DNA of 64,000 nucleotides from Roridomyces roridus. Its lineage: Eukaryota; Basidiomycota; Agaricomycetes; Agaricales; Mycenaceae. The position numbers and the translations under genes are program-made. Below, in pieces: positions 1-64,000 of this stretch. Position 1 is the stretch's first letter, and every line of letters begins with the position of its first letter. The stretch lies in assembly GCA_029378245.1 (NCBI GenBank), contig JARKIF010000015.1, positions 1,364,001 through 1,428,000 of the forward strand, written 5' to 3'. The notes beneath the pieces were generated by a model. That model worked only from the letters and a program-made list of their open reading frames with translations, did no database searches and was not told the origin of the DNA.

Positions 1-1
1 A

Positions 2-121
2 ATGGTCCAGTGGGCAAACCATTTCATCGCTCGAAACATTCATCTTGTGCACGAAAAAGGTGGTCGTTGGCGGCCTCGCAGGCAGTATGTGGCTGAGAAG
101 GAGGGGAATTACTTAGACTAA
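2..121 (+). CDS. C-terminal exon of an F-box-family protein (partial, 5' end outside window)
   Basis: An open stretch from the window edge encodes about 39 residues ending at TAA 119-121. It contains GGRWRPRRQYV, which is almost identical to the C-termini of the two complete F-box-family genes in this window (stops at 59386 and, on the other strand, 31127). The residues before it (ARNIHLV) match the 31-kb copy better than the 57-kb copy. The gene is convergent with the BCS1-like gene ending at 409, the same arrangement as at 27.8-35.3 kb. Only the last exon is visible, so the N-terminal F-box itself is inferred from the paralogues. Confidence 0.75.
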   Translation: MVQWANHFIARNIHLVHEKGGRWRPRRQYVAEKEGNYLD

Positions 122-408
122 TAACATTGTGTTCCTCGGCCATCGGTGCACGAGAGGTTCGAGCATACAATAAATCTTCACATACTCAGTGCAGTCACTA
201 GCCCATCATCTCACCGGTTAGAGGTCCACCGGGAGGCAGACTTGCCGGCAAAATGATTCGGATCAATTGATCACCTGATATCAGTAACGTGACTTATGTT
301 CCACTCAAGTTCAACCTCGAAATAAAGCAGAATGGAAATCCACTGGGTCCGCTAAGACCGGTACAAATTGACACAGGGATTAATTTCGTTCCGCCGTATC
401 GTCGTCAC

Positions 409-3138
409 CTATGTGTCCGCAGTCTCAGAAACCGCCGAGTCATCTACACCATCGACACTCTCGAACTCTCCTTGTTTTCCCCGTCCCAAATCCGCGCCTC
501 CATCACTCGCCGCTTGAACCAGCTGTGTATCTGCCTGCCCGCATTCCGGTTCAACTTGAAGGGGCCTGGCGTATCCCGGCGGTGGACTCGGATGGTCATC
601 ATCATCTTCCTCCGAGTCAAACTCCGACCCCGACACGCTGGACTTACTCAGCGTGTCCTGAGTCTGAGCTACAACCCACTCCACAACGCCCTCGACAGCT
701 GCTTTGGGATCACCTTTCTTGGTGAACAGATACCCCTGGATCTGTGCGATCGAATACGTATCGGTAGGCACGGAGGCGGCGAAGTCGGCCGCATAACGAG
801 CGACCTCTTCCTCCGTGTCTGGAAGCGACGATGTTTTTGTGCCACTCTCGTCGATAGATTTCGGATTTTCGGCATCCAGGGGACGGAAGAAGACCTTGAA
901 TACGCCCTCGATCTGTGCTGTGCTGGCAAGACGGAATTCGATCTGAAACCGAGCCTTCATTCGAGGAACCGCGTGCAATTTGATTCTCACCTTCACATCC
1001 ATTCGCCCGGGTCTAATCAACGCTGGGTCCAAATGATCTATGTGGTTCGTCTGGAGAAGGTTTTCTCAGAAAGTGTCCCGGAGGACTTAGTATATACAGC
1101 GCACCGTAGCAAAAGTAATCCGTCCCTCCCCGCTTGAGATTGAATCCAAAACATTGAGTAGACCGCTGAGTGTTACAGCTGATCTAGGCTCCGAATGGTG
1201 GTTTTGAGCGTGTTGATGGTCGACTCTCGACGGGAAAGCGCAATCTATATCCCTGCGATACCAAGGGCGTTACTAAGAAAACGCGCAAATATGATGATGA
1301 AGTCAGACGACGGACTCGAGAAGCAAGATACACCGGGAAGGTGTGTGGCTGATCAGTTCGCCGAGGGTGTAATCGTTCATCCCGGCGTTGGCCAGTGGGA
1401 TTACATATATCTGAGACAGTCAGATGTAGGTTCAATTGCACAGAGATATGGAGTTCGGACCTCCAGCTCGAGCTCTCCCGCCTGAACAAACATATCAGTA
1501 AAATAGAGCATCACTTCAAACACAAATCATACAATCGCATGAACCGTCGAGCTCTTCCCAGTCCCCGGTGCTCCATCTTTCAAGTATCAACAGAAGATCA
1601 GACTCCAGAAGGCAGACGTACAAAGGAGGTATCCTCTCCGATGCGGGATCCCCGCCCTGCTATACCATTCCTTGCCTGCCAAAAAGTCCTTGGCGTCGTT
1701 CAGTATCGTTTCTTTGGTTGATCCCGGCAGGAGGAGCGTGGAGAGTGCTCGCCGAGACTTGCTGATGGTGCGTCCCCAAACGCCGTTCTACGGTTCAATT
1801 CAAACGATTATCAGTGGGTGTCAGCTGCTTTAGGCTGTTACGCACCCCGTTGGCCAGGTGAACAGAGACTTTGTCCCTTCCGGAATAACGTTCCTTGACG
1901 TGGGCCACAAAATCGGATAGGACCTTTCGGTCGGAGGAATGTAAGCTATACAATTGAACAACAACTATAGAGCCAGCAGCCGGGACGTATCGCTCCGAAT
2001 CATCATCACCCGCCCGCGCTGGCGGCCAACCGAGGTCAGACTGCCAGCTCGTCACGGCGAGGTTCATCGTGCTGTTAAAGGCATCTATGCTTATCTGAAG
2101 GTACTGAGTACCGTGGTGTGTACACAGAAGGAAAGGACTCGGAGCGCACCAGGTATTCGAGGACCCAGTGATATGCGGTGTCACCGTGGAAAAAAGTAGC
2201 GTTCAGAAGTGACTCGGACTTGTGGAATCAGTATGAATTGCCTTGAGCCGGAATCGAGGTCCAAGACTCACCGGCTCAGAGCGCACGTCAAACTGTTTCC
2301 GGGGTACGAGCTGTGAATTGGCATAATAAAACTCCCGAGCGGTGGATACGAAGTCGTCTAGAATGCGTGTATTGCGACTCCACAACCTGGGACAGTTTCT
2401 CGTTAGTGCTGCTGCTGAGAACTACGAGTTGAAGGTCCCGACGTTATCATGAGGGTCCCTTTGTGCGCGTTCTCAGCATCGGAGTAGCGAGGAGAACGCT
2501 TTCTCTTTGAAGACGAGGATAAGCATACATTGTTCTTGCAGCGAGAATCAGAACACATACGATGGTCATCCAGTATCCCCTCCACCGCAACAACGAAGGA
2601 CTTTGAGTAGGAGCAGCTTCGTACGAAGGCGCAGGGTGATTGGTCATTTTGCCGGAGTTGGGCATCGGAAGGAGGCGACCGCATGGCTTGTAGACAGCTG
2701 AGTTCCTAGCGAGGACGTTGAACGTCTTACTCTCGTTCCACAGGTTCTGGTTTTCGAGGTAGGCCGTAACCCAGTCGTATGCAAAGTCGTCCATCTGAAA
2801 TTCAGCTTTGACCTGGAGTGTTTGCGTTGGTGAGGTGCATGGGGAGGGAGGTACTCGTACCACAAAAACTGTCAACCGAAGCCGTCGGTGAGCATCGAGA
2901 ACGAGGCTAGGGTACTTGACGTACATTCCTGCCAAAACTCCAGACCCTTCTCCCCAACCATGCGCCCGACTTCAACGATGGTGCCGAGAGTTATGAGACG
3001 GAATAGATCCTTGACAGTGGGGTTCGACCCGACTGCGCGCAAGCCGGAGAGTCCGAATCCCAGAAAATGCGTCCCCGTGTGAAGGGAACGCGAGGCAAGA
3101 TGCTTGATGAGGCGCAGGAGAATGTCAAATATGTTCAT
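409..3138 (-). CDS. BCS1-like AAA ATPase, copy A (14 exons, about 678 aa)
   Basis: A mitochondrial-chaperone BCS1-type AAA protein. Exons on the minus strand: 3138-2925, 2868-2861 (8-nt microexon), 2812-2561, 2504-2443, 2386-2272, 2218-2150, 2094-1846, 1787-1622, 1576-1533, 1481-1461, 1410-1316, 1252-1105, 1050-991 and 942-409. All phases close, giving 679 codons. Seen: Walker A GAPGTGKSST, Walker B CILLLEDIDCAF, a sensor-type THIDHLDPALIRPGRMD-like stretch interrupted by introns, and an acidic low-complexity tail. Upstream of the ATPase core, BCS1_N-like sequence occurs twice in tandem. Compared with copy B (27845-30781) this gene has one extra intron (2442-2387) and lacks about 30 residues just before LHSSDRK. 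In yeast, BCS1 translocates the Rieske protein in the inner mitochondrial membrane; agaricomycetes carry many divergent copies of unknown substrate, so that role is not claimed here. Start ATG chosen by alignment with copy B. Confidence 0.88.
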
Positions 3139-3246
3139 TGAGACTTGAGCGGGGGAGGAGAGATGGTGGGTGTATGCTGTGCGGCTCGACTGATTATTTA
3201 TACCCACAGCCATTGGACCCACCAGGGCGTGCATTTTTCATCATCA

Positions 3247-3480
3247 TCACCACAAGACGGCGATATGCTTTCCGGATGACTCGGGTCTTTCTTTATATGG
3301 GCACTCGAGGAATAGCAATCTTGCATTCGAGTATAGCTTCCTGCCAGTCCAGGCGCCTATTTCCAACAGGTTGAATGATATATCTAGGGCAACTGAACAC
3401 TTGCATGGTATGTATACCATGAAGGATGCGATGGTGATATCGCACAGTGTGGCAGTTGCAAGCGAGATACCAGAGGCCTA
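3247..3480 (-). pseudogene. Fragment of a DUF6534-type membrane protein gene (second relic)
   Basis: Read on the minus strand, a short stretch carries CDITIA and EIGAWT.RKLYSNA, matching the C-terminal half of the larger relic at 3686-4828. The sequence between these motifs is missing and the frame ends at TGA 3247-3249. At DNA level 'ggtgatatcgcac' and 'agtccaggcgcctattt' occur in both places, showing local duplication. It is too short and too deleted to be functional. Confidence 0.55.
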
Positions 3481-3685
3481 TTCGTGGAACAGCAATCTGA
3501 CAGAAGCGGTCCGTGGGATGCTCACGCGTCTTCGTGGCAAGAAATGAATTCAGACTAGGAACGGGTGCGAGTCAATATCAACGCAAAAGTACGGTAGAAA
3601 TGGATGACGTACCTCGCAGAATCGTCACAGATTTACAGGTTCAAAGAAATAAATAAAAAGGGAGAAATAGCGTGAGATGTGAATC

Positions 3686-4828
3686 TCACACGACATTCAG
3701 TGCCCGAGAGTCCTTGTCCTCTGGGACCACCGAGGTGCGCCGAACAATATCTGCAGCAGACGCGGATAACGACTGTTCCACCCCGCTCCCTGTGACGCCG
3801 CTTGTGGTCAGGGTGGGGACCGCAGACATGGCGGCGATGTCCTGTAAAGTCGGAGGAGGATCAGGATGATCGTCTCGTCCGCCGATGGTCACAGCGCACG
3901 AGTTTAGCAGCGCCTGTATGCCCACAATTAGTCTGGAGGTACCCGGCAGAGACACGGCGGACGGACGATTGACCAACATGGCATTCGACTATAGCTTTCC
4001 GAGAGTCCAGGCGCCTATTTCGAAGAAATTGTCATTGGAGAAACACGATCGGATCACGAGTTGGAAGAGGGCAACAGTCGCGGTCAAGGCCCCGGTCTCA
4101 ATGGTGTATCGAATTAATCTGGAGATCATGTGTTTTGCATGCGATGGTGATATCGCACGCGCGGAGGTTGGGAGCCGAATCCTAGCGGCCTATCGGTTCA
4201 AGCTTGCTAAAAGATTCGAAAAAGGGGAAAAAAAGAACACACATACGATCATAGTCAGCGGCCTCCTCAGCATGTCCGTCAACGGAATCGACTTGGCGAC
4301 GATACCTTGTGCGATGCCTGAACCCAATTGGATGAACGCCAACTAAGTATTGGGGATGAGAGCTGAACGAAGAGGAGGCAAGTCATGACCACGCACCACG
4401 AGGATGACTCCGCCAGCAAGCATGGAGCCCGAAAACGTATAGAGGCGGTACGCATAGAAACTCTGGACGATGGTAGCGATGAAAGAGGGCAGGATCGCTG
4501 CGGGGAGCCAGAAGAAAGAGTCGTCGCTCAGAAGCGTGAAATTTCCAAATCCAGATCCGAAATATTTGCACCTAAGAAAAATTATGGCACACCAAATGTA
4601 TGTGTGGTCATTCCTCGTACGCGGCATAAAATGACAAGGCAGTCTGAGCGATGTCGAGGAGAAGAACGGTGTACACGACGACCTTGATAAATCTGCGATC
4701 GTTGGGAAATGCGCAATAATAGTGGTCTAAAAAGATGTAAGCTTGGAATTCATGAGCTAACAGGTCAAGTCACATACAAACTTGAACTACCAAGGAGCCC
4801 ATCAGAGTGAAGCTGAAGCACATGCCAA
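3686..4828 (-). pseudogene. Decayed DUF6534-type multi-TM protein gene
   Basis: Minus-strand pieces line up with the agaricomycete DUF6534 family (orphan multi-span membrane proteins): FSFTLMGSLVVQ, RRFIKVVVYTVLLLDIAQT, YFGSGFGNFTLL, PSFIATIVQSFYAYRLY, IQLGSGIAQGI, ACDITIA, LIRYTIETGALTATVALFQ and a Ser/Thr-rich tail ending at TGA 3686. Plausible short introns separate some blocks, but two joins do not keep phase: the first TM exon to the next, and after ACDITIA, where the family's usual segment is missing and the frame shifts by one. I read it as a pseudogene or a very diverged allele. The family assignment is from remembered family patterns and is moderate. Confidence 0.6.
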
Positions 4829-4889
4829 ACAGCTGTAGGCGTCTGGGTCAGAGACACTGGACACACAGAATCTGAGCGATTGACCGGAG

Positions 4890-5615
4890 GGGTTGCCCTG
4901 TCGAGGTATTGAGGTGTTCCAACTTCCAAGGGACAGAGTAAACACACCAAGCACCCAAATCGTCGGCCATTTGTGGGGAAACACCGAATCGATACCAGCA
5001 CCAGACCGATCCATCCAGACTTTAAAAGTCGCGGCCAAGTGCGAGCTGCCGTCAAGTAGGAGGATAAAAGCAGGCTCATTTCGTTTAAAAGCGGCTATAT
5101 ATGGCGGGGTTAGCTCCAGAGAAACCTGATATCGAGGCGCAAAAGCTGAGAGAGGGCAAAATACGCACTGCATTTCACCATGTAACGAGTCGGCGCAGCT
5201 GGGGAGGTAAAGATCGGCGCACCCTCAAAAAAAGGTTGGCTTTTCTTGGAACAGACGCGCGTCTGTCTTCGGCATGGGTGAAAAGGAATAAGGACGCGAC
5301 GCAATTGGATGAACACCAACTATTAGCGGAGATGACAACCGAAGAAAGAGGAGGCCGTCGATCCCGGAATTTCGCAGCAAAAATCAAGCGTCAGGTCCAG
5401 GACACACAAAAGTGCCCACATCGTCCGCCGGGATTGTGTTATTCATTTGGGGCAATAAAAGCACCAGACCGACCCATCTAGACTTCGAACTTGCCGATGC
5501 CGTGTATGAGGATAACAGCAGCCTGCGGGATTGTTTTGCCTAAAAACGGCGGGGTTAGCTTCAGAGATATCTGAATGAGGTGCAAAAGCTGAGAGAGGGC
5601 AGAGTGCATCTCGCA
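4890..5615. repeat. Degenerate tandem duplication with further DUF6534-type remnants
   Basis: Two copies about 460 bp apart (around 4890-5180 and 5350-5615) share 'gcaccagaccga', 'ggcggggttagct' and 'gcaaaagctgagagagggca'. Between them, at 5300-5350, a copy of the sequence at 4325-4385 recurs ('caattggatgaac.ccaact' followed by a GAAGAGGAGGC-like stretch), the region that in the larger relic encodes IQLGSGIAQG. No intact reading frame spans the region. It continues the decayed membrane-gene array. Confidence 0.5.
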
Positions 5616-5775
5616 GCTGCAGGACAGATCGTGTGAGGCATGATGCATGATGGACGAAAGCAGCGGGAAGATCATTTCGTGATCCGATCATGTGGCTGTA
5701 ACCTTCCCCAAGCCCTGTCCCCGACTCCCTTCCTCGGACCTCCTCCCGCTTGTACCGCTGGCCAGTGCCATTCCC

Positions 5776-7260
5776 ATGTCCGGTGAAACAAGTGCACGAC
5801 TCTCTTCTACACCTCTCCGCCGGCGGATGCACATCCTGGAACGTGCCAGTCGCTCGTTCGCTACAGCCGAGTCTAGCACTCGCAACGGTGACGCAGACGA
5901 CGGAGACGACGATATGCAGCCCTTACCCTCCCCACCAACATCCCACGACTACCATTTTGACGAAGACGACGAGGAGGAGGAGGAGCACGGCTCTGTGGGC
6001 GAAGACGGGGGCATCTCGACTGCGACTGCAGCCCCGTTCTATCCTGACGCCGTATACGAACCACCTACATCCAGTTCATGGTACAAGCCCTCTTACACCG
6101 TGCTCCTTGCGCTCGCGCCGCCAATAGCCAACTGGCTGACGGGTGGAGATCACCTCAAAGACTTGCTTCTACTCCTTTTGCTGGTATTCTATCTGCATCA
6201 GCTCATCGAAGGTGGTTTGCCCCCATATCTACCTACCCCTTACATGTCCCTAAACGATGTCACAGTTCCATGGAACCTTTACCACGCTGCCCGTCCCCGT
6301 CGTCTACCCACATCCGCCGTTCCGAGTGCTCAGCCGTTAATGGCCACCCGCGCCCAATCCGAACTGCGCAGACTCGAATTGTTCCTCCTCTTCATCTGCT
6401 TCCTCGCCCCACTCCTTGGCGTCGCTCTCCTCCGCTCCCTAGCCACCGTCACCACCGGCTCACCAACCCCTATCTCCTGGTTCTCCACCTCGATTTTCGC
6501 GCTGCTCACAGGGCTGCGGCCCCTTCGCGAGCTCACTGCGCGTATCACATCCAGGACGAGCATCCTCCACACGCAGTCACACGCCTATACTGCCCCGCCT
6601 CCTCCTCCTCCGACAGCTCCCGACGCTCAAGTGGCAGCCCTCACCGCCCAGGTCGCAGCCCTCGAGGCGGCCGTGGCACGGCTCACGCAGCGTGAGGAGG
6701 CGTTGTATACGTACGTCGAGGATGCTCTCGCACCGCTCGAAAAGGGCATGCGTCGTGTCGAGCGTCGAGTAGGCAAGCTACGGGCTGCTAGGAAGGCTGA
6801 GCAGGAGCCAGAGCCCCCCGTGACGCCGGGCGGCAGCACCATCTTCGTCCCTGCCCAGCGCAAGTCCCTGCTTACTACATGGCTCTCTTCACCCACCGTT
6901 AATCCCATCCCGATGCGCCCAGCCCCTCCTCCGCCCGTTCCAAAGCTCCAAATGCCCATACACTCCCCACGCCGTCTTCACCTCGACTCGATCCCCGAGG
7001 AGGAGGTCGAGTACGTTGCAGTGGCTTCCACGTCGTCCTCCGTTCGCACGTTACCACCAGCGTACTCGGCTCCTCCCCCTGTAGCCGTCCACGCAAAACC
7101 CAAACCGGCTTTGCTCACGCGTGAAGCCATCCTCGCACTCCTACCCGCGACGCCAGCAGCCCTCGGCCGTGCGCTCGTCGTGCTCGCGCTGTGGCCTGTG
7201 TGGCTCGTGCTGCTGCCTGTACGGGTGGGATTGAGGTACTTGGTCGGGGCCATGGGATAG
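5776..7260 (+). CDS. Intronless multi-span membrane protein with coiled coil, function unknown
   Basis: A single open frame of about 494 aa from ATG 5776. An earlier in-frame ATG at 5692 would add 28 residues; 5776 is preferred because MSGETSARLSS looks like a normal start. The N-terminal third is acidic and disordered (DDGDDD, DEDDEEEEEH). Hydrophobic segments follow at about residues 105-150 (including LLLLLLLVFYLHQLIEGG), 200-222 (LFLLFICFLAPLLGVALL) and 232-250, then a proline run and an Ala/Glu/Arg-rich coiled coil near residues 285-345. A Pro/Ser-rich linker precedes a C-terminal hydrophobic segment (ALVVLALWPVWLVLLP). I do not recognise a named domain. It is divergent or convergent with non-related neighbours, and codon use is strongly C-ending, as in expressed genes here. 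GGATAGGGATAGGGATA directly follows the stop. Confidence 0.75.
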   Translation: MSGETSARLSSTPLRRRMHILERASRSFATAESSTRNGDADDGDDDMQPLPSPPTSHDYHFDEDDEEEEEHGSVGEDGGISTATAAPFYPDAVYEPPTSSSWYKPSYTVLLALAPPIANWLTGGDHLKDLLLLLLLVFYLHQLIEGGLPPYLPTPYMSLNDVTVPWNLYHAARPRRLPTSAVPSAQPLMATRAQSELRRLELFLLFICFLAPLLGVALLRSLATVTTGSPTPISWFSTSIFALLTGLRPLRELTARITSRTSILHTQSHAYTAPPPPPPTAPDAQVAALTAQVAALEAAVARLTQREEALYTYVEDALAPLEKGMRRVERRVGKLRAARKAEQEPEPPVTPGGSTIFVPAQRKSLLTTWLSSPTVNPIPMRPAPPPPVPKLQMPIHSPRRLHLDSIPEEEVEYVAVASTSSSVRTLPPAYSAPPPVAVHAKPKPALLTREAILALLPATPAALGRALVVLALWPVWLVLLPVRVGLRYLVGAMG

Positions 7261-7550
7261 GGATAGGGATATGCGGCGACCCCTTCCTCGGATGTGATGC
7301 ACGTTAGCTTGTATTCTCCCTCCCTCCCTCCCTCCCTCCTCTCCTCACCATTTTGGTCCTCGTCGCTCCCTCCCCCGTCTCTCGGCTTTAAAAACTCTAT
7401 CATACTTATTCCTCAAGAGTCCCTGGTGGCTCGCTATCTCGTATCGTAAACCCTTAGAAATTGCGTAGTGTGTATTGTAACGAAAGTAAAAGTGTCCTTT
7501 TGTACCAAGCATGTCCCATTACGATTGGAGTCAGTAATACTCCAAGATCC

Positions 7551-9225
7551 TCAATGCTCATCCGCCCCTTCCCAACCCCACTGCACCATCTCGGACACCC
7601 CATGATGCTCCCCGACACGCCGTCGTGCGAGGATAGACACGGTGGACGTGGCGGTGCCGATGAATCCCAGAGCGGAGGATTGGATGACGGCGTCAATGAA
7701 CATTGGGTACCTGTCCACCGTCAATTTCGACTTCATCCGGGAGACAAGAAATGAGACAGACCAAGCCCCATAAACTTGCACCGTCCTCTCACTCTTATGA
7801 TCCGCCCTCTTCCACCCCAAGGCACTTACGCCAGCCCACCACCCCGAATCCTCCTCATCGCTCGTCGCAATGACATGCGTGACGCGTATACCCCTGCTTT
7901 CGTATATGTACGTCTGCATCTCTTGCACGCGTTGGGCATATGCGGATATGGGTGCGAAGCATTCCGTGGAGGGCACGCCCCAGATTTCGCACCAGACGGA
8001 AAAGTCGCCGCGTCGGGCGTGGATGGCGATGTACTATTCGTTGTCAAATGTCAGATACTTTTGAAGGAGAGGAGAGGGAAACGCACAGGAGGAACGACCT
8101 CGCCTTCCCCCAGCCCAAACGCCCGCCTGATGTAGGCCTCCCCGATACCCTGAATCGACTCGGTGAAATACATATGCCGCCCAACAGACTGCCACGCCGG
8201 GTGCATGTCCGTCTCTTCCAGCGCCTCGAGTCCAAAGTACATGCTGTTGCAGCAGAAGAGGTGCGTATCGGGTGGATGGGACGTCCCATGAATTCGAGAC
8301 GGCTCGGCTGCAGGGAATGTGGGTAGTTGGATGGCGCGCGGGGTGAAGGAGACGAGGGCAGCCAGTGGCCAGAGGAGGAGGGAGGGCGCGTCTTCGGCGT
8401 GGCTGGCCAGGCGGACCCAGTCACGGGCACGGGTGTACGAGATGTCTGGATGTATTGTGAGGTGGTGCGGATGGAGACATGGGTATCGTACCGAGTTTGA
8501 GGTCCACGGGTGGGTCGAGGTACTCGGAGCCATAATCCCATGTCTTGTTCTGGATGTCCCAGCAGCCAAGCTCCTCGATTATCTCGCTCTTGAGATCCTA
8601 TCACGATTCTTCAGCAGGCTGGATTTGCGACAAGGCTACGACGTACCTTGACCTGCCGCCACTCGAGGATCGGAATGCCCGTGGCGCGCCGGAGCCGCGG
8701 GACGTCGAAAACGTCGCCAAAGTCCATGTGAGGCAGACTGGGATCGAGGTGGACCGGTCGGAATCTGGGTATTATGGGCACCCGCTCGGTCATTTGTGCC
8801 AGGTATATCAGATTCATCTGTCCCGCATTAGACTGCAGTCTGGTGCAAAAGGAAGACGCAGCGTACGAATTCGATGACTTGGTTCGCTGCAAGATACTGT
8901 GAGTGGCGTTTTTCTCGAGGTGGAGGAGACGGACAGGACGTACACCACCCATTGGCTGGCCAGCTCGTAACATACTTGACTTCCGGGCGCAGATTATCTG
9001 CGTCAGAGTGAGTCAATGCCACCACTCATGCTGCGCACACGCACCTCGGAAAGCCGCTGTCGGAGGCCCGTTCAAGAGCAGCTGCGAAGGGTAAGACTCG
9101 GCGAGCCGTGGATCCCTTTCCCTCCAAAAACTCGAGTTGAGAAACCAGACGACGAGTACGACTTGGACAAAAGTGACGCTGAGGCCGATTCGGTGCTTGG
9201 TGGGTAGAGGGAATAGCTTCTTCAT
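7551..9225 (-). CDS. O-fucosyltransferase-like type II membrane protein (8 exons, about 445 aa)
   Basis: Minus-strand exons 9225-9045, 8997-8944, 8886-8867, 8832-8647, 8597-8492, 8445-8087, 8033-7762 and 7710-7551 join in phase to 446 codons. The N-terminus is a cytosolic stub plus one hydrophobic signal anchor (IGLSVTFVQVVLVVWFL), as in Golgi glycosyltransferases. The luminal part has SWPANGWSNQVIEF, ERVPIIPRF, PILEWRQVK, the nucleotide-sugar-type motif IAIHARRGDF, THVIATSDE and YGAWYPMFIDAVIQSS, which match the fungal GDP-fucose protein O-fucosyltransferase-like family (PF10250-type). Acceptor and sugar donor are unknown. The 51-nt intron 7761-7711 is a multiple of three and open, so it is easily missed; removing it restores the conserved YG.WYP motif. 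The 34-nt intron 8866-8833 is unusually short. Confidence 0.8.
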
Positions 9226-9528
9226 CCGCAGTGACGAGGATGACGGCTGTCGCCTAGAGTCTGAGGGGCTGGTGCCCCTGGGACGTCAAGAATGATACAG
9301 GAGATAGCACATATGCCAAGGCGATTCCGGTGGTCTTCGTGCCAAATTCCAACTGCACGTAGGGGACATTGTGGGCAGAAAGCAGGAAGAGCGGGATGAG
9401 TGGAAGGAGGAGACTCGGTCCGCTGATACGAATCAAAAAGTCTGTCTTCTGCCACCATCCGCCTCTAGATCTGGTACTTGCCAAGCTACGACACCATTCT
9501 GGACGTTGACAAGCTCCCACAGCATCGG
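9226..9528. other. Divergent intergenic region
   Basis: About 300 bp between the start of the O-fucosyltransferase-like gene (-) and the start of the interrupted F-box gene (+). No conserved coding signal was seen. It presumably holds both promoters; no clear TATA box was found. Confidence 0.4.
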
Positions 9529-9740
9529 ATGGCCAAACCTTTCGAAATCCCGGAGCTCTTGGCCTCCATCCTGCGCTTTGTGGACACCGACGACCTCCCC
9601 GCGACCGCCCTGATAAACCTCGCCTGGAGTGTCCCATCTCAGCGCCGCCTGTTCTCGGAAATCCAGCTTCACGTCGAGGACGGACGATATCAGCCTTGCC
9701 GTAGTCTGCTGGCGACATTCGAGCGTTCTCCTCACCTCGC
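9529..9740 (+). pseudogene. F-box-type gene, 5' part, interrupted by the KDZ element
   Basis: ATG 9529 opens MAKPFEIPELLASILRFVD, an F-box-like N-terminus (E.L..I...D..L..ALI...W). The frame runs into the terminal repeat of the transposon at 9741. The rest of the gene lies at 26676-27683. Deleting 9741-26675 (element plus one 7-bp target copy) joins ...SPHLA to QFVQELGVEEL with no frame error, so before insertion this was one continuous exon. In this genome copy the gene is split by 16.9 kb and should be non-functional. Confidence 0.85.
9734..9740. repeat. Target site duplication, left copy (ACCTCGC)
   Basis: Seven bases directly before the left terminal repeat (CACTTCAGGC...) are repeated directly after the right terminal repeat (26669-26675). 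The flanking bases differ, so the duplication is 7 bp if the repeat starts with CAC. Confidence 0.85.
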
Positions 9741-10160
9741 CACTTCAGGCTACCTCAAAGCCTACCTACTTAGGCTTGACATATGGCTGAGGGGTGGGGC
9801 CTAAGTAGGTCCCAGGAAGTGGGTATACCCAGTGGTGGTGCACCCACCCACAGCGGTGGGTATACCTACCTGGGGATACCCACCATGTCACGTCACACTG
9901 CGTGGTGGGTATACCCACCTCCCACCGAGCCAGCTCGTTTTTGCGATTCTGGGGGCTGTATGGGGCGGTTTTTGTGCCTGCTTGTGGCCCCCGGCTGGTG
10001 GCTAGCAGGCCACCTCGTTTTGGGGATTTTCACAGCTGTACGGGGCAGTTTTTGTGCCTGCTGCTGGCCCTGGCTGGTGGCTAGTAGCCCAGCTCGTTTT
10101 GGGGATTTTGGGGCTGTACGGGGTGGTTTTCGTGCCTGATGCTGGCCCCTGGCTGGTGGC
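9741..10160 (+). repeat. Left terminal inverted repeat of the KDZ element
   Basis: Nearly identical, inverted, to 26249-26668. The first 170 bp carry three copies of the GTGGGTATAC(C)CAC palindrome; the inner part is a tandem run of 60-75 bp units containing 'ggctggtggctag.agcccagctcgttttgg' and 'gctgtacggggc.gtttt'. Degenerate copies of the unit continue to about 10330 on the left and outward to about 26155 on the right. Open frames here are repeat artefacts. Confidence 0.85.
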
Positions 10161-10724
10161 TAGTAGCCCAGCTCGTTTTGGCGATTTTCACGGCTGTATG
10201 GGGCGGTTTTCGTGTGGCCCCCTGGCTGGTGGCTAGCAGCCCAGGTTGTTTTGACCAATTTTGGTGCTGTACTGTCTGGGGCGGTTTTTGTCCCTGCTGC
10301 TGGGCTGCTCATAGTCAACTCGCTTTTGCAATTTTACCACAATTATGGGCTCATCTTTGGGCCTCTTCCTACTGCTGGGCTAGTAGCTGATGGCCCAGTC
10401 CAATCGTCATATTTCCTGTCCAATTGACGTTGGGTTTCATATCCAGCTTGCTTTTGCCATTGTGGCACACGTACCATACAGCTGGTCCCAGGTCATGGAT
10501 AGTGGCTGACAGTATGCTTGCTTTTTGTATCCTTCTCGTGTCTGTTGTTGCATTACTATTAGTATTAGCCAGGGTGATTCTCGCCATACTTAAACAGCCG
10601 TGTTGGCACATATGCTAATATCAATCGATCGAGGGACAACAACCTTCAGGAATTAATTATACAAGACACCATACCAGCTGGAAAATTTGGCTGGTCTGCA
10701 CCATGGGCACACATGCTCACTGTG

Positions 10725-11225
10725 GGTATACCCACCATCTCATTTGCAAGGTGAGCATACTCACCGTGGGTATACCCACCATGCCATTCGCAAAGTGGGG
10801 ATACCCACTGTGGGTATACCCACCATTCCATTTGCAAAGTGGGGATACTCGCTGTGGGTATACCCACCTCACATTGGACAGAGTGGGTATCCCACCGAGG
10901 GTATCCCGAAAAAGGTGAGGACCCTCACGGTGGGTATCCCCACTCCCACCAACGCAAGGTGGGTATCCATCCCCACCCACTGTGTTTTTGGCAAGGTGGG
11001 TATCCCCACTCTCTCCTGTTTAGAAGTGGGTACACCCACCTCACAAAGATGGAGAGGTGGGTGTACCCACTTCTAAACAGGAGAGAGTGGGGATACCCAC
11101 CCTTCCAAAAGCACAGGTGGGTGTACCCACTCCCCTGCCCCAGCAAGGTGGGTATACCCACCGAAACCATGATTCTGGGTAGGTATACCCACCTCAAGTT
11201 CTTCTTTGTGAGTATACCCACCTGG
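10725..11225. repeat. Left subterminal array of GTGGGTATACCCAC palindromes
   Basis: About 20 perfect or near-perfect copies of a 14-bp self-complementary motif (variants GTGGGGATACCCAC, GTGGGTGTACCCAC, GTGGGTATCCCCAC) at a spacing of roughly 20-40 bp. A similar array lies at 25320-25790 at the other end. Dense subterminal palindromes are the usual form of transposase binding sites in large DNA transposons; that function is inferred. Confidence 0.8.
10995..11101. repeat. Perfect 48-bp inverted repeat with 11-nt loop
   Basis: 10995-11042 is the exact reverse complement of 11054-11101; the loop is ACAAAGATGGA. Each arm contains palindrome units of the subterminal array plus the non-array word CTCTCCTGTTTAGAAG, so the hairpin arose by inverted duplication and not by chance from the array. 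Confidence 0.85.
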
Positions 11226-11270
11226 CTCTGTTCTGGCTTCAAGCCACAAAAGTTCAGTGGCACAAAAAGA

Positions 11271-11346
11271 GTGCTGAAGCGGGAATTGAACGGTTGACCA
11301 CAAACACTGATGGGACCAGGCAACTTTACCACTGCGGCAACAAGGC
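11271..11346 (-). other. tRNA-like sequence (Gly-CCC-like, degenerate)
   Basis: On the minus strand the order is A-box-like TTGCCGCAGTGGTAAA, then GCCTGGTCCCATCAG, which fits an anticodon arm with CCC, then B-box-like CCGTTCAATTCCCGC. The acceptor and T-arm pairing are incomplete, so it is probably a tRNA-derived promoter relic and not a working tRNA. Confidence 0.5.
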
Positions 11347-11429
11347 ATTGCAAATAAGTAGAGCATGATTTTCTAGGTGCGTCCCTTCCCATGAGAAATC
11401 AAACGAAAGAAGGTGAGTCCCAAAAAGAA

Positions 11430-11520
11430 TGCCAGACCCAGGAATTGAACTGGTGACCATAACTGTTGACACATTGATTACAAGCAAGCGAGTTACCACT
11501 GAGCCAGAAAGACATTGGCA
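11430..11520 (-). other. tRNA-like sequence (Thr-TGT-like, degenerate)
   Basis: On the minus strand: A-box-like TGGCTCAGTGGTAA, a possible TGT anticodon in GCTTGTAATC, and B-box-like CCAGTTCAATTCCTGG. Only four acceptor pairs form. Same orientation as the neighbour at 11271-11346, with counterparts of opposite strand near 24990-25262. Confidence 0.5.
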
Positions 11521-11798
11521 ATGGTTCGAGTACGAGTTCCTACCTGCGTCCCTTCCACTGAGAAATCCAAATAAAAGAAACCTACAAGGTACGCCTTTGC
11601 AACTCAATCCTCTCCATAGAATATCTGTACAAAGAAGCAGGCTGTCAAGCAACTCGGCATTTCCGAATTCGATGATTGCTGTGCTGACCAAACAATGTGC
11701 CACAACAACCGATATCGTCCGAATTAGGCAGTTTTCTTGGAATCAATGCAGGAGGTCAAGCAAGTATCATATTACACATGTATACATATTCCATATTC

Positions 11799-13781
11799 TC
11801 AGAACTTCAAGAGTTTTCGATAAAACGCTGCCACCTTGGCTTGCTCATCCGTCAAGATCGGCACGATACCTTGGGGCAACGGAATCCATTCCTCCCCGTT
11901 GGAAACCTCCACGCTCGCATATTCCTCCGCTGCGAAGGTCTTGCCCGCCGCCACAGGACTCAGATCGTCCACAGGGAATGGCTTGGAGCGCCGCGTACCG
12001 TTAACCCACCGGCACATCGTCGGTGCGACCGGACTGGACTCTCGCTCTTCGCCGTGATTGATCGCAATAGGAAGGGTAAGGCGGGAGGTCGAGGGAGCGC
12101 CAACGTCCCCTTGAGTAATCGGGGCGGGAGGAGTGGGACGCTTCGGGGCTGGTTCTTCCTCGGGAGGACCCGCGGCGGCTCTCTTGCGGGAAGGCTGCGC
12201 GCTACCTGAAGGACGTTCCTCCTCCGTGTCCGCTGCTGCTGCCTGTTTCTGACGAGGCCGGCGGGGCAGCGGGCGCTGAGGACGCTCTACCCTATCGTCC
12301 TCCTCTTTGTCCTGCGCGCGCGCATCCTTGTCGTTGTCACCGTCTTCCTCGTTGCTCAAATCGACGCCACCGAGCTGTTTGATGAGCTTGGGGGCATCCT
12401 TGGCGTAGAGGAGGGTCGACCCGTCGACACCCGTGATGATGGGTACCTTGGCCAGAGCCGCGCCCTCGAGCGCCATTTCCTCTGCGTCATTGTCAGATTA
12501 AAGTGATATATCTGGAGAGTAGCTGACTCACCCTCACTCCACGACTCAATTTCTACCGTATCATCGTCGTCGTCTTCCTCATCATTCTCGCCGTGGTATT
12601 TCGCCTTCATTGCCTCCCAGAGCTTGTACCATTGTTTCTTGGCGTCGCCCTTGATGCTCTTCAAGCTGAAGGACTTGCCCGGGTGTGAGCTCTTGAGCGC
12701 AATCGGCCAGTTCTTGATGCGCAGGTGATAGGTAACTGCGACATCGGCGAACGTCCAAGAGAACTGCGACTTTCTCATCAATTTTGAAGGAGGCTCTTCG
12801 TCGCGCTCGCGGAAAACGAGACCTATACAATAGCGGTGAGAACGCCATCACGGCAAGGGTGGATGGCGACGACGTACAAGCACTATTCAGAAACAGACGC
12901 CCAATGGTGCGCGTGAATACGTCGGGCTTCTTGTCCCCAGGGTGCGGGGTGAAATCGATGATGACGGGCTGAGCATCGCTGCCTTCCGCCTCACGTCGCA
13001 CCATCTTGACCATTCTACGTGCAATCAGTTGGGTCTCATCGGGGGGTGGACGTACAGACGCACCTTAGCATTGCTGAGAAGTTGAGTAGCTTGGTCTTGA
13101 TAGCCGTTTCGTAGCTAGCGTGCAGGGTAAAGAAATCTGGCGAGCCACCCCAAATGACTGCCTCGGCCGTGAATGAATCGATGGCGAAGCCGAAGACGTC
13201 CACGTCGCTGGTCTGGTATGTCAGAGTACTCTAAGAGAATATATTAGTATAAGACCCAAGTAAAGACGAGCGTGGTCTTACCTCCCGGATGAAAGGCTTA
13301 ACGACCTTGTTCATGACAGCGCGTCCGTGGCCGCTTGCTTTCCTCCCCTCCAATACCACTGCTGTGATACCGGCGTACCACGCCAGTAACCCCGACTTGA
13401 TCTCATTCCGTGTCTTCTCGTCGTCTTCTGGGATGTCTTCAAAAAGCGCGGCATACGCGTCTTTGCATTGGCCCTTGTATTCATCCACGCTCACTATGAA
13501 GAGGCGAAATCAGTATTGGAAACAAGTGCGACCGGCAGACAGAAATGACGCACTTTCTTTGGGTTTCGGGTGGTCGACGCGATACTTGACTTGGAACGCG
13601 TTCCAGGGGTTATCCGTCCTCGACCGCGTTTTGTGGTCGCCCACCGCCTTGAACAGAGTGGATACTCGCTTGCCAGCGCCACGCGCAATGTTGTGCATGG
13701 CTTTCTGGTACGCACGACGCGCCTCATGGGCCCTTTCGAGGTCCTCCTCCCCCAACGGCCCCGGCTTGAGGTCCTAAGCGA

Positions 13782-13812
<31 letters not shown>

Positions 13813-15639
13813 CTCCGACTCTGGTTCGCCCTCCTCATCTTCACCCGCGTGCGACTCGGCGTCTTCCTCGACGGCCTTGGACTTGCCCTTGCGTTTGGCC
13901 CTTGCCGTTGTTTCTGCCTCCATGGCTTCAAAGTCTTCTTCATCCTGCTCCTCGTAGTCCACCGCGGCTGGGCACTCCTTCTCCAATCGAGCTCGAGTGT
14001 CGGCCTCGGTCGTGCTGAAGTCCGAGACCGACCTGTCGTCGTCGTCGTCGTCGTCCTTAGCGTCAACACCGACGGCGGCGTTGCGATTCCGAAGCACACG
14101 TGTGGCAGGAGAAGGCTGCATCCGCAGATGCTCTCCCGGTCCTCGCTGCTGCAGCTGTTGATACGCCTCCGCACGATCCAGCCAAGTTTGTGGCGCGTTG
14201 GGAAGAGTGGCTTTGCGGCGAGAGGGGAGACCGGGAGGCCTTGTGGGGGATTCGTCTCCGCCCTGTGGGGATGGCGACGAAGGAGGGAGGGAAGACGGAC
14301 GGGCAGGGGTGGGTGGCAGAGGTGGGCGCTGCCTCTCACGTTTACGCTGCTGCTGCTGTTTCACGAGTAGCGTCAAATCCAGCTTCGGAGGCGGCGCGAC
14401 CTTAGCGAGAGCGCGCTGGTCCTTTCAGTAAGTATAGACAACGCTTGGTCAATGGAAACACTGACCTTGGGGTCAACATCATCGTTCTCTTGGTCAAGTT
14501 CGTGGCATTGGCTCTCCTTTTCCGCGCGCGTCTCCTCAGCTAGGCGATCCATGGCTTTGCGCATCCGTTCAGAATGCTGAATACCATGCATATTAGTCTC
14601 ACGTCGCGCCCCTCAGTGAAACACATACCGGTCGGCGTTCCTCCAGCTCGACCTGCCGCTCAGCGCTCTCGTCGACCCCAGAATTGTCGTCTCCGTCGAG
14701 GTCAAAGTCAGCGCACTGGTTCTTGAAGTCAAAGTTGTCGAGATCACCCTGCGGGCGTATGGGTAGGTCGATGTCCTCGTCGTCGACGAAAGGCGTAGGA
14801 GAGCGTGATTTGCGCTGTAAAGAGGTTAGCATACGCAGCCAAGGCCAATACATGCCACATACTGCGACTGGAGAGTTGGGCTCGACGAGAGGCTGCTGCT
14901 CCTCTTCGTCGAGGAGGTCTTGCTTAGGGACGATGGGGACGAAGTCGTCTTCCTCCTCTTCGTCAAGGAGGAGGTCTTGCTGAGGGACGACGGGGGCGGC
15001 ATCATCTTCCTCCTCTTCGTCAAGGAGAAGGTCTTGCTCGGGGACTTCGTCGGGGATGGGGACGCCAGCATCCTGAAGAACATCAGGGATGTGCTCTTCG
15101 ACGACAGAGAGAGGCTGTGAGTCGTGCTGCGACAGCTATGAGCCGAAGAATCCGAGGATAATGGCAGGATACGCACTGTGTTCTCGTCAAGGCCTGCAGC
15201 GTCTTCCATTTGCACATCGGCATCGATGGCGGGTTCCTGTTCTTCGGGCTCTTCGTCTGGACCAGCCTGCTGCTGCACAACGCGTAAGTTATTATGGGGA
15301 AGCCTGTGTCTGCGCGCGCGTACCTCGTCGGCGTTCTGGCCACTTCTGAGGTTCCGGCCGTGCCTTGGTCCTTCGACCTTGGGATTGACCTTCTTGCCCG
15401 TCTGGCGATTTTTCTGAGTCCGACAAATTGTAAGAAACCCAAGCCCGGGCAAGAACTGAGATAAATACCGCGGGGGCCGTCTTCTTTTTCTTGGGATTGG
15501 TTTTTTTCTTGGGCTCTTCGGTGAGCGGAACTGGTTTTCGGCTTGACGCGCGCTCCTGCATACAGGGACAGTGGACATGAGGTTGTTGTTGTGAAGATGG
15601 GTGTTGGCTAGAGGAAGATGGGTCTTGGTTTGTGGTCAA
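11799..15639 (-). CDS. KDZ-element accessory protein, acidic, function unknown (multi-exon)
   Basis: Starts at ATG 15639. Conserved-looking parts: three acidic repeats of the pattern VP.QDLLLDEEEEDD (15060-14900), a basic/Pro-rich block, QTWLDRAEAYQQLQQRGPG, long Asp/Glu runs, then NPWNAFQVKYRVDHPKPKE, which has an HMG-like flavour, SVDEYKGQCKDAYAA, LLAWYAGITAVVLEG, DVDVFGFAIDSFTAEAVI and a Cys-poor tail ending at 11799. Introns of 45-60 nt separate the blocks. An in-frame TAG at 13774-13776, between DEGVA and DLKPGPLG, has no good intron to remove it and looks like a nonsense mutation. Related proteins neighbour transposase genes in other agaricomycetes as far as I recall; the function is unknown. 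It is divergent from 17347 across a repeated promoter region. Confidence 0.65.
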
Positions 15640-15850
15640 AGTAATTCAGCGTTGGTCGCGTCGCTTGCGCGGACAATAAGGCGCGTAAAACCACCGTACA
15701 ATGGTGTCGAAGATTTCCCGTGATGCTGCGGAATGACGCTTGGGTCGCTTGGGAGGACAATGAGGCGCGCGCGCGCGAGACCATCGCACAATGGAGTGAT
15801 TTATCGACAAATTCATTCGGTCAGAAATGGGAATACACTGCCATTGTCTG

Positions 15851-16640
15851 AGGTGGTTAAAAGGCGCGCAGGCCAGAACTCCAGTCTTCTCTCCTTCTCT
15901 TGCCCGTCTCATCCCATCCAGCCTTGGACGTCGCGCCCTGAGTCAGTAATTGGCTCGTCGCCATCGTCCCTCAAACTCCTCCTCCCTAGCCCCCCTGCCT
16001 CTCTTTCGTCCCTTGCCACTGGATTCAGCGCGCGTGCCAAGCTCTGTGGATTGAGGTCAGTGATTCAATTGTCGTCTTCACGCCTGGGACTTACTCTTCT
16101 CATCCAGCCTTGGACGTTTGTCTCAGGTGGTTAAAAGGCGCGCAGGCCGGAACTCCAGTCTTCTTTCGACCGTCTCATCCCATCCAGCCTTGGATGTCGC
16201 GCCCTGAGTATGAGGGTCAGTAATTGGCTTCTCAGCGTCATCCCTCAAACTCACCCTCCCTAGCCAGTCTTCTCTCGCCCGTCTCATCCCATCCAGCCTT
16301 GGACGTCGCGCCCTGAGTCAGTAATTGGCTTGTCGCCGTCGTCCCTCAAACTCATCCTCCCTAGCCCCCCTGCCTCTCTTTCGTCCCTTGCTACTGGATT
16401 CAGCGCGCGTGCCAAGCTCTGTGGATTGAGGTCAGTGATTCAATCGTCGTCTTCACGCTGGGGACTTACTCTTTTCATCCAGCCTTGGACGTTTGTCCTT
16501 AGCAGTATGTCCTCCTCTCTCATCCCTTGCCACTGGATTCAGCGCGCGTGCCTGCGCCCCGACGCCTGCCTGGCCCAAGCTCTGTGGATTGAGGTCAGTG
16601 ATTCAGTCGTCTTGACCGCTGGGGACTTACTCTTCCCATC
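15851..16640. repeat. Degenerate tandem repeat in the divergent promoter region of the element
   Basis: About 2.5 units with a period near 374 bp: 'catcccatccagccttgga' at about 15911, 16168 and 16285, and 'ctggattcagcgcgcgtgcc' at about 16019, 16396 and 16536. The TATA-like GGTTAAAAGG within the unit occurs twice. It lies between the start of the accessory gene (-) and the KOW-like gene (+). Confidence 0.65.
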
Positions 16641-16967
16641 CTCGCCTTCTCCTTAGTCGTATGTCCTCCTTGCAGCCCGCCGCGCACGCCTTGATTTCAG
16701 ATCTGTGGCGCCCGACAACTGGTCTCGGCGTCGTCGGTGGTGCGTGTCGTCTCATGAGGTCTTTTTTCTTCTTCTTTGTTGCTCGTTCTGCTCTCACATG
16801 GCTCCAGTGCTCCTTGTACTACGTATTCCCATTGTGGCCCTCCATCTCCGTCTCCCATGGCCCTTCCGCCCCGCCCAACTCCAGCCAGCGGTGACGCCGA
16901 CATGGGAGTCAAGACCAGGTGGCCGAAGGCTTTCAAACTCCGCCAGCCACCTGACTTGTAGGCAGGT

Positions 16968-17042
16968 GACGTCGCTGATCTTTGGCACTCGAGCCGTCGA
17001 TGTGATCAATCAACGGCTCGAGTCCCAAAGATCTGCGACCTC
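16968..17042. repeat. Hairpin/dyad upstream of the KOW-like gene
   Basis: The 21-nt arms GATCTTTGG.ACTCGAGCCGT (16977-16997) and their reverse complement (17013-17033) differ at one position. The pairing extends outward to about 30 nt with two further mismatches, and the loop is 15 nt. It sits about 300 bp before ATG 17347. It may be a regulator site or a cruciform; it is not followed by a T-run. Confidence 0.7.
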
Positions 17043-17346
17043 AGCTTGCACTTGTTGATACTGTACAGTGTACAGCCACCTTTTCCGGCTTGACTCATAC
17101 CTCCATCCCGCCCTATCGTGAGTATGCCCGCCCTCCGTCGGTAGTCAGTAGCGTACATAGTCGTTTGAATACCATTGTCTTCGTCGCCTGACGTGTCTCC
17201 CATCCGTTTACGCCCAAGGCGCTGTGAAAAACGACGAAAAAAAAAGTTCTACATACTTGGCGCTGCCCGACACATTCTGCATTCTGCATCCTGTATACGA
17301 GCGTATCACTGACAAGCTCCTATTACCCTCTTGCCTGCTCTGCCCC

Positions 17347-19892
17347 ATGCCTGCTGATACTGAGGCTCTTGAAGGCGTCGTCGCGCCAAGCCACGTCATC
17401 GCCGCCAGCGACACCAATACATACGCCGACCCTAATACTGCCATGCCTTCGAACGACGACGCTTCCGTCTCTGCCCCACCCGAGCATGCATCATCCCCGC
17501 CCATCCTCCCTGACACGTCCTCGCGAGACGCGTTCCTCGATTCCGCGCTCCCCATGCCCAATTCCCCACCACTCGTACGCGCGTTTTCGTAGCTTACTTC
17601 CATCTGGACTGATTCCTTTCAAGCACGTCCCAACTCTCGCTCTCCCGCTAAATACAGCCCTCGAAGCAATGGAAACCAGCACCTTGGGCGCGCACCAGGT
17701 ACGCTATGCCTTGCCCCTCATTCTGTGTGACGATCTCAATCTATTAGCAGCTTTTCGACAACGACGACGACATGGATATCGACTATGACGTTTCGTCGTC
17801 GCAAACATCATCGTCGAAAACAAGACGGAAAACCCCGAGAACGAGACAGAAAACCAGACGGAAAACCCGAAAGGCCTGCGAATCCGCACCAAGCGCAAGC
17901 CAGTGACGCGCAAAGCAGCCCCCGTGGTGCATCCCACTGCCGACGATCTCCGCCCCTTCAAAAGTGCCCATCTCCGATTTGCAAAACCTTACTGGGGACG
18001 TACCTCCTACGCTCTCAGTCCTGGCGATCGAGCCTTCGTCGTTGACGGTCCCCACTGCAAATTTAGTGGATTGGTCGACCACCTGCTGAAGAACGAGCAT
18101 GGCGAATTCGTGGCCGTGCTCGTCGGCTGGCCATCTGAGACCCCGCATCCCACGATTTCACAGCTGCGCCGACACCTTCTGGACCCAGGCCCCGTTCCCC
18201 GCATCTGTGATCGTGTGCTCGTGGTCGATGGGCCCTACCGAGACGAGGTGGCTACCATCGAGTCTATCGAAGGACACATCATCAGGATTGGGAACCCGTC
18301 GATGGTAGAGCCTGTAGAAGTGGAGATCGGGCACGTCGCTAGATATTTCTTACCAGGGGATTCGGTATGGATGGCTGGCGAGGACCAGGGCGGTCTTCTG
18401 ACGGAGATGCAGCCATCGCTGGGCATGGTTTCCATCCTTGTCGATCCAAAGAGAGGCTTGGTATGTGCTTGAATAACGCTCTGGGCGCCCACTGACCGTG
18501 AATGCTAGATGAAGGAAGTCCCTCAGTCAGAAGTCCACTTCGACTGGTCGGATTATCCGGGGTCCTGGACGCGCATCACTCCTTGGGGTCCATTGACTGA
18601 GCAAGACCACGAGCGCGAGGAGCTCAAACTCCGAGCTCTCATTGACGATGCCTACAAGCTAATGAAGTCTGAGAAAAAATCCGCCCCCGGCGGCATAACC
18701 TCGCGGCGCAAGCTGATGGCCATGGCGAAGGCTGAGCACGCGTATAGGCAGAATCGGTGGTGGGACGCCGTCCAAGAACTAAAGGTGGCGACGGACCTCG
18801 AGCTCGAGGACGACGAGCATATCACTCGTCGACTGGCGGCAGTAATCTCGGCTCGGGCGAATGGGGCACTCAAGAAAACTCGAGAGCACAGCGAAGATCT
18901 GACGGATTTCAATCGTAAGATGATGAAGACGGGGCTGTGTTTTGAAGGATTGGAAGTCAAGATTATCGCTCCAAATTATGGGTCGCGCACACTGAAAGGA
19001 ATAATAACGGGGGACCACGACTCCGAGGCCCGTCGCCAGCGGGAGAAGCTTAACAATGCCAAGGAGCTCCTTCGCCTCTGCCGACATGATCTGGAAGGGA
19101 TATTGGCCACCGTCTCCTACGACAAACACGCGCCGGTCGAAAATGTCCCTATCGAGTACATCGTGGAATGGGAGTAAGTGAATTTGCATGTCTTCCCTTT
19201 GCATATATTCATTTGAATGTAGAACCCAAATCCCGCTCTCCCGCGCCGTCTATGTCAAGCACGGCTGGAATTCTCGCACCTTCCAGCTGCCCGAGTCTCT
19301 CCCTCCTGCCCCTGCTCTCCCGCCTGCACGACCACTGACTCCGCCGCCCGACCCCTCAAGTTCCTTGTTGCCTTTTGAGTTGCCCAGAGAGACAGACGGT
19401 TCTTGGCTCTATCAGGGCAACCGTTTTGTCGGCAAGTGCCTCGAGGCCGTGGTGCACATCACCGCCAGGACGAAAGGCACCAGGAAACTGACCATCCGAG
19501 ATACACAGAAGAGCAAAGAAGGAATGGGCGGTTTTTTGTTGGTCGCAACGGAGTACACGAAGGACAGTGTGATGACTGTCTACGGGCTGCCTCCGAGCGG
19601 GGTCCCCGTCAAGTTTACGGGCAGTTGCCTTGCACCGTCGAGGGCACATTCAGACGGGGTTCGTGTCGACGAGCGCATGAATGAGCGCGTCGTGATTATC
19701 GGGGAGGATTCCCTCCACGATGTGTCGCACATTGGCCAATACGGCCTGGTCGTTGACAAGCTGCCGCCGGAGCATGCGGTCGTGCAGCATGAGGACCCTT
19801 CTCGCCACCAGTACCATTGGAAATCTCTGTGTCTTTCTACAAACAAGGAACGCTACCAGGGCGAAACCTCATTTCCCGCGACGATCTTCTAG
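17347..19892 (+). CDS. KOW-domain-like protein of the KDZ element (6 exons, about 759 aa)
   Basis: Exons 17347-17574, 17624-17698, 17751-17789, 17858-18460, 18509-19173 and 19223-19892 close in phase to 760 codons. After a low-complexity acidic N-terminus and a basic patch (RIRTKRKPVTRK), several KOW/Tudor-like beta units recur: SPGDRAFVVDGPHCKFSGLV (about residue 168), DRVLVVDGPYRDEVATIESI (about 232), FLPGDSVWMAGEDQGGLL (about 280) and LEVKIIAPNYGSRTLKGII (about 464). The arrangement recalls the tandem KOW domains of the transcription factor Spt5. A role in transcription or in binding element nucleic acid is inference. The third intron (17790-17857) runs through a tandem GAAAACC.. repeat and is needed to join the two frames, so it is the weakest junction. 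Confidence 0.7.
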
Positions 19893-19942
19893 AGTAATGT
19901 ACGTAGTCGCGCGCGTGTGTACATAGAAAGGTCAATGCATTG

Positions 19943-20154
19943 GTCAAACCAATCCCCTCCGATTGCGTGACTCGAATTCAAGTTTTCCCAGAAAGTCGTC
20001 GGTGTCTGCCCTATTGTTCGTAACGCCAATTGTTCGTCAGAATATTTCGTCAAACCAATCCCTTTCGATTGCGTGACTCGAATTCAAGTTTTCCCAGAAA
20101 GTCGTCGGTGTCTGCCCTATTGTTCGTAACACCAATTGTTCGTCAGAATATTTC
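19943..20154 (+). repeat. Two tandem 106-bp repeats upstream of the transposase
   Basis: Units start at 19943 and 20049 (gtcaaaccaatccc...) and differ at only a few positions. Each contains two ATTGTTCG words. They end about 100 bp before ATG 20257, in the likely promoter of the transposase gene; CGAACAAT words recur before the gene at 23916. Confidence 0.85.
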
Positions 20155-20256
20155 GTTGATCGCCAAGGCCTATTGTTGTTCGTTGACAAGGTGAAACTCC
20201 TTTGCCAACTCCTCAATTCCCCTTCTCACATCGCGTTACTCTTCTCAAGAAACACC

Positions 20257-23200
20257 ATGGGTCGTTTGACCGCGAAGGATATCGAGGCAGTCAAGGTGTC
20301 GAGCTCCAAAGCCACCGCCCCCCCAAAACTTTTCCCGGTCAAAACCCCTGCGAACCTACTCAAGAAGAAGAATGCCAACGAACCCGAACCCCTCGTATTC
20401 TACGCCAACGGCCAGACTTTGAGCCAGCGCCTCCAGAAACCTCCCCAAGGCCAAGTCGGGTGGCGCGATGCGCGCAGGCAAGGAGGACCCCAGTCCTCCC
20501 CGACCAAACGGCAATACGCAGATGTTGCCTTGGCCAGCGAGGACAACTATGTTACAGCGGACTACATCCCAGGTCAGCCAGCTGCGCAGACGAGCCGCGC
20601 CGTGAAGAAGAGCAATCAATGGCACCGATGGACACACGAAGTCATCCCCGCGCTGGTGCCCGTGTTCGTCGATCTCATGCATCAGACTAAGTCCCTGCGC
20701 GACACTGCGGAACTGAGGCTGCAACATTCGGATTGCGCGTGCGCCAAACGCGCGCTGTATGTCGCTGTAGTTCGGCTCAACGGTGCGTGTGCTTTGAAAC
20801 CTTTACGATGTATTCTGACTTTCACCAGCAATTGAGCATCAACGCGTCGACGTCTGCAAGTGCTTGCCCGCCCCAGCTACGCTGCTCCGAGCGGGATTGT
20901 TTCCCTGCTCGCCGGTCCACCCGAGCTTGGCCGTCATGCCGCCGTCGACGCCACTCTCGAACTCATCCGAGAGACGGTGATTGGTCCGAGCATCGCGAGC
21001 CCCGCATCCCCGTCGACAACTCCTGCGGGCTCAAGACCATGCACCCCGCCGCCACCGAGCCCCTCAGGCTCAGACTCGGACTCTTCAAGATCCGCGCCAG
21101 CAACCCCTACGGCAGCGCGTCCTGTGCCACCAGCGCCGTCTGGACGTAAAAGGCGGGCGCCAGACCGGGAGCACAAGCACGAAAGCAAGGCCAATCCTTT
21201 CCCAGACCCTCCGCCTCGCACGCGCCCTTCCGACTACTTGATCAGCCGGTGTCCGACTTGCTTTGGCGGCCTCGTCCACGACCCCACGGCTGCCTGCGAC
21301 ATCCACGTCTGTGCAGACGCTGGCTTTACTCAGAAGCGCCGGCGCGGTGGTCCTCGCGATCCCCCACGCACGCACCCTAACACGGTTTTCGTTCCCGAGC
21401 ACACGACAGACGAGATGGGGGCTCATGTCGAGGACGTGCGTCCCGTTAGAGGTCAAACAAAGAAGCGAGCCAGACCTTCGGAGGAGGAAGATCATTACGA
21501 GCACCAGGACCTGCGAGTTCCGCGCACCGTGCTGGACGACTGTCGGGACTCCTTCATCGCTGCAGACAAGAAGCGCGAGAAGGCCAGCACCAAGTTCTTC
21601 GAGGATACGGGCGTAATGGGTCTCCTTTGCCGCCACGACCGTGTTTTGTGGCTGGTGAATATGCGGAGCTCGAGCGAGAAGCAGTACTTCGTGCTCGTGC
21701 TCTTGGAGACGCTGTTTCAGCATCTCCCGCTTAACATACACATTGGAATCCTCTACGATATCGCCTGCCAGCTCCACCGTTCCTGCGTCAAGTACAAGTT
21801 CATGGAGCGGTACATGGACCGCATGATATTCGCGGTGTCCGTCTTCCACGCGTTCGGGCATCGTTGGCCGTGCCAGTTGATATACCATCCCATGAAGTGT
21901 TGTGGGTTTGGGCACACCAACGGCAAAGGCTGCGAGCGCTTTTGGCACTCGATCAGCAAGCTCATCGCTTATCTGCGAGTCACTGGGTAAGTTCTCCCTT
22001 TGTTTTTAGAATCACCGCAGACGCTAACGAATAATCAGTATCATGTGCGTTTGTACACTATTGACAGTCAAATTCAGCACGCAGACAAGATGAGTCTCGG
22101 GCGCATGGGCTCCTGGATCCTTCGCCGCACCGAGCACTGCGAGAACAAGATGCGCGAGGCGCGCGCGGACTTGGTGGCCTGCGGCGTTCCCGTGGCTCAA
22201 CTTAGGGTGCAATGGGCGGATCAGGTGAAGGTTCAGACTCAGCCGCTGAAGTGTAAGTGTTCTTTCTTCATTCTGGTGGGCGTCCTATACTAATGTTGAC
22301 CTCAGCGCAGTCAAAGAACGCCGCGAAACAAGCCGTGGATACAATCATTGCTGCCCGCGCCAAGCAACAGCAACTCTGGCAGCGGTGGAAAGCCCTGAGC
22401 GAGACGCAGGTGAATGAGGACGCCGACGCCGAAGCACATGACTATGCAACGACCCATGTCCAAGACGCGCTCAAAGCATGGGAAACTCAAGCTGCAAAGA
22501 CCAAGCAACTCGAGCGCACCCTCGGCGTCAACGACAGCACCATTCTCAAGAAACTCAAGTTCACCGACTATTACACCGCCCGCATGAACGCAAGAGCTGT
22601 CAAGGACCGTCTTCGCGCCCGCTTGCGAGACCGTAAATTCGAAATGGACCCCATTGAGCGTTCGGTACGACGTACTCGCAGTGGTACGTCTCATATTCAC
22701 GCTACCGAATCCAGCCGCTGACGCGGCGAGAGCAGAAAACCAGCGCAACGAACACGCAGGAGCAGCCATTAAGCGCCGCGAGCCCAATATCAGTCGTTTG
22801 GTGCAGACGTACAACAAACTCTGCGAGCAGATCCAGAGCTTGATCTCCAAGAAGAAGGCGCCTCCTCATTCCGTGGCCCCGTTGCCCGTGCCGTCCAAAG
22901 GCATCTACCAGCTGGACGTTGACGATGTCATCTGGCAGGACCTTGGCTTGGACGAGGAGGAGAGCCGACCTCCGTTGTGGTTAAGCGACGAAAAAGTGCG
23001 GACGGGCATACGGGCAATGTTGATGGTGGATCGCTGTAACGAGGAGTCTGCGCGCCTGATGCGCGAGCATGCACATCTGTTCGTCTGGTTCCAGAATGAG
23101 TGGAAGACGATACAGATGGCGATTGCTCAGTCAGAGGGTACGTATTCTTTCTGTTCTGGCGAGGAGTGTGCTCAATCCGACCTAGGTGCCGTTCGTTATC

Positions 23201-23509
23201 AGATGGAACGTCGACGCGAGGAGCTGCTGCAGCTCTGTGTGCTCTGGCGGAAGTCGTTAGACCGCATACCGCTACCGACAGAGCAGCAATGGGGACCGAC
23301 GGATGATGAGTTTCTGGTGTGTGAGATAGCGGAGGCTACCGCGGCCTGGGGTGATGGAGAGCGAGGACGAGGATTTGTCGGACGAGGATGAGCAGGAGGA
23401 TGAGGATGAGGCTATTTTCCACGTCGTTGCGGCGGTGGAACGGGCTGACAACCACCGAGCGGGGGACGAAGTGGACGCGCTGTCTTGGGATGACGATGCC
23501 GAATTGTAA
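20257..23509 (+). CDS. KDZ-superfamily transposase with CxC1-type cysteine cluster (apparent frameshifts)
   Basis: Catalyses cut-and-paste movement of the element. Exon 1 is 20257-20782. Exon 2 (from 20829) carries the cysteine cluster DCACAK...VDVCKCLPAPATLL followed by LFPCSPVHPSLAV. Catalytic-region signatures follow: CADAGFTQKRRR (first Asp), ILYDIACQLHRSC (second Asp), VFHAFGHRWPCQLIYHP and GKGCERFWHSISKLIAYLR (Glu). Later exons from 22039 carry alpha-helical C-terminal sequence. Two frame breaks are seen. Near 20940-20960 the sequence gccgtc-atgcc-gccgtc looks like an 11-bp duplication shifting PSLAV out of frame with AVDATLELIRE. Near 23345 the frame runs to TGA 23391, while the acidic tail typical of the family continues in another frame to TAA 23507-23509. 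The usual 100-residue segment after the cluster is also shortened. The copy may therefore be inactive. Confidence 0.85.
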
Positions 23510-23915
23510 CAGTAAATCTTCTTTTTAATATTAACTTACGCGTATGTACATTGCAGAACGCGACGCGTGTCTATTTATTTGTTGTTCATATACACAGAAG
23601 TTGGCGCGTTGTGCGTGACGCGACGCGTTGTGGGTTCAAATTATCGCACCGTAAGTAGCCAAACATGCTCCGCAGGACAGAGCTGAACGAACAATAGGTC
23701 GCGTATTCAACGGACAATGGCCGTACCGCTTGTCCCACGAGACACAGCTAAATGCATAATAGGTCGCGTGTTCGACGTACAATGGGCCGTGCCTCTTGGC
23801 CCACGAACAATACGAGAAGGACATCCCAATTTGGACACAGCAGGCTCGTCCGTCGGGTATAAAAACCGTCAAGAAATGTTCGTCCATTCCTCTGTCCCAC
23901 TCCATTCCTCTACTC

Positions 23916-24788
23916 ATGCCTGCCACACGAACCATTCCCTCGCGTACTTCCCTAACCACCACATCCGCACTTGTACAACGCCGTCTGCGGCCCCTCCCCG
24001 GCTCGCAGCACGTTGAGCTCTTCGACGTCGGTGCCACCCGTCCGGGGCGCGACGACTACACCCCAGCGACAGCAATCCTCCTCACGAAGGAGAGACTTGA
24101 CGCGCAGGCGGTGCACCAACCCACGACTTGTGTTTGCGTCGAGTGCGACCGCCCAATTTCTCTTTGGCAGTTCGGAGAATACGGGATGTCCAAAGACGAC
24201 CCGTTGAAACTCGAGTACACCTGGTTGGTCTGCAAAGGTTGTTGGCAGTACAAATGGCCGCTGAATCCGGCTGCCAATTGGGGTGACAAGCCTCAGGTGT
24301 GTGTTCCCAATGACCTTCGTTGCGCTCCGGCTTATCTGTGACGATTCAGTGCACCTGCCCCGCCGGCGTCCCTGCCGAATATCGTGATGATTGCCTCTTG
24401 CACAATGGTGAGTGTTCCTGCTTTCTGCCCCGCCCGCCGGCGCTGACGTTCATCTAGTTCCCGGAGTTGTGGCCGTCCCCTGGGGCACTCGGATCGAACG
24501 ACAAATCGGGTGGTCCGAGGCCGGGGAGGTTTTAGATCGTTGGCGCGAGCAGGCCGAGGCCCGCTGGGGTGAATTGCGGAAGATTCTGCCCTCCACTGAC
24601 CGCCGGGTGCATCGCATTCGAGCCCAAGTGGACGCGGCGTACGACCGGATTGATGAGTGGCTGGCCACTCCCCGCCATCTGTTCAAATTGCGTGAGTGTA
24701 AACCTATTCTCTCACGTCGCGCGCACTCAATTGTTCGGCAGCTCCTCCACTTGTCCTCGAGCCGCTGCCCCAGAACCGTCTTCCTTAG
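23916..24788 (+). CDS. Small Cys-rich protein of the KDZ element (zinc-binding-like)
   Basis: ATG 23916 begins a basic N-terminus (PATRTIPSRTS). The cysteine pattern is CVCVEC ... CKGC ... CTCPAG ... DDC, with WQYKWPLNPAANWGDKP between, suggesting one or two zinc knuckles. Introns at about 24297-24350 and 24408-24457 and a last one near 24692-24739 keep phase, and the gene ends at TAG 24786-24788. Last gene before the right subterminal region; the same strand as the transposase. It may be an accessory DNA-binding protein; this is inference from Cys spacing and position. Confidence 0.6.
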
Positions 24789-24989
24789 CTTATATAGCTC
24801 AACCGCCGTGCTTAGCCTTTTGGTTCATTCCTATAGTTCTTTCTACTTTACTTCTGTTGTCCCGTTGGCGTTGTATTCCAGCAATTCAATGATTTTTAAT
24901 CATCTCGTTCGAAAGTTACTTGATTCGGACGATATGGGTTGTTGTGGCGTCATGTTTGGACAGCACAGCAATCGACGAATCCGGAAATG

Positions 24990-25262
24990 CCGACTTGATT
25001 GGCAAGTTTATCATTTCGTTATTACGATTGACACCGACTGGAATTCGATTCCCCGGGGCAACCCTACACCTGGTATGCCCAGATTTTTATTGGGCAGCAC
25101 GATTATATTTTTTCAAAGATCTTTCGTTGGATGCGGCAGGGACATAGGAAGTATGAGTCGTTACCGCAGAAATGTGCATTTGGCGTACCAGTAATGTCTT
25201 TCGCCTCCATTATTCGCCGAAACCCGGTGGTCCCGCGTTCAATCCTGGCTGTCGACACCTTC
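24990..25262 (+). other. Right-side tRNA-like sequences
   Basis: B-box-like GGAATTCGATTCCCC (about 25038) and GCGTTCAATCCTGGC (about 25229) lie on the plus strand, opposite in orientation to the two relics at the left end. The block 24930-24990 is the inverted partner of 11655-11720 (shared 'ggcatttccg.attcg..gattgctgtgctg'), so the element's inverted symmetry extends well inside the terminal repeats. Confidence 0.45.
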
Positions 25263-25319
25263 AATTTTTCTTTTTGGTCAGCGTGATCATCTTTGTTTTA
25301 TCAGGCCTGCCATACACAA

Positions 25320-25790
25320 CAAAGGTGGGAATACCCACAATTAAGGAGAGCCACAGGTGGGTATACCCACCGCTGAATAGTCCCGGTGAGGATACCCACC
25401 ACCTTGGTGGGGCAAAGTGGGCATACCTCCAGTGGGCATACCCACTTGTCATGTTCCAAGAGTAGGTATCCCCACCTTGCAAACAGGAGAGTGGGGATAC
25501 CCACCTCACTGGTGGCACGGTGGTGGGGATACCCACCTCGCGTTTGGTGGAGTGAGGATACCCACCGTCAGTGTACTCCCCTTTGTGGGGATACCCGCGG
25601 TGGGTATACCCACCTCATCATGGAAAGAGTGGGGATACCCACCGTGAGTGTACTCACTGTTTGTGGGGATACCCGCGGTGGGATACCCACCTCACTTTAG
25701 AAAGAGTGGGTATACCCACAGTGAGTATGCCCACCTTGGAGATGAGACAGTGGGTATACCTACAGTGGGTACACCCCCTTTGAAATTAGT
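25320..25790. repeat. Right subterminal array of GTGGGTATACCCAC palindromes
   Basis: About 20 copies and variants (GTGGGGATACCCAC dominant, also GTGAGTGTACTCAC and GTGGGGATACCCGC). Same motif and similar density as 10725-11225, but the sequences between the motifs are not the same, so the two arrays evolved separately under a shared motif constraint. Confidence 0.8.
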
Positions 25791-26248
25791 AGGGCAGTTT
25801 ATAGAGGGTCGGCACTGTAGCGGACACGGTACAATTGTACTTTTACGGCGTAGTATGGCACCACTCTGTACCGTATCCGTACTGTACTGGGCCCGGTAGC
25901 CAGGACACCGGCAGCACTCATGGTGACCCAGATTGCACATTGGTTCTCGCATAGTTAAATTCAAAAAGGCTAGACACTAAAAGCGAAGACACTATACGAA
26001 AACCGAACAAAAAAATCACTGAAGCAAACTGGGTACCACCAACCCAGCAACAGGCATGACTGTATGGACCGTCATTTATGGCTTGAAAATATCAAAAATC
26101 AAGCTAGTTCATCAGCTACTAGCCAGCACACAAGAAAGAACCGGTACGGGATGCAAAAGGAGCTGGGCTGCTGGCACCCAGCCAGGGGCTAGCACCAGGC
26201 ACGAAAACCGCCTGTACAGCCCTGAAATTTGCCCAGCAAGCTGGGCTG

Positions 26249-26668
26249 GCACCCAGCCAGGGGCCAGCATCAGGCACGAAAACCACCCCGTACAGCCCCA
26301 AAATCCCCAAAACGAGCTGGGCTACTAGCCACCAGCCAGGGCCAGCAGCAGGCACGAAAACTGCCCCGTACAGCTGTGAAAATCCCCAAAACGAGCTGGC
26401 CTGCTAGCCACCAGCCGGGGGCCACAAGCAGGCACAAAAACCGCCCCATACAGCCCCCAGAATCGCAAAAACGAGCTGGCTCGGTGGGAGGTGGGTATAC
26501 CCACCACGCAGTGTGACGTGACATGGTGGGTATCCCCAGGTAGGTATACCCACCGCTGTGGGTGGGTGCACCACCACTGGGTATACCCACTTCCTGGGAC
26601 CTACTTAGGCCCCACCCCTCAGCCATATGTCAAGCCTAAGTAGGTAGGCTTTGAGGTAGCCTGAAGTG
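26249..26668 (-). repeat. Right terminal inverted repeat of the KDZ element
   Basis: Reverse complement of 9741-10160 with very few differences. It ends ...AGCCTGAAGTG and is followed by the target copy ACCTCGC at 26669-26675. Confidence 0.85.
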
Positions 26669-26675
26669 ACCTCGC
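26669..26675. repeat. Target site duplication, right copy (ACCTCGC)
   Basis: Identical to 9734-9740 and directly adjacent to the right terminal repeat. Confidence 0.85.
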
Positions 26676-27683
26676 ACAATTCGTGCAGGAGCTCGGGGTC
26701 GAAGAACTGCCGCCAGATTACATGAAGCGGCTGGGAGATATCTCGTTCCCTAGGCTGGTCACCCTTCGTGCCAGACTTTTCGTTGTTCGAGACGACTCGG
26801 ACGAAGTGGTCGTCCGCACGATGCAGACATTGCTGAGATGCCCACTCCTCCAATGCGTTACTATCTACTGCTATTTTCAACAAAGGGAGGATTTCTTGCG
26901 CATGTGGGACGGGTGCTCTGACAGTATTAGGCATCTGGCGTACGCTTCGGGCACTCGTTTTGACTTTGTCGTTGAACCCTCCGACGCGCATACCAGCCGT
27001 CAACGCCGTCCGATAAAGCTAGTTTCCTTCCACAGCGTCGACAGCTGCGACCGTACCGGATCCTGGCTGCTTGACCCCAGCTGCCCGTTCGACGTCTCAG
27101 GGTTGAAGGCATTCCGGTTCGACAAGCCGCTTGTTGACCCGCTTGCCACCATCTTGGCCCCGGCACTCGAAAGCCTTGAATTATTCTCTACTGGTCGTGT
27201 GTGTAATGAATGTGTTCCGTGTCCACGCCCGTGCTGATTGTCCTCGCAGGACGACAACCGCCGCGACCTCTCACCTTATTCCCGCCTCGTCCAACTGGAC
27301 ATGGATCTGAGCCTCCCCATCGACTCCAACTTCCGACTCATCCGTACGATCCTTCCAGAAAATCGATCCAAACTCAGAGTCATTCGATTCCACGCGTTCC
27401 AGTTGTACAGGGACAATGCACTGAAATTGGCGAATAAATTGTCCAGCATCCATCACGATTTTCCCAATTTGAGGATTGTGCAGATCGTAGTGTTGTTACC
27501 AAACACCCAGTTGGAGAAGAATTGGAAAAGATACTTCAGGAAGCTGGATCCAGGAATAGACTTGCAATGGGGTGCGAGTCCCGACTTTTTTTTTTTTGTT
27601 TTACAGCTCCTGACCGGAATATTTCAGAGTTCAGAGGGGATGAGCGACAGCCTTGGTATACGAAGGTTCACCTGGTTACCTGA
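26676..27683 (+). pseudogene. F-box-type gene, 3' part, separated from its start by the KDZ element
   Basis: Continues the frame interrupted at 9740: QFVQELGVEELPPDYMKRLG, then leucine-rich-like stretches (LVTLRARLFVV, PLLQCVTIYC, GLKAFRFDKPL, ALESLELFS). An intron follows at about 27199-27249, then VQLDMDLSLPIDSNFRLI and KLANKLSSIHHDFPNLRIV. A second intron with a strong poly-T tract and TTTTACAG acceptor (about 27572-27606) leads to the stop TGA 27681-27683. Such agaricomycete F-box proteins are thought to be substrate receptors for SCF ubiquitin ligases. Without its F-box end this piece should not be functional. Confidence 0.75.
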
Positions 27684-27844
27684 TGTGGTCTGTGGATTTC
27701 TACTTAGTTTTACGGCTGTTGAGCGGGCGACATGAGGCACTGCGAACACAGCCCGACTCGTGTCAGTAGATTCTGTATCACATCGACATGTGTACGATAA
27801 GCGCCCACACCTTCTTCTAGCCCACCATCTTCACCTCCACTAGA

Positions 27845-30781
27845 ATGCCGCGGCTCAAGATCTTGGCGTCTCTTCTCCGATTCATGCGTCGACTTGGCTT
27901 GCTGTCCACTCAAACATGGACTCGTCTCCTGAAAACTGGACTCTCTGTTCTGCGCGCACTCGCTACGAACCCGCAAGTCAGAGAGCTCTTCCGCTTCATA
28001 GTTCTCGGCACCATTGTCGAGACTGGTCGCAAAATCGCCGAGAAGGGAGTAGAATTCTGGCGTGAATGTCAGTCTCACGCTTTCCCAGCCACTTGATGAC
28101 TCATCCTGCATGCACAGTTTTCGTGGTAAGGAAGCACGCGGCTCTGAAATAATCCGACTCTGAATCCCCTCAAGGTGAAAGCCGAGTTTGAAATGGGCGA
28201 TTTCGCGTACGACTGGGTCATCACCTACCTCGAAAACGAGCGTCTGTGGAACGAGAGTCGATCATTCAAGGTCGTGGCGCGCAACCCGTCAAGCAGACCG
28301 CATCTTCATCAGCCGGAGTCTGGAAAACCGCTCGACGATCACCCATCGCCTTGGTACGAACCGGCAACAACGCAGAGCCCTGCGCTCTTCCGGTGGAGGG
28401 GTTACTGGATGACTGTCGTGCGTGTATTTTTTTCACTTCATTGATCACGGTAATTCTGACCGCTTGCAAAGAGCAAAAGCTCCTCTGGTCACAGCCATTA
28501 CGACCTGGAGAAAGCCGTCGGAGGGACCCTCATGATATCTTTATGGAGCCGCAACCGACACATTCTAGATGAATTCGTCTCCACCGCTCGTGAATTCTAT
28601 CTCGGCTCTCAAATTCTACCTCGTAAACAACTGGACTTCAAGTCTGAACCGGTGAGCGATGCCAACGTCCCTTTACTTGTGAGTTAACGCCTTTATAGTC
28701 GGAATCCCTCCTCACAGCCAGTTTCGTGTTCGGCGACCTTGCACATGATTGGGTCCTCGAATATCTGGTACAATGTTCACTGCTCAACAGAACCGGTCCT
28801 TATCCTGAGTAGAAATCCATGAACGCATTGGACGGTGTGATGAATCTCCTTGTCACCACGAGACAGAGCGACGCTCTATGGCAGCCATCTGGACCGCAGG
28901 ACGTCAATGCGCGGTATATCCCAGCTATAGATTCCATGGTGCGTTTCCTGTTCACCTCGCCGAGGACGGGGAAAAGTACTTGGCTGCAAGGTAAGTTCAC
29001 ATTCATTTTGGCCCTCGATGAACTGACCATTTCTACACAGTTATGATTCAACACAACGGCCTCTTTATCACGTCCGTGGCTGCGATATTCTCAATTCCTG
29101 TGATTCCACTGAGGTTCTTTGAGATAGATTGCATTCCTCGGATCGCGATATACTGTCGGATCTCGTGGACTGTGCGAAGGAGAGTTATTCAGCGAGAGAG
29201 AAAGTGTCTGTCCATCTGGTTACTGATGTACGCCCACGTCTCATTTCCTTCTCTCCGTCTAACATTGAGAATACAGAATGGCGCATGGGGCCGCACGGTC
29301 ACCAAGTCCCGCAGAGCACTCTCCACTCTCCTGCTCCCGGCGGGAACCAAGGACTTGATCCTGAACGACGCCAAGGACTTTTTGGTGGACAAGGAATGGT
29401 ACAGTCGAGCTGGTATTCCACATCGGCGAGGATATCTTCTATGTAGGACCTCCCTTACCTAACTATCAGCTCAAAACGGACTCACTCTCACTCATTCACT
29501 AGATGGAGCACCGGGTACCGGAAAAAGCTCGACTATCCACGCAATTGTGCGTCCATTGTATTTCCAATTCTTCAGCTCTTGCAAACAAATTTAGGCCGGA
29601 GAACTAGGTCTCGAAGTGAGCCCCATCCGGACAGTTCCTGTGCTCCAAGGATCGCTCACGCAACTCCAGATCTACATGATTTCGTTGTCACATCCGAGAA
29701 TGGACGACTATGTCCTCTCTCAACTCATCAGCCACACACCCTCCCGGTGCATTCTACTCCTCGAGTAAGTCAATATCCCGTCTGAACTTGCCGGCGCTGA
29801 CAAATACTCGAAGGGATATTGACTGTGCCTTCCCCTCGCGAGCCAACGCGGACGAGGACGAGGACGATGAACCAGCGGCCTCGGCGTTGATGTATCCTCC
29901 AAAATCAGCTGTCACCCTATCTGGTTTGTTGAACGTCTTGGATTCGGTGTCCAGTGAGGAGGGGCGAATCACGTTTGCCACGGTGCGCGTACTCTGCTTT
30001 TGCTCGCTACACACTGAGCCCCACATGTAGACTAACCACATCGATAATTTGGACCCTGCGTTGATCAGACCGGGGCGCATGGATTTGAAAGTGAGTCTCT
30101 GTCTCTCACCCTCCTCGGCATTGCATCCCGAACATCATTCAGATCAAATACGGCTTGGCCACTACCGATCAAATTGAAGGCGTCTTCAAGATCTTCTTCC
30201 GGCTGGGTGATCCCAACGAATTCGTGCCCGTGGAAAACATCGACGGGACTCCAATCCCACCTCCGCCACCACTCACATATACAGCGGAAGACGTCCTCCA
30301 GCACGCCACCGAGTTCGCCGCCTCCGTCCCCAGCTCGACGTTCTCTATAGCACAAATCCAAGGCTACTTGTTCACCAAAAAGCGTAACCCGCGCGGGGCG
30401 GTGGAGGGCGTTGAGGAGTGGCTTGCGGCGCAGCAGTTGGAACGCAAGTCGGTGGCGCAGGCGAATCGGAAAAGGCAGGAGGACTATGTGAGGTGGCAGG
30501 CCACGTACTTCCCACAGGGACAGCCTGGGCTGGGGCCGATGCCCATGTCGATGGCTCTAGGCGGTCAACCACCTGCGTCACGGCCGATGATGCAGGGTCC
30601 CCCTGCTGTGTGGTACCCAGTGCAGGATGAGGTTGTGATTCCCGAACCGGTGGCCCCCGGGGTGGGTGAGGCGGCTGACCTACCAAAAGGACCCGTGGAG
30701 GAGGCCGATAGCACAAAGGAAATCGACGAAATCGTCCCGACTGCAACGGTGGAAGGAGAGGAAGAAGAAACTTCCACTTAG
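27845..30781 (+). CDS. BCS1-like AAA ATPase, copy B (15 exons, about 741 aa)
   Basis: Exons 27845-28067, 28118-28125 (8-nt microexon), 28175-28417, 28472-28651, 28699-28767, 28813-28990, 29041-29071, 29128-29227, 29277-29442, 29503-29546, 29595-29615, 29670-29764, 29814-29982, 30031-30090 and 30143-30781 close in phase to 742 codons. Motifs: two tandem BCS1_N-like modules (KAEFEMGDFAYDWVI...FRWRGYWMTV and ASFVFGDLAHDWVLEYL...LHSSDRDILSDLV), GIPHRRGYLLYGAPGTGKSS (Walker A), CILLLEDIDCAF (Walker B) and LDPALIRPGRMD, then a Pro/Glu-rich tail. Exon lengths of the ATPase core (166, 44, 21, 95 and 60 nt) equal those of copy A exactly. It ends convergently 345 bp from the F-box gene at 31127-35265. 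Substrate unknown. Confidence 0.88.
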
Positions 30782-31126
30782 CTTCTAAATGAGATAAACT
30801 GGTTCTGGGGGGCTTTAGGATACACAATAAATTCATTCCTGCAGGATCTCCAGCGAGCGGATCATTTTGATAATCTTGCCGGCCGTTAAAGCGCAACCAT
30901 TCAATGAACATGCGCGCAGAACAAGTGTAGTTGCTTCGAGAGATCCCGCGCCCATGTATGTAGCCAGCTCGAGGAGTTGATGCCACCTCTGGGTCGCGCT
31001 CACACCCTCGGCAGCGAGCTGAGGGAGTGCAAAGTCATTTCCAATACACGCGCAAAGACAGAAAAGACTCTTTGGACTCGGAGAATCGGGAGTAATCATT
31101 CCATTACATAAAAGGGAATACTTGGT

Positions 31127-34100
31127 CTAGTTTCCCGATTTTGGTCCTTCCTCGTCCACATACAGCCTACGCGGCCGCCAACGACCACCTTTTTTGGTGA
31201 CTAGATGGATGTTTCGAGCGGCGAACTTATTTGCCAATTGCACCAATGCCGAGGAAGGTGGGGACACACTGTAGATGCCTTAGAACTAGGATAATAATTT
31301 AAAGATGGAAGAAACCATACTCTGAGGCCCAGTCGAAGCCATGGTGCTCAATTTCTCTGAGAGCAGGAAAGGAGCTGGGATTAAAACTTCTGAAAATCTG
31401 TAGAAGTTGCCATTCGCTACAAGGAGACAGAGAGTAGTCAGTGGGCGCCAGCCGGATGCGCGAAAAGTAATCACGCGAATTCAGCTGCCAGGATTACGAT
31501 GCGCTCGATCGAACGGTGCGGGTCACACACTTCGCGGGTATTCAAGGAGATCTACGTTGTACTTCAGCAACGGAATTGCGCAGTAAAATGAAGAACCGTA
31601 CTTCCTCTCCCCATACATAAGCGATGGTGAGGACCTTGACCGACACGCAAAGGGAGAGCATGCGAGAAGAAAGGTGAGCGGGTGTAACTGTCAGTTCCTC
31701 CAGCTTTCCGCCGTGTGTCTCGAGGAAGGGATCGTTTCGTGTCCTCACAAGGTAATCGTAGAAATGGGCGGTGCGCAGAGACGGGAGTCTGGGTCGATTT
31801 ATTAAAGGTAGAAAGAGCAAGGACTCGACCACACACACCTCATTTCGGAGATGACCTCGTGAAACGAACCGCAGGCAGCGGCAATCGACAAGTCCTTCAG
31901 TTGACTGAACACTTCGGTCATATTGGTACCCCCGGCCGTATTGAAAGCAATGTGAGACTGCCAAGTCAAGGACTGCATTTGCGGGAATTGAGCAAAAATT
32001 GCAGGGTCGATGGTTTTCTCCATGGATTCAACAATGGGAACCCGGAGTATCTGGATGCTGGCACCACAATGACGCGCCAGTTCCCGGAGGATCCTCGGAG
32101 ACCAGCGGCGACGGTCAGAGTTGAATTCGATCAAGCCAGGAACTCGAGCGAGGATTTTTTCGATGGTGACCATATCGGCGTCGTCTTCGTAGAGATCGAG
32201 GCCGAGGCGACGGACATGCAGCCCGAGGGAAGGTTGATCCACGAGGCGTTGCGCGAAGGCCTGGAACGACTGCACCGATGCAAGATGCGGATTCTCGTAG
32301 AGATAGGAAGTTCCGAGACGCTATTGACGGTGAATAGGCAACAAGGAACAGAATGGCCGAGGCTGACCGCGAAACGTTTGCATACAAGCAGATACGACCT
32401 GGCCTCGGGCGGTTCGTCGTTGTCTGCATCGTCGTTGTCCGAATCCGAGAGGCTTTGGCCTGGAGAATTAACAATATGAAAGAGGTGGAAAAGAACACGA
32501 TCCCAGATGGTGTCCTCCAGTTTTGGATCGGCAAAGAGCTGCGGAGGATAGACGAATGGTTTTGATAAAATGCCAACATGACTGTCCAAGTGCGGTCGGC
32601 GAGGAGACAAAAATTCGAACAGAGACGAATACCGAAGATCAAACAATTCTGCAAGCCTGGCATTGCTCTGCACAACCCGGACGAATCCCAGGCTCAGCCG
32701 CTTGCGGGGAGGTGCTTTGGGGCGGATTTCCTGCAGAGATGGATTGGATGCGATGGTCGAAAGGTACTCGGGTATGATGCCCCGGAAGAACAAATCCTGT
32801 TCGTAGGCCGAGAGGACGAGACTGCGAAGATTCTTCGCATCCTTCAACGGCTCAGCAACCAGTTCGTTGAAGTTCGCCTCGCCGCCCAGCGAATCGTGGG
32901 GCATCTCGAATACCCCCTAGTGGAAAGTCAGGAGACTAAGATGGAGCAGTGCTGACAAGCATGCAGATTTTCACGCCTCTTCGAGTTGTAAAATAAGCAC
33001 TCGAAGGGGCCGAGCATCATCATTTCGGCTCATCTGCACATCAAACCTAGAGTACTTGGGGAGCATTTTAATGTGCAGCACGGCGTAGGGAACGGGGGCA
33101 CCGGCTTGACTAGCTAAGGTGTACTCAATACCTCCCAAACATCACTAGTGACCCATCAATCAAACAAGCGCTAGATGTTGCACTTTCAAGGCTCCCAACG
33201 GCATGTAACTATGAATTGATCTCTGTGATGGATCGCAACGGACCGGACTGGATTCTCCCGGCAACTAACCAATTGAACCGTGGTCACGATCAGCCACTTG
33301 CCGATCGGCGGTGGAATATTCCGAGGTGTTGACCTGAGCCGTCGGCCAAGTAACTTCCCGCGCATAATCACGGAGCTCGGAGCAGGGCGTTGACAGGTGT
33401 CAAACTTGACACGCGCTGTTCTTTTGAGCTGCTCGCGTTGAACACAGAGGCTGAAGGGACATTGTGGGAGTGGAGGAATATGGGAGTTGGTGTTGAATTA
33501 GAGGAGGTGCTATAGACGAGAGACCAGAGGGTGCGGCAGGACTGAAGTTGACATCGGAGGGACACGGAGGTTTCTATCAAGAATTTCACACGCGGGCACG
33601 GAATACCGAGTGGGACTGACACTCGGATCCTCGGAACACAACTTTTGTATTGGCGGCACGGCAACTCGATCAGCGGCACCGATGGTTATTTATTCTTACC
33701 CGTGTTCTATGTGGATTGCAGCAAATGTATAAAAGCCCTATAGTATGTAGCAGTAAGGTAGACAACTTTGGGGTACTAGTCCCGGCCGTTCCTGTATTTG
33801 CACGCACGCCCGAAATTATATCCGGTTCTTGGTTGGCTCTTCATCATCGCCCTGGGCTTCGTCTCAGTGACCCGTGACTCGTTGGACTTGTGTTTGGATT
33901 AGGATTTGGACTCGGTACCCGGTTTGGATTGGATTTGGCTGTGCACGTTGGTTGGAAAGATAGGACTTGGTCTGGAATTGGATTCGGTTAGGGTCTGGTT
34001 GGGATTCGGTCTTGTGCACGCCTGAAAATACACATTTTCCGTTCATAAAACAAAGTCAGTTCAGCTTGAGCCTAGCTCGCTGCTGCATCCGTGTGTGGTT

Positions 34101-35265
34101 GAATTTCCCAAGTCGCATTTTGTTATCGAGTTGGACTCAAAGCGTTTTACTCGCTGAGAAACCCACTTCGCACATACGACCTTCTGCTGTGATTTTGTGG
34201 TGTACCTTTAGCTGTGGTTGTGTTGGTTTTGAGTGTTTCATTGCATTCGCATCAGCTCTATCATATCCTAAGGTGTTCTACACTTGAGTCGGCGCAAGCG
34301 TTATCATCTGGAGCCCACCGCGAGGGGAAACAAATCAACACAATCTTTGATCCCTGTTTCCCCGAGTAATACAAATGATGAACTCGCAGCCGTGATTTGG
34401 AAACAGTGATTGTTGATGGGAGTGAGCGTTGGCATCATGTGGCGGTCTACTGCCTCGGTGATAATCAGGAACGGGATTCCAAGTTTGGCTGCCCACATTG
34501 GTCCCGGAGCTTGTGAAATCTGGCTGGTTCGGGTCACCGGGGGTGATTAAAGACGACATCGGTGTGACGCGGACGTCACATTTCTCGATTGGGGGAGATG
34601 ATGAACTGGCGTCGGTCGCGTAGCTCAATGGTTAGAGCAACTCACATGAATTGGGTGATCTGGGTTCGAGTCCCAGTGAGACCACTCTTTTGAGACTTTC
34701 ACATGTGGACAAATCACATGCTTATCAGTGCCGCGACACATACCAGATCCTTCCACTCCGGAATGCATCCAACGATCGCCCCGACAAGGATGTCAAGCTC
34801 CGCGTCGTCGTCCCAAATCTCTGGAAGGTATGCGAGGATAAACCGGATGGGGCTGATCAGGGGCAGACCTCGGCACAGGCCTTGAATGCCGCCTTTGTAC
34901 TCGAAGTTCAGGGAGAGGCAGATATCAGTGAGGTTTGTGGTTGCTTGAAGAATATCGTCCATCGATGTTCCGTATCCGCCCTCGACGCGGAGCTTCTTGA
35001 TGAGTAGTCCAAGCTGGGGATTGCTGCGCAGCGCCATTTCCAGGGCCTGCGCCTGACCCCGAGTACGAAGAATGACGACTTTGTATAGTAGCGGCGTCGC
35101 GATGCGGAGCCACCGCTTGCATACGACTAGGATTGAGGAGCTCGGCTCGTTGAGAGCCTCAGGAGGGAGAGAAGCGTGACGATGAGAGGAGAACTCGTCG
35201 TCTGAGACGGATAGAGCTGGGGAGAAGATTTCGTGGAGAATCTCGTCGGGAACATCGCGGCTCAT
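31127..35265 (-). CDS. F-box-family protein, copy B (8 exons, about 667 aa)
   Basis: Minus-strand exons 35265-34744, 32916-32633, 32581-32368, 32320-31839, 31788-31602, 31551-31475, 31416-31321 and 31268-31127 close in phase to 668 codons. The N-terminus DVPDEILHEIFSPAL is an F-box-like helix pair, followed by SSILVVCKRWLRIATPLLY, then leucine-rich-like repeats (LRSLVLSAYE, FSQLKDLSIAAA, LEELTVTPAHL) and the family tail GGRWRPRRLYV. Exon lengths match the 57-kb paralogue (284 nt exon identical). Intron 1 is 1.8 kb instead of about 50 nt because foreign sequence including a tRNA-like gene sits in it. Probable SCF substrate receptor; target unknown. Confidence 0.82.
32917..34743 (-). other. Enlarged first intron of the F-box gene, probably holding inserted sequence
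   Basis: The homologous intron in the 57-kb paralogue is 46 nt. Here 1.8 kb separates donor GTATGTG (34743) from acceptor CACTAG (32917). It holds a tRNA-like gene 60 nt from the donor and a degenerate GGATT(C/T)GG(T/A) repeat at about 33880-34010. No open reading frame, terminal repeat or target duplication was recognised. Confidence 0.6.
34614..34684 (+). tRNA. tRNA-like gene (TGA in anticodon position; possibly a pseudogene)
   Basis: Cloverleaf: acceptor GGTCGCG/TGAGACC with one mismatch, D arm GCTC..GAGC, anticodon stem ACTCA/TGGGT with loop CATGAAT, T arm CTGGG/CCCAG with loop TTCGAGT, discriminator A. Both Pol III promoter boxes are good (TAGCTCAATGGTTA, GGGTTCGAGTCCC). The loop has A at position 33 where tRNAs have U. 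The TGA anticodon would be serine but the long variable arm is absent. A mutated tRNA or a SINE head is therefore likely. It lies antisense inside the F-box gene's first intron. Confidence 0.6.
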
Positions 35266-35506
35266 GGTGGTAGGAGGAGAAAGGCCTCGATCATATGATG
35301 TGTTAGGCATCCATCAGAAAGTGATCACCTAAAAAACTTCAAACTGTCGTGCCTCTGCTCAGATGCCCTGCTTCCTCGGCGCCAGCAAGCGGGAAGACCA
35401 AAGTCGGTGGCACGGGTACATATATCTTGTGACGGAGGCTACGTATGAGACAGTTCAAGTTGAATCAAATATTCCTAGGCCTCTCAACGACAACTCAACG
35501 AACATT

Positions 35507-36667
35507 CTACGCCGTCGCCACCCGGAACTCCAGCTCAGAACCCGGCTCCTCTCTATTGGTATTGGCTTTTTCGTCAATCTTTGGAGGTGCGAATCTGAGC
35601 GTGCTGAGATCTGTTGCGGTTGAGGGAGACCATGCTTGTGCCTGTGTGACACGCAGGATTATCAAGAGAGGTGCGATGGACTGTTACTTCACTCAGGAAC
35701 GTGCGCTGATAAGTTGACACAGTTGGCGCACCTGCGTTTGGCCCAGCAGAGGAAGACCCAGCTGCAAGACCGGACTCTTCAAGGCGTAGGTGATCAATAC
35801 GAAAATGGCGTTTATCGAATATAGGGCTGCGGATTCGACCAGCAGGGCGGTGATCGTGATATAGGTCGTATCACTGTTTGGCCCCATGAGCCTGCGATGC
35901 CGGTAGCGCATGTAAAGGAGTCGGCCAGCGATGAGGGATGTCAAGATCAGCGTCGTGGAGATGGACATGGTCCAAAAAGAAATTGCGAGCTTGGCGCTGA
36001 AACTGCTCCAGAAACTATTTCCCTGCTCGCTCATTTCTGCCATTCTCATTGCGGAGATCACTGCGGAATCGGTCAGTTTGAAGTTACACTCGAGTAGCCG
36101 AAAAACCCACCTATCGAAGCTAGGAAGCCTACAAGAGGAAGCGCCACAACGAAGTAGTTGCACGAGCAGAGCACCCAGAACCGGTACAACTGTTCACCCT
36201 CTTCAGTATGGGAGGACATGAAAAACGGCGGTGAGCTTTATACCAATATCGCGTCCTGGACCCATGTATTGACTATGCAGACAGAATCAGTGACCACTGC
36301 AGACCAGTCGTTCGTCGATGCAGCATATGCCCCCGGTCCTCCTGGAAAATTCCTGTCGTCGATGAACGTCTTCCCAGCCAAGACTATATGCGTGGAATTG
36401 CCGATGGCTCCGAGGATGAAGAGTATGCAGATGACACCGAGAAGCCCGCAGGTTCTCAACGCAACTTGACGCTGGCGACGGGCATAGACGGCGTTGACGC
36501 ATTGGATGAAGAGGATAAAGTGGATGCCTTTGAATCCACTCAGTCTCATACACTTTGGGAACCTGGAAGAACGCACCGAACCCGACTGCCCCGATAAACG
36601 ATCCAACCAGGATGCAACGCTCGCGGAACACCTCAGTGGCCGTTTCGTCGACTGGCGCGAAAGACAT
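35507..36667 (-). CDS. 7-TM orphan membrane protein, agaricomycete family (5 exons, about 318 aa)
   Basis: Minus-strand exons 36667-36577, 36527-36244, 36189-36111, 36060-35732 and 35680-35507 close in phase to 319 codons. Seven hydrophobic segments: LVGSFIGAVGFG.HFILFIQ, LLGVICILFILGAIGNS, AVVTDSVCIVNTWVQDAILLY, YFVVALPLVGFLASI, LAISFWTMSISTTLILTSLI, ITALLVESAALYSINAIFVLI and SIAPLLIILRVTQAQ. The motif IDDRNFPGGPGAY after TM2 and VESAALYS in TM6 are hallmarks of a large agaricomycete receptor-like family with no assigned function. Short C-tail. Its start faces the intergenic region 36668-38236. Confidence 0.82.
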
Positions 36668-38236
36668 GGAGGTTGTGGAATGAGGGAGGGAATCCGGTGC
36701 ACGGGCTGAGTATGTAAGATACGGTGCGGAGACGTACTGTCTGTTCTCCCGCATCTTTCATCGCAGAAGATTGATGTGCTCTTCAGATGGCCGTTAGTCC
36801 TGAATGAAGGCTGAGATTTCTCAAGTTAGTATTTATGTCAACTTGGTGAGGACGCTTTGAATTCCCTGGCTTTTTGGATATTCGGAGACTGGCCATAGAA
36901 TCACATTGTCCGCTAGGCTAGGGGACCATTTGTTGAATTTGGTCAGGGCTTTCAATTTGGAATCCAGTCTAAATCTGTATTCCGTGGGGCGCACGCTCAC
37001 GAGCATGTGAGAGTTTCCCATACAACGGAACACTTCTCAGAATATCTCTGCTACCCACAGGATGGCACTTGGATGCACGCACTTTACACCATCTGTTGTC
37101 CAAAGTCGCTTCCTGTGCCATGCCATTGACCACTGAGAAGCCCATGGTTGGTGCAACGGCTAGCATGTTGAGATACAGTGGGAGGCCCCTGAGTGCGCAG
37201 CGTGCCAACCAATTGCAAGGTTCTGATAATCTCCCGTCTCTTTTTCTCATGCCGTGGGCCCAAATTCCGGAAGTGTATTGGTCAAACTGCTAACTCCGAA
37301 AATTCAATACTCTCAATAACTTCGCGCAAGTCCGTTTCCAACGACCAGTGGCGATTTCGGCCTCTGACCGCTAAAGAGGCAAAATGATCCACTCCTTCAC
37401 CCGTGCCGGCCGTCCCGGCTGATTGTCGCGGAACCAGTGATAGATTCGTCAAACACAGTGACAGAGACGCCGCCGGACGGGCCTTGACGCATACTCACGA
37501 GGTTACATACCAGGCAAGATCTTCAAGTTGTGGAAGCAAGTTCTTGCAAGAGCTGTGCGCTGTCTTACCAAATTCAAAAGTGCCTCCGGGTTCGAATCCC
37601 GCGTGTGCAGTGAAGTGATTGTTCCAGGATTTTTTGTATCTGTGCGAGAGCTGGGTGCTGAACCGCTGGGGGGATTAGTGTTTATCGAATAGCCGCGCAC
37701 CTAGTGGTCCGGCGAGGCGTTCTTGGCAGGATTCCACATACCTTATCGTGATTCGTGGGTTGGGTTTCGAAACACCGGTCCGTAGTCCGAGACGACAACC
37801 CAGGGGCGGATTCCGGATCTTCATCTTCTAACTTGTTATAACCTTCCCGTTTGTCCCCCATCACCGCCGAGTAGATGACAGTACGACCGCAGCGCGCGAG
37901 GAGTACGGACCAAGTGTATCATGTATTTACCAAGCGAGGGCCAGGCACCGGTCGCCCGGACGTCAGAACTGTGTGATTTGGGGACTAGTTCTAGAACCGC
38001 TCGGACATGTATACCAGCGGTACCCAAGACCGACTTGTGTAGGATTGAGTCAGCATACATATTGCCCCGGGAGAATTAGCTCCAGCCAAGTTCTCGACTT
38101 GGATCAAATGAACCGACCGTCGGCGGTTGTTGACAAAAGGTTTTTATGAGGAACGACGCCGCGTTCTGTGGCAGATCCAAATGTGTTATTCATACACAGA
38201 ACTTTTACAGCTCGAAAACAAAGACGACTCAGAAAT
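36668..38236. other. Intergenic region, no gene recognised
   Basis: About 1.6 kb without supported coding sequence. It contains one isolated tRNA T-arm-like word (GGGTTCGAATCCCGC, about 37584) without a matching acceptor strand. I see no terminal repeats or conserved motifs. Confidence 0.5.
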
Positions 38237-38876
38237 CTAATGGTACCGATACAACCTCCCAAACGCAATCTCGCCCACCACGACGCCCAGAATAATGCTA
38301 ATGATGAAAGCGGCGTTGAAAGTCCTAGTGTTGTGTTAAGCCAACGGCATTGTGATGACCCGCTGGAAGACGTACATGGCAATCAGCATGAGGAGGTAAT
38401 GCAGCGTAGATTGCAGTCCCGCCAAGACACCGCGGCTGACTTCGTGCGAGAGGATGAATCGCTGTGGGGCGGCGGGAGGGCATGTAGGAGCAGGAGCAGT
38501 GGGGTCCTGGTCCGCAGAATCGGCGGTGACGTCAAAGTGGTATTTCGTCTCGAGGTGCTTGGATCTGCAGCAGTGATTGAATTCAAGAAATCAGCAAATG
38601 CAAGACAGAGTTCTGTCGGCGGGCGTACCTCTCGGTGAAGCGACGCTCCACACCGCGCACGACGGCGCGGAGGTACCGTTCTCCGACAGAGATGAGGAAG
38701 AGGATGAGACAGGCGCCAAAGATGGCGCCGGCGGAGGTAGGGACGATTGTGTCGAAGAGGAGGGTGTCGCCGCGGGTGAAGTGAAGGTACGGCTTCATCA
38801 TCATCGTCATGGTCGTCGACATGGTCGAGTTGTCTGAGGAGGTGCCAGAGGAGTCGGTCATGTTCATTGAATCCAT
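38237..38876 (-). CDS. CTR-family copper transporter (3 exons, about 174 aa)
   Basis: High-affinity Cu(I) uptake at a membrane as a trimer. Minus-strand exons 38876-38629, 38564-38376 and 38324-38237 close to 175 codons. The N-terminus is Met-rich (MDSMNMTD, MSTTMTMMM), as in Ctr metal-capturing tails. TM1 is AGAIFGACLILFLISVG. The TM2 region is LHYLLMLIAMTFNAAF with the essential MxxxM pattern (MLIAM). TM3 is ISIILGVVVGEIAFGRL with the GxxxG packing motif. Length is normal for fungal Ctr proteins. It is divergent from the metalloreductase gene at 39844, which fits joint reductive uptake of copper. Subcellular site (plasma membrane or vacuole) cannot be told. Confidence 0.88.
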
Positions 38877-39843
38877 GTCTCGCGGGAGATGGTGGTGGTG
38901 GGAGATGGAGAGAAGATGGAAAAACGGAAACCAGCGGGTGTCAGTTCAAAAGGAGGTTTGAGATCAAATTGAAAGTGAACCGGTTGAAGTGAACTGCTCA
39001 CGTGTGTCCCGTGTGAAACCGGTTGTCGGCGCTTCGGCATCCAATGGCAGATTTGCGACCGGCATAAATATCTCATTCACTGCCTTTTTGGGAACTAGCG
39101 CCGAAGCGTTTATAAAGGCGTGACGAGGCAAATTTGCTCCTTGTCTCTTGCGACCATCGCCCACCTTCCGACCCCCTTCTTCTGAGGCTGCCTGCTCTCT
39201 CTCCACCACCTCTGCGCCCTCCCCTACAAGCCTGTCGGAATCGGAGAACGTTCGTTGGGAATGGGATAGTCTGCATAGAGGGTCACTCCGTACGTTCTCT
39301 TCCTCGATTCTCTCCCCTCCCTCCCCGACCTGCTCCCTCCCTCCCTCCCTGGCCACCACCCTACCACACCTATGCCCCACCACTTACGCCGACGAACCAA
39401 ACCCCTCAGGACCGACCAGCTCGTCTCACCTCACCCCATTCCGCCTCGCCGCAGCAGCTCGCCCCTCGATCCCTACCACCCCCGTCACCACGCCCATGCG
39501 GTCCCTCGTCCTCGTGCCCCTCTTCTACCCCCATACGGGCTAATTCGTTCCCGAGTCGACGAGGTTTTTCACATCTTCCGCCGCCGACGTCGCGCACACC
39601 GGTCTCGGCTTCGTTACCCGACGATAACAAATGGATACCGCTCCACCGGTTCTTCTCGGCGGCCTTGGCTCCTTCCGATGCATCGGACGTCGGAAGAATA
39701 ACTCTTGTCGTAGCCAGAATGAAATTATTTGTTTTTTTGCTGATTTGAAGAAGGTGCTTTTTAAGAGCTTCCTTCGTCCGGCTCTTTCGTCTCTCCCTCC
39801 CCTCGTCTTTTTGAACCGAGCTCCTTCTCACGACTACGACGAA
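38877..39843. promoter_or_regulatory. Shared divergent region between copper transporter and metalloreductase
   Basis: 967 bp between the two start codons. On the plus strand there is TATAAA at 39111-39116 and, 12 bp further, the 10-bp palindrome GCAAATTTGC (39128-39137), which also contains TTTGCTC (39133-39139). TTTGCTC is the yeast Mac1 copper-response core; its use in basidiomycetes is not established. The long distance from the TATA box to ATG 39844 suggests a long or spliced 5' leader. Confidence 0.45.
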
Positions 39844-42191
39844 ATGGGCATCATTTGGCTCGCAGGTCCTATCACCTGGCACAGTTCGCGCGTCGCCGAG
39901 GGGTACGACTACGATGCCATGACTGAGCACGAGCGATGGCTCATTTCTGCACGCTGGCACGACGTGAATGCCTTTCTTCGATTTCTCTTTTGCATGTTGA
40001 ACGAAAATGGATATCGCAGTGGTACACCGCCGACTGGGACTACGGTCAGACGACGGTCGAGTTTTTTTGTGCCGCCATCGGATGCTGCCTACTCTTCAAC
40101 GTATACGCAAGGCTGCGCGCACGTTCTTCCGGGTCGGTCATCTCTCCCCTTGCCTACGTTTCACCCACTCACTCATTCCAAAGCACCAACCGAGTCATCG
40201 ACAAGCTCACCGCCGTCCTCCGCTACACCGTCGCCCGTCAATGGCAATTCCGCCTGGGCACGACGTACTACGCCCCGCCCCTCGCTGCGATCATCGCAGT
40301 CTGCGGTCTCTGGATCTTCGTCCTCACGCTCACACTCGCCGCCCGCCCCTTTTACTGGCCGAATCCAGCTATGGGCGAGAGTCCACCGCTCGCTACGAGG
40401 TCTGGGTGGATTAGTATTGGTATTATGCCTTTTATGATGTGCGTCGTGCGTTTTCGTGCTCGTTAGGGTGCCGTGCTGACCGGTCGGCAGCGCCTTTGCT
40501 ACGAAGGTAAATTGGGTTAGTGTCCTGACGGGCACCTCGCATGAGAAGCTGCAAGTAGTTCCATCGGTGGAGTGCGCTCATCATGTGTGCGTTCTCTTCC
40601 CTACTCCCTCTCGTTCTCGCGCTCACGCCGCACCCTAGATATCACCTCCCTAACACACACCTTTCCCTTCATCGTAACCAACATCCGCATGGGCATGATG
40701 CAAGCCATGTGGGACCCACATGCGTCGTCCTTTTACTGGACGGGCGTCGCAGCGTTGATCCCACAGACGTTCCTCGTCGCGCTCTCTTGGGGGGTTATCC
40801 GGAATCGGTATTATGAGATCTTTAAAAAGTGCGCCTTTCTTTCAATGTTTGGAGATTTGATTCGTATGGTGCTGACGAGGATGTAGATTCCATTTCATGC
40901 TCTCTGGCCTCTTCATGGTGGCACTCTTCCTGCACGTCGGGTTTACGCTCACCTCTTGGTACGCGCCTCCCCTCCTCCTCCTCCTCCTCCTCCTCCTCCT
41001 CCTCCTCCTCCTTTGCTGACAGCGCACACGCAGGGACTACTTCTGGGCGACTCTAGCAATATGGGGCTCCACCTGGCTCATTCGCACAGGTCGTACGCTT
41101 TGGAACACGCGTCTCGGTCTCCGCACCGTCGTCTCCAGCGTCGGTTCGACTTCCGACCTCGTCAAACTACGGATCGCCACCCCCGCGTCATTCAAGTGGG
41201 TGCCCGGCCAGCATGTCTTCGTGAGGGTCTTTGGGCTGGGGGTACATGCGTTTAGCTCGCATCCGTTTACCATCAACTCGGTGCATGCGGTCGGGGAGGG
41301 CAAGGAAGCGGAGGTGGAGCTGATACTTCGTGTCCATGGTGGGATTACACGTGCGCTTGCGAAAAAGGTCGAGGATGGGAAGCGGGAGTGGACGACGCGC
41401 GTGGCGATTGACGGGCCGTATGGCGGGGTACATGCCCCGTTGGAGAGGTATGAGAAGGTATACTTGCTCGCTGGGGGCACTGGTGTGTTTTTCCTTCCTT
41501 CATTCCTTCCGAAGGCTGAAAGTTCCTGATAGGCGCGACGTTCGTCCTCCCCATCCTTACCGATCTTGCTGCCAAAATGAAGGCTGGTGGGAAAGACGTG
41601 GTGTGTAAGCGCGTCGAGGTCGTCATCGCCGTGCCTGATAGCGGTGAGTGTAGTCTCTCTCTCTTCCTCCCATCTACTCTCCCTCACTTCCTGATCACAG
41701 ACGCCTACACCTGGATGCACCCCTCCATCGCCGCCGCCACCTCCAAGCTCCCGGACACAGACACAGCGTTGGGCGTTCGGGTGTACCACACCCGGGCGTA
41801 TTCAGGCAAGGGGGATAACAAGAGCGACATCGAGGCGGACCTCGAATCAGTATCATCGGAATCTGAGCTCACCGGGCGGCCTGATTTGTTCGGTATAGTG
41901 AGGGAGGCGCACGAGAGCGCGGAGAAGGTTGCCATTATTGGTAGGTTCTTCCTTCCTTCCCTCCCTAACTTCCCTTCTGCGACGTCGAGGCTGATCACGA
42001 CGCCAGCATGTGGCCCCGACTCCTTCCTGTACGACGTGCGTAACGCCGTGGCTGATGCGCAGCTCGTCATTGTGGATGGATTTGGGAAGTGTAAGGATTT
42101 GTTTTTGCATACGGAGACGTACAGGTGAGTGTCCGTTGCTTGTTCTGATTCTTTGGGTGCTAATCAGTGATTATGTGCTTTCAGCTGGTGA
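39844..42191 (+). CDS. Ferric/cupric reductase (FRE/NADPH-oxidase-like), apparent 1-nt frameshift
   Basis: Transmembrane metalloreductase moving electrons from NADPH through FAD and haem to extracellular Fe(III)/Cu(II). Exon 1 is 39844-39963, exon 2 from 40020. Seen: several TMs (PPLAAIIAVCGLWIFVLTL, IGIMPFMIAFATK), haem-region histidines (SHEKLQVVHRWSALIM), FHFMLSGLFMVALFLHVGF, the FAD motif HPFTINS, GPYGG, the NADPH-binding GGTGATFVLPIL, the terminal CGPDSF and a short end at TGA 42189-42191. Introns keep phase throughout except at 40558-40562: LQVV and HRWSA are in different frames because one extra C is present in GTTCCATCGG. This is either a sequence error or a real null mutation. A (CTC)n tract lies in the intron at about 40970-41035. 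Confidence 0.8.
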
Positions 42192-42350
42192 GGATGGAAT
42201 GGAATGATATTTCCTTTGTACTTTTAGAATGTTACTGGATGTTCGAATATGAATGAAATTGTGAATGACGAAAGGGCGAGGGCCACAGGGCATCAGTGGC
42301 AGTGTTTTGACTCGTGCCGGCAGCCGCGTTGCTCTCGTCCTGCCACCACC

Positions 42351-44467
42351 ATGAGAGATGACATACCCGAGGAAATTCTGCAGGAGATCTTCTCTCCCTC
42401 TCTAGACGTCCTCGACGAGACATTCTCCTCCCATGGCTACGCTGCTGTCCCTCCAGAGGCTCTCGACGAGCCGAGTTCCTCCATCCTACTCGTGTGCAAG
42501 ACGTGGCTCCGCATCGCGACGCCTCTACTCTACAATACCGTCATCCTTCGTAGTAGAGGCCAAGCGCAGGGTCTAGAACTCGCCCTCCGTAGCAACCCCA
42601 AGCCGGGACTTCTCGTCAAGACTGCGCCTTGAAGGAGGATATTGCGTCTGCATGTACACGATTCTGCGGGCATCGACAAACCTAACCGATATATGTGTTT
42701 CCCTGAATCTCAAGGAAGAAGACAGCACCGAGGGAGCGTGTCGCGGCTTGCCGTTGATCAACCCCGTTCGTCTCATCCTTGCGTACCAGCCGATGCAATT
42801 CTTCATCCAGGGAACGACCCGCGAGCTCGTGGACACGATCGTTACATGCATTCCGAGCTGGGAGAATCTGGTGCGCACCAAACAGGTTCTTTGCATCTCA
42901 CTTTCCTGACTCTCTCTCAGGCGGTGGTAGAGATGCCCCACGACTCGCCGGACAGCGTGGTCGCTCACAACGGGATGGTTGCGGTGCCGTTGAAAGCTGC
43001 AAAGAATCTCCGCAGTCTCGTTCTCTCAAGCTACGAGGAGCATTTATTCGTCCATGGCAGGATACAGTCGGAAACCCCCATCCGGACCACTCATGAAAGA
43101 TTGTGTAATATCATGAGACTGAAGGCCGCTGCCGCAGTATAATATTGGGGTCCGGTAGATGGGTATATGACCTGTATTCACAAAAAATTTCAGGTCATAA
43201 GAGCTTGCCCTTCGTCGTGTAGAAACAAAGTTTTCAAGATCATGCCAACATGAGATAAACCCACATCCGGACCAAATCATTATTACTGACCCGGTACGTG
43301 TGCTTTTCCCACGGGTTAAAGTCTCTCTTGGAAGGCCCATCGACATCTATATCCTCATAATACTATAGCCCTCCAGGTGCCGCGGTGGTTGAGAGAAATA
43401 ATCAAATGACTTTGGTGGATTCCGTGATTTGGGTGTTTCAGTGAGCACCAAGTAAATTGACCATATCTCGATGGTCAGCTTCCATTTCTGTCTGCAAATT
43501 TATGTCTGGGGAGTCCACCAACATGGATATGACTCAGTAAAAATTCAGCCCCATCAGAGCTGCCGAACTGCCCGAGTCCGGTGGTGGGTCCGGTCCGGAT
43601 GGGGGTTTCCGACTGTACCCCTATACATCTCGACCATCGCGTCGAATCTCTCTCTGCAAGAAATTCGGCCCAAGGAGCTGCCTCGCAAGTCGTTGAGCAT
43701 CGGATTCGAGCAAGTAGTGCAGAACAATGCCAGACTTGCAGAGCTATTGGACCTTCGGTAACCCGGCCTTTCTTTGATCTGCCCGCTCGCCGATTCAACT
43801 TTGCAGGAACGTTGGCATTTTCCCCAAGCCATTCTTCTATCCAGCGCAGCTTGTTGCCGATACACAACTCGAGGACAATATCTGGGGCCTTGTTCTCTTC
43901 CACTTATTCCACCAACGTCAAGGCAGAGGTTTTTCGCACTCGGAGGAAGACGACGCAGAAATATACTTCCAGGAGCTCGCCAAGGCGAGGTCATATCTAT
44001 TCGTGTGCAGACGATTTGCGGTTAGTCTCTGGTCTCATTGATATTCATCACTTGTTCATGGTCAACAGCGCCTCGGGACTCCCTATCTCTACGAGGATGC
44101 ACATCTCGATACGTTGGGGCATTTGCGGAATTTTGCGCAACGGCTCGCGGATCAACCGTCCCTGGGACTCCATGTCCGTCGCCTCTATGTCGGAATGGGA
44201 TTCTGGGGTGACCAAGATCAGCTGGAACCCCTCGAGGACATCATCGCGCGAGTTCCTGGTTTGGTGATATTCAATTCGTGGTCTGCCCCCTTGCCATCAT
44301 CGCGGATCCTAAAGCATCTCGCTCTTCATTGTGGTGGCAGCCTCCGTAGGCTACAAATACCGATTGCTGGATCCATGGAGGAAACGATCAACCCTTCTAT
44401 TTTCGCCCACTTCCGGCGGCTGCGTTTCCTTGGCTGGGATTCCAAAATTGCCTTCGATACAGCTGGT
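42351..44467 (+). pseudogene. F-box-family pseudogene, copy with three lesions
   Basis: Begins like the intact copies (RDDIPEEILQEIFSPSL-like F-box, SSILLVCKTWLRIATPLLY). Lesion 1: near 42617 two nucleotides are missing relative to the paralogues (LLVK then KLRLEGGY in another frame), giving an early TGA. Lesion 2: a 551-bp TA-flanked element at 43065-43615. Lesion 3: the gene stops at AFDTAGG (about 44467), where a truncated Ty3/gypsy element begins, and the 3' exons are absent. Between the lesions the leucine-rich-like parts and exon boundaries of the family are well kept, so the decay is fairly recent. Confidence 0.85.
43065..43615. mobile_element. 551-bp MITE with 24-bp inverted ends and TA target duplication
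   Basis: Both ends read CAGTCGGAAACCCCCATCCG followed by GACC inward; TA flanks each side (43063-43064 and 43616-43617). Removing it plus one TA restores GRIPLYISTIASN as in the paralogues. No coding capacity. The TA duplication points to the Tc1/mariner superfamily. Confidence 0.88.
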
Positions 44468-47246
44468 GGCGGCGCCGTTTGCATCTCCTTTCTTTTTCGT
44501 AAAGAAGAAAGACGGAAAGCTCCGACCGGTACAAGACTATCGAAGGTTGAACGCAATCACGATCAAGAACCGGTACCCGATACCGCTGATTTCCGAGATA
44601 ATGCATAACCTTCGGAACGCGACGTGGTTCACAAAGCTGGACGTGCGATGGGGTTACAACAATATCCGGATAAAGGAGGGAGACGAGGAGAAGGCGGCGT
44701 TCATCACTAATCGGGGGTTGTTTGAGCCCTTGGTGATGTTTTTCGGGTTGACGAACTCGCCGGCGACCTTCCAGTGCATGATGAACGATATCTTTGCCCG
44801 GCAGATCGCGGAGGGTCGGGTTATTGTCTACTTGGACGATATTTTGATTTATTCCTCCAACAAGGAGGAGCACCAGAGAACGGTGCGCGAGGTGCTGCAA
44901 ATCCTGCAGGAGAACGACTTGTACTTGAAACCCGAGAAGTGTGAGTTCGAGAAGCGCGAGGTCGAATACCTCGGTGTAATTATCGGTGATGGGAAGATTC
45001 GGATGGACCCCGTGAAGGTTGCGGGGGTGCGGGAGTGGGCGGAACCCAAGACGGTCAAGGAGGTGCAGAGCTTCCTTGGATTCCTCAATTTCTATCGTCG
45101 GTTTATTGCGGGGTTCGGGATCCACTCCAAACCCCTGACACGTTTGACGAGAAAAGATTACCGGTGGCGATGGGGAGGTGAAGAGAGGAGAGCGTTCGAA
45201 AAGTTGAAGGATTTGGTCACCGCCGAACCGGTGCTGCACTTTCCGACCGACAATGGCGAATGGCAGATGGAAGCCGACTCCTCGGATTTCGCCACCGGGG
45301 CTGTGCTTTCTCAACTCCAGAACGGGGTCTGGGTCCCGATCGGGTTCTTGTCCAAATCTCTTAACGACACGGAACGAAATTACGACATCCACGACAAGGA
45401 AATGTTGGCGATTATGCGAGGTTTGTACGAGTGGAGGCATTTCCTTCAAGGCAGCAACAAAACGTTCGAGATTTGCACGGACCACAAGAATTTGGCTTAC
45501 TTCATGACGACGAAGAAGCTGAACCGAAGACAGGCACGGTGGTCGCTGGAGCTGAGTGAATACGACTTTTTGCTGATCCACAAGCCGGGCAAGATGCATA
45601 ACAAGACGGATGCCCTTTCGAGGCGAAATGGCCATGAAAAGGGGGCAAAGGATAACAGCGATATCACGTTGCTACCGGCAGATAAATTTCAACAAATACC
45701 GAAGGAGGAATTTCTGCGAGCAATCCCGGACCAGGAAGGAGGGGACCAATTTTTGCAACGCATCCAGGACGCCCGCGACAAGTGGAAGGATGCAGCCAAG
45801 GAGGGTTTGGCCAAGAGCAAGGATGAAGAAGCCGATGAGGAGAACCCGACCTGGCAGGAACACGACGGGTTCTTGACTAGGCATGGATCAGTATACGTCC
45901 CTTCCGACAAAGAGCTACGCCATCACATAACCCGAGCTCACCATGATACGTACATGGCCAGTCATCCTGGGCAATATCGAACGGCGGAATTGGTAGCACG
46001 GAATTACTACTGGCCATCCATGACCCGGGACATCAAGCGATACGTAGCCGCTTGTTCGACGTGCCAGAAGACGAAGACGTTTCCATCCAAACCCCGTGGA
46101 CCATTGTCACCAAACGCAGTACCCGAACGAGTATGGCAGAACATCTCGATCGACCTAATCACGAAGTTACCGGAGTCAAAAGGATATGACAGTATCGTGG
46201 TGATTGTGGACCGACTGGGCAAAGGAATTCGGGTTATTCCCTGCAGGGAACAGATTACAGGCGAAGGGATCGCCCGGATATATCGAGATAATGTGTGGAA
46301 GGATTACGGGTTACCAGAGGTGGTGATCAGCGACCGTGGAACACAATTCGTGGGTCACTTTATGCGAGACTTGATGAAGCTTCTGGGAATGAAGTCGAAT
46401 GCGTCGACAGCGTATCATCCGCAAACCGACGGTCAAACGGAGCGGGTGAACCAAGAGGTGGAGCAGTACCTCCGAATCTTTACAAACTTCATGCAGGACG
46501 ATTGGGCAGAGTGGCTGACCTTGGCCGAATTCTCCTACAATGACAAGGTCCATGTGACGACGGGCTTTAGTCCCTTCTTTATGACTCTCGGGTTCCATCC
46601 GCGGAAAGGAATTGAGCCGTTGCGAGAAGTCCCGACGGAGAAGGCGATGGAATTCGCACAGCGAATGGAGAAGGTACGGGCAGAAGCCGCAGCGGCAATG
46701 CGCCATGCGCAGGATGTTATGAAGAAATACTACGATCGAAGTCGACAACCCGACCCGGGGTACAAAGCAGGCGATAAGGTGTGGCTAGAGGGGAAGAATC
46801 TGCAGACGCACCGACCCACCAAGAAATTCGAGGACCGACGCTATGGTCCTTTCCCTGTGGTGCGCAAGATTGGGTCCCTCTCGTACGAAATCAAAACGCC
46901 GGCATCCTGGAAGGTTCACCCGGTTTTTAATACGGTCTACCTTCGACCCTGGGTGCCACCAGTGGCCGAACATCAGAAGACGGTGGACCCACCACCCCCA
47001 GACGTGGTTGACGGTCACTATGAGTACGAGGTAGAGGAGATTCTGAAAGTCAAGAGAGGCAGTGGGAATCAGCGCAACACCTTGCGCTACTTCATCAAAT
47101 GGAAGGATTATCCCTCGGCCGAATGGACTTGGGAAAAACGCGCCTTGCTGGATGGGGCGGAGGAATGCATAGAGGAATTCTACCAGAAGAACCCGACCGC
47201 ACTCCGTGAAGAGCGGGTTAACGGACGATGGAAGATCGTGTCCTGA
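44468..47246 (+). CDS. Truncated pol: reverse transcriptase, RNase H, integrase, chromodomain
   Basis: An uninterrupted frame. RT: PFFFVKKKDGKLRPVQDYRR, YLDDILIYS (catalytic DD), GFLNFYRRFI. RNase H: MEADSSDFATGAVLSQ, FEICTDHKNLAYF. Integrase: an HHCC zinc module (HHITRAHHD...CSTCQKTK), the DDE core (SIDLITKLP, SDRGTQFV, TAYHPQTDGQTERVNQ). C-terminal chromodomain: YEVEEILKVKRG, YFIKWKDYPSAEWTWEK, which in chromoviruses directs integration to heterochromatin. The first in-frame codons before about 44470 belong to the F-box pseudogene, so the true protein start is absent. Stop TGA 47244-47246. Confidence 0.88.
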
Positions 47247-47282
47247 GCGCTTCGGGACGCAGCGCTTGAACAGGGGGAATAA

Positions 47283-47643
47283 TGTCATGATATGACCCCA
47301 GGCCACAACCCGACGGGTTGTAACCCGATCAATCATCAACCATCAATACTCTAATCAGTGATCATCACTGATCGGCCGGGTCTTGTCTCAACCCCTGCTT
47401 GGTACTCCACTCTCCCCTGCATTTACACCCCTACTTGTCGCGATCGCCCCTGCTCCTACCCCCTACCCCTCGTACCTAATTCGATCATGTAGTATATATA
47501 CCCGTCTACAGTCTCAGTACTGTAGACGAATCTAGTCTATTCTCCCTACGGCTTGCTCTACCTCTTGAGTCTCGTCTGCTGCTCTTCGCTCGGTCGCCTC
47601 GTTCGTTGCCGACTAGAACCTGACTTAGCCCTAGGTGTTGACA
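47283..47643 (+). repeat. 3' long terminal repeat (361 bp)
   Basis: Follows the purine-rich tract; begins TGTCATGATATGACCC and ends GGTGTTGACA, giving TG...CA ends with a 5-bp inverted TGTCA/TGACA. It carries a TATA-like AGTATATATACCC at about 47492. No second LTR is present in the window. Confidence 0.8.
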
Positions 47644-48392
47644 CCACATACCCAGACCTACCGTCGACGGTCTCTTCAATTCGAGCATGTCCTGCTTGCG
47701 TCGCCATCGGCAGTCGTTGACCCTTCTCCCCGTCTCACTTTAGCCGTTCGCGTCGTTACTGTCGATGTCTTGGATCCACGCAATTTATCGTTGTTCATTT
47801 CGTACTCCAGAAGCACTATCCGAATACATTGAAGGAAGTTCCCCACTCCATGGGATCGCCGCCCCTCGCCGTATGCGATGACCAACCCCTCGTTCTGCAA
47901 GTGTTAAATGCCATCGACTGTCATCGCTAAATGCTGATTCAGAAGGCCGCTCACTTCGATGTAGATGCATGAGACTGCAACTCAATTAGAAGTCGCAAAT
48001 GTGCCCGAATTGAGTCGGCGGGTTTTGTTCAAGATACCGAAGTGCATTCGCCGATGAATGTATCATCCATCACAAAGCCGCCCGTTCAATGCTGGGCCCT
48101 GGTACTTTCACTTGCTTATCTCTCGGGTGTTCTGAAAACAAATTGTCATCTCAGCCCGCGCTCGTAGCACTTCCATCACCGTGGAACTTCTAATGCAATT
48201 TTAGGCTTTCCCCGATGCGCTGACTCGCAAAGAATACAGACACAAATTCATCGTTCAATGGCAACCAGGGATGCTGGATTCCAATTTCCTTCCAAATTCA
48301 CGGGTCCAAGAGCCCAGACCGTATTGTCTGCCCTTTAAAAGCGGAGGGCCTCTAGTCCAGCCTCTCATTCAACTCATCCCATTCAAACTACC
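47644..48392. promoter_or_regulatory. Upstream region of the secreted repeat protein
   Basis: About 750 bp, no supported gene. Close to the start is a TATA-like CTTTAAAAG (about 48334), followed about 50 nt later by a C/T-rich leader and CTACCATG at 48393: the compact promoter layout of a well-expressed secreted-protein gene. The remainder shows nothing I can name. Confidence 0.4.
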
Positions 48393-49272
48393 ATGCGTTT
48401 CCAGCTCTCCACCCTCTTCCTTGTTTTCGCCTCCGTGGTGATGCTCGCTCACAGCATTCCCCTCCCTCATGATATCAACGCGGACGGCAGCATTGGTACG
48501 AGACTCTTCCTGGTCTCGAAAATTCTCTCATTTACCTACTTCGTTTAAGGCTCTGAGACCCAGCCTCCTCGCCGAAGCCTTGTCGTCCGCAAGGATATCA
48601 GCGAGGACGCGACCATCGGTAGGAGACTCAACATTCTCTCGTGCTCATTCACCTACCTTGTTTCAGGCTCCGAGTACGAGCCTCCTCGTCATCGCGTTCA
48701 GGATATCAATGCGGACGTCATCATTGGTAAGTGACTATTCTTCAACCCTTCTCGAAAATTCTCTCGTACTTATCGACTTGCCTTGTTTCAGGCTCTGAGA
48801 CCCAGCCTCCCCGAAGCATTGACATCAATGAGGACGCCGGCATTGGTAGGAGAATATCAATCGTCTCAAAATTTTCCCGTATTCATTTGCCTACCTCGTC
48901 GCAGGCTCTGAGACCCAGCCTCCCCGCCGAAGCATTGATATCAACGAGGACGCCACCATTGGTAGGCGACTATTTCGAATTCTTGCCTGCAAGATCTCTT
49001 GTACTCATTCCGTTTCAGGCTCTGAGACCCAGCCTCCCCGCCGAAGCACTGATATCAACGAGGACGCCACCATTGGTATGAGGCTGTTCCTTGCCTGCAA
49101 AATGTTCTCGGACTTATTTATCTACTTCGTTTCAGGCTCTGAGACTCAGCCTCCTCGCCGAAGCGTCGATATCAACGAGGACGCCACAATTGGTAGGAGA
49201 CTATTCCGCCAAAATATCTCCCTCTCATTTACTTACCTTTTTTCAGGTTCTGAGTACGAGCCTCCTCGCTAA
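48393..49272 (+). CDS. Small secreted tandem-repeat peptide precursor (8 exons, about 160 aa)
   Basis: Exons 48393-48495, 48550-48618, 48667-48726, 48792-48845, 48905-48961, 49019-49075, 49136-49192 and 49247-49272 close to 161 codons. A signal peptide (MRFQLSTLFLVFASVVMLAHS) is followed by seven copies of a unit of the type SETQPPRRS-DINEDATIG; outer copies vary (SEYEPPR, RHRVQ, DINADVIIG). All introns are phase 1 and lie at the same codon (ATT G|GT...AG|GC TCT GAG), so each internal exon encodes exactly one repeat. Most units contain a dibasic RR, the usual Kex2 cleavage context. The overall design matches fungal Kex2-processed repeat proteins, some of which are precursors of cyclic RiPPs or of secreted peptides. 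No Cys is present. Neighbours are not obvious RiPP modification enzymes. Function unknown. Confidence 0.85.
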
Positions 49273-49657
49273 ATAATAACGCACGTGAAGATTGTTCAAG
49301 TATCGTGGTACGTTAATACTTGGAGTCCTTCTGAAAAACCTGACTCACGGACGGAAACTAGAATCAGGTTCAAAAAAAGCAGAAGGATATATTGTACTCG
49401 TATTTCTAGGTCTAATTTGTGTGCTGTGCTAATTTTTGGTTGAATTACATAAAGTCTTGTCGGAAACGCCGTGAACCCCAGAATGGCCGCGTCTATTGGT
49501 TTATTAGTTTGAGTCTGATCGTGATAGCCTGTCGGTCCCGTCACCGACTCCCCCATCGGCCAGTGGCATCGAGGCTCCCACTGCCAGTCCCGCCCGAGGA
49601 AACTCGGGCCCGTAGTCAAATGTCAAGGGAATGACGGACTCGCGGAGGTGACCACGA

Positions 49658-50002
49658 TCATGTTTGAGCGGTAGCCATGGCCACACATCCACAATCTGGT
49701 GATTCCCGGGATACATCTTGCCCCAACCGAACGTGAGGGACCTGAGACCTCCACAATTTGCAGATATGACCAATAAAGGGGCCTGCCGCCTGGTCGATTG
49801 TATCGAAGCGCACCCTTCGAAGCCACGGCGATACCCTCACGAAGACCTCGCAGAACAGCTCGGGCGGAAGACATCTCACAGGGCTGAAATCGCTCGAGGT
49901 TGGAGGAGAAGATTTTCGAGCAAGTCCGAGGTCAAGGCGAGGCGAAGCCTTGCATGTCTTCGCCCGAGTTCGGATTTCCTTTTCCCCGTTCCTCGAACGC
50001 AC
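49658..50002 (-). pseudogene. F-box-like N-terminal fragment
   Basis: On the minus strand a short frame contains SPVRCLPPELFCEVFVRVSP and GPFIGHICKLWRSQV, the usual F-box pattern of agaricomycete F-box proteins (LPPE...IF, G.IC..WR). It ends at a stop soon after, and the expected continuation is partly in another frame (SVIPLTFDYGPEF). Probably a truncated or frameshifted remnant. Confidence 0.45.
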
Positions 50003-50245
50003 GGTTTCGAGACGCGATTCGCCGGATCTCTCGTGACCTCAGCTACATTGCGCATGCTGTAGTATTCCGAGTCTTAAAAAATTATTTTTAAGCTCGGTCT
50101 TATCGGCCCGTTTCCCGCCAAAGTGGGGGTCCAATTTTTACCGATGACATCTTTGAGCCCTGGTTGTTTGGCTCTTACAACTTCCTTATAAGGTAATTTT
50201 GGCGGTGTTCTGGCTCCATTTGGTTGCTCTTAGTCAATTACTATT

Positions 50246-50416
50246 AAGGTAGAGGACATGCACGTACGGTTCACCTGTCAAGGTCACGGGGACAGTCTAT
50301 ATATGGCAGGTTTGCATTGTTCTGCTGGCAATCCGCTGGCACCTGGCAACCAAACCTGCCATATATGGTGTGTCCCCGTGACCTGAGGTTAACCGTACGT
50401 GCATGGCAGCTACCTT
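50246..50416. repeat. Foldback (long hairpin) repeat
   Basis: Arms 50246-50314 and 50351-50416 are reverse complements with a few mismatches; they share AAGGTAG, GCACGTACGGTT, CACGGGGACA and ATATATGGCAGGTTTG. The loop is 36 nt. No coding capacity. Likely a small foldback MITE. Confidence 0.75.
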
Positions 50417-51088
50417 ATGCCTGCTCACTTCTGCCGGCCTCCGTGTCATTAACATCTCTGCCGACGGCGAGTCGGACGCGGCACGGGACCGGAGGTCTGT
50501 TTGACAGCCGACGACAGTTCCGTTGACAGGCACACCTCTTGTTTTCTTGGTTTTCCACCAGCTTCGGGTTCCCACCGCCACGCATCGACTGTTTCAACAG
50601 CCCATTCCAACTCCCTCGTCTCACGTATGTAGGCCTGGCGCGCGTCTCCTGTGTCTCTCTCCTTGGCATCTCACCCAATTTCTTGGTTTTCAGCAAGTTT
50701 TCAGCTCACTTACAACAGCCCTTTGGACGACGGACCCATCCTCTCTCGTGGTGTGCGGAGGAAATACCACCTTTCTAGCATATTTTTCGCATCTGGCTTG
50801 TAAACCATCCCCCGGGACTCATTGTCACCCGTGGGCCGTGACCCGTCATCTCACCTCACTTTGTCAGTGCGAATGCCTAAGTAGTACAAAGAAGAAGCAA
50901 CACCTCCTGTTATCATCCCCAACTTCTTGTGGCCACGGGAATCACAGACTTCACCAGGCTCAACCTACAGACTCGGATTGCCATGCACCCGCAATGGCCC
51001 TCAAAAGCAGGTACCACATGACGAGACTGGGGGCTCTCACACCTTCCATGTGTTGCTCTCACTTGGTTCTCATCACCTCCCCCCTCCC

Positions 51089-53088
51089 ATGCCGCCTCTA
51101 CAACGCCAGGAAACCCGCGGAAGCCTACGAAGCTGGTGGTCCGACAGCAATCCAATGCTGCACATCAGCCCGACAATCAACATCCATGCCCTTGCAAAGC
51201 CTCTCATGAGGTTCATGTATCATCGGCAGGCGCTCGGAATCATGGAGCAGAATCGCGATGCACCACTCTCTGAGGAGTTGTTGGAGATCTATTCGAGCTA
51301 TCTCTCGTATGTGATCGAGGAATCAACCTCTACACCATTCACTCAACAGCTCCATGATCCTAGAAGCCATTATGTGTCGCGCGCCACGCAAAAATTGGTT
51401 CAAGCACGCGTGTGGGAGAGAGTTATCGCAGACCCCGAGGCAACCGACCGACTTGAACTGTATTCGCCGTTTCTCGATGACGTTCTGCACATGTTGGAAT
51501 CAAATACTGGCCCGCTGGAATCAAGCGACCGTCATTTGCTGCGCTTGGTCTGCTCGGTCATGGAAACTCTTCTTCTCCGTTGCTTCGGGGTTGGCAACGT
51601 ATTTGACTCAAGGAAATGGGAACCGATACTGTGGCAAGTCTTCCTTGAAAGCATTGTCCTGACCATTCATTGACGAGTATCAGGAATGAGTCCAACAGCG
51701 CTAAGAAGACTATCATGCTCGACATCACGTCCATACTGGGTGTCTGCCGTACTTCTCAAGCAGTTGCAATAGCATTGCTGGAGTCGGATAACGTGGAGAC
51801 CAGGCAGTACACATGGTTGCTCATCCATTATTTGGACGGGTTCACCCAGATGGCCCTGATTCAAACGATTCCCACAGAAAAATGGGGACATATTTTGAGG
51901 CAAGTCGAACTTTGATCTTTCTCACTTGTTCTCATAATAATGTGAATAAACAGCAAGGGAAGTTGGTCGGGCCAGGAACAGTTGACGTCTGTGCTTATCA
52001 AGATTGCTGGACACCGCAAGGGCGCAGCAGTGATCATCGCTGCGAATATCTTGGAGCCTCTGGACCTTCACTTGGATCAGAAAACGCCAACTGACATGGA
52101 CTCTATCTGCATTCTCCTCGAATGCCTGGTCCAACATGGTTTTGCTGTCCGAGGTATCCTCAAAACCGACCTGATGAAGAGATTTGCCCATGCATGCTGG
52201 TGCGTCCGACCTTGCTCTCGCGGACCCGTGATTTGAATGTTGGCCATTCAGTCAATGCCCGGATCAATATAGATTTGACTGCAACGGTGGTCACCGTGAA
52301 TTACCTGTCGAGGAGCTCACCAAAAACCCGGATCTCGCTGCAGCTATCTCGGCTGCACTTGACACTGAGCATCTGACAAAGGGGTTGAACTTCAAGGCTG
52401 AATGTACCCGAACGCGGCTGTGTGTTCTCATCAACGCTTTGGCACAACATAAAGGTCTTGTCTCCGGCCTCCTTCAAGCCAATATCATGGAACATTTAGT
52501 AGAACGCTGGCGGTGGTGTCCCTTTGTTGAATATGTTCCGTCCTGAGCTCACGCGGATCAGGTACGACTCCGTCCCAGTTTCTAGGAAAGCGGCAGTTGC
52601 CCTTGCCACAATGTCCTGGTCTCCGAACAGTGCGACCGCCGTTTTAGTCGCCCTCGGTGGGATGGAAAATCTCATGGAATCACTTTTGTTCCCGCAAACC
52701 AACTTGAACTGCAGCTGTGAATACCCATGCAGCCCTTGTTATCTCTTCATACGTCTTACGGGAAAGGGAAATGTGGCCCATTTCTTCCAGTCACCTCAGG
52801 GTATCGAGCGTTTGGAGTCCTTTGTAATGTAAGCACGATTTCTGTTTGATTCACCACATGCTCAATCTCCAACTTAGCAATCCCCAAGCGCATGAAGATG
52901 CGTCCTTCAAAGCAGCAGCTCTATTGGCTGACATCGGTCAATCCTCTGAGGCTGGCGCAGCGCTTGTTGACATGGCCCGAGTTTACAAGTGCATTCGTGA
53001 ACGGGCTACCACCTCATCTGCCTCTTATTGGCTCAGAATAAGCCTAGAATGGTTTCTGCAGGAGTTACCCGACGGATCGTCCTCGTAA
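51089..53088 (+). CDS. ARM/HEAT-repeat-like protein with two GC-AG introns (6 exons, about 581 aa)
   Basis: Exons 51089-51633, 51684-51899, 51954-52199, 52252-52512, 52562-52828 and 52878-53088 close to 582 codons. The N-terminus (MPPLQRQETRGSL, SWWSDSNPMLHISPTINIHA, AKPLMRFMYHRQAL) belongs to an agaricomycete family I recall as helical-repeat proteins without known function. The rest is amphipathic alpha-helical repeats (SQAVAIALLESDNVETRQYT, AAVALATMSWSPNSA, FKAAALLADIG), like armadillo/HEAT units that bind protein partners. Introns 1 and 2 begin GCAAGTC instead of GT; only with these does the frame stay open. Start chosen at the conserved MPPL. Confidence 0.75.
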
Positions 53089-53334
53089 GAGTCTTATTCA
53101 CCGTTGTACCACACCTTTTCATTCGACACGTGTAGTATTTCTAGCGAATACTAACTGGGAGTCCGACTTGTTCAACTCGTGAGTACGAGTTCCAGTGCGT
53201 GTTACAGATGACGACAATTCCAGGTTTGAATGGAATTCAGAAGAAGGATGGTGCAAATTCAGGAAGAATTACACCACGAATGCATTTCTGTACCGTTTAT
53301 GTAAACTCACATGAAGTTATTTGTATCCAGCACA

Positions 53335-54574
53335 TCAATGACAGTTCTCCAAAACCAACTCCGCATAGTCCGCCATGAGCCGATGCGTCTCTTTGGAGGG
53401 ATGTCTGTTCGCCGCATGAGTGGGGAAAAAATGCAACACAAGTAGAAGCTCACCCCGGAAGCCAATAAAACGTATTCAACGGCGTCCCACACTCGCCCGT
53501 CAAGTTTGTCTGCGAAAGATTCGGTATGCAAGGTCCCACCGTATCGTACCCAAACGCCGCAAAGCCCGGCTTCGTGCCCATGACCGCCGTCCAAAGGGGC
53601 GCGAAATCGACGTAGGCTACGTTGATGCCCGTGGCATGCAGAGCTCCCAGACCGGTGAATACAGCTTGCTTCCATGCGTCTCCGGTGGGTGCGTCTGTTC
53701 CGCGTCCGTAGTCGTCGAGGACGATGATGTTTTTGGCGTTGGTGGGTGCGGAGGTTAGTTGTTTGATTAATGCGAGGAGGTCGGCGGCGGCTTCGGGGAG
53801 ATGGTCGCCGTCGGCTGTAGTCAGTGGAATTAGATCTGTTGGGAAGCAGTTGGGAGATTGTCACGCACTTGACGAGGCGGAGAAATCGCTAAAGAAAGGC
53901 TTTTAGATTTGCGTGGTATGTGGGGGAACCAGCTCACTTGATCCCGAAGAATACAGTATACAGTGTCGTGTTTGGATTTAAGACGTTGTTTTGGCTGAAG
54001 AACAGAGCAGCTGGATACCAATTAGACTGATCATTGCCGCTGAGAGTGCGAGTACTCGCCTTGATGCACGAAATCCGATTGACCGGCTTTACTCGGCCAC
54101 AGAGTAACATTCACAACCGCGCCGGAGACCTATACATTCCTTGGTTAGAAAAGCGAGATGCCAGAGGTAGATCCAAACACACCGCGTAGTCCATGATCGT
54201 AAGCCCCAAATCGCTCGCGATGTCTTCGGCCCACACGGGCCCGTCGGTGACACGTCCGCCTGCACGGGGGCTGATACCGTTCAAAACGGCGGCGGGAAGC
54301 GGACCACCATCGCTGCGGCCTCCAGAAGTATACGAGTCCTAAGCAAGTTGAGCGTGTGTCGAATGGAAAGAAAGACGAAACCTACGCCGAATGCGACGAG
54401 TGTCTTCATACCGCTCGTTGAGACTCCAGCATTGGTGTTGGCCACGGTTCCGCCAATGGTTCCACAGGTCGGAGTTATAGCTAGGTGCACGCCGTCGTTT
54501 GTCTGTCGAGGGAGTTGCCCAGTAGCCAAAGCGAGGGGTACAAGGACGACGACAGTCCAGAATCGTTGCAGCAT
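53335..54574 (-). CDS. GDSL/SGNH esterase, CE16-like, secreted (one unresolved exon junction)
   Basis: A secreted carbohydrate (acetyl) esterase-like protein. Minus-strand exons 54574-54386 and 54338-54183, then about 54131-54067, 54010-53938, 53835-53454 and 53404-53335. Signal peptide LQRFWTVVVLVPLALATG; block I TLVAFGDSYTSGG (nucleophile Ser in GDS); then NTTLYTVFFGI, ALHATGINVAYVDFAPLW and the C-terminal FYWLPGHPSKETHRLMADY (catalytic His region). Exon 3 appears to use a GC donor (GCGAGT). The join between 53938 and 53835 is off by one in phase; family members have GIND here, so two bases seem to be missing. Either the allele is broken or a splice site is misread. Confidence 0.7.
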
Positions 54575-56310
54575 GCTTCTGTTGCTCGTATTAGTGGCCA
54601 CCAGAATTTTCTCGGCCCCTTCTTAAGCAGCAAGATACAGCATCCGTTCGTCGAGCATGGAAGCCTTGTGACCGTCATGGGATGGGGAGGGACCGAAGAC
54701 CTTCCGACCGGTCCGTCGTGGGAATTGACATCCAAAGTCTTCTTGAAACGATATGAGGAAGGGGTCAGGCCTTAGAGAGCCACGGTGGGCCAGTGGGCGC
54801 CAGGAAGAAAACTTGGAAGTCGCAGGAGACAAGAAGAGTTGATGGCCGCTGATGGCATCATCTCCCCATCCGGCGCCTCCACCGCACCCCTGCCTGCCCG
54901 CTGGAAGAGACAACCTACCGACCCAGCAGCTACCCTCGTCTTGTAGCGGCTCAGCAGATGGAAGGATAGTCATCGATTCAATGGAAATCTGGTGCGTCGC
55001 CGCTGGTCGTCCGAAGCGGGACTTGACAGTACTCGCCTCACTGCTCGACGTGCCCGCTACTCTCGCTTTTCAAGTGGTGAGTCCCTCGGTGGTTTCATAT
55101 TTGTTTTTTTGTGGATGGGGTCATCGGGTGCGCCACGGAACTGCGTTGTGTGTGCTTCCGTGTCTTTGGACCGGCGCCCTTGCCTTTCCCTTCTTCTTGA
55201 CTTGGGCAGCCGGGACGGGGACCTTCTTGCCGTTCCATACAAGGAGTCGACACGGGCCGACGAGGCTGTCCACTCCCACCGGTACCCCCCACTGGCTCCT
55301 ACGCTCCCAAAGACCCTCGATGCCACCCGCCTTTGATTTGGCGACAGAGGTCGTCCGCGACGACGTCTCTAACCCTTATCCCCCGACCTTTCTATCCTTC
55401 GGGTCTCTCGTCCTCCATGCGCCACCCATATTCACAATCGTCTTCCAGAGCATACGGGCGCGTTTTCTCACAATTGCAAATGGGCCTTCCCACTCATACC
55501 CGCTGGAGCCTGGAGGTGCGTTTCTGTATGTATCACACTGCACCACCGTTTTGGCGAGGGTTGCCGCGTAACGTCGATGCGCATGTCTTCGACTGTTCTG
55601 GCGCTGTCTGCTGCAGAAGCCCACGCGGGGACGAGCACTCGTCATGTGTGCGTATGGGCCTTCGGCCGACTCGCCTGCCCAAGTCTGTCTCTGACCCATC
55701 CTCAGCGGCGTCGGGGCCATATTGCACTTTTTCATTCTTCTTTCTGTCGCTGTCCTCTATCGAGGACTCTTCATTCCGAGGCGGAGCATTTGCATACTAC
55801 CTCCTCTACGGCTTACATAATCACATCACTCTTGCACATCTTCACATTTTGCGAAGCAAGGGTCGTCTGGAGACGGTCGCTCCCGGTGGAGGGTCCGCTC
55901 ATGGAGGTGCCATACAGCTTCTCCCTGTGTTGCCTTGTCTTTCCGGGACGTCGTTGACGATGTCATCCTCCCTGCTTTCGGTCACTTGGCCATTCTCCTG
56001 TTTTCGCCTTCATTCGTTTGCTACGGACAATGTATTGGAGCCATTCACTCTTTTCGCCCCAGGGGCTGCACTCCCCCTCCTCTGCCGGCTCGTGAAGGGC
56101 ATCGTATCGGGCTGAAGGTCGTGCGGCGCGTGTGCCAGCCACAGCGTCGTCGTCGACTCGGGGCTTCCTTGCCCTACCTCCATGGGCCCCGAGTTTCTCG
56201 GCTGACAATTCTGCACCTACACACTCCCCTTACTCACTTCGACTTGTGACAGACTATATAATATCCTCTGTACTTGCAGACATCCGAAATCGGAATATAT
56301 TAATCCTTTT
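54575..56310. other. Region with weak coding signals only
   Basis: Overlapping C-rich open stretches on the plus strand between about 54850 and 56250 include hydrophobic runs (AILHFFILLSVAVLY, ILPAFGHLAILLFS) and splice-like words, so a multi-exon membrane protein is possible. I could not join them into one phase-consistent model or match a family, and no start or stop is favoured. Confidence 0.3.
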
Positions 56311-56868
56311 CACAGGGGGCATCAAGCGTGGCACTTTGCCTTGTGTGCCAAGGTAGCACTTGCGTGGCACTTGGCGCGTAGTTGGCCGGAAGTTGGACAT
56401 TACGTGTGAATTTCCTTTGTTCCCCGGCCTTCACAATTGGCCGGGAGCATCGTGATATAAGGATAGACATTATATCTTGAGGGAGTGAGTGTCCACATAG
56501 AGGGCCTTTAATATATGTAAAAATACTGTTGATACCCTCCATGCTGTGGCCATGCTTGTTGCAGGGAAATGGAGTGACTCCGGTGCAGGAATACCCAATG
56601 ACACCACCCAACATGCTGCGAATCATGTTTTAAATTCGCTCAATGGGTCAGGAATTATTCTCCACAGTTTAGTTGAATTATAAACAAGTTGTTCGGCGGT
56701 CAGAATCACCAAATGTGTCGGGCAAAGAAAATGGGTACATAAGCACAGATTCGAACTCACGCACATCAAAAGAGCACCTAGGCACGTGGTTTTATGTCCA
56801 CGGCCCAACTGCGCGCCAAGTGCCACCTTGGCACACAAAAAAATGTGCCACGGCTGATGCCCCCTGTG
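56311..56868 (-). mobile_element. 558-bp inverted-repeat element with Pol III-like boxes
   Basis: The ends read CACAGGGGGCATCA inward from both sides, and the arms continue as imperfect inverted repeats (GTGGCAC, GTGTGCCAAGGT, CACTTGGCGCG). On the minus strand an A-box-like TGGCGCGCAGTTGG and, about 70 nt later, a B-box-like GAGTTCGAATCTG suggest a tRNA-derived promoter. No target duplication was clear. Non-coding. Confidence 0.55.
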
Positions 56869-56996
56869 TAATCTAGGGAATGAATGGATGTTGAATATTC
56901 CGGCTGGAACAAACTTCCCAGGTGGCCGTTCACTCCGGGTCGTTGGACCGAAGCGGTGTTGTCACGTGCTTATCAATCTCCTTTCTTCCTGCCACC

Positions 56997-59386
56997 ATGG
57001 CGAGACGCAATCTCCCCGACGAATTGCTGCAAGAGATCTTCACTCATGCTCTTTTCGTACCGGACGACACATTCTCTTCTCATCGCTGCGCATCTGTCCT
57101 TCCGGGAGCTCTCGACGCGCCGACCTCCTCGATCTTACTCGTATGCAAGACATGGCTCCGCATTGCGACGCCGCAGCTATATCAAGTCGTCATCCTTTTT
57201 ACCAGGGGCCAAGCTCAGGCCCTGGCACTTGCGCTGCGCAGCAATCCGGAGCTGGGTCGGTTCGTCAAGAAGCTTCGAGTCGAGGGTGGATACGGAAAGT
57301 CAATGTATCACATTCTTCAAACAACCAAAGCCCTGACCGACATCTGCGTCTCATTGGACCTGGAAGAGGAAGATAACACGGAGGGACTGTGCCGGGGTCT
57401 GCGTCTGATCAGTCCCTTCCGCCTTATACTTGTGTACCGCCCAGCGCAGTATCATGCCGGCGTGGACGCTCGTGAGCTGGTCAAGGTGATTGTTGAATGC
57501 ATCCCCCGATGGAATAATTTGGTGCGTTATGAGCCCGTTTCATACCAGTCTCCTTATTTTGCACCAGGCAGTGGTCGAGATGCCCCACGATTCGCCGGGC
57601 AGCCTGGTCCCCCACAACAAAACGGTTTCCAAGGCATTGAAAGCGGCGACGAAACTGCGCATTCTCGTTCTGTCGAGCTATGAAAGGCATCTATTCATAG
57701 ATGGCATGATACCCCAATACATTTCCACCATCGTGCTGAATCCGTCCCTGCGAGAAATCCGCCCCAAAGGGCCGCCTCGCAGGCCGTTGGGAACCAATTT
57801 TTTGCAGGTGGTGCAGAGAAACGCCAGACTTTCAAAGCTCTTTGATCTTCGGTATCTACCCGACTCTGTTTCATTTGTGCTCGCCCCTTGACTGAGCTTT
57901 GACAGTTACTTTGGCCTCTCACCGTCGGAACACTTCATCTATCCCATGCAGCTCACCGCCGATCCAAAACTTGAGGATGTTATCTGTGATCGTGTTCTCT
58001 TCCACCTGTTCCAAAGTATCAATCTTGGGTGCAAATACCTCTCGCATCCAGGCGACGACGATGCAGAACCGATCCCGATCATTTCATATCTTCTCGTGTG
58101 TAGGCGATTCGCGGTTAGTACCAGTCGTCCTCTTCACCGCCGCGTATTTATGGTCAATAGCGTCTGGGCACTCCCTATCTCTACCAGAATCCGCATCTTA
58201 AATCGGTCCAGTCTTTGCATACTTTTTCACGGCGGCTCACGAAGAAACCATCCCTCGCTTGCCATGTCCGTCGGCTCAGCGTCGACCTGTACGGCTACTA
58301 CGCCGATCCGACTCACTTGGAAGAGCTTCTGGCGCAAGTTCCCGGCTTGGTGGCGTTCAAATCCTACGGCCGGACCTTGTCATTCAAGGTCATCGAGCAT
58401 CTCGCTCTTCATTGTGGCGCCAGTCTCCAGAACTTCGCAGCGCCCTGTATCACAGCAATGGGTGAAACGATTGATTCCTCCATTTTTTCTCGATTCCCGC
58501 GGATGCAGTCCTTTACCTGGGACTCTAATATCGCCTTCAGTGGTGTTCACGTAATTGACGCGTTCAGCCAATTGAAGCACTTGTCGATTACGGCGGCCCA
58601 CCCTTCATTGTACACCGTCATGTCGCAAATGCGGTACGTGCCCAATTCCCTCCTGCCACTGCCCCGAGCAGGATACTGATTCTGCACCAGACTCCCTGCC
58701 CTGCGTACTGTCACTCTCAGCGCAGACCTCCTGATTCCACACCGCGATCCATTCTTCCCGCAACATGGTGCGCGGCTGGAAGAACTCACGGTTGGAAGCA
58801 TACATATGGTGTACAATCCGGACATCTTCGACTTGTGTCCCTCGCTTAAACTTCTCACCATCGTTCAGAGCGCACACGAAGGGCCCGAGGTGCGTCGCCC
58901 TGCTGTTTTCCCCCCTTCCGAGTGCTGAAATCGCCGTGGCCCGTAGACCTCGGGTATCTTGGACTCGTGCGACCCGCACTCCCTTCTCGAGCGTATCGTA
59001 TTCAAGCAGAGTGGATTCAAGTGAGGTGTGCATGCGAGCGATTGAGCTTCCCACTGATCTTCCCCACAGGCCCGGCATGGAATCCCACCTGGTGGAGTTT
59101 CTCGCCAATTTCGAGCACACATTGTTTCCTGCCCTGCGAGAAATTGAACACCCAGCGTTCAATTGGGTTGCGAGAAAGTGTGTTTCCCTCCAACTATTCC
59201 TTTCAACCGCTCCATGACTCGTGATTTTGACCAATTGACAGCAAGAAACAACCTTCCTTGGAATTAGGCGAACGGGCAAATGATTTCATGGCTAGGAACA
59301 TCCGTCTCGTTGCACAGGAGGGTGGTCGTTGGCGGCCGCGCCGGCAGTATGTGGAGGAAACTACCGGGATTGCACAACGTAACTAG
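56997..59386 (+). CDS. F-box-family protein, copy C, intact (8 exons, about 671 aa)
   Basis: Exons 56997-57521, 57568-57851, 57906-58113, 58161-58633, 58691-58889, 58947-59020, 59070-59177 and 59242-59386 close to 672 codons. Start in GCCACCATGG. F-box-like N-terminus (ARRNLPDELLQEIFTHALF), then VCKTWLRIATPQLYQVVILF and leucine-rich-like repeats (LRILVLSSYE, FSQLKHLSITAA, LEELTVGSIHM, PSLKLLTIVQS), ending GGRWRPRRQYV. A putative substrate-recruiting subunit of SCF ubiquitin ligases; substrate unknown. All three paralogues in the window share exon phases, which helped fix the model. Confidence 0.85.
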
Positions 59387-59747
59387 ACTTGTTCGCATTG
59401 GATGGTGAGGCAAAACATTGAGAGTGTCCGTCAAAGTGTCATGATCATATTCGGTTCAGCTCATAGTCCGCTTGCAGTCCGCAGAAAAACATTTCGTCGA
59501 CGACCACCAACGGTCGGTTCTTTGAATCGAAGTGAAGAACTTGGCCATTTATAACTGGGGGTTTCTCACTGCACCCCGGGTTTCTAGAGAGAATTGTCCC
59601 TGACTTCGGCGAGCAGGCAAGTTTCGACTGTCGAGTTTCGAGCAGATTCAAAGTAGATTACGATGCCAAAAGGATACTTACTTGGCTCAGTTTAACGCCG
59701 TTTTAATTCCTCGACTTCCGCTTGTAACGGCATTCGATGTGGGAGTA

Positions 59748-60861
59748 CAGTTGCGGACAATCAAACGTGACCACTTTAATATCTCGGGAACGGCCCATAA
59801 TTTTGAGATTCTGACTTCGGAATCAGATTCAGCGACCCGAAAAGACCCCAAATACAATTTTTCAGAATTTTCCCACGAGAGATTAGGCACGGCCAAATTT
59901 TCGGTCGGGTTGAACAGAAATTGTGTGTACCCCTTTCGGCCTTGGGTCCGGTATAGAAGTTCAGGGACTGTATATATTGGCTAATTACGCCTGTCTGCTC
60001 TATCAATCTCTGGTAGAATGCCCGTGTTACATGCCCTATCGTGATTTCTGCTTCCTCCAAGTTGCCGTGCATGCCGCGACCGTTCCCGTAAGTGTCAAGA
60101 GTTGGGTCATTACCATCCCAGTTGAAGTCATCTACTTCTTCCCGGTCATCATCAGGGCTGGGCTCTACCTCCTCTGTGGCAAAGGTAGCTGTCAAAGAAT
60201 TATAGTTCTCATTGGAGAGCCAGCAGTCAAAATCACAGTCCTCGAGATCCAGGTTCCCTAGCAGGTTGCTCAAGAGAGAGCTCCTCATGATCTGCATCTG
60301 TGAGGGACAATTGTGACAACTGGGGTGAAGGAGATGCTGGCGGGCCAAATCTTCTCCCAGTGGTTTCGAAGACCTCAGACCTGATGAGATGTTTTGTCCC
60401 TTGCCTTTCTCCCTGGGGAGGCATGGGGGATGGTGGCAGAGGGAAGGGAGTGGTCCCTGTCACTCTTAAATACTGTAGGAGCTTGGGAGGAAGAATCCAG
60501 TCCCTCGGAACAATTGGGGAAGAATGCCGCGTTCACGAGACGGCTTGATCACTCCTTGAATCTGGCCATCAAAAGTGGATTTCTGGAAGATTGGCTCGTG
60601 GAATCTTTTCGCAATTGTTCCCATTGAAAAGAGCGCAAAAAAAACGGTTAAAATGGTACCTCGCACGACCTGGTAGCGTGGGAAAATGGGGTACGGCCAA
60701 AAAATCAACCCGGACCGGCATTTCAACTTCAACTTTTTCAACTTTTGACAATGCAGAAAATTCACAAAATATTCTAACTGCCCCATTTTACACAAAGAAA
60801 GAGTTTCCCACGAGCCAAAATAGAGTTATACAAGTTTGTCACGTTTGATTGTCCGCAACTG
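59748..60861. mobile_element. 1.1-kb Tc1/mariner-like non-autonomous element
   Basis: Both ends read CAGTTGCGGACAATCAAACG followed by TGAC inward; TA lies outside each end (59746-59747 and 60862-60863). No DDE transposase was recognised. One open frame on the minus strand (60348-59776, acidic centre DREEVDDFNWDGNDP) has no family I know. The right end is only about 100 bp from the kinase start codon, so it forms that gene's proximal upstream region. Confidence 0.8.
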
Positions 60862-60964
60862 TATTCGAGTATTTCAGGACCAAGTCTCCAGAAACTGCCT
60901 GACACCGGGGTCCGGAAGTATTGATGATGATTTCGATCTTTATCAACGACCCTTTCTTCTCACC

Positions 60965-63451
60965 ATGTCCTTGCACGATGCGGTGAACCTCTTCACTGGC
61001 ATTACACCGGTCCCAGGGCTCCACGCGGCCTTCACAGTATTCAAGTTCATCTACTCGTCCACCCAGGCCGCCCGAGCCAGCCAAAAACAGCTTGTTGTCC
61101 TGGCAAACGCGCTCGCACAGCTATTGCTGACATTACAAGGGGAATTCGAATCGCAGCGACTGACGCTCAAGTCCTGCAAGCAGCCTCTCAGGGATCTCAT
61201 TGGGTGGGAATCCTACTGCTGACAGACCGGACCTCCGGTGACACTGATTCGCCTGTAGGCTTTTGAATGATATCCACAAATTCATTCAGAAGGAACGGGA
61301 TCGGAGCTTCCTGACGACTGTGATACAGGCAGACTCCCGGGTAGCGGCAATTGAACTGTTCTATCACCGGATAGGCACGACCACGACCGCCTTCCAGGCA
61401 TGTTGAGTCCGAGCTTTACGTCCCTTCGATGCTCACCTAAATTCTGAAGATCTCTGCTTCATTCAGTATCCAGCACATGCTCAATGATAACGAACAGGCA
61501 CGCTTGGACGATGTTCGAGCACTTACCGAGAGATTTACAGCTCTCGAGAATAATCACAGTGACCTGCGGCGAGAACTCGGTCCGTGTCTTGGACTCTTTT
61601 CTCGGCGCTCCCAACCCAATCTCCTCATCTTCGCAGACATCAATAACAAGAACATGCTTGCCATGATGGTTTCAATTGAACGGCGCATGGAGGAGAATCG
61701 AGGTGTCTTGAACACATCGGAACAAAGGTTCTTTTCCCATACGCTGCAGTACCTTGCGTCAACCAGTGGGCAACACATCGAGCTTGAAGACTGGATGATT
61801 TCATCGTTTGATGTGGAGGTGGGAGCACAAATCGGGGCGGGTGGATTGTGAGTGTTTTGAAAATTAGCTCGAATTCCCTCATATGCGCGCCAGTGGTACT
61901 GTATTCAAGGGAACTTGGAATCGCACAGATGTGGCCATAAAGATGATCCATAATGAGTCAGGGGTAACAGCCAATTTAGATGTCAGTTGTTTCTCAAACA
62001 GCTCTCTCCAAGCTGAATTTTTCTAGATGCTCCGCAACGAAATCAATGTTCGCCCATTCGGTCAACTCTGCTGCTATCGCTCATCCACTTTTAGATCTGG
62101 ATGAGGCTCCGACACCCCAACATTTTGCAATTTCTCGGTGCCAACACGCTGGACGACAAGCCATTTGTTGTCATGCCACTTTTGCCCAAGAATGCGAGAG
62201 AGTTTCTTCGGGGCCAGGTGGACAAGGATCCTCTGCCCATTGTCAGCCGGCTTTCGCATTTCTCTTCTGCCCAACACTCACCCATCTGAAGCTCCGAGAT
62301 ATAAGTCTTGGCCTCGAGTATCTGCATTCACGAAAGATATGCCACGGCGATCTCAAAGGGGTTGGAATCTCTCACTTGACCCATTTGACGCTAACATACA
62401 CCATCCAGATCAATGTCCTTGTTGAAGACACAGGAAGAGCATTACTATGCGACTTTGGACTGACACGGATAAAGGCGGACATGACCAGCCGCACTCGCAC
62501 CGCAGGCAGTCCTGCCGCCGTTTCCGGTAGTCGCAACTGGATGGCCCCAGAAATGCTGGCGGGTGCGCTGCCCCGGCCACCAGCAGATATCTACGCTTTC
62601 GGGATGACACTCTATGAGGTTTGTCCCTTTGTCACAAGTATTTCGACGTTGGATTCACAGGTATTCAGCTGTATGCGGACGAAATACCACTCTCCACAAT
62701 AGCCTACGCAGATTTCATCGAGATGGTATTCAAGCTGGATGCGCGCCCCGAGCGACCCGAAGAGGATGAATGTCCGCAGCTGACAGACGGCATCTGGGAC
62801 CTAGCAGAGCAATGCTGGAGGGAGGATGCCAGGTTCAGGCCCACCGCTCGGCACGTCCATGATATGATAAAAATCCTCATGACGCGGCCTCGGACTGTGT
62901 TGAGCGCTGAAGATGGGAAACCAATCTCGCTGCAGCCTTCCAATGCTCCTCGCACGGCTCAGAGCTCCCCAGACTTCGCTACTCCTGCTCCCCCGTCCAT
63001 CGACCAGCCTGAGATCACACGAGATCGAAGGGATGGGAATCCAACAGTTATAGAGGCACCGCGTCAACTAGAGTTCAAGTCAAACAACCCATTTGCTAGA
63101 CAAATGAACCAACATGCTGTGGTTGGGAGCCAGCTGATACCTGCGTCGCCTCAAACAAAGTTCTGTTTGCCCACTTCATCCATTAATGTGTCGGGAGTTG
63201 ATGCAGCCTCCCTCTCAAAATCGTCTGCCTCCTCTCCATTGTCCCCATCAGCTCGGGGCCTGGTGGCTTCAACCATAGAGAGTGAAGACGACATGGGACG
63301 GCTGGCCGATGGTCCGGTCGTGTCACGGATGATTGCAAAACGAGTGAAGGCGGCGGAAGCATTTGCAAAGTTACAGAGCATTGATCCGGATCTGTGTCGT
63401 GGTTTGAATTGGATCTTGTACGTTTCACGTTTTCTTACAGCTGTTTGCTAA
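60965..63451 (+). CDS. TKL-type protein kinase with N-terminal helical (MLKL-NTD-like) domain (10 exons, about 670 aa)
   Basis: Exons 60965-61203, 61259-61397, 61474-61579, 61637-61847, 61894-61981, 62027-62047, 62095-62241, 62292-62360, 62409-62618 and 62669-63451 close to 671 codons; intron 2 uses a GC donor. Residues 1-60 (TPVPGLHAAFTVFKFIY, LVVLANALAQLLLTL) and the next 180 are helical and resemble the four-helix/HeLo-type N-terminal domain of MLKL-like proteins. Kinase core: IGAGGFGTVFKGTW, VAIKMI (Lys), LRHPNILQFLGA, YLHSRKICHGDLKGINVLV (HGD for HRD, Asp kept), CDFGLTRI, NWMAPEML and CWREDARFRP. All catalytic residues are present, so activity is plausible. Ser/Pro-rich C-terminus. A role in cell-death or immunity-type signalling is inference from architecture. 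Confidence 0.82.
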
Positions 63452-63753
63452 ATTGATGACAGTGAGCAAAAAAAAAAAACATTTCACAACATTTCGGTCA
63501 AAATGCACTTTCTGCTTGAATACCGTCCCTCTCGTACCCACTGGAGCTGTCTGACACTATACACATCATGTAATAGCCCCTATCTGTCATGTACGGCCTT
63601 TAAACGGCCCTAATCGGCTCGGTGGAGCCCGTAATCCGATTAATCCGCTGTTTGTACCACCAAACAACCGCGCGTCTCTCTCGCTTCCCGTCGTCTGCTT
63701 GCCCCATCGCTTCCTGCCACACCCACATACTCGCCCATTGTGCTCCTTCCGTC
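63452..63753. other. Intergenic region before the transposase
   Basis: A poly-A run (about 63468-63480) and AT-rich sequence are followed by C/T-rich sequence near the next ATG. It may contain the left terminal repeat of the following transposon (GGCTCGGTGGAGCC is palindrome-like at 63617), but the partner end is outside the window. Confidence 0.35.
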
Positions 63754-64000
63754 ATGCCCGGTCGTGTCGTGCAGAACCAGGTCAAGCTGGCCGCGATGAA
63801 CATTTACGAGCGCGACATCCTGCCGCTCTGCGACATTCTCGACATCTGCGGCTTCTCCGAATCGACGTTTTGGCGGACGAAGAAGCTCTGGGATGAGACT
63901 GGATGGGTAGCCAAGCCCAAGTCCACCACCTCAGGCCGCCCTCGTTTCTGTGCCCGTGAGGACATTGACTACATTCTGTCGCTCGTCAAACAGCGGCCGG
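63754..64000 (+). CDS. Tc1/mariner-like transposase, N-terminal part (runs off window)
   Basis: ATG 63754 opens 82 codons with a helix-turn-helix DNA-binding region: CDILDICGFSESTFWRTKKL, then a basic linker SGRPRFCAREDIDYILSLVK. This order (HTH, GRP-type linker, second helix unit) is typical of Tc1/mariner-type transposases in agaricomycetes. The DDE domain lies beyond the window, so intactness cannot be judged. Confidence 0.65.
   Translation, partial: MPGRVVQNQVKLAAMNIYERDILPLCDILDICGFSESTFWRTKKLWDETGWVAKPKSTTSGRPRFCAREDIDYILSLVKQRP

Follow-up and report, generated by a model that had tools for sequence, protein, structure and literature searches.

A candidate secreted repeat-peptide precursor with one repeat per exon, and its paralogue family, in Roridomyces roridus

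The stretch of DNA analysed here, referred to as the window, comprises 64,000 nucleotides of Roridomyces roridus (Mycenaceae, Agaricales) contig JARKIF010000015.1, which is labelled C57 in the following, and corresponds to C57:1364001-1428000. Its forward strand bears an eight-exon gene at positions 48393-49272 (C57:1412393-1413272), with the ATG at 48393 and a stop codon that ends at 49272. The extent of the gene had been given correctly by the original prediction, which was made from the letters of the window, and splicing confirmed both the ATG and the stop. Joining of the exons, with lengths of 103, 69, 60, 54, 57, 57, 57 and 26 nt, gives one frame of 160 amino acids that consists of the signal peptide MRFQLSTLFLVFASVVMLAHS and seven units of the form (S)IDINEDATIGSETQPPR(R), the cleanest of which read SIDINEDATIG-SETQPPRR. 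All seven introns are GT-AG introns of 48-65 nt that interrupt the same Gly codon in phase 1, in full agreement with the predicted eight exons separated by phase-1 introns at one common codon.

All exons are read from the forward strand. Exon 1 (48393-48495) encodes the signal peptide MRFQLSTLFLVFASVVMLAHS, whose cleavage site was judged by eye, and the N-terminal half of unit 1 (IPLPHDINADGSI-G), and is followed by intron 1 (48496-48549, phase 1, 54 nt). Exon 2 (48550-48618) joins the C-terminal half of unit 1 (GSETQPPRR) to the N-terminal half of unit 2 (SLVVRKDISEDATI-G), and the subsequent intron 2 (48619-48666, phase 1, 48 nt) has a length divisible by three and would give no in-frame stop when retained. 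In exon 3 (48667-48726), GSEYEPPR is followed by HRVQDINADVII-G, with RH instead of the dibasic site at a position where the 12-unit duplicate described below has RR; intron 3 (48727-48791, phase 1) measures 65 nt. Exon 4 (48792-48845, GSETQPPR-SIDINEDAGI-G) has a monobasic junction and is one codon shorter, and is separated by intron 4 (48846-48904, phase 1, 59 nt) from exon 5 (48905-48961, GSETQPPRR-SIDINEDATI-G). Intron 5 (48962-49018, phase 1, 57 nt), exon 6 (49019-49075, GSETQPPRR-STDINEDATI-G), intron 6 (49076-49135, phase 1, 60 nt), exon 7 (49136-49192, GSETQPPRR-SVDINEDATI-G) and intron 7 (49193-49246, phase 1, 54 nt) lead to exon 8 (49247-49272), which supplies the C-terminal half of unit 7 as GSEYEPPR and a stop, so that the end of the protein is the end of a cleaved unit. 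The seven repeats foreseen by the original prediction were found, but their sequences vary from unit to unit, and the cassette recurs with a spacing of 111-125 bp in place of a fixed 110 bp. Four of the seven introns (2, 5, 6 and 7) are stop-free and divisible by three, so the frame would survive their retention.

Relatives of the gene were sought in the whole assembly (90.8 Mb, 501 contigs) by DNA and pattern searches followed by gene modelling, and six multi-unit loci with 4, 7, 7, 8, 10/11 and 12 units were uncovered in the R. roridus genome. Apart from the 7-unit window gene, these are a 12-unit gene on the same contig (C57:1226741, L009), a 4-unit gene (C57:1501515) with a second copy on contig C349, a pair with 10 and 11 units on C72 and C157, a 7-unit gene on C460 with a degenerate last half-unit, whose counterpart at the end of C357 (L015) gave no model, and an 8-unit gene on the reverse strand at C57:1447463, whose copy on C280 is identical over the 663 bases compared. 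The 8-unit gene was reached through its signal peptide, its unit having drifted to DNIDADAVIGSEGPLPR. Three loci are present twice on different contigs, about 93-99% identical over their main blocks, as would be expected of an assembly that keeps two haplotypes. The 4-unit gene C57:1501515 is the deposited R. roridus gene FB45DRAFT_870712, named hypothetical protein.

The counts that follow refer to seven gene copies, namely the window gene, L009, L011, L012, L013, L014 and C57:1447463, with the C349 copy counted in place of C57:1501515, whose exon 1 has a different frame; L011 and L012 (C72/C157) as well as the window gene and L009 are near-copies, and the seven are therefore not independent. 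Gene models were anchored on conserved splice motifs, and the phase-2 first intron of C57:1447463 was set by hand. Since such anchoring fixes the ends of exons and not their lengths, lengths divisible by three are not built into the models, and yet all 52 internal repeat exons, lying between phase-1 introns, are divisible by three. The 60 introns are 47-65 nt long, one of them in phase 2, and leave remainders of 0, 1 and 2 in 22, 17 and 21 cases. The repeat exons are joined in the same way in the NCBI model of FB45DRAFT_870712, although its first exon differs. The exon-per-repeat plan is beyond chance, as five other multi-unit loci have it too.

The window gene is part of a segmental duplicate (47639-56310) that matches C57:1225987-1234299, about 185 kb upstream on the same contig, in blocks of 91-97% identity, and the other copy of this segment carries the 12-unit gene. 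Exons 1-5 and the last three exons of the two genes correspond one to one, and the 12-unit gene has five complete cassettes extra, situated between exons 5 and 6 of the window gene, while the shared gene parts differ by three exonic and two intronic substitutions. The C72 and C157 genes are one cassette apart. Five cassettes against five substitutions in the former pair, and one cassette in the latter, mean that whole-peptide change was not slower; in the pairs compared, it kept pace with point change or outran it. The predicted growth by whole cassettes is borne out by both pairs, 7 versus 12 and 10 versus 11 units. A repeat exon enclosed by two phase-1 introns leaves the frame intact when its cassette is gained or lost, and the original statement that the array cannot break the frame holds for such whole-cassette changes only. 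Misaligned recombination among similar repeats would add or remove whole peptides with the frame untouched, and each repeat exon would span one cleavage site, carrying the C-terminal half of one peptide and the N-terminal half of the next.

The introns resemble each other, as had been noticed, to a lesser degree than the exons (mean identity in L009 of 0.69 for introns versus 0.84 for exons). Similarity matrices of exons were correlated with those of the upstream or downstream introns in four genes, giving eight tests with permutation P values. The correlation was clear in one of the eight (L009 downstream, r 0.55, P 0.002), followed by L012 downstream (r 0.24, P 0.06) and six tests with P of 0.16 or more, so that duplication of exon and intron as one unit is not established at every step.

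The window also holds several mobile or repetitive features. Its copy of the duplicate differs from the C57:1226741 copy by a 946-bp insertion at 50066-51011, which the latter lacks. Near 50330 lies the centre of an imperfect hairpin about 173 bases long, and the insertion is perhaps a nested small transposon. A Ty3-type retroelement, seen as a long open frame at 44313-47246 with matches to reverse transcriptase, RNase H, integrase and chromodomain, ends about 400 bases before the duplicate, and no long terminal repeat was found for it in 42001-48200. Tandem arrays of the near-palindromic GTGGGTATACCCAC occupy 10712-11130 and 25550-25775. Close to them, at 9930-10303 and 26154-26479, lie 79-80-bp tandem arrays of opposite orientation. 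Both kinds of array are possibly the ends of one large element enclosing the KDZ transposase frame at 20836-21990.

Besides the multi-unit loci, the genome contains seven genes of three exons and a single unit, whose signal peptides are related and whose introns are in phase 2 and then phase 1. These genes are found on C349, at the C57 end, on C466, on C465 or beside the 8-unit gene; C466 has genes in common with C349. They encode about 47-56 amino acids, with one peptide after the signal sequence. Six of them were modelled by enumerating all two-intron models ending in PR or PRR. The enumeration yielded a single model for each of three genes; when laxer donors were allowed, two further genes also had a single model each, and C466:6268 had two. 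In three of the six the donors are unusual, namely GTCAGC, GTCTTT and, as a GC donor, GCAAGT. The unit follows the pattern ...NEINADATI-TTETKPPRR-stop, strongly diverged in C466:6268. As only models with a PR or PRR end were admitted, the PPR(R) end of these six genes is not independent evidence; the intron phases of 2 and then 1, shared by all seven enumerated models, were not imposed in this way. The seventh gene, C57:1445319, beside the 8-unit gene, has the same plan as read by eye.

The 8-unit gene C57:1447463 retains a phase-2 first intron, a feature that, judged from the gene models, links the single- and multi-unit forms. The repeat arrays probably go back to a three-exon gene with one unit and introns in phase 2 and then 1, which would set the direction from single to multiple units. 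In three single-unit precursors (C349:8069 and C349:9757 on the reverse strand, and C466:6268 on the reverse strand in one of its two models), paired cysteines bracket the unit, as PC or GC after the signal peptide and EC or DC before PPR, and these may possibly represent disulfide-closed versions of the same peptide.

Selection on the units was estimated as dN/dS within gene copies on a 16-codon core. The values were 0.20 for the window gene, 0.18 for L009, 0.16 for L011, 0.19 for L012, 0.43 for L014 and 0.014 for C57:1447463, and in L013 pN was 0 across three exons. Synonymous differences among units amount to 0.24-0.48 per site, which shows that the units are not merely recent copies. Six core positions (2, 3, 7, 8, 13 and 16) show the same residue in every one of the 52 units, namely S, E, P, R, D and I, respectively. 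With dN/dS of 0.01-0.20 in five of the six measurable gene copies, the units are under purifying selection.

The predicted secretion of the window protein accords with its hydropathy, the 11-residue mean of which reaches 2.95 at residue 8 and stays at or below 0.85 after the signal; the signal peptide was judged by hydropathy and by eye, not by a trained predictor. Matches to the same stretch occur on C72, C157, C460 and C349 and at three places on C57. Of the 52 internal junctions in the seven gene copies, 42 carry a dibasic site behind PPR; in the window gene four of the six do so, and the two remaining junctions read PPRHR and PPRS. The 8-unit gene has no dibasic site at any of its seven junctions, which read LPR-D or LPR-H instead, and when it is left out RR follows PPR at 42 of 45 junctions. 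The proposed Kex2 release at RR is partly supported; the 8-unit gene, the most diverged member, has LPR only. A kexin may cut at Pro-Arg. Five of the six multi-unit loci end in PPR or LPR and a stop, as if the last peptide needed no cut, and kexin P-domain (PF01483) matches were obtained at two places in the genome.

The KEP-like logic originally proposed is supported, and so is a putative secreted precursor with one repeat per exon. We consider it probable, at about 0.75, that the product of the window gene is a KEP-like chain of several peptides that is secreted and processed by Kex2 and Kex1 into linear acidic peptides of about 17 residues. The signal peptide would carry the chain into the secretory pathway, kexin would cut after Arg-Arg, or at a single xPR, behind GSExxPP, and Kex1-like trimming would then leave the linear peptides, for example SIDINEDATIGSETQPP. 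The predicted free forms are SIDINEDATIGSETQPP(R/RR), STDINEDATIGSETQPP and DNIDADAVIGSEGPLP(R), and units 2-4 of the window protein may stay joined. The released peptides would act outside the hypha and may have a role towards other organisms.

Database searches placed the family in no described group. Pfam gave nothing for the window gene at E <= 0.01. At E <= 10, weak matches of the 10-unit, 8-unit and window proteins appeared, with PG_binding_3 (best E 0.0004), Dockerin_1 and DUF6802 among them, none of which reached the curated cut-offs; they were rejected, as 10-unit proteins with permuted units also matched, at E <= 1 in seven of nine cases and at E <= 0.01 in three of nine. A PDB sequence search with the 10-unit paralogue returned no match at E <= 10, and the window protein found none at E <= 1 among 4669 protein-database candidates. 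A profile of five paralogues, which included a partly wrong C157 gene model, had FB45DRAFT_870712 as its one match at E <= 10 among the 8000 candidates sharing most words. These protein-database searches retrieved no orthologue outside R. roridus, and the one annotated relative retrieved for the core sequence, which the original prediction did not recognize, is from the same species.

The main rival to the KEP reading is modification of the peptides by UstYa enzymes, a matter raised by the original comparison with dikaritin-type RiPPs and its suggestion to look for UstYa genes beyond the window. The genome contains 28 matches to UstYa PF11807 at E <= 0.001 and 36 at E <= 10; the window has no match at E up to 10, and the nearest one, C57:1497777, is 84.5 kb downstream. 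The wider search revealed two UstYa genes, on C57 this nearest match and its partner, that flank the 4-unit paralogue on either side, at 3.5 and 4.8 kb, on both C349 and C57. Both flanking proteins are Pfam-confirmed (PF11807, 51 and 49 bits), the UstYa protein near the C57 end is identical to the deposited FB45DRAFT_838606, and a Mycena vulgaris UstYa shows 73% identity over 75% of the query. The UstYa genes on C349 enclose two single-unit precursors and have two more just outside, all within 15 kb. For 23 hand-merged UstYa places in 90.8 Mb, the expectation is 0.003 within 6 kb of a random point; as six loci were examined and several UstYa matches form close pairs, a chance meeting is not negligible, and the co-location is suggestive, not proven.

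These findings, together with the placement of the single-unit genes, speak for a new non-aromatic RiPP family, in which the UstYa enzymes at the C57 end and on C349 oxidise, cross-link or otherwise alter the peptides and act in trans on dispersed precursors. The other five multi-unit loci argue against it, their nearest UstYa match being 50-135 kb off or absent from the contig, as does the scarcity of aromatic residues: five of the seven window units have no F, W or Y and the other two only a Tyr, which lies outside DINEDATIG, and the 4-unit gene has no F, W or Y after its signal peptide, like most units of the family. Tyrosinase (PF00264) has 11 matches in the genome, none of them on C57, C349 or C466. 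A family of this kind is possible but doubtful. A broader version, in which a peptide-hormone-like basidiomycete family with one signal peptide and intron plan supplies non-aromatic acidic peptides to two dedicated UstYa enzymes, with the exon-per-repeat plan as a frame-safe dosage dial, would amount to a new RiPP class, and we hold it with little confidence. The window gene as a dikaritin precursor is not supported, and it is not filed as one because most units are without aromatics, tyrosinase lies elsewhere and no UstYa gene is near it.

Unlikely as well is an intact acidic repeat chain as the product, for instance a wall or matrix protein whose length is tuned by repeat number and which undergoes no cleavage. 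The 8-unit paralogue is in its favour, being devoid of dibasic sites and yet the most constrained unit measurable, and so are the two window junctions that have none; the single-unit genes, which encode one peptide after the signal, and the regularity of RR after PPR outside the 8-unit gene speak for release. The sequence D-x-N-x-D-x-x-I recalls an EF-hand or dockerin loop, and each released unit could be a small loop that binds Ca2+ or another metal: in every one of the 52 units, positions 1, 3 and 5 of the loop are D/N, N/D/S/T and D and position 8 is I, and the 10-unit paralogue has a sub-threshold Dockerin_1 match (E 0.008). We regard this as quite improbable, since the Glu of the last ligand comes one position early, Gly at position 6 is present in only 14 of 52 units, the window protein has no dockerin or EF-hand match, and the three permuted-unit proteins with matches at E <= 0.01 hit families other than these, one of them with an E value of 2e-13. 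A tandem repeat that is decaying or purely selfish and has no conserved product, which the nearby Ty3-type and KDZ frames, the degenerate C460 end and the C357 copy without a model might suggest, is already disfavoured and scarcely credible given the 52 in-frame internal exons and a within-copy dN/dS well below 1.

Further genes near the UstYa-flanked locus deserve mention alongside the KEP reading. Two neighbouring alpha/beta hydrolase genes, L036 (C349:15501-20394) and L034, adjoin it and match Pfam Abhydrolase_1; their motif gives them the look of proline iminopeptidases, and trimming of PP-ending peptides by them is conceivable. A receptor role was weighed for the seven-helix-like membrane protein genes next to the 4-unit paralogue and dismissed, as 20 genome matches on many contigs make the co-location mean little. 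A distant relative of these genes lies in the window at 36241-36667 on the reverse strand and has no Pfam match.

Among known systems, KEPs come closest. With the KEPs of PMC6339444, PMC7329392 and PMC9769878 the window gene shares the signal peptide, the near-identical repeats and occurrence in Agaricomycetes, where linear KEP peptides have been detected according to PMC9769878; its dibasic sites stand at four of six internal junctions. One repeat per exon with phase-1 introns, found in the R. roridus family, is not described in the accessible text of these three papers; the words "intron" and "exon" are absent from the main text of both PMC6339444 and PMC7329392, and that of PMC9769878 has "intron" once, for cDNA cloning, and no "exon". 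The single-unit relatives are a further difference from KEPs. With dikaritins and ustiloxin-type RiPPs the family has in common the repeat precursor, the Kex2-type sites and the UstYa (DUF3328) genes that flank one paralogue, whereas here most cores are free of aromatics, the contigs are without a tyrosinase match and the window gene is without a UstYa gene nearby. As far as the consulted sections of PMC7329392 go, a tyrosinase gene belongs to the ustiloxin and phomopsin clusters, DUF3328 genes are near 103 of 1680 Basidiomycota KEPs, and one of two readings offered is that cyclisation hardly occurs in basidiomycete KEPs. The SP7-like effectors of Rhizophagus, in the available portions of PMC11333574, are likewise secreted, with hydrophilic imperfect repeats in variable number and a conserved intron that unites the family; this intron precedes the first repeat and no repeat-per-exon structure is given there, the comparison being one of gene structure only. 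The micro-exon genes of schistosomes likewise assemble secreted proteins out of short exons, a parallel confined to gene architecture. Their introns reach 5 kb against 47-65 nt here, and Kex2 repeat logic does not figure in the part of PMC10526429 consulted. Among the listed titles and starts of abstracts of freely available papers, none shows an exon-per-repeat KEP. The KEP kind is known, and the gene design and the family appear undescribed in the literature searched.

KEP surveys find repeats in predicted proteins, and a precursor split into exons of 54-69 nt by introns of 47-65 nt is easily missed in gene prediction. The window protein unmatched at E <= 1, and the single annotated relative with a different first exon, indicate how easily such genes are lost. 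Should they be common, the secreted peptides of fungi have been undercounted. With one-peptide and many-peptide genes side by side, the family is a test case for the question whether peptide copies are gained and lost faster when their exons are symmetric and in phase 1, and the UstYa pair beside one member makes a non-aromatic UstYa substrate testable.
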